Assembly (NCBI RefSeq): GCF_000003815.2
Contig: NC_049991.1
Coordinates: 15,745,247-15,809,246, forward strand
DNA length: 64,000 bases
Source: Branchiostoma floridae
Taxonomy: Eukaryota; Chordata; Leptocardii; Amphioxiformes; Branchiostomatidae
Direction: 5' to 3'
In this document: piece by piece, positions 1-64,000 of the stretch
How the letters are laid out: every line of letters begins with the position of its first letter
Numbering within the stretch: position 1 is the stretch's first letter
Position numbers and translations under genes: made by a program
The notes under the pieces: generated by a model
The model's database searches: none
Told to the model about the DNA's origin: nothing
What the model saw: the letters and a program-made list of their open reading frames with translations, nothing else

Positions 1-345
1 AATACATATTTGGTGCCAAATGGATACTTCAGCTGGAAGATGGTTAAGAGGAGGCAAAAGAAGCTGATATTCCATCTATTCATGACCTATCATTTTAGCT
101 CTCATCCTCATTCAGTTGTTCCAATTGTTAGTTGTTACTCATTCATTTGTTTTATCATCTTTTGCTATTGTCGTACATTTGATAATCAGTAGATTGACAG
201 GAGAAGTCCAGGTACAGACCAGAATGGTCTCTCTCTGTCTAAAGCCATCACTTTCTATTTCTTGAAATTGTACTTCATCATTTTTTTTCAATCTAGAAAT
301 CTTTACCCATGTCTAAAAATAGAAATAATAAGTAAAAAAACCTAC

Positions 346-462
346 CAGTGTGTAAGTCTTGTAGCAGCAGGGTGAGGTGGGTTCCAGAGTACTGACCAGC
401 AGACTGGTGTACACCTCATACAGCTCATCACACACTTCCTGTCCTGCATCCTCACACTGGAA

Positions 463-495
<33 letters not shown>

Positions 496-3400
496 ACAGC
501 TCATCACATACTTCCTGACCAGCATCCTCACACTAGAAAAGCAACATACTCTTCCTCAACCAAGACAAACGACACACAAACAGAATAGCTGTAACAGTCT
601 TTGGTTCCAAAGAACCATTCTCTACATTCACTGAGGAATAAAACAAGACATAGACCGATTACGATACTCTGTCCATGGAGGTCACCCTCCAGTCACAGTG
701 TAAAAAGTATCATCAGTTATCTAAATAATCAATATATATAAGAATTATAAATCTATACAACAACAAGGCACAATTACAAGTCCTACAGCAACATAAAAAG
801 ATTAGGATAGTGAAATATTGATGAATGCAGCAGTTTTACAGACTGTACATGTACAGCAATTTGATACCATGCTAAGACAAGAATTCACACCTGACCTGTT
901 GAATGATGTGCTTGAGGAAGGCTTGTCTATAAGACAGGGAGGTGGGGTACCTCATGATGAGGGGGTGATGAACAGTCTGTAAAAACAAGTGGATGTTGTA
1001 AACACGTACAACAGTCATAAAACATAAGCAGAAACATATGTACAAATGGAAAACTAGAGAGAACTTTAACCTTTAGCATGTTAAGTTCACATTTTACATC
1101 TTGGGATTTTTACTAGTACTCCGTTTTTGAATCTCTTACTTGATCATGAGTTGAATGACTGCTTCCGAAAATAATTTCATCAGGTTGGTAGAATATAGGA
1201 TATATGAGAATTCTTTTGCACAACCAAAATTTGACTTACTTGCTGACGTTTCGATGTCTGTCAGACATCTTCCTCAGAGCTTCTAACTGGAGTTCTGCTT
1301 CTCGCCGCTATATGTAGCCGATGTAGGTGGCGCTTTTGCGGCGAGAAGAACACTATCCCAAACGTGGCTCAGCTTGTACCCCCCCCTCGTCCCGGTTCAT
1401 CACTGGGGCGGACTTCCTTATCCAGACTGCTTCTTTAATCCAACGTATTCGTCTGTTGTCTTCTCGATCTATAACCTTGGCCCCCTCCCAGTCAATATAG
1501 CGGCGAGAAGCAGAACTCCAGTTAGAAGCTCTGATGAAGATGTCTGACAGACATCGAAACGTCAGCAAGTAAGTCAAATTTTGGTTGTGCAAAAGAATTC
1601 TCATATATCCTGAATGACTGCTTATTTCAAAATACTCCAATATACCAAAATTGAGGCACTCTCAACAGAATCATAATGATACACATAGTATCCATAGTCA
1701 AACCAACTCACCATTTGTAGCAGCTCCTGCTGATCCTCAAGTTCAAAGACAGCCTTTCCCTTGTCCTCCCCATCAAGCTGCAATAGATTGAATACGAACT
1801 TGTAAACTTTGTAATGCACTGCACTCATTGTAAGAGAATTTTGACTGCAGACTTTTCAATAAAAATTCTCTTATAATGATAAAACTTCTCCCAAGTGAAG
1901 TTTATAACTGTTTTATGAAAATCAAAAGGGACTGTGTACTCCGAAAAGCAAGCACACCAAGGACTTAAACTTCAGAATGCACAACTTTTTATTGTCAACC
2001 CTTTCTAAAACCAAACTATTTCACAACCTAAGGGCCTCACTTTATGGTGAGTTGGAGTAGAGTGCCATCCAATTACTTTTGAAAATTTGTTGACCAATAA
2101 AATGTGAAACATCTGGGTAATAAAGGGCTTGCTAAGTAAAAGAGTAATACTAAAAGCCAATAGAAATAATGACCTTTAACTGTAGTTTCAGACTTTATAA
2201 TAAAGCCGCTATGTACGTGTAACCTGGCATGTAAATGCCAGAAAAAAAATTGAAATAACCAAACAAAGGTTATGGTTATTTTGTTAGCTGCATGCTGGGT
2301 ACAGGCAAGGTTTTTACACCTTGAACAACACAGCAAACTTCAACCACTCCTAGCAACACAACAATTCTGCAAACAGAACGGGTGATTTCAAACCAGGAAC
2401 ACAGATTATGAACAAGAAGCCTTCTTGAAAAAGTAGGTATGACACCAACTATTATGGTACATGCGTTTCTTTGACAAATGTATCTTATCATGGCAAATCT
2501 TTGATCCCAATAACGTTATAAACTACTACACTGTATGCTAAGCCGCACAGTCTTTTCTGAAGCGATTGTCATTGCATCAATTTTTTATATCAAAACTAGA
2601 CAGTCTAAAAGAACAGGCAATGGCATTGATCTATGATTCCAGCTTTATATAACGTCCTTGGCAGCACTGAATGCATTGCTTTTATCTTCATGATCACATA
2701 GTGAATTATATTCTCCAGAGACTATGATCCGTTACTTACGCTATTGTGGGACAGACTGCTCATTAGTTGAGCTTTATTGATTACCCAACTGGGCTGAATC
2801 AGTATGGAGGGATCAGGCTTTGGCTGTCAGGGGGATGACAAATCTGCAATACGTGGGACTGCAAGGTGTTCTATATTTATGACGCACCATTTGTAAATGT
2901 TTTATGATGCACGGCTTTCAATAAAAGAGTACAAGCTTTTTTATATGCCAGGAAAAGGCAGGAGGGACATTTACACATGGATGTACTTAGTACTCATTCA
3001 AACTTTCAGAGTAAGCTATTTTTACTTGATAGTAGGTTGGTTTCTGATCTATGTTGTTGAAGGTTTGACAGTCAGGTAGTATGATATGTAAGGTTACAGT
3101 TATTCAAGCACCTGGATAAATTTTGGAAACGGTTTCTGATTAACATCTGACTTTTCAAACATGAAAGATATAATAGGCAATGGCATTGATCTATGATTTG
3201 TGTTAAATTGATCTACCAACCTGATGAAACTATTTACGGATGAAAGATATATCTTCAGGTTAAGTGCATATTATTGATTTACCCCTGCAGTATACATCTA
3301 AAATCAGGCCATGCAGGTTACAACTTTGGGACTTTCTACCTTCTGGCTGATTAGCATTTGGGATCTGCAAGCTAATCAAGATCCTAAGGTAGCAAGTAGT

Positions 3401-4412
3401 ACAAGAATCACCACATTTGCAATACTCTGATTCATTCTTCTAGATCAAGTCAATCACAACAACAAGCTGAGATGAGAAGGCTGTGGATTAGGGTTGATTT
3501 ATTGAAGGAACAGACAGAACACTGCACTGGTTCATCAGGACACCAGCAGCACAAGCAGACTCGCTTGTACTTACGACCGACGTTCGGACACCCCAACAAT
3601 TGGGGAGGCTCACATGGTGGAGCAACGTCCGAGCCTGACTCGGGGTCGGGGGCTGTACCTGTTCTATAGGGAGCTACACAATATAGAGGAGAGAACAAGA
3701 AGGGTGATGTGAGACATATCAATGCATGTCTACAGACAGTCATATGTGGAGTCTTGTTCATGTGATAACAGTTTCATCAACGTGTTTATGATATTGAAAG
3801 TTGTGTCTGGCAGATGAAGGATAAATAAGAGAAAGGAGAAGCAAAAGACAACATAGATAGGATTATTCTTCAATTTTATGACAAGATTTTTTATGCATAA
3901 ATCTGGTCCAGGTGACTGTAGTGTAACTGTAAGTGCTGTATGTTGTAGAGAATTAATGCTGCAACTTGCAAGTTCAAACAAGGAGCTTTTATCAGATAAA
4001 AGCTCCTTGGTTCAAATTAAGTTTTTTTGTGAAAATAAAATGTAATCCAGCAAATATTATAACTCATGTATGAGTAAGATATCAACGGTGTGTCCAAAAC
4101 AGGACCATAGGACAAGGAACATCAGTTCATTCCCTCAAAGATTGAATAATTCTGAGCATCCCAAACATCTGCAAACTATTATGGCCATAGGAAACTCGAT
4201 CACATTTCATGTGCCCCCCCTCCCCATCTTTTCAAAATTGCATACGACAACCTCTATACCGAGGGGCCTCCTCAGTCAGCTGTACAATATAGACGTCCTA
4301 CCTTCCATCTGAAGAACCTGAGCGGCACCATGGCCATGAACTGCGCCTGTACGAGCCGTAAAGTCGGCCGTTCCTCACGACCGTCGTCTGCAACAGCAGG
4401 AGTGGCCGCCAT
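346..4412 (-). CDS. EEF2KMT: EEF2KMT (FAM86-type eEF2-lysine methyltransferase), first four exons; 3' part lies off the left edge
   Basis: The family uses S-adenosylmethionine to methylate a lysine of elongation factor eEF2. Coding exons read on the minus strand are 4412-4302 (37 codons, starting MAATPAVADDG), 1777-1712 (22 codons), 976-896 (27 codons) and 456-346 (37 codons). All junctions are GT-AG and phase 0. Recognition rests on the FAM86 N-terminal pattern: an aromatic-basic segment (PLRFFRWK), then TVHHPLIMRYPTSLSYRQAF, then FLKHIIQQ, then DELYEVYTSLL and CYKTYTL. The catalytic SAM-binding domain is not in the window. I see no further exon in 1-345. The start ATG sits in a YY1-like CAATGGCGGCC context. 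Exon 4 has a partial copy beside a CAT microsatellite, annotated separately. Confidence 0.85.
417..538. repeat. Partial duplicate of EEF2KMT exon 4 acceptor region around a (CAT)n microsatellite
   Basis: The 45-bp segment at 417-462, covering the start of exon 4 and its acceptor, is repeated at about 494-538 with a few changes. A (CAT)n tract at 463-495 separates the copies. On the gene strand the outer copy has its own CTAG acceptor-like dinucleotide. Splicing there would read a run of GAT (Asp) codons and then hit TGA before the genuine exon, so it looks like a decoy. Confidence 0.8.
1242..1280 (-). ncRNA. Hammerhead ribozyme core (minus-strand arm)
   Basis: This is the inverted counterpart of the plus-strand hammerhead. 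It reads CTGAGGA (1277-1271), the same 7-bp stem II, GAAAC and GTC (1247-1245). The single core difference, G at position 7, falls at the one non-conserved base of CUGANGA. The GCT/AGC stem I is kept. This copy lies 3' of the element's coding remnant on the sense strand. Confidence 0.65.
1528..1566 (+). ncRNA. Hammerhead ribozyme core (plus-strand arm of the Penelope-like element)
   Basis: CTGATGA at 1531-1537 is followed by a 7-bp stem II (GATGTCT/AGACATC, GAC loop), then GAAAC and GTC ending at 1563. Stem I can form from GCT (1528-1530) and AGC (1564-1566). Stem III is only AC/GT, the minimal form known from hammerheads of Penelope-like elements and retrozymes. Predicted cleavage is after C1563. 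All invariant core bases are present. Activity is inferred. Confidence 0.7.
2612..3235. repeat. Dispersed repeat copies in EEF2KMT intron 1
   Basis: A 23-bp segment, AGGCAATGGCATTGATCTAT followed by GATT, occurs at about 2615-2638 and again at about 3174-3197. The second copy is followed at 3210-3227 by the CTACCAACCTGATGAAA motif of the Penelope-like group. The rest of this intron (1778-4301) shows no exon I can support. A GC-rich patch at 3530-3670 stands out but is unassigned. Confidence 0.45.
3979..4010. repeat. Short perfect hairpin, AAGGAGCTTTT family
   Basis: CAAGGAGCTTTT and its complement AAAAGCTCCTTGG flank a short ATCAGAT loop. Related hairpins lie at 5508-5536 and 57907-57940. 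Confidence 0.7.
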
Positions 4413-4683
4413 TGTTGTTGTACCAAGCACGCATGCGCGGCGCGGGGCATGCTGGGTAGTGTCCGTAGCTTGGTGGTCGCCACAACAACAGACAGGTGAG
4501 AAACTTTCACGTCTTGGCGGGGTTTTCTCACGATTCTAACTCCTTCTGAGGAATCAGACGCGCCCTGTCGCCACAGAATCGTCCTACAAACATCCAGGAT
4601 TCAGAGAAGACCATCTGACAGCGCTTGTTGTCGTGTTTACTGTTAGTGTTTACGCCGAATTCTGGTTGTGGTGGTGAGGAAAG
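4413..4683. promoter_or_regulatory. Shared head-to-head promoter of EEF2KMT and DNAL4
   Basis: Only 271 bp separate the two divergent start codons. The interval holds GCACGCATGCGCGG (4427-4440), close to the NRF1 palindrome, and GCATGCTGGGTAGT (4447-4460), resembling part of a ZNF143-type site. There is no obvious TATA box. This is the usual architecture of divergent housekeeping promoters. The factor assignments are motif matches only. Confidence 0.55.
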
Positions 4684-6216
4684 ATGACTGAAGCAGCAGG
4701 TGAACCCAAGAAGGAGGAGGCGCACGACTTCAGACGTCTTCACAGCTATCCGCTCATCAGGGTAAGGCGGTTCTTCATGTTTAGGTGTTCTTGTAGACTT
4801 TAAATTTGGATTTGCTATAATTGTTGAGTAGGTCACCTTTCTTGTTTTCTCAGCAGAAGTTGAACTGAGGAGTTGTGGAACTTTTGTGTTGAAGGTCACC
4901 CCTCCCCTCATTAAACTTGCTAAATTATTTTGCCGTCAGCTTTGCGATTTAATTCTGTATTGCATCTATCTTGGCTTGAAATGATCTATGTCTTTAAAGA
5001 CTGGGTTTACAGCCATCTGATTTTATGCAACAGTGGAACTAGAAGTGACTGGCAACAACCATAAGTAAAAAATCACCGTATTGGTGTTTCGTCTGCTACC
5101 TGAACAATCAACTTCAATTTGCAATGCAGTGAAAATCTCCAACAATGGACAAATTATGATATAACAGTACTATACAATCACATTGATAAAAGTGATTTTG
5201 TTCTTCCCTTTGTTTAATCAAAGCATTGCATTTGTTGTCATTGTTGCTTTAATGAAACACTGTTGTTGTGTTGTTGTTTGTGCAAAAACAAATTCGTTAA
5301 TTAGCTATTTTGCATGAAAGAAGTTTTGTAGAGATTGTGATTTCAATTTCTCATTATTTCATTCCAGCACTCAGACATGAATGAGGAGATGAGAACAGAA
5401 GCCATGGAGTTGTGTGTGACGGCCTGCGAGAAGTTTGCTACAAATAACGAGGTCAGAATGCTTTTCTATCATATCCAGCCTAGGGTAGAGCTAGAATTGT
5501 TTGTTCCACCAAGGAGCTTGATGAAAGCTCCTTGGTTACACTTTATTACCTTGTTCTGTATGCATGCTGACATTCTGAAACACCCTTTTCTGATTTTTAA
5601 AAGCATTACAGATGTGTACATATCAAGGCTAGAAAAGTTGGTACGATGTATTCCGGAACATGGTCAATTGTTACAGAATAGTAATTTTCAGTATTGAGCT
5701 GCTATTATGCCTACCTTGCCATTGTCAAATTTTCTTATTGTGAATACAGTAGCTGTTCTAGAACAAAGCTTGTCACCATCAAATGTTTTTTGTGCTTGGT
5801 GTTTAACTGTTTGCTTTCTTACAAACATTTCAACACGTTTTTGACCTATAAATATGTACAAAGATACAATTTTATGAGACAATTTTTTGTCTTTATGATG
5901 AATCTATGTCAAATCCTTGACTTTCACTTTGCTAAGTGCTATATACATGCACTAGTATATTCCTCACTCACTCTCTCTCATGGCAGGGTAATGTCGCTCT
6001 CTCCATGTACATGTAATTGTAAGTCCATGACATGTGTGCTTTGTTCCACAGACTGCTGCCCGTATGGTGAAGGAGAGCATGGATAAGAAGTTTGGGTCCT
6101 CCTGGCATGCTGTGGTGGGGGAGGGCTTCGGCTTTGAGATCACACATGAAGTCAAGAACCTTCTCTACATGTTCTTTGGTGGGGAGAAGGCTATCATTGT
6201 ATGGAAGTGTTCGTAG
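4684..6216 (+). CDS. DNAL4: DNAL4, dynein axonemal light chain 4 (LC8-like)
   Basis: This is an LC8/DLC-type light chain that binds the intermediate-chain region of axonemal outer-arm dynein. The complete gene has three coding exons: 4684-4761 (26 codons), 5368-5451 (28 codons) and 6052-6216 (54 codons plus TAG), with GT-AG, phase-0 junctions. The 108-residue product matches the roughly 105-residue family length. Diagnostic stretches are RHSDMNEEMRTEAMELCVTA across the first junction, MVKESMDKKFGSSWHAVVGE, and GFGFEITHEVKNLLY ending in VWKCS. The first exon (TEAAGEPKKEEAHDF) is the variable N-terminus. Intron 2 carries a short perfect hairpin. Transcription probably starts in the interval shared with EEF2KMT. 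The gene ends tail to tail with UQCRC2. Confidence 0.96.
5508..5536. repeat. Short perfect hairpin, AAGGAGCTTTT family, in DNAL4 intron 2
   Basis: ACCAAGGAGCTT and AAGCTCCTTGGT flank a four-to-five-base loop. It is the same family as 3979-4010 and 57907-57940. Confidence 0.7.
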
Positions 6217-6783
6217 AGTGAGAACCATCTTCTGTATAGTTTATTAGATCTAAATTAAGTGCCTACAGCAACATTCTTCAGTCCCCAGTGTACATATGCT
6301 GCCATTTGGCATCTCGCAAGTGCTAATGGTTAGTTGCCTTGACCAAGCTGTCTTTTGAGCAAGGTTGGCAGTACATAGACTTTCCATGAATGTATGGAAA
6401 TGTGTTACCAGGCAATGTTTTCCTACAGATACAATAAGCCCTTCAGTTTTGTTTGATAAACTTAAACTTGGTTCTTTGAAATCTACAATGTTGCCAATTC
6501 TATCTTTAACTGCATGTAGCTTGGTTTCAAGTTGATTCGAAGATGTACAGTGAGATGGCACAGTGGTATTCTGATATTGCCACCATTCAGGTGAAGATAA
6601 ATTTTATATCTGTGAAGCACCTCAAAATTGCTGTGAAATTTTGGATTTACAAAATGTAGTCTTAGAGTGATACCTTGACACCCCAGATGTAAATATTTAT
6701 TTCACACCCAAGTTAATATGAATTCTGAAAAACTTGTATTGTTTGTAGCAAATGACATTGTATGTTATAATAGGTGAAGGAAA

Positions 6784-6789
6784 ATTAAA
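6784..6789 (+). terminator. Candidate poly(A) signal of DNAL4 (ATTAAA)
   Basis: ATTAAA lies about 570 nt after the DNAL4 stop, in A-rich sequence, before the convergent UQCRC2 3' region. I see no gene in 6217-7468 otherwise. Confidence 0.35.
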
Positions 6790-7049
6790 GAAAAAAACTT
6801 TTCAATCTATTCATTGTTGTTTCCTTTATAGAGTAAGGTTAATTTTTGTAATATTGTTATCTATGGTAAAACTAGAATAGTTTTCATTAACATATCAATC
6901 AACACTGATGAAAGACATGTATTCAGATGTTCAGACTTTTTGTCTCTCTTCATGATATTTACACTCAGACTTTGAGATCAAACAATCAAAAAGATAACTA
7001 AGGTAGTAAAGAAAAAACAAATTCTTAGATATAGACTCAGATATAATAC

Positions 7050-7055
7050 TTTATT
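7050..7055 (-). terminator. Candidate poly(A) signal of UQCRC2 (AATAAA on minus strand)
   Basis: AATAAA on the minus strand about 415 nt past the UQCRC2 stop gives a reasonable 3' UTR length. Confidence 0.4.
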
Positions 7056-7468
7056 TGAAACATTCTGAACATGGGGAATTCAAATGCAACCTGTATTTTC
7101 TTTTGAGGTTCATCACATATACTGTTCTTAAAATTTGGACATCAGAACTACATGCTACACCATACAACACACACTTTGATGACATAGCATCTGTCTGTAA
7201 AAATCACTACCGGTGTTGACAAATACTGAAAGTCATCACTGTAAACCAGTCTTTCTATGGGAATATATTTTGAAAAGGTTATGTCATTCGTCTTTGCCAA
7301 TGACATTGAAGAATACAACTGAATTTAACTGAAGTTCAGGGGACAGTTGAGTCTGGACTACTATTAATGTACAGAAATAGCCTCTGAAAAGGGTACATGT
7401 ATATATGCCATGTTCAGTTTAACACAATCTGCTAGAGTACGGTCATCAGTTCTATAAGAGTATTTGGG

Positions 7469-10400
7469 TTAGACTAGTTGGTCTAGGTGTGGGGTGTTGG
7501 ATAGATCTCCCAGAGCGGCCATCGTTGGCTTGCCGTTGAACACGCGCTTTGCAACCTGCAACAAAATCAACAGAGTGTTAAATGACAAACTTTCTTGCTA
7601 ACACTATCAGCGCATAGATCAGGGCTATCTCAACTTTACCTTTTTTTCTGTCCAACTCTTTGTTTACGAGCCCACGTTGTTGATTTTCCTCATTAGGTAT
7701 GTAATGCAAACTATTTTGCCATGACCAATGTAATAGTCCTTTTCTATGAGCTCTGCAGGTGAATGTGGAAATGAAACAGAAACAGCAAGGTGACATAGTG
7801 GTCTGGTGGTAAGCAGTGTTAACTTGGAATGTATAAAAAGGTACTGAGTTCAAATCCCTGGTAGGACCCAATGTTGTTGTGCACTATTTCCTCACTAGAC
7901 TCGGAAGTATATGTATCTATGTGTGTCCTTTTGTGAGCTCTATGGGTTTTTCAGACCTAAAATAAATAAAAAATAAATCGGCTGACCTTGACTATTTGGT
8001 CAGTGGTGATGGAGTCCACCTGTGCTGCCACCTGGTCAGGGCTGACATAAGCTGCCGTCTCCACGGCCTGGAGTGCCAGGTCCTCCAGCATGTTAGCCGA
8101 GTCCTCCATGGACATCAGCACTGCAGCCTTCAGCTGGCTCCTGCACAGGTAATGGATATGTAACACATCACATGGCATCTATAGACATGCTATATAACTG
8201 CAGCCTTCAGCTAGCTTCTACACAGCCAATCAAAAGATTTGTCAAACATCACATGGCATCTATAGACATGCTATATAACTGCAGCCTTCAGCTAGCTTCT
8301 ACACAGCCAATCAAAAGATTTGTCAAACATCACATGGCATCTATAGACATGCTATATAACTGCAGCCTTCAGCTAGCTTCTACACAGCCAATCAAAAGAT
8401 TTGTCAAACATCACATGGCATCTATAGACATGCTATATAACTGCAGCCTTCAGCTAGCTTCTACACAGCCAATCAAAAGATTTGTCAAACATCACATGGC
8501 ATCTAAAGACATGCTCCACAACTACAGACTTCAGCTGGCTCCTGCACAGACAATCAATGGATATATAAAACATCACATGGCATCTAGAGACATGCTCTAT
8601 AACTGCAGCCTTCAGCTGGCTCCTCTGTTTGCCCATACTAATACTTCCAAACTTCTCCAAGAGTCTATATTTCATTATGTTGGTAATATTTTCTCAAATC
8701 AAATGACCTACAAAACATTATAAGATGTATAGAAATGCTCTATGACTGCAGTCTTAATTGTATCTGTGTTTTTCTCTCTTATACAGACAAATCTTTGGTC
8801 TCCATGAAACAGTTTTAAAAAGCCATACAAAAAATACATAGTCAGGAAATGGCCAAATGGGAACAATAATTTGTTAGTTAGCCAGAAGAATTTACCTTGC
8901 AGATATCCCGCCCCCTTTTCTTAGCCCACAAATGTGTCAGGCAGGGGCAAGGTGTTTTTCATAACTCAATTCTACATGGATGGATACTATAAAATACACA
9001 CTACATTGGAAGCTAGTTACTCACTTGGCCCTCTGTACGTCAGCATCCTTCACGTCACCTTTAGTGATGGCTCCATACTGACTCACAGCAGCCTTCAGAA
9101 CCTGGGGGGAAAAGCAAAACGATGTCAGGAGGCGGAGTGTTGAAGTATTTTGCCAACTCTTTATGATCAACCAAAGCTTCTACTAACACAGGACATGGAC
9201 CTTCCTCTGTCCTGGACTCCCCACGAGCCAGGCTCTTCTCTGTATCTAGGTCACTCGTGGGCACTTCTAAACCCTTATAAGTGATTCAGTCACAGTTGAA
9301 CACACTTTAGCCACTAGAAGAGTCAGCAGAACTTACTCACCATCATGTACAACATGACGAACAGATATTTGCAACCCAGATTGTCCTCTCCCATTTCAGA
9401 CTCACAACCACTCAAGAAGACTACAGGATACTGATAAAATCTGTTCTATGCAGACAGGTGGTCACTACAAACAGGATTCTTAATGCTTATGTCAATTACA
9501 AAAACTATCTAAAGGACCACCGAAAAGCAGTCGTGCTGGCCAGGTGGTCACTCACACAGATTTGACTGTATAAGGCAGTTACAATTTGAGAAACAAGTTG
9601 ACTCACTGTTCCGATCTGCTCAGCTGGTGCTGCTGCCAGGAGTCCAAAAAGCCCAGAGTCTGTGTAGTTGGCATTGAAGCATGTAGTCTAGATATCACAG
9701 GGAAGAACGAAAACCATGTCAATTGAAATCCAAATTCTGTTGTGTAGAATTAAAAAGTGTTTAAAGATGATGTCAGAGTCTGACAGTTTCTTATCATGGC
9801 TCACACCGTTCACAATTACTTTCTAAATCATACTGCACACACAACAGATTTATGATTAAGATGAGCCTAGAACACAACAAAAACATTGTTTAACATGGTC
9901 TTGAAGAGAACTCTCCAGTAGCATTATTCATGTAGTTGAAGAAATTTTGACATGTCATCTTCAAATGAAACTTCAGTTATGTTTTTGTTGTCTTGATGTA
10001 CAGACCTAACACATCATCATCGGTGGTCTTATTCTTCTGGCTGGTCTTATTGTAACACAGGTAGGCATAAATAAGTGTCTTGAGCCCTGAAGTGGGGCAA
10101 AATGTACAACTTGTACAACTTTACTCACTGAGAAAGGCATTTGTGTGGCCTGAGCCACGCCCCTGTTCAGACGGGAGGAGGCTGTGTCGCTGCCCCACTT
10201 GATGTACGGTCCAGCTCCCAGCAGTCTCTGCAGCACCGCGAGGGACAGCAGGTCTGTGCTGTTCAGCGACGACCCTTCCGTCACGATGGCTGCTGTACTG
10301 ATGGGGCTGAGGATGTGTCTCCTGGAGTCAACTAAGGTCACATGGACAAAAGGTTCATGGAGATTACTCAATCATTGTTCTTGAGCACCCCCTAGCTATT

Positions 10401-13400
10401 AGTATAAAAACTGCACAAAACCAGCAAAATCCAGGAACAGTTTCTTCAGGTTGGTACGTCACTTGTTTTACACAACCATTTCTTTATTTCTACCGACATT
10501 TTGGTGACTGTCCATCACCTTCCTCACGGCAATTCTGGCTGGTTCACATTGTACTGCAGCGATAGGTTTTGTGGCCACATCTGTAAAGCAACAACACTTA
10601 TATTGCTGCAGAACAAGGTAATCCAGTCTGGTGCGGCAATTTTAACAACCTTGCCTTCCCATGTTTCTTCATGAAGTAGGCAATAAAATGATTAGATTTT
10701 GCCCCAGGCAATGTTAGATAACTCCTTGATGTCCGGACATAGCTCACAGTTCACAGTTAACCAAACAGAGAGTACAACAGATCCTCACCTCCTCCTACAT
10801 ACTTGGCAGGTGTTTTGACAGCAGGTGGACCGGTGCTGATGGAGAACAGGTCCTCCCCCAGCTGTACCAAGGTGTCGTGGTCGGTACCTGGGGAACACAA
10901 GAAACAAAAACTTCTGAGACAAACTTTCACCAACTCTTAATTACATTACACTAGTGAGAGTTATGTCACAGTTATGCAGGACTGTAGAGTAGTATTGTAC
11001 AAGACAAAGGATGATTATACTTAATATAAGGGTCAGAAAAGAGATGCGTTAGAAAAGTGTAATAAGAACTTAATCCTTTTAAGAAGGCTGTCTGACCTAT
11101 AGTCTGTCATATTTGACTGAAACTGTCAGCAAAATGATCTTCCCAGCACATTATTTGTTGTTAACCATTTGCATAGTTTCCCAATGGTTCATTTTGGTAC
11201 ACCGATAAGCACAAAACATGAAAGCATCTCCTACAGTTGATGTATGGTTCAGGTTCTCTGTAATTCCATCTCTCCTAGCTCATTTTACCCTGCATCATAG
11301 TCTGAAATGGGGGTGCTGTATATCAAGGTATCGGGATGAATATAAAGCAGACTTACCAAGTCCGACAAGTGCCATGCTTTGGGAGGTGTAGCACTTCTGC
11401 ATGAACTCAGTCAGCTGAAATTGTTTTTCATATTGTTAATGACACACATGTAATTCTAAATGTTTATATACCAACAGGACAACAAGGAAAACACTTGAAA
11501 TGCAATAATTTTTGTGGGTTGATCATTTCATCATGGTTAGTTACTACTTGAGACAGAATATCTGGACAAATGGTACATATACAGCTACGGCCGCGTTGGT
11601 ACACCCAATCCCTCGATCTCGGAAGTTAAGCAAAGCGCGGTCCAGTCAGTTCTTGGATGGGAGACCCCCAACCAAGGACGACTGGATTGCTATAGCCTCA
11701 TGAAGTTTTCCACGAAATCGTCTTCCGGGAGGGACGTAAAACAGGGGTCCCATGCTCGAGGAGGTCGACCACGTTAAACAGCCTCATTACTCATAATTTG
11801 GGCAAAATACACCTGGTGATTATCATTATTATATAAGATCTGCAATGTATCCTCCTCACCATGGCAGGAGTGTGCTTGCCCATCATGACTTCTGGTGCAT
11901 ACAGGCTGTTCCCCAGTGAGTCCCTGTAGGCTGCTGCATGGACCATTTCACTCACAGCTGCAGATCAAAATTGAAGTCATCAGTAGTAAGACAATGTCAC
12001 AGGAATATTACAGTAACTGTACAAACTGACTGTTTACATATAGTAAATATAGTTTAGTTTATTGTTAGAGTACATATAGTTTTCCTCAATGACAAATATA
12101 CGTTCCCCTCTATGGTTACCAAATAACAAGACATGAACGCAACCTCAAGGTTACATGCTGCACGAATATGCCTGGATTAGATGTTGGAAACATCATGAGA
12201 CAAGCTTGGCTCTGACTGACCCAAACTGAGAAGCAGGGGTAATTGAAGACTACTCAGGAAATTCCCTATCCCATTGATGAGTATTCCAATACTGGCAATA
12301 GGTCATACCTATGCATAGAGTCTTCATGCAACTTGTGTTGAAGAGAGAACTAATTCTTACCTATTCCTGGTTGCGTTTCCAAACAAGCCATCTCCACTGC
12401 CATCCTGGCCTCATTGCTGGACACCTCCCATGGTTTGAAGACTGGAGCTGAGACAATGCTGGCCAGGTAGCCCAGGGTGGACTGCCTGTGATGGGGAAGA
12501 CAAATGGAGTGTACAATTTGAATGCTTCCTGCAATGTTCAGGTAAACTTCTTTTCAAACTTTATACAAGAAACAATCATCAAAAGTAACCATGACATAGT
12601 AAGCACTAATAGTAACATATTTGTATTCGTAACTTTGTTAAAAGTAAAAAAATTCATCAACTTTTCATTGTTTCAAACAATCATGCTTACATTTCATCTC
12701 TGAGGCAGTCCACTTTGTACACCATGTGTTCTCTTGATCCAGAAGCCCTTTAGATGGGAGAAACAACAAATTAGTTTCATGTTTTTCTTCAGCACAGAGA
12801 TACATCCTGAGCTTCTTAATAAAAACACTTCTTTAACTTAAGACATTTGTTGATCTGGATACACACAGTTTGATAGAAATACAGAATAATGATGAACATT
12901 CATTAAACTTCATTAGACTTTAATTATAATACTGGTATGTATCTAATACTTTGTGTCTCTCATGGCCTCCATAAAAACCGTCCTACAGCCAGAGCTTTGA
13001 CGATTTGAGCTTTTCATAGATAAACAAAGGTTTAAATAAACAAACAAAAATGATATTTCCTTAGAAACTTACTCTAAGCTGCCTCCAAGCACTTCCACAC
13101 CTCGGGTGAGACGAAAGGCAGAAAATTCTTTTGTGCTCTGGAATTCACAAAGTCAGTGTTATGTTGTGGCTTCAAACAAAAAAATTGAAATGCTTGACAG
13201 AATCTAGTCTAGTACATCTTGAATCTACCAACATAGCTACAATAGCGAGATTTAGTGTTAACACTTAAAAGTGTATCATAAAGTGAGGAATAGGATGTTT
13301 TCCTCTTTATCCTTAAACCTTAAATCCTCTTAATCTTTATCTCTCTGACTGAATGGTTTGAAAGAAATCTAATTCTGGAATACTGGATATCAGTACACAC

Positions 13401-15422
13401 GAAAGAAATTGAGTCCTTACTAAGTTAGCAGACAGCCTGAGAGCATGGCTAACTCCCAGGTTGTTCATGGTCTCATAGCGACTGCCGGCCTTGACGTACA
13501 GGGCCACTCTGGACACAGGGGAGTTGTTCTCCAGGGAGGCAACCACCATGCCATTACTCAGCTTACTGATCTGTGGGAACAAGACAGGTTTATTCTGTAT
13601 CTGTATCTGTATCTGTATCTATATAGCCAGTATAACTGCCGTTCGGCGTAACACACCAGCTTATTATCATTCAGTGTCAATCAGATAAAGTACGAAGAAC
13701 GGAAGCAGACTTTTTATACTGGATTCCATCAAGTGTGAAGTTGTAACCATATGGTGCTCAATACCAATATTGAGACTATGAGAGGCAAGCCAAGATAGCA
13801 TAAGACCAGTCTACTTTTCTGAAGGTTGATGTTGCAATTCAAAAACTTTTCTTAAATGTTATACTTAACGTAAGACACTTCAAGATTTGTATGACACTAG
13901 TTTTTAAACCATGCCCGTAGCTAGGATTTTGGTTGGGGGGGTTCTTTTTGGTACTTGTGGGACCATCGAGCGCCGCAGGCGCGAGACTCACGCCGAAGGC
14001 GTGAGCTGCCTAGGGGGGTCCGGCATGCTCCCCCGGGAAAAATTGAAATTGAAACCCTCTGAAACGCCATTTCCTGCATTTTGACGGGCAAAATTCGCTG
14101 GCTAAGTTTAATGGAATTTCTCATAAAATACACAAGGTTTTTGGCATAAGTCTTTGAGGCCGACTCCCCCGACATATTTTCACCATGTCCGATACCAAAG
14201 GCGGGAGGCGTTGCAATGGTGGTTCGGGGAAATTTTGAAATCTGGACCCTCTGAAAAGCCATTTCCTGCACTTTCTGGGGGCAAATTTTGCTGATAGACT
14301 CACTAGGATTGAATGAAATGTCTATCGGTGAATAATGCAAATCAGTCATGCCTTTGGAAAAAAATCTTGGACATGAAAAAGTGGACCTTTGAGCATGAAA
14401 AAGTGGACCTTTGAGTGTGAAAAAGCGGACCTTGAGCATGTGGGGGGGTCTTCCAACCCCCCAACCCCGGATGGCTACGGGCATGTGAGCTGAGGAGAAT
14501 GTACCCTTCTTCTACAGCATATTAGCAGGACAATTTACACCTCAGCTATAAGTAACAGGACAGTTTAAAAGTAAATCTCTACACTCTTGTTACCTTAACA
14601 GCCTCCTTAGGCAGGGGGGCCGGAGGGGCGGCAGTGTGGGCCTCTTTGACTGCAGCCTGGGTCGACTGCAGTCGTCGCTGTCAGAAGAAGGAAACGTCAA
14701 CATGTTAAACACATTTCTTTTGTTTTTATTATATACTGTACAGAGGAACCAGTTTCCTCTATGAAGATTTCTATTCCGAGAACTACTATACTGTACAACT
14801 TTGTCACTGGAATAATGTCATTGTACACAGTGCATTCCACACAAGCATACACGTCTTCTCATATTACATCAACTAATATGAGCTCTTTACCTTGACCTGA
14901 AATGACCCCAAATGGTGACTTATTCGTGACGCATCCTACACATCACAGCTTTCATAATCTTCTCACTACTTAATACACTTTAATAGAATGTTCAATATAA
15001 TATAATTTGTGCCATATCTGACAGAGAACGTCCATGATTTTGGGATTGAAAGTTACCACTGACTTTAGCAGCTAAGTATGTTACTTGTGACATAGAAAGT
15101 CCAGTATATTAGTATTGTTGGTTGGATATTTTGTTGCGTACCTCTAATATATAAAAACGTTATCAACTGTATGAGAAAACGTTACGATCTCCTTTCCAAT
15201 AAAATTTTATGGATGTACTTCTGGCAGATGCCTCATGACATGACCTTCGAATCTGCGCCCGAAATGAGCTCTTTTCCACGACATCGCTATAAAGAAAAGT
15301 ATTCTGACGAGCTTTTAACACTCTCATCTGTGCAGCGTACCTGTATAAAGAGAAAAGAATGATTATATCTGGTCTGGAAGGACATAACTTACGGAAAGTG
15401 GCCGCAACAACCTCGATGCCAT
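7469..15422 (-). CDS. UQCRC2: UQCRC2, cytochrome b-c1 complex core protein 2
   Basis: Matrix-side core subunit of mitochondrial respiratory complex III, of the M16 peptidase fold. Fourteen coding exons on the minus strand: 15422-15393, 14677-14594, 13570-13421, 13137-13073, 12747-12691, 12485-12361, 11957-11860, 11414-11357, 10887-10789, 10331-10129, 9687-9607, 9101-9025, 8140-7987, 7555-7469. All junctions are GT-AG, phases agree, and the sum is 455 codons plus stop (human about 453). The N-terminus [16 protein letters not shown] is a typical arginine-rich mitochondrial presequence. Recognisable segments include [39 protein letters not shown] (no zinc-binding HxxEH, as expected for core 2), [23 protein letters not shown] and the C-terminal [17 protein letters not shown]. 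Introns hold a 5S-headed SINE, a tRNA SINE beside exon 13, and an exon-derived minisatellite. Confidence 0.97.
7790..7978 (+). mobile_element. tRNA-derived SINE in UQCRC2 intron 13
   Basis: The head resembles a tRNA with an A-box-like TAGTGGTCTGGTGGTAAG (about 7796-7813) and a B box GAGTTCAAATCC (7846-7857). About 100 bp of body and an AAATAAATAAAAAATAAAT tail follow, ending at 7978. It is antisense to UQCRC2, and its tail stops 8 bp from the 5' splice site of exon 13 (exon edge 7987). Confidence 0.65.
8172..8636. repeat. 81-bp minisatellite derived from the UQCRC2 exon 13 acceptor
   Basis: Four identical 81-bp units (8172-8252, 8253-8333, 8334-8414, 8415-8495) are followed by one diverged unit (8496-8576) and a partial one (8577-about 8636). 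Each contains GCAGCCTTCAGCTRGCTYCT, matching the 5' end of UQCRC2 exon 13 (8108-8140) plus adjoining intron. The array therefore multiplied an exon-intron boundary. On the gene strand each unit repeats an acceptor-like TGTRYAG before exon-like sequence. Because 81 is a multiple of three, the plus strand happens to be open throughout; this is not a gene. Confidence 0.9.
10443..10562 (-). mobile_element. Penelope-like terminal fragment in UQCRC2 intron 9
   Basis: The minus strand shares CTGCAGTACAATGTGAACCA and the terminal CCAACCTGA motif with the fragment at 20740-20880. A GGTGA/TCACC hairpin sits where a hammerhead stem II would be, but the core bases are mutated. Confidence 0.5.
11583..11800 (+). 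mobile_element. 5S-rRNA-headed SINE in UQCRC2 intron 7
   Basis: The head resembles 5S rRNA, including the box A region (GGAAGTTAAGCAA, 11630-11642) and box C (TTGGATGGGAGACC, 11653-11666). A non-5S body follows with CGTCTTCCGGGAGGGACGTA and GAGGTCGACCACGTTAAA. That organisation is characteristic of 5S-derived (SINE3/Deu-type) SINEs known in chordates. The 5S part is diverged and truncated, so it is a SINE, not a 5S gene. Confidence 0.7.
13586..13624. repeat. (TATCTG)n microsatellite
   Basis: Several hexamer units lie in UQCRC2 intron 2, 15 bp from the exon 3 acceptor. Confidence 0.7.
13911..14484. mobile_element. Inverted-repeat element in UQCRC2 intron 2
   Basis: The termini are ATGCCCGTAGCTAGGATTTT and the complement of the right end (GGATGGCTACGGGCAT), each followed by a G-run/C-run. 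The interior contains a tandemly duplicated segment with CCCTCTGAAAMGCCATTTCC (near 14055 and 14248) and three copies of a GAAAAAGTGGACCTTTGAG-type unit near 14374-14430. The long minus-strand open frame inside is not supported as a gene. Confidence 0.65.
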
Positions 15423-15804
15423 GGCTTTGCCGGGACAAAATGGCGGACACTTGCGGAAAGTCCCAGGATGCAATGTAATCCGCAGGTCAAAGACTTAACA
15501 GACTATCCCATTAAATGACAGGTTTGTAATGTTAATAAGTCGCTAAAAAGAAATAAATAAACATATATTATAGAGATTAAAAGTTACATTAGATATTTTA
15601 TTAATAAATATTTAGTATATTTTATTTATATTTTTCATCGTATTTGACTTTTTTGGGTAACAGAACTCTTATCGAAATTTGGTAGTCTCCTAAAATATTA
15701 GTGGTACATCCTTAAAGACCCAAAGGACTTGCAGGACGTCTGTTTGCGTAACTGGCGTTGTCTCCCTTCGCAAAGGTCACCGACAGGTGTTCTCACGTTT
15801 AGCC
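15423..15804. promoter_or_regulatory. Shared head-to-head promoter of UQCRC2 and RETSAT
   Basis: The two divergent start codons are 382 bp apart. ACAAAATGGCGGAC at 15435-15448 matches a YY1 site just upstream of the UQCRC2 start, a common feature of nuclear genes for mitochondrial proteins. CGGAAAGT nearby could bind an ETS factor. The central part (15530-15660) is very AT-rich. Confidence 0.5.
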
Positions 15805-18800
15805 ATGGCGTTCGTCGCAAACGTCGCCGCCTCCCTCATGTCCAGCCCGGGCCTGTTGGTCCTGGTGGTGGCTCTGATCGCCTTGGTCCTCATGGTAACG
15901 TCGAACAGAAAGCCTCGCGGGAAGAACCCGTTCGCCACCGACTGCAGGAGGCCGGCCGCTCCGCTGGTCACGGACCAGTCCGCCAGAGACCGAGTCATTA
16001 AAAATGGTGGGTATGGGTACAGAGTTCACTCAAAGTTCTGTCGGAATGGCGCAGTAAAAGGACAATGTAAAAGGACAACTCTTACCTGTGTAGCTAGTGT
16101 ATCTTGTTTTATCATATGTTACAGCAAGGTATCATGATGTCTCAGATGTGTGAGAAGAAATTGCTTATAAATTTGATAACTGTATAGTTTGTGTTTCTCA
16201 GCAATCATCTTTTAACCTCCTAATATTTGACCTTGTTATAATATCACCAGTCATGTAGAACTATAGATCATGACAAATTGACTAAGATCTAGAACAATAA
16301 CAATCTAGAGCAGATGGTGTGAAATCCTTGTGGGAAGTAACAACAGAACAATACAACAGAGCGTATCTCATCTACAGCACAGGGCAATGCTTGATGTAAA
16401 CAGAAAAATGATAAGTATCTGCTGCATGTTGATATGAAGTGATTCACAGTTCACTGTGGGTCACACGCGCGGCACAATGGAATCCTGCGCTGCAGGTGTC
16501 CTGTAATAATTCCTGACCATCGCTTACAATGATAGCCACATGACCATATACTAGTAGTATTGTCCTTAATCTAAAGCAGGCCTTAGTTAAGACTTAACAA
16601 TTATTACCATCTAGGTTTCGCCATCAAGAAAGTGCCAGAGACCCTGGATGCCGTAGTTGTTGGCAGCGGAATCGGGGGGCTCGGCGTGGCGGCCATGATG
16701 GCGAAGGCTGGGAAGCGAGTGCTGGTGCTGGAACAACACGACCAGGCAGGGGGCTGCTGCCACACCTTCATCGAGAAGAGCTTCGAGTTTGATGTTGGTG
16801 AGTTGGGTTGTCATGGCGATGATGAATACTGTGATAATTGCCATGACAACAACTTTTTAGGGTTTCTCAAAATGACAATCAAAATGATTAGCCTGGTATC
16901 CAGCCGTATTATAGCTCCCGAGTCTCTTTTGTCCTCTTTGCAAATAAGAGGACAGAAGAGACTTGGGAGCTATAATACCGGCTGGATACCAGACAACAAA
17001 ATGATCCGAAGGGGTAGAAACAAATTGTGACTTTCCTTTTATTTCAACTGCTTACTTATTTGTTTAGACAAAAACTATCTCATATTTATGTCTCACTACT
17101 ATATTGGTCCTGCCTGTGAGGCTGTGATATTCTATTCAACATTTCAACTTCAATAGTACATTTATTCATTTTTTTATCTTCCTAATTTCATGATCATGTG
17201 TTGTCTCCTGCATTTAGGTCTATCAACAGATGTTTACTACAGTACACATTAGTGTTGTTTTTGTTGCCATGAACCATTACATTTTTTCAAAGGTAAAAGA
17301 CTGAAGTAGCCTAGGTTCCAGCCTCTTCTTTAGAGCATATCAACTTAAAAAGGCCAGCACCCAGGCCAAGATAGAAGAATATGATTTTGTGTTGACAGGT
17401 GTCCACTACATAGGTGAAATGTGTGGGTCCACTCTGAACAAGGTTCTGTTTGACCAGCTGACAGAAGGCCAGCTTCAGTGGGAGAAGCTGGATGATGAAT
17501 TGGATGTCGTCTCACTTGGGGCTGAAAATGTAAGAAAATAAAGAAAGAAAGAGAATGCAATGTACTATGTATTTGTTTGGAAACATATAGGGATATCTGC
17601 AACATATGGGGTGTCAAGGGATTCAGCAACTTCTGTTCAGTCTTCAATTAAAGGATACAGTTTCCTTGAATTGTGAGTTTTTTTGTGAATATGCTTGTAT
17701 GCTTACATTAGGTTTCAAGTGTCTTTCTGCCCTGTGTATGATTATCTATGCCTGAAAATATGTGGGACATACTTGTCTATTTTTTCAAAAAAGCATAGTT
17801 GTGTAACAATGTATTCATGTTTTCCATGAATAGAGTTTCTCATACTTGTTTGTTATAGTAGCAATGAGTAGGATGGATGATTCTGTAACCATGTCTCTTG
17901 TTTCTAAACAGCCAAGGAAATTTCCCATTGTCCAAGGAAATGAAGCATTTAAGAAGGCTCTTCTGGAGAAGTTTCCTGATGAAGAGAAAGCCATCGACGG
18001 CTTCTTGCTGTTGCTGAAGGTTGGACATTATTTTTGCACTGTCCTACATACTGTAAATGCATTTAAGTTCGCGGGGATTTAATTTCGCGGTAGCGGGAAA
18101 ATGGACTTTTCGCGGTGGTTTTAATTTCGCGGTAGCACCATGCACTGTAGTCTCTTACTGTTATGGAAAAATGTTCGCAGTGGTTTTAAATTCGCGGTGA
18201 AGATGCTGCCGCGAAAACCGCGAACATTAATCCACCGCGAACATTTCTGCATTTACAGTAGTCTTTATCCTATCTAAAGTGTCTCATTGCTGGTTGTAGT
18301 ACACTTACCGGTACAAAAGAATAACTTATTCCATAACATCATGTCAAAGGTCACAGTAATTAAATCACTTCTAAGTTGTTGCTGTTCTACCTGTGTATTA
18401 AAAAAAATACATGATGTACAGTTATCTTTGAGATCATGGACATTTCTATGTGTTGCTGAGCTTCAAGTTTCTAGTAACCTATGTCGTCTGTGAACAAGTA
18501 TGGATATCAAAATGTGGATTTCTTTATTTCTTTTATTTGGGTTTTTCACATAGTGAAAGGGAGGACAAAACAGGTGCAAAATGCGCCTTTGAAGGCTGCC
18601 CTCCCGTACAAATACTGGATAACGATGCTGAAGGTACTGTATGTCCTCTCTTAACTGTTTTTCTCTTAAATCCACAGAAAGTAAGAAAGAGCATGATGGG
18701 CTATGTTGGGCTGAGGTCCATGCCCCAGTGGCTCGCTAAGCTGCTGGTGAAGACGGGCCTGGTTAACTACATGACTGACTACTTCAAGTACGCTGGCAAA

Positions 18801-21800
18801 TCTGTCAAGCAGACGCTCGATGAACTCACAGACAACCAGGACCTGAAGGCAGTTCTGTCTTACAGCTTTGGGGACTACGGTAAGTAGGGTTAAATGTGCC
18901 ATTCAGGTGGATTGCCAAATTATTGTCATTTTCTGTATAGAGGGGGTAATCAGTAGGAAAATCACATATAGCCTGACATTGAGGTCCGTCTGACAGGTAG
19001 TATCACTAGCATGTACTAACCTTTTAATATGTTCTTTTGTGTTTGATCAATGCACCTCATCGTATTTGTGTAACTTCCAGACTCATAGGTAGGAGGACTA
19101 ACTTTTTTTATTTTCTGAATTTTTCTTTTCTATTTTCTGAATTTTTTTTCCTCTGATGAAAGATATCATCTTAAGGAAAAAAAGATTAATCTAAACTTAA
19201 GAGTTTTTCATGTTGGGCACTGGTATCTGAAAAAAAGTAAGTAAACTCTTCCTGTCCCTGTATCTAGTGAGGGCTTTGTGTGGACATACATGACTGTATT
19301 ATCATACCGCATGTTTAATTTCTTCCTACAGGTACTCCTCCCAAGGACGCCCCCTTCACCATGCATGCCACCCTGATCAGTCACTACTACTACAACGGAG
19401 GGTACTACCCCATCGGCGGGGCCAGCGAGATCGCCTTCCACATGATCCCTGTTATCGAGAAGGCGGGCGGGGCCGTGCTGGTCAGGGCACCTGTCAATCA
19501 AATCTTGATTGATGACAGCGGGGTTGCATGTGGTATGAATAAATTTTCATGTAACTGTAACCTCATACATGTACAACTGCTAATTGTTCAGCGCTTTGTA
19601 ATGTTTCATGTCTCATCTTTTTCAGTACAGTTGTGTTGTGTTGTTGGGGGGAAAAATCACAAATCACGAGGCCTAAAAATAAGACTGACAGGCTGCTAAG
19701 CAGGTCTGTACATGTATAATGTGTACCAGAATCCAGCACAGGTGCTCAAGGAATGGTACTGCACTGTTTTGATAGCAGTCAGCTCTACTACAAGGAATGT
19801 TGAGTAAAAGTCTGAATGCTGTTTTGTATAGTTAACCATGTATGTTTTAGTAAAGAGATGTATAAATTTTCCCCGCAGGTGTGCGTGTCCACAAGTCCAG
19901 TGGAGACATTGACATCCATGCGCCCATAGTCATCTCTGATGCTGGCCTGTACAACACATACCAGTCACTGCTGCCAAAGAAAGTTGCCCTGAAACATGGT
20001 ATACATGTAGAACATTTCTTCATGAAAGCTCATCTTTTTCAGTATATAATTTTAACTGTAATAAAGTTTCAACTGTTGGAAAGGAAAACCTTATTTTTTG
20101 CCCAGTAACAATAATTACATCATTTAATTTGCCATCCAATCCATCCACTTGAAAGTACTGACTGAACTGAACTGAAAGTTAATATAATCAAGGTATTTTC
20201 CACACTGATATGCCTCATTCGCAATTCATTGAATAACCAGGAAAAAGAAATTAAAGATATAACCAAAGATTTTAAACATACAATTTCAGGAGGAAATCAT
20301 TACTCTCAGGAAGCATCCACTTGTCTTTTAATGAAAATTGCCTCTTGATGTCTTCATATGATAGCATCATGTCTTACCCAGTAAGATTAGTATTACAGAC
20401 TAGACTAGTGGTACTATTGAACAAAGTTCCTGAGTTGAAACTGTGTCTATCTGTATTGAAGGTCTGGACAATGTGCTGAGCAAGGTTCGCCATGGAGTGG
20501 GCGCCGTGAGTCTGTTTGTGGGACTGCGTGGCACCAAGGAGGAGCTGGGACTCAAGGCACAGAACTGCTGGGCATTCACCAGTGAGTAGTACTAGTAGAT
20601 GTCACGAACGTTTCGGTGACCGTCTGTCCCATTGGTCCCACATTGTAAATGTTATAATTTTACATAAAGCTGTCTTTTCATATGTAAATATTTTACGTTT
20701 TGTGACCGCATCTGAACTGTGAGCAGTGACACCCGTCTTGCAGTACAATGTGAACCAGTCAGAATTACCCTGAATTGATAGACGGTCCCCGAAATGTTGC
20801 TGAGAATAAAGCAATGGTTGGGTAAAAAAGAGTCTATTCATTCAGTGACATACCAACCTGATGAAACCATTTACGGACCATCAGTTGTTACCAGAACAAC
20901 TTATGGCTTTACCATGTAATTTAGGCTGCAATATACTTTTTCATTCATTCATTCATTCATTCATTCAAGTATAGTCTATTTCATACATTCTGCTGGCAAC
21001 ATTTTATCCATATCATTGCCTTAATTACTGATGCACATTTTAATTTTGTTTGACTTTCAGACAACGACCTTGATGCAGGCTTCGAGGAATATGCCAGTAG
21101 GAGTGCAGAGGATGCTGGGAAGTCTGACGTTCCTCTCCTCTTCATTTCCTTCCCATCATCCAAGGATCCCACCCACGATCAGAGATACCCAGGTAACCAG
21201 GCAATGTGTACATCATGTAACCATGATAAACCTGAAAATATGTTCATAAAGACATACTAGTAATCTGTTTCAAGAATGTACTAGAAACAATGATTCAACG
21301 TGTATTAACTTTTATGCAAAGTTAAGAGTCTTGTTTGATTAACATTAATTGTTCCCATGGAACACAGGTCAGTTATGAGACAGTGAGTAACATGAAACTT
21401 GAGTGAGGAAAGCCCTCTTCTTGATGCAGAGTCTAATTTCTGAAAAGTGGTCAACTGGTATGACCACCCAACAGCTTTGCAAGCACATGGCAGTAATTGG
21501 TTAAAGGGCCTATCTCACCAAGCAGGCACCCTGGAGGCACTGTGGGGTACATTGGAGTTTGTTCACGGAGGCCCCTTTGCACTATTTTAGCCAATTTTCT
21601 CTTGCACTTACTGTGCCTCCAGAGTGCCTCCAGTCAGTGAGATACCACCTTAAGTCACACTGAACAACTTCTGACCCCCTGCCTTCCCCCCAGGCAAGTC
21701 CACCTGCACGGTGATCACCCTGTGCCCGTACGAGTGGTTTGAGCAGTGGGAGGACGAGCGGGTGATGAAGAGAGGACAGGAGTACAAGGACCTGAAGATG

Positions 21801-23359
21801 GCCGTGGCCGCCAGGATCTGGGACCAGACCTGCAGGCTCTACCCGCAGATAAAGGACAAGGTTGGTGTCTGATTCCCCCTTGTGGTTTAGAACTGCAGTT
21901 CATAACTGTACAAGGACCTGAAGATGGCCGTGGCCGCCAGGATCTGGGACCAGACCTGCAGGCTCTACCCACAGATAAAGGACAAAGTTGGTAGCCGGCT
22001 CCCCCTTATGGTTTTGAGAAGAACTGCAGTTAACAACCTTTCAAGTACAATATTTATAAAAACAAATGCAGGCTATGACAGGCAGGCCGGCAGGCTGAAT
22101 AAAAGTTCAAAACTTGAACTATGCGGCACCAGATGTCTTTCTGAAGGACGACTGCAGTGTGCAAGATGTTGGTAGCTTGAGTGATGAATCTACTCTACTA
22201 TAGAAATGCAGGCTTTGACATATGAAGTGACAGTATACACATGTAAATTCACAGGTCTGGTCTGGCTCTTGCAGGTTCAACCATCACTGCATGAAATTTT
22301 GTCTTTGAAAACAGTCCTTCCAGAAAAATGACATGAAATAGATGAAGGTGTATGAAGTGACAGGACAAAGATCAACAACAACTGTCAACTAGTGGGACTG
22401 GAAAAATCTTAAGATGGAGATGACCTGCTTGAGAGTCTTCTTTTTTCCCCTCCCAGGTGGAGTACTTTGAGATGGGCACTCCTGTCACCAACAAGTACTA
22501 CATCGGGGCTCCCCGTGGTGAAATCTATGGGATCGACCACAACATGGCCCGCTTCAGCGCAGACACAGCCATCCAGCTGAATGCTGAGACACCTGTCCCC
22601 AACCTGTACCTGACTGGTAAGGCTTGGGGTACCTTATTGTTTTCTGTTGTTGTGTTGGACAAAGACATGTCATGTTAAGTAGCCTCCTTCACAGACTTCG
22701 AGCAGGGTTGGCTTTGGGGGGTGGGGGTGACTAAGGTTTTCTAATGCCAGAAAAGGCAGCTTGCGGGAAATGGCAGTTTTCAGTGAAAGGGAGTTTGCCG
22801 TGGAAGGAAATTTCAATAGAAAACCATAGTCAACAGTTAAAATCGGGAAACAGTGCCCACCCCCCATAAAATAAAAGCCAACCCTGCTTGAAGTCTGCGA
22901 AGGAAGCTAGATGCAAAGGCTGTGGGCATTAGACTTAGACACTCTCCTAAAAAAAAAACACACGAAAGGTTGCGACATGCATGCAAGATAAGTGAAAGGG
23001 TCAAATACATGTGAGTCAGTGAAAACCCATTGGTGAGTGTCTTGGGTCAGACAGACTGCAGACAATGATGTGCAGGGTTGGACAAGTTTTCTAAAAGTCA
23101 CTTGTCCTATCTGGCAAACACATAAAAAATTTACTTGCCCAAAATAAAGTTTCACTTGCCCAAAATTCAAATACCACTTTCATAGGGCTAGTTGACTTAC
23201 TGAATCCTGTTGTTGCCTTTTTTTTCAGGCCAAGACATCTTCTGCTGCGGGCTGGCCGGCGCCCTGTTTGGCAGCCTTCTGTCCGCTAACGCTGTCCTGA
23301 ACCGCAACGTGATGTTTGATCTGCTGAACCTCAGGAAGAAGATAGCCAAAACCAAGTAA
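15805..23359 (+). CDS. RETSAT: RETSAT, all-trans-retinol 13,14-reductase
   Basis: FAD-dependent ER membrane oxidoreductase that saturates the 13-14 bond of all-trans-retinol. Twelve coding exons: 15805-16006, 16615-16797, 17399-17529, 17912-18019, 18678-18879, 19332-19532, 19879-19998, 20462-20581, 21061-21192, 21694-21860, 22457-22616, 23229-23359. All GT-AG, phases agree, 618 codons plus TAA (human 610). A hydrophobic anchor spans residues about 17-31. The dinucleotide-binding GSGIGG is at residues 84-89 with the partner acidic residue in VLVLEQH (E107), followed by AGGCCHTF. Later family blocks are [36 protein letters not shown], the PYEWFEQW region, and the C-terminal [20 protein letters not shown]. 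Exon 10 is partly duplicated in intron 10. Introns 2, 4 and 11 contain inverted-repeat elements. Confidence 0.97.
16889..16993. mobile_element. Foldback MITE, TAGCCTGG family, in RETSAT intron 2
   Basis: TAGCCTGGTATCCAGCCG at the left is mirrored by GGCTGGATACCAG at the right. The arms pair through TATTATAGCTCCCGAGTCTC. Related ends occur at 24865-24952, 26886-26991 and 43336-43514. Confidence 0.7.
18049..18260. mobile_element. MITE with TACTGTAAATGCATTTAA ends, in RETSAT intron 4
   Basis: TACTGTAAATGCATTTAA at the left and its complement (GCATTTACAGTA) at the right enclose several TTTCGCGGT/ACCGCGAA modules, which give a CpG-rich hairpin. A second member is at 25749-25944. Confidence 0.8.
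20600..20885 (+). mobile_element. Penelope-like terminal fragment in RETSAT intron 8
   Basis: GCAGTACAATGTGAACCAGT (from about 20740) and ACCAACCTGATGAAACC (about 20851-20868) match the fragment in UQCRC2 intron 9 and the end of the element at 1165-1610. An inverted, decayed partner segment begins near 20600. Confidence 0.5.
20939..20968. repeat. (ATTC)n microsatellite
   Basis: About seven tandem CATT units lie in RETSAT intron 8. Confidence 0.75.
21782..22037. repeat. Tandem duplication of RETSAT exon 10 3' half and its donor
   Basis: The segment 21782-21907 is repeated at 21908-about 22037 (126-bp offset). The copied exon part (21915-21986) is intact for 24 codons in frame, but its last base has changed from G to A at the donor (AAG|GT to AAA|GT). 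Confidence 0.85.
22680..22909. mobile_element. MITE, TAGCCTCC family, in RETSAT intron 11
   Basis: The left end TAGCCTCCTTCACAGACTTC is mirrored by the complement of the right end, with a roughly 36-bp terminal repeat including CAGGGTTGGCTTT. The interior GGGAGTTTGCCGTGGAAGG resembles the elements at 25105-25372 and 39264-39502. Confidence 0.75.
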
Positions 23360-24090
23360 AGTGGGGGTATCCCATTAAGCATGGCACTGGCTGTGTAATG
23401 GTTCAGAGAACGCCCAATCCCACAATGCAGCAGAGCATTTTACTGCAGCAATTGTCAGAATTGCTGCTTAGAAGTTTGCATTACGTTTATCTGTAGTTGA
23501 TCAACGAGTGAGGTAAGACGATTAAAAAATAAGACTGTCTCCAAGCAGATCCTGAAATGAGTATATTTGGCTACAATGCAAGCCACATTACACTACAGTA
23601 CCTTATAGAACTTCATGTTTCACCTCAAATTGAGGATGACTACAGAAGTAGAGAAGAAGGAGTTTTTTCCTATTTTTATTAGCTGTAATTTTGCTTGAGG
23701 ATGGAACTATATCATGAAACTCTATGAAATTCAGAATGAACTATACCATTGCCTAAAGAAAAGCCAAGGTGAGATTGCTTTGGAGCATTGTTGTGTGTTA
23801 TACTTGGTGCAAATATTTGGGTTATTTATAGATAACCCTAGGTAATGTATCGTTCAATTTTCTCTAGTTCCTATAATCATTCAAACTTTGTAATTATAAG
23901 ACTAAGAGTATGATTAACAAATACACATGATGTGGTCATTATACTATTTAGATGCATTCCTCTAAAAGAGAGAAGCCAACACAATACACTTAACTCAGTC
24001 GCAGATGTAAGCTGATACATGTAGCACACTATGAAGTCTTAATGGTTTTTAACACTTTGTGAGAAATTTTAGGTGGTCAAAGGAGTACAC

Positions 24091-24096
24091 AATAAA
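24091..24096 (+). terminator. Candidate poly(A) signal of RETSAT (AATAAA)
   Basis: AATAAA lies about 730 nt after the RETSAT stop. The 23360-25398 interval otherwise holds AT-rich sequence and two MITEs, with no further exon seen. Confidence 0.4.
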
Positions 24097-24864
24097 AACT
24101 GTCTTCTCTGCAAAATTCTACCAAATAAACATGAAAGCTTGAAATTTATCTCCGCTTGTATTGGTAAAATTAAACCATTTCCCAACAGAAAGATTGGACT
24201 TCCAAATCTTTGTGCTGGAAAATAGTTAATTTTTCCACAAACACATCACATGCAGTACATCTCAATAATGCTGCTGGATTCGATGTTATCCACTCCAATG
24301 AAAAGTGCCTAAAGAGCATAACCCTGTAACAATTTCAATACTGATCTCTTTTGTTAAACTTAAAGCATAACAAAGTTTTCCACCAATTTACCTCAGGTTT
24401 GTTTCTGATGATGATAGCATGACATTGAGGTATCCCCTTGTGTGTATACAGAAAACATATATCTTCTTAGTTTTCTTGCAAGACAACATTGTGCTGAAGA
24501 AGTGCCTTGAGAAAGTCCAGCTTCCTTGAACATGAGTCTCCTATCTCATTACTTTCTATATCTATTTTCTAAAATATTTTTTATCTTTTATCATAATACT
24601 CTTAGGTTTTGATTTGTATCCTGACTTGCATTGATAGGCAATTGTCAATCATAGTCGTTTTCATACTTGCTCTATTTTTTTAATAGATTTTTAAGGATTT
24701 TCTATGCATGCATAAAGTCCCACATGGTACGCAGTGGTGCAGATAGTGCCCAAACTGTAGAGAAGGGGTGAGGGCAGGGCTGTCTCCAGCTTCTAAATAT
24801 TTTCCGTCCCACTCATTGTTTGGGACCTCATCTTGTAATTTACTATGTTAAATCCGTCATTTTG

Positions 24865-24952
24865 TAGCCTGAGTACCATCCTATTTCTACCGGGGCTCCT
24901 TAGGGCAGCGAGTGTAAGGAGACCCGGTAGAAGTAGGATGGTACTCAGGCAG
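24865..24952. mobile_element. Foldback MITE, TAGCCTGG family
   Basis: TAGCCTGAGTACCATCCTAT is mirrored by GTAGGATGGTACTCAGGCA. The arms include ACCGGGGCTCCTTA. Confidence 0.75.
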
Positions 24953-25104
24953 GTCATTTTGAGCCTAGGAAAATACATTTTCATCAATTTTATGTCGTGA
25001 AGTTAAGATTTACTGGACGGACAGTGAAATTTTTTTCGTCCCAACAAGCAAATTTCTGGGACGGATGGACGTGTCCTGGAGACAGCCCTGGATGGGGGTA
25101 AGGA

Positions 25105-25372
25105 AGCCTCTGTTGCAGGTTTCGAACGGGGCTGTTTTTATGGGGGGGGGGACTGGTTCGCGATTTTCAACATTGGCTAGGTTCTCTTATGCCAAGGAAG
25201 GCAGTTTGCAGAGGAAGGCAGTTTTGCCCCGCTTTGTCCTTGCCAAAATATCACTGTCTCCTTCCTCGACAAACTTCCTTTCGCAGCATAATAGAACCTA
25301 GCCAACATTGAAACTCGCTAACCAGCCCCTCAAAAAATGAAAGATAGCCCCATTCAAAGCCGGACGGAGGCT
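25105..25372. mobile_element. MITE, AGCCTCYGTTGCAG family
   Basis: The left end AGCCTCTGTTGCAGGTTTCG and right end CGGACGGAGGCT form a degraded terminal repeat. The interior ATTTTCAACATTGGCTAGGT is shared with 39264-39502. Confidence 0.6.
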
Positions 25373-25398
25373 AGGGGTAGGGGTTGTGAGTTCTGCCA

Positions 25399-28173
25399 TC
25401 AGATGACAGTTTCCCGCAGTATAGACGTGTTGTCGGCCATGTTGCTGCCACTGGAGCTCATCTCGCTGGACGTGTAGGCAGACGACTCCTCCACCACGAT
25501 GGTCTCTCCTGTCAGGGAGTCTGGAATTAGGGAGGGAGGAGTTTCATTATGTGTCATTATGTCATACAACATCAACTCACAGACATTGGCTAATCTCCAA
25601 GTTGATGTATGAAGTTATATTTTCCACTAAAACACTGCAACACTCTGTGAACTCATCAACAACATCCTACTGACAACTAGAATCTGGAACTCATCACCAT
25701 AGCACATTGTGACTCTCAGGAATAGACAGCAGTTCAACAGTATAGAACTACTGTAAATGCATTTAATTTCGCGGTAGCGGGAAAAAGGACTTTTCGCGTT
25801 GGTTTTAATTTCGCTGTAGCACCATGCAGTCTAGTATCTTAATGTCCTGGAAAAATGTTCGCGGTGGTTTTAAATTTGCGGTGAAATGGCCAACGCGAAA
25901 ACCGCGAACATAAATCCACCGCGAACATTTCTGTGTTTACAGTAGTAGAAGAAAAAAATATTGCCTCCCTGACTGCTACCTAAAAAGTCTGACCGTTTCC
26001 AAAATCTATTCTTGTAATGGAATGTACCTTATCTTATTCACCCACACACTGTAATCGTACTTCTGCTTTATCCTTATAACCTGTACTTAGCCTAAGAGCA
26101 TAAACATGCAAGAAAACTCACCAACAGAGATGCCGTGCTCCATGGCCCGTGGAGTCTTGTCACGCCTCCTGGTGTACCGGATGAATACTGCAATAGCCAG
26201 CACCAGTACCACACCACAGGCGAGGCCGATCGCAATCAGCTGCCACTCCAGTGCCAGTGGGCTTGTTGTATCCTGGCTCTGGGTTATGAGCTGCATGGAT
26301 GGTGATATTGTAGTGCCATTGCTACTGACTGTGGGATAGGAAGAACATGGGTTGGCACAATTTGTTTCCTTCTGGTATGCAACATTTCGGAAACTTTAAA
26401 TACCAGATTTTACAATACAGATTGAGATTCTTTTGGCTTATTTTGTGGCAGATGTGGCTGTCAGAAATGGCACAGTATTAAGTCATGCAATCAGAAAACA
26501 ATACATGATAGCCACATATAAACCCAACCCAAGCGAATTGTCTGATGGAGAGAGAAAGAGAAGAAAAAAAGTGCATTTAATAGCACGCATGAAGACTTTC
26601 TTCTACATATAGTATATTGAACAATATTTTTATCTAATGCGCGAATAGGTAGGTTCCTTGCTTTACTGAAGCTGTTGCAGAAGAATGGGATTTGTTCAGG
26701 ACCATGCATTAAGAAGATGCAAGGTTCTTGCCCAACCCCGACTTGATTTGATTTGATTTGATTCTTGTACCTGAAAATATATCTGGAACGGGTGTTGTTG
26801 GTTCCGCTGAAAACACACAAGAACAAAACAGTTTGAAGGAAGCAGAAAGCCTTGAAAAATAAATCTACTGCCTGGGAACCCTTACTAGCCTGGGTACTAT
26901 TCAATTTTTACCAGGGCTCCTTACACTCGCGTACTTGCGAGGGTAGCGAGTGGAAGGAGCCCCGGCCGAAATCGGTGGGTACCCAGGCTTACTACTTGTA
27001 TTCTTCAAGCTGTCAAGCGGAGGTTTCGGTCGGGAGAGGGGGGTGATCGCGATTCTTCATCTACCAGGGAGGCATATCTCGTGTTAGGTTGCTTTGCAAA
27101 TACATGTGTATATGAGAACGTGGCTTTATCGATCTTTACCCCGATTTTTACTTTTTACAAAGTAATAAGTGCTAATACTGATAGTAAGGCAACATTGTCG
27201 CTTGCATGTCCGATACTACGTCACGTAGTGTGACGAAGTTTACATAGGTTTGACTCGCACCCCACGCACCGGCAACTGTTCTTTTCAAACGTGTGGTACA
27301 TGTATCTCCTTCAATAGCCATGAAAGTCGCAGGACTCAAGTTCCTCTTGTATTTTCGCGTTATGACGTCTTCAGGTGGGGATAGGGTTACAGAAGGCGGG
27401 GTCGTGCTTGGGAAGGGGGGTTCGATGCTCTATGTACTTGCTGAGCGAACGGGGCAGCCGGAAAATGTTACGGGTTTGCTGCTAAGATGTTTTGTCCGAA
27501 CATCTGCTTGGCGATAATACCGCTTGGCCGTGACGGAAGTTAGTCTACCCTTGAACCCTGTGTGAAGAGGGGCGGGTCATTAACAATTATGAGGAGGGGG
27601 GCGTATGATAATGGAGACTACTTTTCTGCCGAGAGGACATCCTTGTAAAACATGACGTACCAAGGAGGTTGGAAACTCCGCAAGGACGTACAAATTACTT
27701 GAAATTCAAACAACTTGTATTCACATATACTATACAATTGCTTATTTGCATACATAACACATGGCACCTGTATTCTCTTTCATGCATTTATATACAACCA
27801 CGTATTACTATTGCTATCACTGACGTGAAGGAGATCTTTGCCAGCCAATATAACAATCGCTACAAGCTTCGCCTGCAACTATATGTTCAGAAGTTGATTT
27901 AAGACATGCTTCACAAAGGCAGACGTTTATACATTTGCAATACACTTCAGGTAATGGCCTACGGTTACTTTTACTCGTTTATATATATACAATGTATATC
28001 GTTTTACCACTCACATCGGTGGATATTAAGATGCATGGGAACGGGAAAAATAAGTTCTACTTACGGCAGTCGTCGCAGTGTGGGTTGTCCGGGTACTTGA
28101 TACAATCCGAGCATGGTCTACAGCCGAGGATATCGTCATACGCCCAGTCTAGATCACACAGTCGGGAGCTCAT
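25399..28173 (-). CDS. Small Fn14/BCMA-like TNF-receptor-type membrane protein (paralogue A)
   Basis: Four coding exons on the minus strand: 28173-28065 (36 codons), 26806-26771 (short stalk), 26328-26122 (membrane) and 25520-25399 (tail plus TGA). All GT-AG, all junctions phase 1, 157 residues. The extracellular part is one cysteine module with C6, C18, C21, C24, C33 and C36. The spacing 11-2-2-8-2 nearly equals that of TNFRSF12A/Fn14 (12-2-2-8-2) and resembles BCMA. YDDIL precedes C18, recalling the DxL region of BAFF/APRIL receptors. There is no signal peptide: an in-frame TAA lies six codons upstream of the ATG, so type III topology is likely. N52 is a glycosylation sequon. The membrane segment is about residues 78-98, then RYTRRR. 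The C-terminus RETVI fits a class I PDZ ligand. The family call is inferred from spacing. Ligand unknown. Confidence 0.72.
25749..25944. mobile_element. MITE with TACTGTAAATGCATTTAA ends, in paralogue A intron 3
   Basis: Same family as 18049-18260: identical left end and matching TTTCGCGGTAGC and ACCGCGAAC modules, with an AGTA right end. Confidence 0.8.
26886..26991. mobile_element. Foldback MITE, TAGCCTGG family, in paralogue A intron 1
   Basis: TAGCCTGGGTACTATT is mirrored by GGGTACCCAGGCTTA, with the GGGGCTCCTT/AAGGAGCCCC arms shared with 24865-24952. Confidence 0.75.
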
Positions 28174-28363
28174 CTTAGTGAGGACGGCTAGTTAAGCGGC
28201 TTTAGTCCCAATGAGCGACCGCAGAATGGCAGTGTGTACTCGGAATAACCACAGAGTGGTTCAAAGTCATTGGCCAGATTTTACCGCAGCATGTTTCCGT
28301 CAGGAAGTCACAAAGTCAGGTCCGTGCTGGAGGGAAAGTGTGGTGGTGTTGCATGCAGTTCGA

Positions 28364-28387
28364 TGACTCACCGGTCTAAATGAGTCA
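28364..28387. promoter_or_regulatory. Pair of AP-1-type motifs upstream of paralogue A
   Basis: TGACTCA (28364-28370) and TGAGTCA (28381-28387) lie about 190-215 bp upstream of the start codon at 28173. Motif matches only. Confidence 0.4.
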
Positions 28388-31034
28388 AAACTTCCGAGAA
28401 GCTGAAAGCGTTCCTGTAAATGGGAACAATCAGGTGGTTTCAACAATAAACAGTTGTTCCGCTTCCTCTCATTTCCGTACAGGGTCGACCGTACTAATTA
28501 TATTAATATTATACCAGTATACCCATTGAATAAAACTTAATATTGAGTGATTTCCTGCTTGCCAGAAGGATGTCTAGTTTATTGGTCGCGCGGATATCTA
28601 GGCTTCTGTAGAAACTTATTCAGTCAATCTGTGTTCTTTCTAACGTTAGAGTTTATCCACCCCCTCTCACAGAGTAGTCTGTTTGTATGGACTATCAATT
28701 CTGCTTTAGGCGATGGCGAATAAACAGAACATTCAGTACGTGTGGGGGCTGTTTGCTCAAATTTTTGTGACACCCACACATTTCAAAGCTACATACGAAA
28801 ATGCAAGTTATGGTACCTAACAAACAAGATAGACGCCCAAAGCCTAGTCCGTTGTACAGTAACAAGAATGTTTTCAACTTAGAATGCTATCAACTACTAG
28901 TTGATAACACAGCACTAGAAGTAGTACATGACATGACCGTGAGTGACCCCTAACTCTGTTCCGTGTACAGCGTCACTACAAGTACAACAGTACAAGGTCG
29001 CCGTGCCCATACCAATGCGGTCATGATCTGTGTGTTTGTAGTAGTACCGCGTACAACAGCCATTTGTGCGTTATAAGTTTTCAGTCCCGCAGAGTTTCAT
29101 GTATATTATGTCTGCAGTGTAGTATCTAAGTTTTGGTCTTACTAGACGAAACATCTGTCCGACAAGAAAACGCCCCCTTCCTACTTCATATACCATTGCT
29201 GTGCATGTGGAGTCGTGACCGAAACTGGCGCAAACTAGGTCACTTTCGGTTGGAGTAATGTGGTTGCTAAAGTTGGGTGGGTTGAGCAAAAAATTGGGGA
29301 TGTATACAGACAAACACTGCTATTGTAAAGCCTGTGTCAAGTTTCATGAGATCGCTGAGTGTTTGCGTTTCTCTCCTTATGCGGAAGTCGTAACATTACA
29401 TGATCTTATATATATATTATGACGTTCCCGTGCCCGGCAGTTTGAAGGTTGTAACTGTGCCGTAAATGTCAGAATCACACCCGTTATCGTCTTAGGGCAT
29501 AATAGGGCAATAAAAAAGTATGTTTAAAATACATTGAAATACGTTCATTTCTGTGAAGTATTCATATACTATAATATAGGTCTCTTTGTGAAGATGATGT
29601 AAAGCTTTAGGCGAAGTAACCATGATCTCTTAATGAGGAAATCCCAGTTTTATGCTGCACATGTGTCATATATATTATCGCTTCATCAAGGAAGCGAAGT
29701 GATTGAACTGAAGATTTTTGTCGGGGATGTTTTTAAGAATCCCATTCTGCAAGATACCCCGTTAACTTTTCCCCGTTCCTGCATAGTCAGGATCACGGGA
29801 CTCTAGACTTGTAGGTCCGTGATTGTAAACAATACACGTGGGCCAGAGGCAGCGATTGTTGGCGTTGTGCGTTTGTACATGTGTCATCATATCAGGCACA
29901 TCAAGGAAGCGAAGTGATTGAATTGAAGACTTTTGTCGGGGATGTTTATAAAAATCCCACTCTGAAATATACCTCGTTTAACTTTTCCCCATTCCTGTAT
30001 AGCCAGGATCACGGGACTGTAGACTTGTAGGTCCGTGACAGGAAATAAGCAACTATTGAAAAGTTCAGTGACCTTCTGTATGACGTGTGACAAGGAGGGT
30101 GGTGGTGGGGGATCTACCCGCCGATCTACTGAACTTCCTCGCGCATGCGTGATGTGGCCTCAAAACTCTCTACCTCACGTTATCAATATGTTTTCCTCGT
30201 TCCAAGTCCTCGCTTTTTTACAGTATTACTGTGCAAAAGGTTCAACACCTTTACTACGCAGAATTAACACCTTGGCTTACAAAGAACCGTTCTATAGCTA
30301 CGCAGAATTAAGACTTCGTGAGTGACTCGGTTCGCTGAACTGGGTTGGCCAGGGGATTCCCCGGGGAAGTCCTGGTGAACCCGGAAGTAATAATTCACAT
30401 TGGACACGCCGGCACAGGTGCATAACTCTTGACAAAAAGTTGATACTTGGTACACAATATACGCTGCATCAATGCGCTACTGTTATACCTTACATGTAGG
30501 TTGTGTTTATAGATCTTTAATACACGCATGGAAGTCAATTTGTAATCTGAGCGCCGTGATAACACTCAAGAAATAACGTTACCAAGACGACGTCCAGAAT
30601 TTAAACTTTAATTTTTCCTACAATGCAGAATATACAAAACTGGCAAAAAAAGCCTTCTATACGACACACATTGAATCATCATTTGGACTTTTCCCAATTC
30701 TGGGTACACAAATGGAAAAGTACCTCGGGACCATGCTTCGTAAAATACATTTCCTCTCTTGCTTTTTAATACTTTAGTCTATGGTTTCACCTTAAAGTTA
30801 CGTCACAGAGGCTATTTACAAAAGGCACGGTCGATGTAGCACCGGGCATTGGACATGAAGTACATTGTGTACATGTACAATTGGTATAGTGAGCGTTGGG
30901 TGGTCTTTAATTTTTTTCTTTTTTTGCAGCACGCCTCCCAAACCACAACCGGATCGGTAGGTGAATAACTCTATCTATCCACGTCACTCATAAGATCTCA
31001 TAAGTACTGCACAGTACCGGGAATTACATATATC
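28388..31034. other. Spacer between the two receptor-like genes, with a direct repeat
   Basis: No exon I can support. The segment 29684-29822 is repeated at 29899-30038 with about 90% similarity by eye. Shared landmarks are CATCAAGGAAGCGAAGTGAT and CAGGATCACGGGACT. CGCGCATGCGTGA near 30140 resembles an NRF1 site but has no gene beside it. Confidence 0.6.
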
Positions 31035-31153
31035 CTAATCTCCAAGCAGATCCTACGGTGCCATAAGATAGTATCAAAGCTGGCCAAGGAGTATAGCCGG
31101 CTACCGTGGGTTTGATACTATATTACGCCACCGTGGATCTGCTTGGAGATTAC
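31035..31153. mobile_element. MITE, TAATCTCCAAGCAGATC family
   Basis: TAATCTCCAAGCAGATCC at the left is mirrored by GGATCTGCTTGGAGATTA at the right. Interior blocks are GGTGCCATAAGATAGTATCA and GTTTGATACTATATTACG. Relatives are at 37349-37552 and 56317-56460. Confidence 0.85.
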
Positions 31154-31765
31154 ACAAATCCTTACTAACAACATACGAGTAACGTTAATATGGCAACATA
31201 GAATTGATATGGCAGCATCTCAAAAGGCAAAAATAAATCAGTTCACAGTTTTCCACAAACTATTTCCAGAGCGGCAGCTTGGAGAGATAGAAAGCTAAAG
31301 TAATACAAGATTTGAATGTGCTGTATACTCTGCGTGGAGCCTGTTTGCATAACGTTTGAGGAAAACTTTGCATACAGACAAGGTTTCTTCTACCAGCAAC
31401 CGAACAACATGCAAGCGGAGCACCGTACCTGTTAATACTATGCAGTAGTAAACTAAAGTTCCTACATCACATGCATGCAGCTTATCGTACCCTGCTCTGA
31501 GCAGGTTAACTAATACTTAGCTGGTATTATATATATAAAAAGAAACTGCAGTTGCACAACGAACGATGTTAAAATGTTTAAGGTGGTGAACAGGGGAAGC
31601 TGTCGCCAAAAAAATACTGATCCGAAAATTTCGGGGAGTAAAATGGCAGAAACCAGCATGCCATATAGGGAATGCACTGTAAAATCTTTGACCTTTGGTT
31701 CAGACTACTGTTTGCTTTCCCATTTTGGACAACTCCCTCCTCGATTCACCCCCAAACGGACACAT

Positions 31766-34700
31766 TTAGGTGAAAGTATGAGAAGAGGCATTAATGGACG
31801 TTCCCTCAGCCGTCTCTCGGATCGGCAGGTAGTCATCCTCCACTGGCTCGAGACCCGCCAGGGGGCGCTGTTCAGCGTCAACTGGCTCTGCAAAAACAAA
31901 ATGGAACAGGTGGATTATTGATAAGTTAGGATTTAGAGTTAGGATTTAGAGTGGGCGCATGTTGTATTGTTCTACAATATTTGCCCTTCCCTTTTCATGT
32001 TACATGCAATTAGCTCTCCAGCAAGAATTTGCAATAAACTATTGTCATTATTATTAGTATTATTCACAAATACTTGCGCCAGACTTTGAACTGGGAACAT
32101 GGCCTAATATCAGCTTCACCAATACTAACGATACATGGGCCCTTACAAGAATCTTTCAAAAGTTTGGGAATTAAATTAAAACCTATTGTTGTATCAATAA
32201 AGCTTGTGAACTTCTAGAATTCTGCAACATAAATTTCCGAATTTGTACGCCTCTAGTAAACTTGAGAACTTTGCTGGAAAAATAGTTGAAATTGTCGGAA
32301 TAGACCTAGAAAGTGCGCTCCTATGGCCGGTTAACTTCTCTATTCAGTCTATTCGGATAATCTCTACTAGATCCTATTAAACTCTTATGTATTTTTCTCG
32401 CAGCCTATGGACTCCGGTAGAGATTTGCCTTGAGTGACAGGTTAAGTACCCACCATGTGTCTGTGTATTTGCGTGGTTGACCATGTATTTGGGTTTGGTG
32501 AGGAGGTCAGCTTGTTCCTGTACGGGTGCCTCCACGTTGTCGGGATGGGGAGGGACGTGTTTCTTCTTGTACCACCACAGGGCGGCTAACACTAACAGCA
32601 GCACCAGCATCACAGCCACGGGCAGCCCCACAGCTAGCACCAGGGTCGGGCTCGCTCCACCTGTGTGAATCATAACAGCAACACGATGAAGTCGAAACGC
32701 TGCTACCAAACTTTCAAATGTTAAGTTCTGTGGCCTTGTATCTAAACATGTTATAGCTGGGTAGTTTTCTAGAATTAAAAGACACCCGTCGGCATCTCTA
32801 ATTAGTTTGGATACCAGGATTTGAAGTTTGTTAAATTGTTACAATGTTACGTTTAAAAATTTGAAATGGGAGTAAAACAATATGGCAGTGTAGTCTAGAC
32901 AACGAAAACAGTGCATTTCTTTTTAAAATGTAGGCTATCTAGAACGTCTAGGCGAAACTCTGTATACTTATTTTGAATATGTAGAAATCAGATCATTGTC
33001 AGCTTTATCCATATGTATTGAAAATCTCACGCAGGCGCTGTAGTTCTGCTATGTAAACAGTGAGAAGAAGAAAACAAACATCGTGGCCGGTGGCCATTGT
33101 TCCAACAAAAAATCAGCGCCGCTCACTCCAATAACAGCGGAATCAGTTCGCAAAGGAGAGGTAAAATAATAGGCGTAGTACAAGGACAAATTGAACATCA
33201 TGCTTCATAATTTTTAAATAGTACGTTATTTCTTGATTATGGGTATGTATTCTATGTACTAGAGAAACGAATTCCCTCATAACAAAATTGGAAATTTGTC
33301 TCTATCGTGGAAACATGACCTAATCGAACTGGAGTTTCTTGTTAAAAAAAGAAAACTAGAGACTCGATAGAAACCATATTCAACACGGTACACCGGAAAT
33401 CCTACGTCCCGGACCTAAGCCCTCAGTTCAAATAGGCAAAATGAACCACGTTCTCTGTGCACGCTGACATACAATTAAATAAAGGGGCTCCTGGTGGTGT
33501 TTTCAACTTCCCCTTTATGTGTGACACGTCAGATATTCGTGTTCAGACTCTACATAATCAAAAAGAAAAGAATAAATCTGAAGAACTCTCGCTTTTTATA
33601 TGCCACTGGAAGTTCCTTCAACTGAGCCTATTGAAGAAATCTATCAGTCTATGTCCTGGTGTGAGCATTTCCATCTGACGTATGCGGATGTGAGCAGAGT
33701 TGTTGGCCTCTGAGCTCATCGCCGGTTTTGTCGCAACGGTAGCCTGAGACGGGAAAACTTACAGACACCACCAGAAAACGAAATTTGCATTACCACTAGT
33801 CAAAACAAGAACATTTCTTGATTCAGGAGTAATTCGTGTTCTTCTCAATCATCCACCAGTAAAATAAATAGTTAAACTGCGCGCCAACTATCAAAATCTT
33901 TCCTTGTTCAATCTGCTGAACTTTGATGGGCTCAGGGAGGGGCGCATACATGTCTGGAATCGCCTCCGTATGACGGCACTATTATGAACCACGCTGTTTT
34001 AGCCTAAAATAATCCAATTACGTACCCTACTAGCCTGGTCTGATAGGGGCTAAATTTATCCTGTACGCTAACTTTAGTTAGGGAGAGAAAGCAACTCCAG
34101 AGATAAACTGTTTGTATCGTCTGTAAATGACGCAAAAGTTTACAGGTAGTTACGCCCTCCCCATGTTTCCTCAAATCAATTTGCGCGCGTTTAAAAACAG
34201 ATTACCAAATCACACGCGGCAAACGGGCACGTCTGAAAGAGTCAAATTAATACCAGAACGTAGACCGCAATACTAATGATCATAAGATTCTACAATCATG
34301 ATGGAGAGTATTTATAAAACGATACAAATTTTCTCCTGCTGTAAAATCTATTTTTCAGCATAACAACCCCGTTTGACAACGTGGCATAATTTACGTCACT
34401 TTGGCGTTTGGAAACTTCATGTAATGATTCGAACCATGTTTCAAAACTCAAATCAAAACTGAATCAACATCTGGCCACTTTTTTTAACAAGACTTAGAGC
34501 CAAATGCAGTGTAATTAGCAAGTCAAATATCATACTAACCTTTGGAAATTTTAATTTCATGTAAATTTACCGAACCCCGGAAAATAAGCATTATTCAAGA
34601 ATTCTGAAGAATTTGAAGGGGCTTTTATCATTTCTAAAGCTTCTTGGACTATCTTACAAACTTATTTGATGCAAGTTTTTATGAGACAGAAATATATCAT

Positions 34701-35087
34701 GATCATACACAGAAGTCATGGCCCCACTCTGTCTGCGGCCGACTAAATTATGGCACTTCGTTTGAAAAAGGGGAAAGTATCCCAACCATGTACCTAGTGT
34801 TCCAGTTTCTACATTGGGACCAAAAGATTAGAGGTTGCTGCTAATAATCTCAACAAGAGCACATGTTGTTCGTGCTGTTGGCTTGATGATATTGATTTTC
34901 TTGGACTGCGGAAAGCTAGTAGTACTGAGGTGGGAGGGCGCGTAGGGAGGGGGGGAAAGGGGGACTTACCCGCGTTCGGGGGGTCCTGAGAAGTTGGGCA
35001 TTGCTCCACACACTCGGGGGTTTCCGGATACTTGAGACATAGCTCACAGCTGTGTATTTTACCGTTTGAATCCACGAATGTAGCCAT
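31766..35087 (-). CDS. Small Fn14/BCMA-like TNF-receptor-type membrane protein (paralogue B)
   Basis: Three coding exons on the minus strand: 35087-34970, 32660-32454 and 31887-31766 (TAA); 148 residues, phase-1 GT-AG junctions. The membrane and tail exons have exactly the lengths of paralogue A (207 and 122 nt), supporting tandem duplication. The cysteine module SCELCLKYPETPECVEQC aligns with PCSDCIKYPDNPHCDDC of A. The membrane segment is about residues 46-68, then WWYKKK. The tail has PVQE (85-88), a TRAF2-type motif, and PVEDDY (123-128), matching the TRAF6 pattern PxExx-aromatic. The start is uncertain. The frame stays open to an ATG at 35255, adding 56 residues with two more cysteines, but an acceptor-like TTTTCCGTACAG ends at 35098, favouring a spliced leader and the ATG at 35087. 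A small stalk exon could be missing. Confidence 0.68.
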
Positions 35088-35090
35088 CTC

Positions 35091-35145
35091 TGAGTCACTG
35101 TACGGAAAACGGGAGCACACAAAATCTAAACTGAGCGATGAGTCA
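35091..35145. promoter_or_regulatory. Two AP-1-type motifs near the paralogue B start
   Basis: TGAGTCA occurs at 35091-35097 and 35139-35145, just upstream of the likely start codon. Motif matches only. Confidence 0.3.
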
Positions 35146-35920
35146 GCGTCTAGTGCAGTGGACCCACGTGGAGCGTAGATTTGGGAGCAAGTGCCGACTT
35201 GCCCCCACAGCTTGGGCGGGGGTCGCCATGGCGGCCATTCATAAAGTCTCGTCATTGGTAGGCATCACGCCTGCTGACCCGGGTCGACCTTTTCATGATG
35301 ATGACTCTTGTTGAGTTGACATGCCCCTGGAAAGGCCACGGCCGGAAATTTTTATTGAATTTGTACGCCTGGAACGGCCTCAAGCGAGCGTGTAAATTGG
35401 TGATTTGAACTGGTTCTCGTTTGCATTGCCCATACATAGCCCATACATTATCCTGTATGATCTTGCATAGGTCCACATAAATTTTCATGCAACGAATAAA
35501 ACTATGGTTCTGAACTATGGAGGTTTATGATAATTGACTGGATCCTAGAGCATCTAATTTCTATAGGTAAACAAGTTTGTTTACATCTGTCAGTTTGTTG
35601 TGACGGGCCAAATCTAGGTCACTGCACGGGGGTCACTGAACCAAGCGGGAAATTTGAAGTTTTGCCCTTTGGCCCATTTGGGGCACAAAGACTGCGAGTG
35701 GCGAATGGAAAGTTCTAGTGGCAGAACATTGTATAATCCTTTTCTCACCTTATCCTTTTTCTTCCAATGGCCAATGGCTATTTTTACTCCCCTTGGGAAA
35801 GTCACTGGAGCATCCCTAAGATCCATACTCCTTAAATCTGTAAAAACTTGAACTTGTGTCTTGCCTGGATTAGGTTGGATCGCACAAATATTGAAGGAGT
35901 ACATTTGGCGGCTTTTCAGT

Positions 35921-36090
35921 ACTCTCCAAGTAGAGGTTCGCTTAAGGTAGCTTTTAGAGCACTAGACGTTTTTGTCAGGCTTTTTGTCCCCGGGTTTTCT
36001 TGGCTGTTGAACATGAAGAAGACGGGGCAAAATGTAAAGCCCGACGAACACGCCAAATAACCGCCGGAGCCAAACCGCTGCTTGGAGAGT
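35921..36090. mobile_element. MITE, ACTCTCCAAGCAGAGGTT family
   Basis: ACTCTCCAAGTAGAGGTTCG at the left is mirrored by CCGCTGCTTGGAGAGT at the right. A second clear member is at 43524-43666. Confidence 0.75.
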
Positions 36091-36484
36091 TGCTTTTCAA
36101 CTTTCAAGTGCCCCGCCTTCTGACCGTAGTCCGTGTCTACACATTCTCTCGCTGGCTGGGGGGAGGTAATTGTCGGACCGGCCGCTAGGAGCGCGATTTA
36201 GCCCTGGACAGCGTAGTTTGCGTCACACAGACTACCTTTTGACTGATTTGGCCCTATTGGATTGGTTGGCTGTGACATGAAGGCGATCCTGAATCTTCAT
36301 GAAAATGACTGTACAAAACATAGTCTCTCTGGTCTGGAGACTCAGTACTGTATATTCTCCAAGCAGAGGTTGGGTCGCGGGGATTAGATAGTAGTGGACG
36401 GGATTTTTACCGGCTAGTGAGGGAATAAGTACTGCGGGTAATCTCCATAATGTAAAGACTCCGCTCACTCGGTGTCAGCGAGTG

Positions 36485-36546
36485 ATTTTTGTAACGTCCT
36501 AGTTATTTTGTAACGTCCTAGTTATTTTGTAACGTCCTAGTTATAT
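36485..36546. repeat. 19-bp tandem repeat (about three units)
   Basis: Units of GTAACGTCCTAGTTATTTT repeat three times. Confidence 0.8.
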
Positions 36547-36560
36547 TGAATGGTCCGGAT

Positions 36561-36980
36561 TAGGGCTGGGTATCGGTATAGTGTACCGGTACAAAACCGG
36601 TTTTTCTTATTGGACCGGTCCAGAAAAACCGGACCTGAAAAAAGACCGGATGTTGGACCTTTTAGAAAATTAACAGATTATTTGATCAGGCATTCAGACG
36701 TTTTGGCGCTTGCAGGTGGAAGAAATTAACAAGAGCGAAGCAGATTAGAGTTTATAGTCATTTCTACCAAGTTTTACAGTCAATTGTACAGGTGCAGTTA
36801 GCGTTGTTAGATTCTAAAACGCCAGTGTAAGTCTAATACTCCACCAAACTGATTTTTTTGTAGTAAAATGGACCATTATTATGATTCAGACTGGATCAGG
36901 TCCAGGTCCGGACCAGGACCTGATCCTCTGGACCTGAACCGGACCTGGACCTGAAGTTTCTGTACCGGTACCCACCCCTA
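36561..36980. mobile_element. hAT-type MITE with 8-bp target duplication
   Basis: The element is flanked by the direct repeat GTCCGGAT (36553-36560 and 36981-36988). The terminal inverted repeats are TAGGGCTGGGTATCGGTA and the complement of TACCGGTACCCACCCCTA. An 8-bp target duplication and these ends are typical of hAT elements. The interior is rich in GGACCT/CCGGACC blocks. Confidence 0.8.
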
Positions 36981-37348
36981 GTCCGGATCATTACTTCTAC
37001 TTGGAGATTACAGAACAGGGAGCAAGAAGCCACAGCCATAAAATGCGGTTCATTATAGCTGTTTATTCTGCTCCTGGCGCGGTCATTTACCGGGTCTATT
37101 TTAAACAACCCAATAATAATCTAACATCCCCGTCTCAGTCCGGCCTTGTTTAATTACACCGCAATTCCACAGGGCAATGTGAAAGATAATAATGTAGGAT
37201 TAGCTGGCTATATGTGGGAATAACCAAGCGCAACGTGAGAACTAATATACTAGTTTACTTGCGAATGAGATTTTCACGAACTGCGCCCTACATTCATAAT
37301 TCCGGCCCATCGCCTTATTGGGGATTGGGGCGAAACGCTACTTTGAAG

Positions 37349-37552
37349 GTAATCTCCAAGCAGATCTCGCGGTGGCATGAGATAGTATCATAAGCTGGGG
37401 GAGGAGTTTAGCCGGCAGCTCAGAGCAGTTTTATTGGCTACAGCGGTGGCGAATGAAACTCCGGATCCTCTGCCGGCTAAACTCATTCCCAAGCTTATGA
37501 TGCTACATGTAACAGTTATCTTATGCCACCGCAAGATCTGCCTGGAGATTAC
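37349..37552. mobile_element. MITE, TAATCTCCAAGCAGATC family
   Basis: GTAATCTCCAAGCAGATC and its complement bound about 204 bp. Interior arms are TAGCCGGCAG/CTGCCGGCTA. Confidence 0.85.
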
Positions 37553-37688
37553 TTTGTCTTTGAAGGCTCTTGATATTGAAATATGCCCCTGCTATCCTAC
37601 ATGATCAGCAAATAATTACTTAGGATCGATACCCAGTTGTTACGAAATCAAATGATGGACCATCACCAGTCCACTGCTGTAATACACA

Positions 37689-37708
37689 AAGGACGTTATA
37701 ACGTCCTT
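37689..37708. repeat. Short perfect palindrome, AAGGACGTTATAACGTCCTT
   Basis: Twenty-base perfect palindrome of the GGACGTTATA family, with relatives at 43173, 59032 and 59792. Confidence 0.8.
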
Positions 37709-37957
37709 GAAGACATAGACCAAGGAGTGGTGTAGTAGTCGTATTGGTACAAGAGGTTGATGAAAATGTTTTGTAAGGTCCATGCGAACTTTACTTTCTT
37801 CTTTTTCTGCAAACGAAAGTTTGGCTTTCCTGTGCCATTCCTCCTAGTCTGCGTACCATCCTCCGTTGTAAACCGCTGGCTCAATATTTTCGTCGTTACC
37901 CAGGCATCCGTTACACTCCTCTTGAACGACCTTGGCTTCCAGTTTCTGTTCACTTAC

Positions 37958-38205
37958 GTGGCGAAGCTACTATCAAACACTGAGTGTTAGACGGTGGTTT
38001 CAGACAGACCAGTGGCTGTGGAGGCTTCACTATCTTGTAGAGTAGCCTGGGTGTCATCTGATCACTACCATTCTTGTTCAAAGGACTGAAACGCCCCGTG
38101 CCGTCACATGGCGCATAGATGTCCAAAGCTAGCTCTTCAGAACCATCAGAACAGTCAAAGGTCAGCTCCTCTGGAAAATTGAACTGACGCCCTTCTAGAT
38201 CTATC
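37958..38205 (-). other. Orphan exon-like open segment
   Basis: The minus strand is open for about 80 codons, containing FPEELTFDCSDGSEELALDI, YAPCDGTGRF and MTPRLLYKIVKPP. It ends at a good donor (CCAC|GTAAGT, 37958). I find no convincing partner exons, and its phase does not fit paralogue B. It may be an exon of an unseen gene or a transposon remnant. Confidence 0.3.
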
Positions 38206-39263
38206 TCTCACGTGAAAATCCCTATAGGTCTATGAACGATTTCTTTCACACTCGAGCCTTCCCTGACTCCATTTAGGTGAGCTCGACTGTAAAGTGCTAT
38301 GATCTACAATGTCGATAAAGATTAGGCAGCCAGGTGATAAAATACGTACTTAGAGATTCTCCCGTGTCTAGTGACACACTGGGCAGCAAGCAGTCTCAAT
38401 TCGGGGCGGTTTGGGGCATGTGACTCCATGTGTAGCATGTGACTCCAAGTTCATTTTGGTCTTCTTCGTTTTCTTGTGCCAGTCTTAGTGTGTCTATCTA
38501 CAGGTATGTGACCTTTGTACTTTATCCTTTTTTCTGAGATAAGTACACAGAAAAGAGTTAACCCAGACACTGACGAAAGGTACTACATTGATAGATGCTA
38601 CCTAAAACGTGTCAAGGTTCGCAAATGATCTATTCAGGTTTAAGCTTTCTGGAATTCGGCGTATTCAGAAAGTTGCGACTCCATACACTATGATTTTCAA
38701 GTTGAATGTTAAGAGTCCTCGCATCAATACCTTCACCAACAACCTAGTATTTACCGATGGGACTACATGGGGTGAACGTACATGCATTCAACATTAATGT
38801 ACATACGCGTTTTTGCGTAATAGTGGTACAGGTGTAGGCGGTTGACAAGCTATCATCCTCACTACTCAGATTGCTGTCTTGACGTCTTTGAACTTCGATG
38901 ATTATCGGCTCTCAAGCTCTATGAAGTTCTGTATCTAGAACGTAATCTTGGTCCCAGGACTGTTGATTGAAATGCCTTTCAGGGTATGTCACTATGACAT
39001 ATATAAAGTTTATGCGTTTCATTGAGCGGTCAATGTCATTGTGGGGGCTAATATCTTTGATGTATGGTTTCTTGGGGCAAAGTTTCGGCTCAATTTCGTA
39101 TTTTCTGTGGCTTTCCCTTCATGACATGTGGACCCTGTTTGCGTTCTGTGTCACTGCGATAACTCGGGCGGAGTAAGTACAGAGTTGCGTAGGACAGGCG
39201 CTAGCGGCGATGACGTCACAGAGACAAGTGGGTGGGACACTAGTACTAGTGGCAAAAGGACGA

Positions 39264-39502
39264 TAGCCTCCGTTGCAGTCTTCGAACGGGCGGGGCTGTT
39301 AACATGTGCGTGTGTGTGTTGTGTTGTGTTGGGGGGAGGGAGTCGTGATTTTCAACGTTGGCTATGTTCTCTCCGAGGAAGGGAGTTTGCTGTGGAAGGG
39401 AGTTTGCCGTGATAGCGAGTCTTTGCCCCGTTCGAACGGACCCCCCCCCCCCACACACACACAAAAAAAACCAGGCCCGTTCCGAAGACTGCAACGGAGG
39501 CT
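39264..39502. mobile_element. MITE, TAGCCTCCGTTGCAG family
   Basis: TAGCCTCCGTTGCAGTCTTC is mirrored by GAAGACTGCAACGGAGGCT. The interior has TTTTCAACGTTGGCTATG and a duplicated GGAAGGGAGTTTGC block. A fragment of the same interior is at about 59622-59760. Confidence 0.85.
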
Positions 39503-39677
39503 CTTACACGGAACTTCTGGGTGGCTGGCGGTTTTGTATGGCTTGTTTGACGGATATAGGCCGTTTCCTGATCGCGCGTCTGTTCTTATATGGTAAAACT
39601 TATTGGGTACGCAAGCCAAGGAGTCATAGCAGGAGAACCTCGACCATGTTGAACATGTAGACAGATAAGTAAATAAT

Positions 39678-39792
39678 ACATACACACACGCGCGCGCCGC
39701 ACACACACACTCATGCCCGCACACACACTTGCACACACGTACGCACACAAGCACAGACACACACACACACACACACACACGCGCGCGCGCGT

Positions 39793-39824
<32 letters not shown>

Positions 39825-39905
39825 ACGCATGCACGCACACAGCAAGCACAGACACACACACACGCGCGCACGCACACACGCGCGCGCACACACACACACA
39901 CAACC
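39678..39905. repeat. Long (CA)n/(CG)n purine-pyrimidine tract
   Basis: About 228 bp of almost uninterrupted alternating purine-pyrimidine, mixing CA repeats with CGCGCG blocks near 39690, 39780 and 39880. It is a strong Z-DNA-prone sequence. It opens every reading frame on both strands, so the cysteine/valine- and histidine/threonine-rich open frames here are artefacts. Confidence 0.9.
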
Positions 39906-40416
39906 GTACTTGCAGACACAGGACGCATCTAGAAGGTCTGCGAAGAAGGCTGAGACACACGTCATGAACTGATGGGGAGGATCTGCTCTCCATTTTGCGA
40001 CCTGATATAAACCATTTATCAGGGACAAGATTAGGACATGGTGGGCTTTTGTAGGATCAACCGCGGCTCGAGCCGAACCCACTCGTTCGTCCAGATCTAC
40101 GTCACTATTACATTTAGGTGATCCAGACTGAAGAAAGATGAAGTGTTTTTCTGCGCTCTTATGTCAGTTTTGGACTTGATGTTATTATTTCGATATATTC
40201 GTGATGAATTGTCAATAAATCCCAAGGAATCGTCTATCTGCTCTGATGGCAAGGTTTAGTTGACCACATGTACGGGATATCGTCAGTTCGTGAATGAATT
40301 TTGTACCGTCCGAACATTTGCAGTGGGATTTCATCTACATTTGGGCAGCAATTTCATCCCGTCTAAAACGAGCGCCCATTTCCGCCTCTTCCGTCATTCC
40401 CATTCGTGCACTTATT

Positions 40417-40615
40417 GTAGCCTTCGTAGCAGGCTCTCTGGGTCCTTTTTCGGCTCATGATACACTTTTGCTGGCCATTTCTTTTTATACTGAATCACTG
40501 ATTACCGGCCGTCGCTGATTTATTGGCCCCTAGGACCCAGTACAAAAAGAAATGGCAACACAAAAGTGTATTGTGAGCCGAAAAAAGGCCACAGAGAGCC
40601 TGCTACGGTGGCTAC
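40417..40615. mobile_element. MITE, GTAGCCT...GGCTCTCTGGG family
   Basis: GTAGCCTTCGTAGCAGGCTC is mirrored by GAGCCTGCTACGGTGGCTAC. Subterminal arms contain GCCATTTCTTTTTATACTG and CAGTACAAAAAGAAATGGC. A second member is at 51378-51585. Confidence 0.8.
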
Positions 40616-42870
40616 ACTTTGTGCACTTTCGACAACCTTGTCCCTATCGAGGACCCCATTAAAAAGTCCATCCTATACTAACGACATTTAGCAATGAACG
40701 TGTACTAAGGCCTTGGTGGCTTTCACGGCAATTGCCTGCCGTTAAGGGCCAATTATCCATACTTCACACATGCTGGTCCCTGCCGGCACGACACCGAGCG
40801 CGGAAATATTTATGAGTTGCCCTCCGACACCTCGCTGGGGAGAATTCGGTCTTGACCTTGTGTTTGGCGCCTTGTGTTTCGACATCCGGCCTTTTGGTAC
40901 CAATCACTATTTACCCTCCCGACATCCGCTGTGGGATTGATGAAAGTCGAGAGGCTATATCGCTATCTTACCACCACGTTAGAATGTGCCAAAAGCGCAC
41001 TTCAGCCTCATCCATTACGTTCTTGTGCTGAGGCCACGTCCGTTACACGTAAATCACACATATAAGTATTGCCGTCCTGCACTTCTGCCGCACACATAGG
41101 ACCGCTCACTGAATGCTACAGGTAAGAAACTTAGAATTGTTTCTTTTTCAGTATTGTTGCAATGCGATATACGTCGAAAGACTGGGTATCGACCATTCGT
41201 ACTCTCGGCAGAGGCGTGTTTTTTACGTCTTTTTAGCGTTTTTGGTGGGCTTTCTATTTTGTACCGTTGTCTCGTTTCTTGTTTCGTGTACCAGCAAGTT
41301 CTATGCAAATTTCGAAATGTTCTTTTTCAAATTTTCGATTTGACTCGGCCATCCACTTAAGTTACTAGTAGTATCCATTATCATGGGAAATGCCGGCAGT
41401 AAGTAATTATTTTTGCTATTCTGCTCTGCGCATCAATCAAAAGGCTCTGTGCGTTTTCTTAGAGCTCAACGGTCGGCAGATTCGAGTTCTCCACTTTGGG
41501 AGTTATTGCTATATGCGGTGTATGTTGCTGCCAGTAGTTTGCTAAACAAAGATAAAACGTTCCTTTTATATCGCCCTCGGGGGAAACTTAAATTGTGTGC
41601 ATCAGGGTGTAGTAGATCTGCGTAGAAAATGACAAAATCTACGATGTACGCTTTCGTGTTGTCAAAAAAATCTCAATGATGTTCTTTTTTCCATCATTCT
41701 TGCAGAAAGTCGTTGCAAATTATCGAACATGAAAACTCTATAATTTTCGTTAAGCCCCGCTTTCAGCTAGATTGTGATCACTGAGTGACAAAAATTGGCA
41801 TTATCAACCCTCGATCTTATACCTTTAATATATGGAAGCTATTGAAGTATAAATAAAAGACAAAAAAACTCACAAAAAAGTTTAAAACAATCGTTATTCA
41901 TCCATGAATTTCGATGAGCGATCTGACAAATCTTTGGTTGATCAGCGGACTCAGCCTCAAGTGCTTAAGTACTTTTGTACGGAAAAGGGCGAAGACTGGG
42001 AAAGATCTGAACGCTTCAGACTGCCCTGAGGATACCTTTGATGGAATGCTGTTATATAACCAGCCCTTCCAGTTCTTCCACCAAGGAAGCTTTCATATTT
42101 TTCATTTGCTTCGTGGTACTGAGCAGAAATGAGGCCAGTTCATAAATGGCAAAAGAACGGCGTTAGAGGGTATGTCAGTGGGTTACGCCAAATTGCGTCA
42201 TATTACCCCAGACATTCGCCTCACCTCATTTCGTGGTTAGGAAATGATTCTTCTGGCCGGCCGACTCCCCTAGCGCACTATACAACTTTCCCCAGCGCGC
42301 CTGGCTAGCATAGTGACCAAGAAAGACAAGTAAGGTCAGGCAGGTGCAATCAGTTCTTCAGAGTTGATTCATCAAGTAGAAGATTAAGATAGTCCTGCTG
42401 CGCAGGTGTTGCTTTCTCTACTTATACTAGCCTTAAAAGCGCTTATAGGTTTTACACTCACTGGGGGATTACTTCAGCGGGCTTATGTATCTGCTCCAAA
42501 AGCAAATGAATGATTCATATGAAACCTTCAAGATCAAATCAAGGGCTTTTGTATTTGGAGGTCTTTATTCATCATCATATCCTGACGTAAGGAGTTCTTG
42601 GCGAAGATGAAATCCCGACAGTACAGCGGGCATTGTGAGCATCAACTTCACATCGAAATCAGTTTAACACTAATATCTTAGTATCCTTCTACAGCATAAC
42701 ATGAATCATAAACCATACTGTAGATTTTACTCCTACCTTGCCAAGAGTGCTGGCTGTGTGGGGTTTTTTTTTGGGGGGGGGGGGTGTTTTTGGTATTCTG
42801 AAAATGCCATTTGGATTAATGCATGGGCCTTGGTTATTTCAGGTAGTATCTTATTGCATGAAAATAATCT

Positions 42871-42916
42871 ATGCAAATTAGCATAACGTCATGATGACGT
42901 CATCGAGAGCTATAAG
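42871..42916 (+). promoter_or_regulatory. Compact octamer/CRE/TATA cluster without an obvious gene
   Basis: A perfect octamer ATGCAAAT (42871-42878) is followed by an ACGTCA half-site (about 42886-42891), a full CRE palindrome TGACGTCA (42895-42902) and TATAAG (42911-42916). No coding frame follows within about 300 bp. Confidence 0.3.
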
Positions 42917-43172
42917 GCCGCGCCCATTTTTAGAAAAAAGAATGCCTAGAAATGTTCTCCTTGGCTTGTAATTCGATGGTCATTATTAATACTTCAAAGA
43001 AACGTAGATTTAAGCAGATCCACTCGCAGTTTTTATCATATCTTGTAATGATGATTATTTTCTAAAGTTTTCCCTCGACTTTTAGTTACCACATACCCTA
43101 CAAGGCATCAGGAACGCTATTGATAAATACCCCTGTGTACTGTTCTGACTTCACCAGAAGGGTATGTTCGTG

Positions 43173-43195
43173 CAAGGACGATATAACGTCCTTGG
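43173..43195. repeat. Short palindrome, GGACGTTATA family
   Basis: CAAGGACGATATAACGTCCTTGG, two-strand symmetric except for one central mismatch. Confidence 0.75.
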
Positions 43196-43335
43196 TTCGT
43201 GGTAGCGTTCCTGTGTGTGTCTGCCCGTGTTTCTGTGAACCCTAATTCTTTTGATCTGAAGATGCCATGGTCACCAAATAGGTGTGGTAGATGATTTAAC
43301 ATTGTCGACCTGGTTCCATTGCTATCGTCGACTCA

Positions 43336-43514
43336 TAGCCTGGGTAATCGGATAGTAGTTCACTCCGATGTTTATTATACACTACATGTACATGTATATA
43401 CAGTAGCTTATCGCTCCGACATTTATCGTACACTGTATACAGTCACTTCTCTGCTAGTCTGGGCAACAGAAGCTAACATAGGAGCGAACCACTACCCGTA
43501 TGGTACCCAGGCTA
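43336..43514. mobile_element. Foldback MITE, TAGCCTGG family
   Basis: TAGCCTGGGTAATCGG is mirrored by GGTACCCAGGCTA. GATAGTAGTTCACTCC pairs with GGAGCGAACCACTA. It abuts another MITE at 43524. Confidence 0.7.
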
Positions 43515-43523
43515 ATCGACTCT

Positions 43524-43666
43524 ACTCTCCTAGCAGAGGTTAGGCTCCGGCTGTTTTTTAAGTACGCCGGCCAAGGTTTTGACACAGCAAGATAAAATAC
43601 AAAATAGAAAGCCCGATAAAAACGACTAAAAAAATGTTTAAGGAGCCTAACCTCTGCTTGGAGAGT
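43524..43666. mobile_element. MITE, ACTCTCCAAGCAGAGGTT family
   Basis: The 25-bp terminal repeats read ACTCTCCTAGCAGAGGTTAG at the left and CTAACCTCTGCTTGGAGAGT at the right. Confidence 0.85.
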
Positions 43667-44997
43667 AAGTCGACTCATGCATGGACGAAAATTAGGAACA
43701 TTACCGACCAGAGTAGGAGGCCAATTTATGTGACCTAAATCTGCAGCCAATTCAGCGACAATTCTTAAGTAGTTCATTGGGAAAAAGAGTTTGATCTGTT
43801 TTCATTGACGCAGATTCATTACAGAGTAACGGTAGTGTGCAGACCCCGTGGTACTCCCACGCTGATCGTTCATCAAATACTCTAAGGTCTTCTGCATTTT
43901 GCATCACCACAACTAGACGCTCCTTGCGTGACGTTATGAAGTAAGTAGAGAGAAAACACCTACGAAGCAGAGAAATAAGTCAGGCGTTATTAGAGGGAAG
44001 TGACGTCCTTTAATCTGTGTCCTTTATAACTAGCAACTGGCCATTACCCATATCACGACACCGCGTACGTGCAGGACAGCGACACGACCGGAAGTCCATA
44101 TTAGTATCTCCCTCGGGAGCACTCTAAGACATCCTGGAAATTATTGTTCACTTGACCCGTTGGAAGCCAGCTTCCTGGCAGCCTCCAAAGCAATTAATGA
44201 ACCTGTTTGAGTCTTCCTGATAACATGTCAGCTTTATTGCACTTGGTTTACTATTTCTCAATGGGTTTCGATTGGGGGGCTATTTTTGCCTCCGTCGAGA
44301 CGTTAGAATCGCGGCCACTACCCGAGCACCCCCCGCCACGAAACCTCTGCTAGAGGACCACCTGTTTCCATTGCCGTCGGCTGGCAACAATGAGCTGGGA
44401 AACCGAGAGTTATAGTCCACGACTTCCAAAGAAGGCTATCTTCCCGTCTGGTTTTTACCTGTTCATGGAACAGAAAAATGATGTAGTTATGGGAGAGGGC
44501 TGTGTTTGTCTCTTGGTCAGTGCCACGTCGATGTAAATCTCACTTTTCCATTTTCTGTAATTATGGCAATAAGTAGCTTACTTCTTTAAGATACCGGCAA
44601 TATTTCTCTTTTTAAAGAGGAAATTTTTGCACGACAATTGCACAGAGACTTGTGTACGGCAACAACTATTATATTATATCATTATATTATTACACAAAGT
44701 ACAAACTAAAGGTATAGAATAAAGCTAAATAAACGGTATATTTTTGTTCGTGCTGGCAAAAGATGTGAAGGAGGATTTCATATGAAGACAGACAGAAAAG
44801 AATATACTAAACACTTTGCAATAGAACTCCATTACTGTCCACACTTTGAGGTCACATGTGTAAACTTCTTCGCAAACCTTATAGGGGCGGGGAATCATGT
44901 TTATTCATTTTTATTTTTTTAATTTTGGCAAGAGTAGGCTAGGGGCAGGAGTGATTTGCTATTTTCCATTTGCCAGGTTCTCAAATACCGGGGGAAC

Positions 44998-45350
44998 TTT
45001 TTGGTTTGGTTTGGTTTGGTTTGGTTATACAGATCTCCATTAGTGACTGATATGTCACTATTCTTCCTGGAGTCCGGGTGATTTGCGGACAATCACCAAT
45101 TCTAGACGGATTTGCACCATCGCACGTGTGAGGGTTCTTTAACGTACATGGCTCTCCCCAGACACGGGACCTCCATTTAACGTCCTATCCGAGGGACGGC
45201 CCTAGCCGAAGCTAGGTACTAATTTTCACTTGAGTATAGTGAGGAAAGTGCCCTTCTCAAGGGCACAAGATCAGTGACTCGATAGCCGGATTCGAACCCG
45301 CGACCTCTCGGTCTCGAGCCAACCACTCTGCCGCTGCGCTACGCGATCTC
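44998..45350 (-). mobile_element. tRNA-derived SINE
   Basis: The minus strand starts with a tRNA-like head holding an A box (TAGCGCAGCGGCAGAGTGG, 45342-45324) and a B box (GGTTCGAATCC, 45298-45288). A conserved-looking body follows with GTCCCTCGGATAGGACGTTA, and it ends in an (AACCA)n tail (45026-44998). The tail repeats and orientation are clear. It is not a functional tRNA, since no complete acceptor stem follows. Confidence 0.8.
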
Positions 45351-46315
45351 ACGATCTCTCGATAACCGCTGGAATCGAGCTTTCCAAGCAGTTCCCTCCA
45401 GAAATAAATGAGCTAGGTTACCGGTACCACCGGTTCATGTTGGGACTTGTTGCTCCAAATGAACAGGTGGCTTCTAATGACAGATAGAGAAGCTCAAGTC
45501 ACACAGATAGGTAGACTTTCACGGCCTCTTTCGAGCCTTGATGTATCCGTCTCCAAGAGAGTATTTAAAAACATTCAAAGTACGGATCATGGTCTCCTGG
45601 TAACTGTACAATCCGCAATAATCCACGCCGTAAGAGTTTCAATGTCTCCTTTCATGCCGCCTCCTGTCCCTGGACTTCAGCAAAACCCAGGTTTTACGTT
45701 CTGGCGTGGAGGCAAAAAGTCGGTAAGCACTACAGGAAGGTAGCGACGGTAAACTGGGGCCATAACATCCATTTCTTCACATCAATTAGTGACTACAGAT
45801 CGTGGCGCTTTCTTCGACCATGACGCAAATGATCCTGACCATTTTTGATGTTACAGGTTGTAGGGCTTGTGAGACTTACGGACTTGTCATCCAAGCACTT
45901 AACCAAAGTACGTGACTGCATTTCTGTCGTGGGCAGACTAATGAAGTAGATTCCTGATGAATATGCTGAAAAATCCCTTCTATGAAATACCCTTTTACGA
46001 CTGACCATTAGGCATCTTTCAGGCTGAGAAAAGGAATTCGTGACGCATCAATGACGCTATGTATGTTGTTCTTCAATAGGGTCGTTACATCGATGCAGCC
46101 CACACAGCTAATACATGTAGTTGTGTTCTTCATCAGGGTGTCTGTATAATTTACTCCGCCCGCGGTTTCAAGTCCACAGGGACAATAGCTTTAATCACTC
46201 CACCATCATACGTGAGTTAAAACGCATGTCTGGAGAGATTTGCGCACGTCGCGCGGTTCCGTCTTGCTGATTATGCACTGCGGCAGCGCGTAACGCCCTG
46301 TTTCCTTCTAGCCTC

Positions 46316-46323
46316 TATATAAG
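46316..46323 (+). promoter_or_regulatory. TATA box of the neuropeptide gene
   Basis: TATATAAG lies 81 bp upstream of the ATG at 46397, placing transcription start near 46345-46350. That puts the upstream in-frame ATG at 46337 outside the transcript. Confidence 0.65.
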
Positions 46324-46396
46324 AAGAAGCGCCGACTTGAGACGCTATCACAACTGTCTGTCTTGTCTCACCGCACAGTGCAGCAGTACCAGAGAG

Positions 46397-46945
46397 ATGG
46401 CGCTACCGACCCATCTCTTCATGCTCGTGGCCTCCGCCTGCCTTCTCCCCCATGCCGCCGTGGCCTTGCCGGTATCCTCTGCTTACTGGGAACGAGACAA
46501 CGATGCCTTGGGCTTCGACCGAGACCCAGCCATGAGACAAGACAGTCTCGGGGTCCCCCCTTACATAGCCTCGCTGCCCGGCCTCGGTGGGCTGCCTGTG
46601 GACCGGGAGACTGACAGTCTCTACAGCAAACGGTTCGGCACCCATAACTATCCGTTAAGAACGTCGGTCGGCAGATACGGAAAGAGGAGCGAGACGTCCG
46701 GGATCAACGATGCAGACTCCGACGGCGATGACTACACGGTTGTGCTACCTGCCTTTCCAGAGAACTTCGCCCCGGAACTCCCTGACAACAGGCGCCCGCA
46801 CGACCTGTACGACTACGGGCGCGCCGGCGACTGGTCCCGAGCAGCTGCCGACCAACCACCGGTGTCTCAGCACCCGAAAAGGGCCATGTTCCACCTTCGC
46901 ACCAACTCCAGTAGATACGGCAGGAGGAAGAGATCCGTGGAGTAG
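46397..46945 (+). CDS. Neuropeptide precursor with two related RY-amide peptides
   Basis: A single open exon of 182 residues. Residues 1-23 (MALPTHLFMLVASACLLPHA, then AVA) form a clear signal peptide. Two predicted peptides are bounded by basic cleavage sites and followed by amidation glycines: FGTHNYPLRTSVGRY (80-94, after KR, before GKR) and AMFHLRTNSSRY (163-174, after KR, before GRRKR). They share LRT-x3-RY-amide. The intervening acidic spacer (DADSDGDDY) is typical of precursors. I cannot assign a family. VGRY-G-K-R recalls the VGRF-G end of prolactin-releasing peptide and the RYG end of NPY, but neither fits fully. Start chosen at 46397 because it begins the signal peptide and lies downstream of the TATA box. 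The product would act as a secreted ligand, probably at a GPCR. Confidence 0.8.
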   Translation: MALPTHLFMLVASACLLPHAAVALPVSSAYWERDNDALGFDRDPAMRQDSLGVPPYIASLPGLGGLPVDRETDSLYSKRFGTHNYPLRTSVGRYGKRSETSGINDADSDGDDYTVVLPAFPENFAPELPDNRRPHDLYDYGRAGDWSRAAADQPPVSQHPKRAMFHLRTNSSRYGRRKRSVE

Positions 46946-49900
46946 AGTAAGGCAGCATTCTTCATAGAATCACACTTCCGCTGTGCGGACAAGAACAGTG
47001 CAAGTATTTCCACTTGTGAGTTTCTTACAGACATCAGAACTCTTAAGCATTATGATTACGCAACGCACCTGGTACTTTCCCCTTCTCCATATCTCTGCCT
47101 GGATAATATCTTTAGTGTATACATAGTTTTGCCCGGATAACGTTGGAACTGTGCAGGAAGATGATGGAAGTTATTTGTAGTGTGAGAACTTTGATGAAGG
47201 ACATACAGTTTAAGTCTGCAACGCAAATTGTATATGGAGGTGACGCGACGCGGCCTTGGCATTTTGTGGTTGATGTGTTGTCAGAAATTAAAGCTAACGA
47301 TCACAGAAGCTACTATGTCTACTTGTCTTTCTTGGTTTGGTTAGAGGTTATTGTGAGGTGATACACAAGATTTGTTTGCATATAGCGGCAATTGAGTGAC
47401 GGTAAACGAGAATATACGACGTTAGATGTCTCATCACATGCCATATTCGAAGACATATCTTCATATCTCCATATGAAATCGATTAGATCCTAGTAGCATA
47501 CCTACTCTTTTTCTCATTTGCTTCTCTGACAAAAATAGATACAGCAATAACTTCAAACAACTTTGAATCTGACAAATATTTTAATCGCCTTTCTACTCCC
47601 AGCTTTCATATCAACAATTCAACCGTACCTTTTTCAGATCTATTCCGCATGAAACAAACTTAGGTTTAGGATGTGGTATCGCTTGAAGCGATGCGCTCGT
47701 TTAATTATTCAGAACATGCCATATGATAGAGGCAGTTAGCGCAAACATCTTAAGATCTCCTCCATGTGATATTAATAGACTCTTCAGTAGCATGGCTACT
47801 TGTCATTATCTTAATGCGAGAGCTTAATGTTGCCTAATCTCCAAGCATAAGACAATATCAAAGGCGGACCAAGCAGTGTCCAAACCGCCGGTTAAGTGTT
47901 GTCGCTGATGATAAAAATGTATGCAGGGGTAACTTCATACAACCATGACTTTCCAATATGACACTATATAAATCTTTAGATTGTCTTTCTCTTCACATTC
48001 AAATCGATGTTCCAACCATATGTCTGTATCCGTTTTCAGACCTGTTCTGCAAGCAGAGGTTTAGGACGGTATCGTTTAAAGCGATGCATCTGTTCTCGTT
48101 GAAGGTCTTGAAGGCATGAAGCGGCCCCAGCACAGTGTTTGATGGATCCCAATGATTTAAAGACGATTCAGTTAAGCATCCATTTTCGGTAATGTGGGAA
48201 AAAACTTGAAATAGTTATCTTTATACCCCCCTCACATTAGGCGAAAATCGANNNNNNNNNNNNNNNNNNNNNNNNNNNNNNNNNNNNNNNNNNNNNNNNN
48301 NNNNNNNNNNNNNNNNNNNNNNNNNNNNNNNNNNNNNNNNNNNNNNNNNNNNNNNNNNNNNNNNNNNNNNNNNNNNNNNNNNNNNNNNNNNNNNNNNNNN
48401 NNNNNNNNNNNNNNNNNNNNNNNNNNNNNNNNNNNNNNNNNNNNNNNNNNNNNNNNNNNNNNNNNNNNNNNNNNNNNNNNNNNNNNNNNNNNNNNNNNNN
48501 NNNNNNNNNNNNNNNNNCAGTTAGGATAATTAGTGGACAGGAACGGTTGTACAAAAAGTTAGTTCAAGTTCAACACAGATGTATTGAAAGCAGTTTGGAT
48601 GTTGTCATTGGAGATCCGAGACTTGTTGTTTGTTTTTTTTCGTCAGAAGTGCCGAGCTGTTAGGGGAGTATACTAGTAACTAAGTTGAGTTAGGTTAAGT
48701 TGAGTTGAGTTAGGTTAAGTTGAGTTGAGTTGAGTTGAAGTTTAGTTGAGTTAGGTTGATATGCCAGGGCTGCCCGGCCGACTGACCGTCTGGCGCATTC
48801 CCGGGTCAGTGCGGGGGCGAGTGGCTGGTGGATAGGGTAGATGTTGAAGATTCTGATCGGCGAGGGCGGTCAGGTTGTGTGTGTGTGTTCTCTCTCTATC
48901 CCTGCACAGGTCACACCGGGCACAAGAGTGTTGGCGAGTTCATGGTCATGCCATGCGTTAACCATGCCCACCAGACGGTCGCGATCCGGTCAACACCCTT
49001 ACGGGAACTCCTGCAGCATCAGCATCGTCGCCGGGGCACCTTCCAATGAAGACCGGTGAGTGCGACAGCACATGAGGAGCGACTCGGAGAGGACGTCGGT
49101 GATCGTGCAACGGCGGGACAGAGGGGGAGCCACACGACCCAGAACAGCAGCGGGGCGGATGACGTGAGAGAAAAACAGCCAGACTGGGAGCTGAACTGAC
49201 AATTCACGAACTGATTTCAATTTATTGGCTGTCGTCTGAACTGTTCCTAGTCGCACTTGCAATGCATGTTCACCGTATGTTGTCAGCCCGTTCAAACTCT
49301 GATTGCAGTAGCCTGTAACTGTTTGCGATTGTTGTATATCTGTAGGTGTTGTTTCTATATATGTATTTTTTATATGTTTCGCCGGGACGGCTCAAGGTTA
49401 AGCCATGGGGGAGTGTAGGGATGGGGAAAAACAGATATTATGTACTTTGTAGAATCGTGTCATTTGTAATTTTTAGTTGTGTCGCGAGTTGTCCTGCCGT
49501 ACTTCATAACAAGGCTATAATGTATTCTGTCTGAGAGCGTCCCCGTGGCCAGATGTGTAACTGTCTGCTATTGTTGTGTGATAACTGTTGACAAGGTGTT
49601 ATCCTTTGTATTGTTCTTTGATGAACTGAAGATGAAAAGAACAACAAAGCCAATAGCAGGTACATGTTATAATTAGTGCCATGCATATAGCTGTAGACAG
49701 TGTCTGGATATGTGTCTGGGATTTGGAAATAAAGAAGCCGGGAATTGGGAGTTAGGACAGTTGGACAGAGGCTTGAGACAGAGAGAGGGTCCCGACTGAC
49801 AGCTCCCGTGCGTGTCAATGGCATGCCCTGTGTCTTGTGTGTGTTTCTTAGTCCTGTAGTTTAATAGTCTCTTGTGCAGCATTCTAAAGAACCTGGGGTC

Positions 49901-51377
49901 CACAACATCGACCCCACTTCTTACAGTATTACGACAAGTGCTGGCAATGGCAAAATAACTTATACCCTATCTTTGCGCACAATTCCTTTGGAATGTATTA
50001 TCAGTCAAAAATAGTGGAAAAGGATCAAGGAAGATTTATAAAGGGCAGCTGGGGCGTATCTGTCAAATTATCTGTCGAGGGCAATCTATCAATTTTTATG
50101 TCGCAGCGCGATCGTAGCGAGATCGCCGCCGCGTAGTGGAATAGGGTGTAGATAAAGATGGGTTCACACGTGCTTATATATTCACGCCCGTTTGCGGTCC
50201 TTATGGCAGTCTCAGCCGTTACCAGGCTCCACAGGTCACTGGGAAAGTAGTAGAAATTGGCAAAATGTAGACACATAACATGCCATATAGACACATAGCT
50301 GTCCGATGAGTGTCGTTTGCAACCAGCTTACTTCGCTGGCATGCTATCTGGCTATATTTGTCCGATTTCTATTATTTTTCCGGCGACCTGAGAAGCCTGG
50401 TAGAGGCTAAAACTTGCATACGGACCTCAAACGGACTACATATACGCACGAAAGACGTTTTAGGATAATTGCCGCCTTTGCATCAGATTATTTTGTTTTC
50501 TCTAATGATAATTCTGCATCTCAAACAGGCGATAAAACGAAGCAACACGTATTTCACATCGACTACGTACATTTATTCTGTACCAGATGTCCCGTCTAAC
50601 ACAACATACATCATAACATTTGCCCATTTTCCCCAATTATCATCTGACGATATTATTAATCTAATAGCGATGTAAAATGTTACGCTGACGATGCTACGAA
50701 GACTGTACAATTAGTGATAGTTACAACCATTGACAGACTTTCAGATTTTACCATATTGCATAGAGTCACATTTAAGCTCATCAGTTAGCATTACATGCGT
50801 CCAAATGACTCACTAAAGACGAAATTATTAAATGCGTGAAAAATACAAATCAGTTATACATTCTCAGGTATTATTATAGAGTCCAAAAAGTTCCTAATTC
50901 CAGGCGATCGAGGTCATTAAAATAGTCTGAAAAACTCTAAATTCAGTCTGTTAAAAGATACTATAAAATCCACATGCCTATGTACAAATATACAAGAAAA
51001 ACTCTATTCAAAATGTCTACACATCGTAACGTTACATCCGTTGATAAATTCTTAGTGCGCTATCCAGGAGTGGTCACATGAGCGCGTATGTACAAGTTGC
51101 ATATTGACATTCTGTTGGTGTAGGTAAAGTTTGTGGGGAACACAAGAAGTTGTATTCTACTTTGACTTTCAATTGACATTTTCGACCGCAAATTTTACCT
51201 AAACCACAATAATGAAAATACGGAACTCATACGGAGAGCCCCTCATTTTGGACACATACGGCCTTCTTAGCAGGCTCTACAGGTTTGGCTTGTTTTCTGA
51301 TGGTATATCAGTTCTATTGCACTCGAGTTATTGTTGTTGACCGTAGGGCTCGAGTGCGATATAACCTGACATACAAT
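46946..51377. other. Spacer downstream of the neuropeptide gene
   Basis: No supported gene. It contains a truncated TAATCTCCAAGC-type MITE end near 47835, an assembly gap, a GTTGAGTTAG tandem tract at about 48682-48755 and several short unrelated open frames. A segment at 48918-49062 is bordered by an acceptor-like CCTGCACAG and a donor-like GACCG|GTGAGT, but its reading frame is not convincing. Confidence 0.5.
48252..48517. other. Assembly gap (266 N)
   Basis: Run of N; the odd length suggests an estimated size. Confidence 1.
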
Positions 51378-51585
51378 TAGCCTCCATATCAGACTCTCTG
51401 GGTCTTTTTTCGTCTCTTTTTTGCTCATAAAACACCTTTATTTGCTGGTCATTTCTTTTTGTACTGTGTCGTTTGTGCCACCGGTGCGTCGACGGCGCAA
51501 ACCACCCAGTACAAAAAGAAACGGCCAGCAAAAGTAAGAACCCAACAAGACGCTAAGAGGCCCGGAGAGCCTGCTATGGAGGCTA
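51378..51585. mobile_element. MITE, TAGCCTCC...CTCTCTGGG family
   Basis: TAGCCTCCATATCAGACTCT is mirrored by GAGCCTGCTATGGAGGCTA. The GGTCATTTCTTTTTGTACTG/CAGTACAAAAAGAAACGGCC arms match 40417-40615. Confidence 0.85.
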
Positions 51586-51654
51586 ACATACCGATGCTAG
51601 AGACTAAAAAAAAAACAGATTCGTAGAGCCTGTGAAGGAGCCCAGGGAACGAAG

Positions 51655-54600
51655 CTAGACCGCGCTGTTGTAGACGGAATGATTGATGTACTCCCGCGCC
51701 GCTGTCTCCGTCAGCGCCTGGAGGAAGTTCCAGGGGTTCCGCATCTTCTGGTAGCAGTCTTTCCGCAGGTTGTCCACTGCCTGGGGAGAAACAGAAAACG
51801 ATTTGATTGGATTAATCTGTTCGGCTATATAGAGGGAAATACAGTCAGGGCTACCCAACTAGCCGGAGGCTATCATCAATGGCTATCCCTGGTAACAATG
51901 ATATACAGTAACAACATTACGTTTATCGATACATGAGGTTTGTTGTTTGAGCTAGGTTATACAGAAAATGCAAGATACGACCCAACGTTTAGTCTTGAAT
52001 TACGGAGCAGCAGTCAGTTATGGCACCCAATAAAGGCTCGCTAGGCGGCACATTACAGCCCTTTGAAGTCTCGATCAGGAAAAATAGTTACAATTAGGCC
52101 AATGATATACCAGAAGAGTAAGTCGGCGAAAGCAGTATAGTTAGTATTTCTACAATTTTTCTTCTCCGTTGTTTCTCTGTCCTTGGTGCTGAATAAGTTC
52201 CGACCTAACGATTTTGTGAAAGGACTCCTTTTTGTGTGCCGAACACGAGGATTCTCTACTTTAGGGTGCGGCATCTAAAACAGTGCCACGTCTCTCTTCA
52301 AGACATAAAAGATATTTGTAGCACCGTATCAACCTGGGACTTCTGGGTTCATTCTACGAGTCATCCGGGCCACTTAACAAGTCATCAAAAATTTAGTACT
52401 AGTACGCACATGCAGGAAGGGCATTATGTAGAGCCCAGTCAGTCGCATGGTAAGTATGCCCTACTGCCCCGCCGAAGACCACATAAAATGTCAAACATTT
52501 ATCACGGACAGAACGGGCCGTGGCTTTCGATCTGATCCGTTGGGAAGTAAGGCCATGTTGATTTGACTATATGGATGACATCCTCTGGGGTCCAAAAACT
52601 AATGCGACGTGCGAATAAAAAAGTTTGACACCCCCACCAAAAAAAACAAAAAACAATTGCCTTCGTTATGAAATCTAAGAAAACAGGCAGGTTGAACAAA
52701 TGACTGAGCACACAGAATATGGTATACCGAACAAAAGATTCTTCATTTTTGTTATGTCACACATCTTCTTTGACCTTGTAATGTTCTATGACATTAGTAA
52801 ACGTTTTCCGATACTCATTTTGGCAATCCACGGCACATATTTGCTTATTTGGAAGCTGCTTTGTACGATTTAGAGTATGTTTGAAAACATTTTTTTCATT
52901 TTTTTGAAACGGCTGAAAATTGATGCACGTGCGGATGTCATCCATATAATCAAATCAACAAGCAACATGGCCTGATGGAGCTTTGATTGTGTTTCATCGT
53001 GCCCCAGCAACCACGCACCCCCGTGTACATCCCAGGTAATCACCCCACCCGGCCTGACTGCAGGACACCGTTACACCGATACTTCTGTAATTACAGTACG
53101 GCCCTGCGGCGGGATTTGATCGGTTTGATACCAACATAAATGACACCCCTCCAGGACAGGATTCGTCACGTGGACTTAGGGTGAAAATGTGTCAATCAGA
53201 AAACTTAGTTCTGCCTGATTATACTGAGTGGTCCGCTGATGTCGCAGTGGGGTCTCCTGACATATTAGTTTATTGGTTGGTTGGTTAGTTTTGGTTGGAG
53301 AGGAGGGAGAAATGTAGCCTACTTTGCAGGACTTTCGGCGCGGCGGTGTATATGTTTTTGGGGGAGCGCCGATTCGATGATTTCAGCATGCCGGGGAAGA
53401 AAGTTGGCCGGAAGAATGATTCTTCCCCCGCTTGATGAAAACCCCGAATAGCGCTCCCAAAAAATAAANNNNNNNNNNNNNNNNNNNNNNNNNNNNNNNN
53501 NNNNNNNNNNNNNNNNNNNNNNNNNNNNNNNNNNNNNNNNNNNNNNNNNNNNNNNNNNNNNNNNNNNNGGGGGAGGGGGAAAAAAGGAGAGGGGGGGGAG
53601 GGGGGAGAAGAAGAAGGAAGAGAGGGGCCGGGAGAATGAGGAAAAAAAGAAGAGGGAGGAAAACCCCGAAATAGCGCTACCCAAAAAATAAACACCGCCG
53701 CGCCGAAAGTCTGCGCAAGAGGCTATGAGAAATGGGAGAGTAGAAAGTTTTAAGATGCAGAGAAGACGCTCAGTCCCAATTCTCCACCCGGAGCCCGGTC
53801 GGGTAGCTTTCGGAAACGAAAAGTGGTATGATAAGAAAGGAAACACACACACACAGACACAGAACGTAAAAAAAATAGTCAGGAACATAATTTGTGTGGG
53901 TTAACACTTTTATTTTTCGTTTCCGCAAGCATCCCGGTCGGGCCCCGTTAAGCCCCCTTCACACGACAGCACGAATGAGCCGGAATGCCGTCGGAATAAA
54001 AATTATTTTCTATTCGTGACAATTCTTGGCAATTCGTACTGTATTCTAAACATTCTTACTGCATTCCAAATATTCGTCCCCGTTCTTCTGGCTGGCTCGA
54101 AAGTTTTTGACATGTCAAAAACTGTCGAGGTGCATTCGAAGTGGATAAATATCGAGTGGATTCTAAGTGTATTCTAACTATTCTAACTGCAGTCTGACCG
54201 CATTCTACGGCATTCCAACATTGTTCAAACATTCTTATCTCATTCGATCGAGAACCGAAACGGCAAGCCACTTCGAATCCTACCAGAATGCGGCCGAAGT
54301 ATCTCGAATGCAGTGAGAATGTCTAGAATACACAACGAATTCACAGGAACAGAAAGGGATTTTCATTCTGACGGCATTCTGTCTCATTCCTTCTCGTGTG
54401 AAGGGGATTTAAGGCCCATTTGGAATACCCACTCGGAATGGCATCGAATGTGACACGAATTTTGCAAATACTTCATTCCGGCTGGTTCTGCTTGATTCCT
54501 GCTGATTCGATTTCAGTGTGAAGGCCCTATTACGGGGAACCTAATAGAACCTAAACTTTACCTTGCTCATCACCCTGGGCGGCTGCTGACTGAAGAAGGT

Positions 54601-57600
54601 GAGCGTGTCGTCGTGCGGCATGTCCAGCATGGCGGGGTGGTTCTCCAGCACAGCGCGCAGTCTCTGCCACGTCAGCGGGGGGATGGACGGGTACCGCCGC
54701 CGCAACTCCTGCAACTGCCGGTGCTGCTCTGCCGTCAGACGATGCTGGCCTGCGAGGAAGCAATTTGAAAAAAAGGAGAACATTTTAGTCTATTACTATC
54801 ACAAAACCTATATTGTGGCTTATCACTTATGATTTTAATGTTCTGCATAAGTGCATCTCTATGTGTACGGTTTGTATATTGCAATAGCCCATGAGTGACA
54901 GCAGGACAGCAGACCCAGAAAGCAATAAATAAATCAAGCTCAAGAAAAGGAGACAGACTTATTTTAAAAATTGCGGCGCTGGGATGACCGTGTCGATGTC
55001 AGTGTCGAGCAAAAACCAGTATTTAGAGAGTTTCCTGACCGAGTTTAAATCAGATTAGTATTAGTGACTTTGACCGATAACAAATAAGAACAACGATCTA
55101 CACCTAGAGGTAACGATTAGAATCAAAGCGTTATTCAACAGAACATTGACATGCATACCTGTCTTTCTTGTCCCCTTTCGGCTTTGGCAATCCTCCATTG
55201 CCGTGACGCCCTCAGCTGCCTCTGAGTTCGATTCATCTCTGGCCGAAGTGTCATTCTCCGCGGCCGATGTGAGAGACACTAACTTTTCAATTGTTTCCCC
55301 TTTCAATTGTTTCCTCAAATTCAATTTCCCCGCGGTCGCTGGAATGTGCACCTTGCGGACGACATCGTCTGTTGTACGCTCTGTCGAGGAAAGTGTATCG
55401 ATTTCACCGGTTTTCTTGACAGTGCCTCGTACACAAAGTTTGGCGGCATTTGCTGTAGTGTCATTCTTAGTCCTCGAGCTCTGAATCACCGTGTCGCTTT
55501 GACTCGAGCCATTCACTGACTTTGCTTGAGTTACTGCCTCTGTGGACTTTGCTGGAGTTACTGCCCCTTTCGATTTTGCTGGAGTTACTGCCTCTTTAGA
55601 CTTTGCTGGAGTTCCTGCCTCTATGGACTTCGCTGGAGTTACTGCCTCTGTAGACTTCGCTAGAGTTACTGCCCCTGCTGTCTGTTTTCTCCGGTCCAGG
55701 TTAGCTTTATTAGGACTGGGAGACAGTCGTGTCTCTGACCCAGAGGTCTCCTGGTCCGCGGAATCGTCCGACTGACTGTCCCCTTCTTCCAGCTCGATGA
55801 TGTCCGCCCATGACATCCGTCCGTCCGTCCGTTCGTTACTCTCGGAGTCGCTTGACCGTTCGGATTTCAGCTCGTCCAGACCTTTCCGTGGCATCTTCTT
55901 TTTCTTCTTCTTCTTCTCGCCGATGCCGTTCTCTTTTCTCCATCTTTTGTAGTCATCTATCAGCGAAAAATATAATATGGACATTCAAATCAAACCATTC
56001 CATTTCTACACATAAATATATCAAAGCATAGGAAACATCGATATGTACAGAATCTGTCCAAACCTTTCTTCAAAATCCCATTACTGTCTCCAAATGAATG
56101 ATTGGCTAATGAGGACTTCTTAGAAGATTAGCTATTGATAGAATTCTTAGTACGAATTGAAGGACAGTGTAATATAGCCCCAGGGGTGCCACTAGTTAGT
56201 TAATACTGATGAAATCTCCTTTGTTATACATGTATCAGATGATCATCAACACCCAAAGGGATCTGACGTTAATTTCCGTTTCGCATGCCTAGCTGTACTT
56301 ATTTGTTACCGGGGTACTAATCTCCAAGGAGATCCTACGGTGCCATAAGATAGTATCAAAAGCTGGCCAAGGAGTATAGCCGGCCAAAGGGAGTCAAATG
56401 GACACCGGATGTAAGTTTGATACTATACATTACGCCACCGTGGATCTGGTTGGAGATTACCGGCGCACGTCACAACATGACAGAGTCCCCGAAACGTTTT
56501 TATTCTCTTGACAACTGGAAAATTCCCGGTTATGTAACTTATGACGTTGTTCCCCGTGAGCTAGTAACACGTCCGGGCGGGCGAGCATGCATATGACGCA
56601 CAATACCGGGGCACGTCACAACATGACAGAGTCGCCGAAACTTTCTGTTCCCTTGGCAACTGGAAAAATTCGCTGTTATGACGTCATCCCAGTGGGCTAG
56701 TAGAACCACGGCTGAGCGAGCATGACGCACAACCCTGGGACGAGCTACTCTCTTCTCAATTCTTCTCAGGACATTTATGGAACGGTACAAATTGGCCCAA
56801 ATTGGACGAATAGTCTATCGAGGGAGTAATTCGACCACGGGTGCTTCTTGGGGGAAATTTTCAACCTATCTTTTCCCGTCTAATCGGTCCCGAGGTGATT
56901 GTACTCAAGGGGAGACCAGTTTATTACACTATTAAAAGGACTGAGTGGGCGGTATTATTGCAAAGGGTCTTGGAAGGGCGACAGTAGTTTTCAGATAAAT
57001 TAGGACACAAACAAAAAAGTACCACCAAAACTTTCGGCGAAAGATCTCCAAGTTAAATCTCCAAGCAGATATTCACGAGCAAAAATCGTAATTGCCGGCG
57101 CGCGGCCAAGACTGTCAGGGGCTGTCACACTGTAACAGATTTTGGCTGACAGTTACGATTTTGTTCCCGGAAGATCCACTTGGAGACCACAATATTTTTC
57201 AATACAAACGCAAAGCCGTACTCAGAAATAGGCTAAATGAACAGATAACATGTGCGTCGCAAACTGTACTTTTTGGCCAGCTAACTCCTCTGGCATGTAA
57301 TCTGTCCATTTAACCAAATTCTACCATTTTTTGCGACCTGTGGAGCCTTGTAGATGCCAGGGATGGTTCCAGTATTCTCCTTGGGTAGAGCTCCCTGGGT
57401 AGAGCTACTAGTATTCGGTACGTGTCAAAAGGAGGTCATCAACACACAACCACAAGTAACAACTGGGTGCCGAGTGAGCGGACCATAACAATGAATAATG
57501 GAGACGTGTTCTCCGCCTTTGTTGTTCTAACTGATCACTAATTGCGCACTGAGTTCATTTGTTGGTAGAGTCAATTAACAACTTTTTTCTTGTAAGAACT

Positions 57601-59185
57601 TGGCACCTGCTTTAAATACGGTGTTAAAAATCGTGTCTTGTCTAGTTTGGAGTCAGGTTGTGCGGAGAGTTCAATTTCGTTCTCCGGGATAGCTGTTTTG
57701 AGACTTGAATAAATTTTTATGATAAATTGTGTAAGAAATGTATAGAAAAAGACAAGGCCGAACCAATTTCTCTATAATACATGTACACGCACAGATACCA
57801 TACCGACTGTTATTTGGCATAGCTATGATCGCATTTGCTTGCAGAAGTATGTAAAAGTAACGTTAGCCCACTTCTTTCCAATCGTTGAGCAACATCATTA
57901 AGTTATACCAAGGAGCTTTTATCAGCAAAGGCTCCTTGGTTATACGCATTCCAAGGAAACCAATGAACACGATTTCTGATAATTCACACCGAGACCACCT
58001 AGATGAAAACAAACATACATACTAATACATTGTTTTATGGCTATGTTGAAATTTGTTACACAAAACGGGCTTTCCATATGACGGCATTTGCACCATGGCT
58101 GGGGCAAAGTTGTCGTCCCATTAGAACTGGATGTTGATAATAAAAAATGCTGGTCCCAACAATGCAAGCTGTAGGCGGCCACACTTGCTGCGGCTTCATT
58201 TGCATGATGATCGCATTTCCATGCATTTTCCACGGGGAAAACAGCTGGCGTCTGCTTGTCACAGTGGGTCGTTTCCATAGTGATAGTCTAAACGAGCCAA
58301 AGAATAACATCGGAATTCCAACAAATACCTCATACAAAGTGAGCAGATTCATTTCAGACCAAAAATAATTTTTTCATTGATAACGTCACACAATGTCATT
58401 TATTTCAAGTTGTAGACAACGTTCAACCACTTCTGTCGTTGTAGCCACCATTTAGAATAGTTTACTGTCCGATTTTAGAGGTACGCAGGAATTTGGCTAT
58501 CTTTGTATGTAAATGATACGACATTATCATTTGTTAAACCAACCACCCCTGTCATGAAACCCAACACGAGCCAACCACTCCTCATTGTTTGTTAAACATG
58601 CCACTAAAAAAAGAGGTCACTCCAAACCGAAAATACTTTCGAAAATGAAACACGTGCGTTTTGGAATGGATGACCAAGTAGCTGATATTATGATAATATT
58701 TCTCCATGTACCACTGTGCACACTGAAGAAATCGTCACAAAAACTCTTCGTTGATCCCCCGGTTTCACAGCCGGACAGAAAAACCGTTGGTCTGCAAATA
58801 CGCTTTTCCAGGGACACACACTTCAGCAAACTTACTTCCTGTCCTTACTTCCTGCCCTAGCTTGAACTCATGTTCTTTGTTCATGGGGTAGATTCAGAGG
58901 CCGTGTTTCTTGAACTATTAAAACCAAGTCGGTTTGGAACATAACAACAGAAAGCCGCTTAGAAAATGTCTCTTTCCTACCAGCCTGAGACAGATAAGAC
59001 CAGATAAAGTTGAGCAGCGTGAGCCGAAAACCCAAGGACGTCTGATGTAACGTCCTTGGAAAACCGTAGACACGAGTCTTTTCAGGAACAAAGAACTGTG
59101 AGGACTGACCTTCGGTAACAACGGCCTGTAGCATGTCGGTAACCGTCATGATGGGCGAGGGTTCAGGAGGGTCGTCTGCGGGCAT
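51655..59185 (-). CDS. Uncharacterised 395-residue nuclear-type protein with TPAK repeats
   Basis: Four coding exons on the minus strand: 59185-59110, 55956-55159, 54749-54562 and 51780-51655 (TAG). All GT-AG with consistent phases, 395 residues. Exon 1 (MPADDPPEPSPIMTVTDMLQ) is followed by YKRWRKENGIG, a seven-lysine run in a likely nuclear localisation signal (40-49), and an acidic serine-rich segment containing MSWADIIELEEG (73-84). A 9-residue repeat gives TPAK at T132, T141, T150 and T159 and a variant TQAK at T168; with SPNK (S106) these match the CDK pattern [ST]PxK. The C-terminal 100 residues look folded: LTWQRLRAVLENHPAMLDMP, LTFFSQQPPRVMSKAVDNLR and PWNFLQALTETAAREYINHS. I do not recognise this domain. 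An NRF1 palindrome lies 130 bp upstream. Most of the gene's length is a repeat-rich 3.1-kb first intron and 2.8-kb last intron. Confidence 0.75.
52550..52973. mobile_element. Inverted-repeat element in the last intron of the uncharacterised gene
   Basis: AAGGCCATGTTGATTTGACT continuing to ATATGGATGACATCC is mirrored at 52933-52973 by GGATGTCATCCATATAATCA and AACATGGCCT. Confidence 0.75.
53315..53725. mobile_element. MITE, TAGCCTACTTTGCAG family, interrupted by an assembly gap
   Basis: TAGCCTACTTTGCAGGACTT is mirrored by AAGTCTGCGCAAGAGGCTA, with GGCGCGGCGGTGT/ACACCGCCGCGCC arms. The right inner part is an almost pure purine run (53569-53660) next to the gap, probably why assembly broke here. 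Confidence 0.8.
53469..53568. other. Assembly gap (100 N)
   Basis: Exactly 100 N, a placeholder of unknown true size. Confidence 1.
53948..54412. mobile_element. piggyBac-type MITE with TTAA target duplication
   Basis: TTAA flanks both ends (53948-53951 and 54409-54412). The ends read GCCCCCTTCACACGA and TCGTGTGAAGGGGAT, an imperfect inverted repeat. The interior is dominated by CATTC/GAATG motifs. Confidence 0.75.
56317..56460. mobile_element. MITE, TAATCTCCAAGCAGATC family, in intron 1 of the uncharacterised gene
   Basis: Very similar to 31035-31153: CTAATCTCCAAGGAGATCCT at the left, GGATCTGGTTGGAGATTAC at the right, with the same GGTGCCATAAGATAGTATCA block and a short extra insert (AAAGGGAGTCAAATGG). 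Confidence 0.85.
56467..56720. repeat. Tandem degenerate duplication
   Basis: The block beginning CACGTCACAACATGACAGAG at 56467 recurs at about 56611, with the following CGAAAC, TTGGCAACTGGAAAA and GGGCTAGTA segments in the same order. Confidence 0.65.
57058..57188. mobile_element. Degraded MITE related to the AATCTCCAAGCAGAT group
   Basis: AATCTCCAAGCAGATATTCA at the left faces AGATCCACTTGGAGA at the right. AAAATCGTAATTG pairs imperfectly with CAGTTACGATTTT. Confidence 0.6.
57907..57940. repeat. Short hairpin, AAGGAGCTTTT family
   Basis: ACCAAGGAGCTTTT and AAAGGCTCCTTGGT around an ATCAGC loop. Confidence 0.7.
59032..59059. repeat. Short hairpin, GGACGTTATA family
   Basis: CCAAGGACGT and ACGTCCTTGG around CTGATGTA, 50 bp inside the first intron of the uncharacterised gene. 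Confidence 0.75.
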
Positions 59186-59314
59186 GGACTGGGTACAAGG
59201 GTGTAACTTCACGACTGTCTACCGAAGTTGTGAACTTCCCTCACGGCCGGGTTGTTGTTGTTTACGTGCCCAAAAGGAACAATCGGGTCCCGATTGCCGA
59301 TCAACTGGTGGAGA

Positions 59315-59324
59315 GCGCATGCGC
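59315..59324. promoter_or_regulatory. NRF1-type palindrome GCGCATGCGC
   Basis: Perfect palindrome 130 bp upstream of the start codon at 59185, consistent with the promoter of the uncharacterised minus-strand gene. Confidence 0.5.
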
Positions 59325-61199
59325 ACTGTTTGTCTGATTGTTGTCTGGCTGATCGGATTTGAATTCCCATGGTTGAATAGAACCTCCCTGGTGCAGACTA
59401 AACAAAGGCCCTACGGCAATCAATCAATAACCTCATTAACTAGGTTTTATAAATTTAAACTTGCGCAGATTATTAAGACAACAAAGTTATTAAAAGTTGT
59501 CGTCCTATTAATGTCAGGTCCTCCTAAAAAATTTATCATTTCAGAATTTGCAATATTAAACTTCAAGCAGATGTTTGGAGGAGAAAATTGACAGACAACC
59601 CAGAAGATGGGACAAATGTTTTTCAACGTTGGCTAGGAAGGGAGTTTTTTTAAGGGGGGGGGGGAGAGAAAACACTCTTCCAGAAGTTCCATGGCAAACT
59701 CCCTTCCACGGCAAAAAGGAACGGCAAACTGTCGGGTTTAAGCGGATGTTACGACTTTCTCTCCAGGCACGTACTACTAGTACCTGGTTATACCAAGGAC
59801 GTTATATAAGAACGTCCTTGCGATTGGTTATACATATTACGGGCAATGAGCACGTCAGAAGCATACTGCATGATGCCTGGCTGCACTTAACTGTTGCGTT
59901 TTACAGAATCATTTATTGATTTATTTATGTTTGGGTCAAGAAGGTTATCTCCCCCTTGTGAGGATCTATTAGAATGTCACATTTGGGATCCGCGCAAATC
60001 AACAATGATTACCCTGTGACGTCAATCTCTAGGATTTGACAGAAATCTGTGCTCAGATTGATAGTGATTTATCTACCAAAACGAAGGGGCACGTCTGAAG
60101 CATACTACACGTAAACAGTAGCACACAGTAGCACTCGCGTTCCTGACGACTATGTCGCATATTTAAGAACAATCTGGTGCTTTATTGCCTTTATGAATCC
60201 TTCAATGATACTTGTAAATATTTGACTTGGCAAAGCACTTTGAACTTATGCTTCTATCCTTTTATAGCTTAAACTTACATATTTGATATTTTGTTACACA
60301 ACAGATCATGACCTCAACATAGGTCTTCAAGTCTCGTTGAGAACCATCAGCTCTAGTAACGTTACATGTACTCCAAATCTTGACGTTTTGTGCTAAATCT
60401 TGAGATGTTTGACTCCATCTTGAGATGTTTTGAGACGTTCTGACTTAATCTTGAGAACTTTCACGATACCTTATAAAATCTTAAGATACTTCGACACAAG
60501 ATACTTAAAAAGGATGTTAAGGCCTGGAGTTCTCGTCAATCAGGTACTACCCGTAGCCCGAATGACGTCACTATACTGTCTATACTAGGCAATTCACGGC
60601 AGGTCAAGCGGTCAGTGAAGTGCCCAGAAGGAGTGATCAAAGAAATGTCCATAAAATGTGTCATTACGGTGCATTAAGGACCCTTCGGCCGGTCTCTGAA
60701 CCAGCTCCAGGCATTTTCTGTATGGGCGGGAACCCTTTCTCACCTCTCAAGTTTATGTTCTGATTCTGATTATAGTCTGGGTGATTTTTAGTTTATCGGC
60801 GCCCCAAACTCTCCCCTTACCAACTGTTATTAAGTGTTAGTTAATAACCTAGGATGGTACATGTAATTAGGCTAATGTAGTTTATGATAAAGGAATCAGA
60901 CAACAATAGTTAACAAACTACAGACATATGTATGTTTTAATTTTCTAAGAGTTTGTTAACTTTATTAACCTGTAATAACCATGGGATATACAGGTATACA
61001 AATCCGCTCCGCTCAGTTGGCCTATACACATCACCAAAGTAAAAAAAAATTGCGATGTTTTAAACTTGACAACAGTTTTAAACTTGACAACAATTACCAC
61101 TTCTACTCATGCTGTTTGATATGTATGTTTTAAAGTTGTGAACTATCAAAATTACATGTTCATGCATATCTACAACATAACTGTACTTAATTTCAAATG
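59325..61199. other. Repeat-poor spacer upstream of the uncharacterised gene
   Basis: I see no supported gene. A fragment of the 39264-39502 MITE interior is at about 59622-59760. A run of CTTGAGATGTTT-like short repeats lies at 60378-60450. Confidence 0.45.
59792..59821. repeat. Short hairpin, GGACGTTATA family
   Basis: ACCAAGGACGTT and AACGTCCTTG around ATATAAG. Confidence 0.75.
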
Positions 61200-61516
61200 G
61201 ATCTAAGGTCAAAGCTGCACTGCTATCTAACATCTGTAAAATGTAGATAGTAATCTAAGGCCAAAGATACACTGCTAACATTTTTAAAATGTTAATAATA
61301 CCCCGATACCAAAGATATGCAGCTATTTAACATCTGTAAAATGTAGATAGTAGTCCAAGGTCAAAGATACACAGATATCTAATATCTGTAAAATTTAGAT
61401 ACATGTAGTTGTTTAAGGTCAAAGATGCAGTGTAATATAACATTTGTAAAATGTAGATGGTAGTCTAATGCCAAAGATACACAGCTATCTAACATCTGTA
61501 AAATGTAGATAGTCTT
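61200..61516. repeat. Degenerate minisatellite, about 60-bp unit
   Basis: About five to six units share AAGGTCAAAGATACA and ATCTAACATCTGTAAAATGT, then AGATAGT. Confidence 0.75.
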
Positions 61517-62807
61517 TGCTCGTGTCTTAAGTTGACAGGCTTTCATTGACTTTAGTTGGTAATCAGAAATTGTACAGCATACGCTAATAAATACCAATGG
61601 CTTAGAAGCAGTGCTACAAAAATTACATGTTGAATGCAAAATGCCAAAGTAATTTTTATACAAAACCTGTTGTCAAAAATACCTGAAACAAATATATACA
61701 TGCCGTTTATCGTAATACTAGTAATCCATCCATTCAAATAATTTTGTTCTTACATTGAGTATAATAACCAACAAGCTGCCTCATATCAATACAATATCCC
61801 CTCTCTAATTTGTACAAACATTGTAACATTCCACCTTATTTCCACCATCATATACACACCGAGAACAGTGAACAGGAAAATACATCTCTGACTTGACGAA
61901 GGGACCTGCATGTAACGTCATTGTCAGCCTGAAATTTTGCACCATTTTAGGGCATCCTAGTAAAGGTGTCAACAAAAATTATCACCTACTTCAATAGGTG
62001 ATAAAATTCTTAAAAGTCATGCACCCAGATATACAAGATGATGTTATATTACAAATCTCCTTTGTTTTGTTGAAATGCATTGCTAATGAGTTCGTATTAC
62101 TATCTATACATACAATTGCAAAGCTTTGGTACCACTGTCACCTACTTTTCAAGTTTTAAACCTTTTTCATGTGCAGTGTACATGTACTCTCAGACAGCAA
62201 CTCTGTAGTGTATACCCAACCTTTTACTGGCACAGATGGTTCATTATGCTGCCTTCAACTAGCAGCATTACCCAAGTACTAAATGTACATAACTACGTTC
62301 AATAATACAACACAAACACCAGTAACGAATGCACCTTACCGAGCTATTTACACTTCATGTTCCATGAGCTCTCTGTTTGGAATATTGTGTAATTACCATT
62401 TGGAAATCATGTGTGATCACGTAAGTAATAACATACTTGCTGGTGGTTACGCAGATGCATGTCATGAGAGTGTTTGCTTGTGGGATGTGTAGCATTGCAG
62501 GGGTGAGCCTCAAACTAATGACAGTAACATATTTATATTCAAGGCTGCAGCCCTTACTGAAATTAAATGTTTGCTATCCACAGCCAATCAAACTCTGAGC
62601 GCCGAGAGCCCTCCACTTTCAGTGGCAATACTGAACATCCACCAATCTATGAATGTTCAACGTGATGCTGTTCAAGAGTGTTGACAGACCTGGTTGACAA
62701 CAATTACCTTTACACAAGCACAGAAGTGGAAAAATCATAGTGGGATGAAGCATGTTGTGTGCATGTGATGCTACATGTGTATCTGCCTTTGAACAGCTGT
62801 CACTTAC

Positions 62808-62893
62808 TTCCCTGTATCTGAGATGCCATAATGTTTGTGTGAATCTTGCATTCTCTATATCTAAATCCCGCACCTTCTCAAGTTGGTTGCCAC
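62808..62893 (-). other. Exon-like segment, probable coiled coil
   Basis: The minus strand has an acceptor (CCTCATTTAG) before 62893 and a strong donor (GGGAA|GTAAGT) at 62808. It encodes 28 residues, including GNQLEKVRDLDIENARFTQT and LWHLRYRE. It could be an exon of a gene continuing to the right. I find no partner exon. Confidence 0.35.
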
Positions 62894-63406
62894 CTAAATG
62901 AGGGAGCTTACGAACAAAGGACAACTTTACAGTTTAGAAGCAGAACTCTAAGATTCAAGAATAGTACTTTACCATAATTTTTTAGTGTAGAGTTGTTGAA
63001 TGGATTTTAACAAATTTGAAGAATGCTGTTTGTAATTCCCCGAAATACCCCAATTCAGCAGGTAAAGCTGCAATGGTATGTTTGAGCACTTGTTGCTAAT
63101 AAACCTGTCAATATCATCATCTTCAGCAGTTCAGGCTATCTTTCTTGGGCTGAAACATGAAATTTTGAGATATTGGGACATTCCACAGGGCATTTGTCAA
63201 AAAAATGCAAAACAGGCATTTTTCCTGGGTGGGGCAGCAATCCGACATTTATTCCACGTTCTTCAATTTTTGCCTCTAAGCCATAGTCCCTTCAGATAAG
63301 GCAAAAAAACACTCTAAGGATGGCCTCACTTAAAGTATGTAAATGTGGAGTGGTTGAGAGCGTCAACTTGTTTTTTTCTTATCCCTCCCCTTTCCATGCT
63401 TTTCCA

Positions 63407-63555
63407 GACCTAGGCTGTCCTGGAGGCGAGGAGTCATGAAGGACCTACAACATGCAAAGACCTCATGGCATGAGGCTAAGACAACCGCCAAAGACCGAGG
63501 AAGGTGGAGGCATCTCACCGAGGCCCTGTGCTCCAGAAGGGGCAAAGAGGATTAA
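63407..63555 (+). mobile_element. 3' end of a non-LTR retrotransposon reading frame
   Basis: The plus strand encodes RPRLSWRRGVMKDLQHAKTS, then WHEAKTTAKDRGRWRHLTEA and a stop. The K-DR-RWR-L pattern is typical of the extreme C-terminus of LINE ORF2 proteins. Presumed 3' UTR follows, in which 63568-63663 is repeated at about 63728-63826 (CCCTTTCCATGCAGGGTTTC, GTGTTGATACATCTCTAATA). Confidence 0.65.
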
Positions 63556-64000
63556 GTCAAAGTAAGTCCCCTTTCCATGCAGGGTTTCCAATGGAACGTG
63601 TATAATGATACCGAAGTGTTGATACATCTCTAATAGCCCTGCTTGCTCCTATATATCCCATGTGATAAAAGTATGTACCGGTAGATGTAGAGGAATGCAT
63701 GGTTGAGTGAGTGTTTTTTTCTTGTCTCTCCCCTTTCCATGCAGGGTTTCCAATGGAAGGTGTATAATGATGCCAAGTGTTGATACATCTCTAATAGCCC
63801 TGCTTGCTCCTGTATATCCCACGTGATACCACATAGCTTCAGTAGGAGTAGAGTGAGGAGCATTAGACGTAATGGACTTTTATTACCCAGCATCGGCAAA
63901 ACGACCACGTTGTGTAATGCACAGTCTCTTAGTAACTGCCTCGGCATGAAACAAGTTGTAAAAAAGGTTGTAAAAGTGGTGTCCCCATCAGGGCTCTCGT

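Follow-up and report, generated by a model that had tools for sequence, protein, structure and literature searches.

A candidate minimal TNF receptor gene with an Fn14/TACI-type cysteine module, and its probable tandem duplicate, in Branchiostoma floridae

Introduction

BAFF-R, BCMA and TACI keep B cells alive and Fn14 is a tissue-repair receptor; all are usually discussed as vertebrate molecules. TACI, BCMA and BAFF-R are proteins of type III and lack a signal peptide. We compare them here with two adjacent genes, A and B, in a 64,000-nucleotide stretch of the B. floridae genome (the window). Like A, human and Xenopus Fn14 (TNFRSF12A) have one module with six cysteines in register, a spacing that differs by one residue and a short tail. 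In addition, Fn14 has a signal peptide and, in its tail, a PIEET motif, neither of which we found in A, and its hairpin carries an aromatic-Ser pair where A has aromatic-Asp. The second module of TACI (TNFRSF13B) and the module of BCMA (TNFRSF17) share with A an aromatic-Asp-x-x-Leu hairpin ahead of cysteine 2, but their cysteines 3–4 and 5–6 are three residues apart, whereas in A they are two apart. BAFF-R (TNFRSF13C), compared here by its general description, resembles B in having four cysteines, although in a different arrangement.

Drosophila Grindelwald is described as an invertebrate TNF receptor that has a single module, resembles Fn14 in its C2 part and binds Traf2 (available part of PMC8024323), so that single-module receptors, which the initial annotation of this locus called best known from vertebrates, occur outside them as well. 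Unlike A, Grindelwald has an X2 hairpin, lacks the Asp-x-Leu motif and has a C2 spacing of 3-11-3 (PMC8024323). For B. floridae, 36 TNFRSF genes are given after Huang et al. 2008 as quoted in PMC12843592, and the alternative count is 10 (PMC4979521); A, B and their relatives may already be inside these counts. The accessible portions of PMC8517431 and PMC7674686 describe no amphioxus receptor of the Fn14/BCMA type, a partial coverage that leaves novelty unproven. A paper in which amphioxus and BCMA are mentioned together (PMC4749565, in part) concerns a sperm channel.

Results

Gene models and architecture

Both genes were modelled from splice sites and reading frames. They lie in tandem on the minus strand, span positions 25399–35087 of the window (Table 1) and agree with the annotation of two adjacent genes of about 150 residues: the predicted gene A has four exons encoding 157 residues with six cysteines, the predicted gene B has three exons encoding 148 residues with four cysteines, all introns are GT-AG and in phase 1, and the frames hold. 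Each predicted protein also has, as annotated, one membrane segment and a short tail. In A, judged by hydropathy only, the ectodomain precedes the single membrane segment and basic residues follow it. The claim of one cysteine module per gene applies to A; B, with four cysteines and without cysteines 1 and 2, has no full six-cysteine module. The spacing 11-2-2-8-2 given for A is confirmed, and that of B is 2-8-3.

Table 1. Features of the predicted genes A and B (window positions)
Feature	Position	Strand	Description
Gene A exon 1	28173-28065, 109 nt	-	start codon and six-cysteine module; ends in phase 1
Six-cysteine module, gene A exon 1	residues 6-36; 28066-28158	-	
Gene A exon 2	26806-26771, 36 nt	-	inferred stalk exon, phase 1 at both ends; acceptor tgtgttttcag, donor gtacaag
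Gene A exon 3	26328-26122, 207 nt	-	stalk, membrane segment, then basic RYTRRR
Membrane segment of A	residues 80-98; 26180-26236	-	strongest hydrophobic segment
Gene A exon 4	25520-25399, 122 nt	-	remainder of short tail, through stop codon
Gene B exon 1	35087-34970, 118 nt	-	four-cysteine remnant HSCELCLKYPETPECVEQC; without cysteines 1 and 2
Gene B exon 2	32660-32454, 207 nt	-	membrane segment, YKKKH, PVQE
Membrane segment of B	residues 46-64; 32587-32643	-	strongest hydrophobic segment
PVQE, TRAF2/3-type motif, gene B exon 2	32515-32526	-	
Gene B exon 3	31887-31766, 122 nt	-	tail through stop codon, with PVEDDY
PVEDDY, TRAF6-type motif, gene B exon 3	31829-31846	-	
Open frame 5' of B start	35088..35264	-	acceptor-like site (exon start 35097); upstream exon possible

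The start codon of A is five residues ahead of cysteine 1, and acceptor-like sites precede the start codons of B and of relatives. When 8 kb of upstream sequence was scanned crudely for signal-peptide exons, A had two candidates, which lie in B's 3' region and in its first intron and were judged unlikely; B had none. A motif scan found neither a TRAF2 nor a TRAF6 consensus motif in the tail of A, and Pfam gave no death-domain match in A; not all members of the TNF receptor superfamily need to have one or the other. The PxQE-type and TRAF6-type motifs of B occur together in 3.9% of shuffled tails, so that their joint presence is weak and near chance. An Rfam scan of the window at the gathering threshold returned 0 matches.

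Searches with single sequences

On their own, neither A nor B matches a TNFR family in Pfam. The best PDB match of the A ectodomain is Xenopus Fn14 (E = 0.26); with full-length A, Fn14 comes 18th of 19 (E = 1.4), after 17 TRPV3 entries (E 0.29–0.46). The top PDB match of B is ErbB2 (E 0.3), and the B exon shows a weak likeness to growth factor receptor domain IV (18.4 bits; cut-off 29.5).

In pairwise comparison with human Fn14, the score of A is reached by 13/2000 full and 527/2000 Cys-fixed shuffles, and that of B by 245/2000 full shuffles. The scores of A with BCMA and TACI are reached by 466 and 437 of 2000 full shuffles, respectively, and we rejected direct comparison as a way of placing A with either, being no better than chance. 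The annotation had described the cysteine spacing of A as almost that of Fn14 and close to BCMA; the likeness in spacing to Fn14 (12-2-2-8-2) stands, and the sequence comparison with BCMA is at chance.

Queries were also run against the window open reading frames (ORFs) together with the two spliced ectodomains. Xenopus Fn14 ranked spliced A first (E 0.017), spliced B second (0.11) and the exon ORFs of A and B third and fifth, and human Fn14 ranked A second (E 2.7); with BCMA and TACI as queries, A and B were not among the matches listed. An automatically aligned profile of four vertebrate sequences, in which the cysteines failed to line up and which did not have A among the matches listed, was discarded in favour of a cysteine-anchored one.

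A module family in the genome

The pair does not stand alone. The genome (513 Mb, 431 contigs) contains 14 further module matches on five other contigs (C2, C17, C5, C8 and C378), some of them in threes, and 11 of the 14 were examined as protein. A genome search with A gave 10 matches (three A itself, three relatives and four at E 0.31–7.6), and one with B gave 5, three of them B itself and two, at E 0.2 and 1.1, not convincing. Exon 1 of A is 51% identical to C2:17209071-17209175 (E = 2.8e-6), an exon without a Pfam match.

Two receptors on C5 (C5:19977705-19978157 and C5:19980854-19981363) are like A in their module and, by eye, in the phase-1 donor that follows it; unlike A, they have three modules in one exon and, again by eye, a signal-peptide-like start. 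Both exceed the cut-off of the Pfam family stn_TNFRSF12A (41.7 and 38.7 versus 24.9 bits), and one also exceeds that of TACI-CRD2 (25.3 versus 22.9 bits). The C17 sequence has exactly the spacing of Fn14 and a signal-peptide-like start, and scores 15.0 bits on the Pfam Fn14 family, below the cut-off. When this Pfam model was run over the genome, A and B were absent from its matches; below-cut-off matches occurred in 3 of 14 prokaryote controls.

The donor after the module exon is in phase 1 in A and B and, by eye, in C2, C17, C5a and C5b, and in phase 2 in C8. Cysteines 3–4 and 5–6 are spaced by 2 in A and in nine other aligned modules, and the module exons of A, C2 and one C8 gene contain no signal peptide. 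On these alignments, the genome holds a small family of predicted genes built from A's module, with single-module and three-module members.

Profile searches

We built cysteine-anchored profiles from nine of ten modules of relatives; the second C378 module, which has lost cysteines, was omitted, and C8 was found later. A 10-row profile (A plus nine modules) gave five matches at E ≤ 10 among 177,635 PDB sequences, all of them Fn14 or TACI: Xenopus Fn14 (1.4e-7), TACI (1.4e-4 and 2.8e-4) and human Fn14 (1.5e-3 and 1.7e-3). With the nine-module profile, from which A and B were left out, the A exon is first among 2193 window ORFs (2.1e-9), B is second (0.0064) and a third ORF follows at 0.025; over 264 kb, A and B still hold ranks 1 and 2 among 8806 ORFs, with B at E 0.026. 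Cys-fixed shuffles never reached the real score for A, B, Xenopus Fn14 or TACI (0/3000 each) and did so 2 times in 3000 for human Fn14 and 11 times for BCMA. The TNFR profile searches that had been proposed as a check came out in favour at the level of the family profile and empty for A or B alone in Pfam. The family profile supports homology between the module of A and the Fn14/TACI module.

The module of A might instead be a different small cysteine fold (zinc-binding, chitin-binding or growth-factor-receptor) unrelated to TNFR. The lack of a Pfam TNFR match for A alone, the domain IV likeness of the B exon and the score of C5a on the chitin-binding family CBM_14 (24.2 bits; cut-off 22.1) point that way; C5a, however, reaches 41.7 bits on the Fn14 family, and the family profile picks nothing but Fn14 and TACI from the PDB at its threshold. 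We regard a different fold as highly improbable.

Relationship of A and B

Across all six reading frames, the window contains the motif [KR]YPxxPxC twice, with one occurrence in A and one in B, as the annotation had noted for KYPxxPxC. The A–B ectodomain alignment has a score of 63, reached by 0/5000 full and 4/5000 Cys-fixed shuffles. The equal exon lengths (207 and 122 nt) and identical phases had been put forward as strong evidence of duplication. Lengths and phases are real, but the membrane segment of A starts 25 codons later within the 207-nt exon than that of B, and the tails show no similarity (score matched by 1280/2000 full shuffles); because of this offset and the unlike tails, the equal lengths are weak evidence, and we rejected them as proof. 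The argument for duplication is carried by the shared module together with tandem order, strand and phase.

Cysteines 1 and 2 of Fn14 are bonded to each other. B is probably a tandem paralogue of A that has lost both, keeping cysteines 3–6. The alternative is that B lies outside the receptor family, either as a small membrane protein of unrelated origin or as a copy in decay, with a short CxxCxKYPxxPxC stretch in common with A. Its four cysteines, its tail unlike that of A, the lack of a convincing genomic relative and its profile E-values (0.0064 in the window, 0.026 over 264 kb) would fit this view, which we consider a distinctly lesser but not negligible chance, given the rarity of the A–B score among shuffles, the second rank of B in both ORF sets, and its phases, tandem position, strand, intact frames and intact splice sites. 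We read B as a reduced module, borderline in its own support, and its gene as probably a paralogue of A that has diverged, rather than a full TNF receptor superfamily member.

Discussion

The best explanation of the locus, to which we assign a probability of roughly 0.78, is that A is a minimal TNF receptor superfamily gene, whose product has one Fn14/TACI-type module, crosses the membrane once and ends in a short tail that lacks a death domain, and that B most likely originated as a tandem copy of A.

Could A correspond directly to vertebrate Fn14, with B as a duplicate specific to amphioxus? The near-identical spacing and the position of Fn14 as top PDB match, for the A ectodomain as for the family profile, speak for it. 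Against it, the C5 proteins score above A on the Fn14 family, C17 combines the exact Fn14 spacing with a signal-peptide-like start, and the signal peptide and PIEET-type tail motif of Fn14 are not found in A. In a tree of the modules, A is unplaced (0 of 12 inner branches starred) and B and BCMA sit on very long branches, while one C378 module groups with Fn14 (89/83). We judge direct Fn14 orthology to be improbable. Only a little less doubtful is a correspondence of A and B to the BCMA/TACI/BAFF-R group, as proteins of type III that lack a signal peptide and have an aromatic-Asp-x-x-Leu hairpin, B with four cysteines like BAFF-R. Such a relationship would account for the module exons without a signal peptide (A, C2 and one C8 gene), for the resemblance of YDDIL (A) and WDSVL (C2) to FDSLL (BCMA) and YDHLL (TACI), and for the family profile's match to TACI (1.4e-4). 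The spacing 2-2-8-2, however, is of the Fn14 kind, the acceptor-like sites before the start codons leave space for a signal exon, and the tree does not place A.

The gene neighbourhood cuts both ways. UQCRC2, a DNAL4-like exon and an EEF2KMT-like ORF (by eye) are neighbours of the pair, and the human counterparts of these three share the regions 16p and 22q with BCMA, Fn14 and BAFF-R; RETSAT-, Noggin- and ECSIT-like genes are also neighbours, and their human counterparts are elsewhere. HAT_KAT11, the family of CREBBP/EP300, is on C7, against the expectation of a shared chromosome. Fox-1_C had no match in the genome and none in the controls, and TNRC6 falls on a small contig, C171, and is uninformative. 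Because the HAT_KAT11 test failed and the other two were uninformative, we do not claim synteny. A tentative reading, to which we give somewhat less than even odds, is that the module family, in which A has one module and no evident signal peptide, goes back to the ancestor that Fn14 and the BAFF/APRIL receptors have in common, and joins a BAFF-receptor hairpin to an Fn14-type second part.

Expression, orientation, ligand and signalling of the A and B receptors are what we infer here. A trimeric ligand from the TNF family, of the TWEAK, BAFF or EDA kind, would probably dock on the aromatic-Asp-x-x-Leu hairpin and the two-disulphide part that follows it, and would gather three receptors. TRAF adaptors would then attach to the tails, at PVQE and PVEDDY in B and at an unrecognised site in A. 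A lancelet TNFSF12-like ligand has been used as an outgroup (PMC8517431, in part), and the regulated genes listed for B. belcheri include TRAF1, 2, 3 and 6 (available text of PMC5752451).

Since amphioxus A appears to carry the Fn14/TACI cysteine module, with B probably a worn-down relative, the sequence comparisons indicate that this receptor type predates vertebrates. If the common-ancestor reading is true, one minimal receptor older than vertebrates and B cells would lie at the root of both the TWEAK and the BAFF/APRIL receptor lines. A module family with single and triple members in an invertebrate chordate allows tests of when this receptor type originated, of whether the BAFF receptors and Fn14 have an ancestor in common, and of the role of such receptors before adaptive immunity.

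Gene models and side features

Gene prediction places A and B within 25399-35087 as two small spliced genes on the minus strand, which bears out the initial annotation of a tandem pair encoding proteins of about 150 residues with one membrane segment. All introns of both genes are GT-AG and phase 1. Protein A runs from MSSRL through CDLDWAYDDILGCRPCSDCIKYPDNPHCDDC, a stalk and the membrane segment to a 59-residue tail; protein B carries HSCELCLKYPETPECVEQC near the membrane. The top hydrophobic segments are residues 80-98 in A and 46-64 in B, and a signal peptide is evident in neither predicted protein. Since an acceptor-like site lies 10 nt upstream of the B start codon and the frame is open there, B may have an additional 5' exon. 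The dispersed repeat beside and inside gene A resembles a small transposable element. Elsewhere in the window, the ORF at 46271-46942 resembles a precursor for amidated neuropeptides of the RY type; it has no Pfam match, and the ORF at 55064-55984 has no family above cut-off.

Features of the window and related loci in the genome
Feature	Position	Strand	Description
Gene A	25399-28173	-	4 exons (109, 36, 207, 122 nt); predicted product 157 residues
Gene B	31766-35087	-	3 exons (118, 207, 122 nt); predicted product 148 residues
Dynein light chain exon	5341-5694	+	the single PDB hit at E ≤ 0.01 is 'Dynein light chain 10'
ORF	8097-8720	+	208 aa; 27-residue unit six times in tandem, four copies alike
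UQCRC2 (cytochrome bc1 core protein 2) exon	13340-13618	-	
Retinol saturase-like exons	15694-22675	+	FAD-binding stretch, by eye
Inverted repeat	24867-24950		36-nt arms (94%), with dispersed copies; arm copies at 26888-26989
Direct repeat	29684-29832 / 29899-30048		~150 bp, 87-89% alike, 215 bp apart, between A and B
Inverted repeat	31040-31160		downstream of B; gatccacggtggcgtaatatagtatcaaa and its complement; similar stretch near 56354 (by eye)
ORF	46271-46942	+	224 aa; hydrophobic start MALPTHLFMLVASACLLPHAAVALP; two stretches ending GRYGKR and SSRYGRRKR
ORF	55064-55984	-	307 aa; AVTPAKSTE repeats and a run of lysines
ORFs	C13, near 15698864, 15740575, 15908758	+, -, +	resemble Noggin, EEF2KMT and ECSIT, respectively (by eye)
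A relative	C2:17209071-17209175		51% identity, E = 2.8e-6
A relative	C17:12981536-12981667		42% identity, E = 0.0024
A relative	C5:19977834-19977959		39% identity, E = 0.32
Module cluster	C378:172838-177954	-	four Fn14-like module matches on its own contig; cysteines lost in one of the two read

Relation between A and B

The A-B ectodomain alignment score of 63 was matched by none of 5000 full shuffles and by 4 of 5000 shuffles with the cysteines fixed in place. Tail similarity is not above chance (1280 of 2000 shuffles reach the score). Equal exon lengths had been taken as strong evidence of duplication; the lengths are indeed equal, but they argue for it only weakly, since the membrane segment begins 25 codons later in A's 207-nt exon than in B's and the two exons are thus laid out differently. 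B lacks cysteines 1 and 2 and keeps the four cysteines of the second part. In Fn14, cysteines 1 and 2 are bonded to each other; their loss in B may be the disulphide loss expected of a duplicate, and may also be decay. A genome search with B returned no convincing relative. B is probably a diverged tandem paralogue of A.

Resemblance of A to Fn14 and TACI

Among 177,635 PDB sequences, the A ectodomain has a single match at E ≤ 10, Xenopus Fn14 (E = 0.26), whose six cysteines all line up with those of A; full-length A has 19, and 17 TRPV3 entries (0.29-0.46) outrank Fn14 (1.4). As a yardstick, we ran two accepted relatives, BCMA and TACI, as PDB queries: E-values among accepted relatives were 0.13-0.16 and 0.05-0.87, respectively, and neither query matched Fn14 at E ≤ 10. 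The A score was reached by 0 of 2000 full and 97 of 2000 cysteine-fixed shuffles for Xenopus Fn14, and by 13 and 527 of 2000 for human Fn14. The single-sequence signal is mostly cysteine pattern.

The window occupies C13:15745247-15809246 of a genome of 513 Mb and 431 contigs. Searching that genome with A yielded, beyond A itself, exons on contigs C2, C17 and C5 (see table) and four weaker places. The C2 exon has A's cysteine spacing, no evident signal peptide and no Pfam match. The C17 exon opens with a signal-peptide-like stretch, shows the Fn14 spacing, 12-2-2-8-2, and at 15.0 bits falls under the Pfam Fn14 cut-off. On C5, two adjacent exons each encode three modules preceded by a signal-peptide-like start; with one of these exons as query, the search listed C378 (four modules) and C8 (two; in one C8 exon the start immediately precedes the module), plus C5 and C17. 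Pfam's stn_TNFRSF12A model (cut-off 24.9 bits) accepts both C5 proteins, at 41.7 and 38.7 bits, and one of the two clears TACI-CRD2 with 25.3 against a cut-off of 22.9. The CBM_14 threshold of 22.1 is likewise exceeded by one of the pair (24.2), a result we take for a cross-match of cysteine-rich sequence. Run over the genome, the Fn14 model listed places on C5, C3 and C378, A and B not among them; 3 of the 14 prokaryote controls also produced matches, all under the cut-off. The C378 cluster is possibly decaying or rapidly changing. Judged by sequence, A appears to be a genuine member of a module family in the B. floridae genome.

A profile of A plus nine genomic modules (10 rows) has five matches at E ≤ 10 in the whole PDB, all Fn14 or TACI: Xenopus Fn14 (1.4e-7), TACI (1.4e-4, 2.8e-4) and human Fn14 (1.5e-3, 1.7e-3). 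A nine-module profile built without A and B ranked the A exon first (2.1e-9) and the B exon second (0.0064) among 2193 window ORFs, with the third at 0.025; over 264 kb (8806 ORFs) the same two led (8.4e-9 and 0.026; third, 0.074). Its real scores were reached by 0 of 3000 cysteine-fixed shuffles each for A, B, Xenopus Fn14 and TACI, by 2 of 3000 for human Fn14 and by 11 of 3000 for BCMA. The TNF-receptor assignment of the initial annotation holds for A through the family profile, but neither A nor B alone matches a Pfam TNF receptor family, and B reaches 0.0064 in the window and 0.026 over 264 kb.

The majority reading of the 10-row alignment is C-P-x(4)-[WY]-D-x-x-L-x-x-C-x-x-C-x-[VI]-C-x(3)-P-[DN]-x-P-x-C-x-x-C-P; its six cysteines and a single proline are the same in every row. 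Ahead of cysteine 2, the aromatic residue plus Asp resembles BCMA (FDSLL) and TACI (YDHLL); from cysteine 2 onward, the cysteines are spaced as in Fn14. In BCMA and TACI the tip of this hairpin is a major site of ligand contact (PMC8024323). A phase 1 donor follows the module exon of genes A and B, and the same phase was read by eye for C2, C17 and the C5 pair; the C8 donor is phase 2.

Descent and neighbouring genes

A 15-module tree carries no star on any branch and leaves A without placement; a C378 module groups with Fn14 at 89/83. Among the neighbours, the dynein exon, presumably of the DNAL4 kind, scores below the Pfam Dynein_light cut-off, and one retinol saturase-like exon has no Pfam match. 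The Noggin-, EEF2KMT- and ECSIT-like ORFs were named by eye. UQCRC2, DNAL4 and EEF2KMT lie on human 16p or 22q, also home of BCMA, Fn14 and BAFF-R; RETSAT, Noggin and ECSIT lie outside. With these last three kinds of neighbour elsewhere and the HAT_KAT11 family on C7, away from C13, we do not claim synteny with 16p/22q.

Signalling and significance

Short tails lacking a death domain suggest TRAF-type signalling, and A and B would signal through TRAF adaptors, with ligand and orientation equally putative. The B tail contains PVQE and PVEDDY, which fit the TRAF2/3 and TRAF6 consensus motifs; 3.9% of shuffled tails contain both kinds, and 21% have the TRAF6 kind when it is counted by itself. A consensus scan of the A tail found neither. 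Two reports mention TRAF1, 2, 3 and 6 among regulated genes of B. belcheri (PMC5752451) and a lancelet TNFSF12-like ligand (PMC8517431).

As far as sequence can tell, A reads as a true minimal Fn14/TACI-type receptor; the pair is ordinary in kind. The family of A-type receptors would be useful for dating the origin of the Fn14/TACI receptor type.
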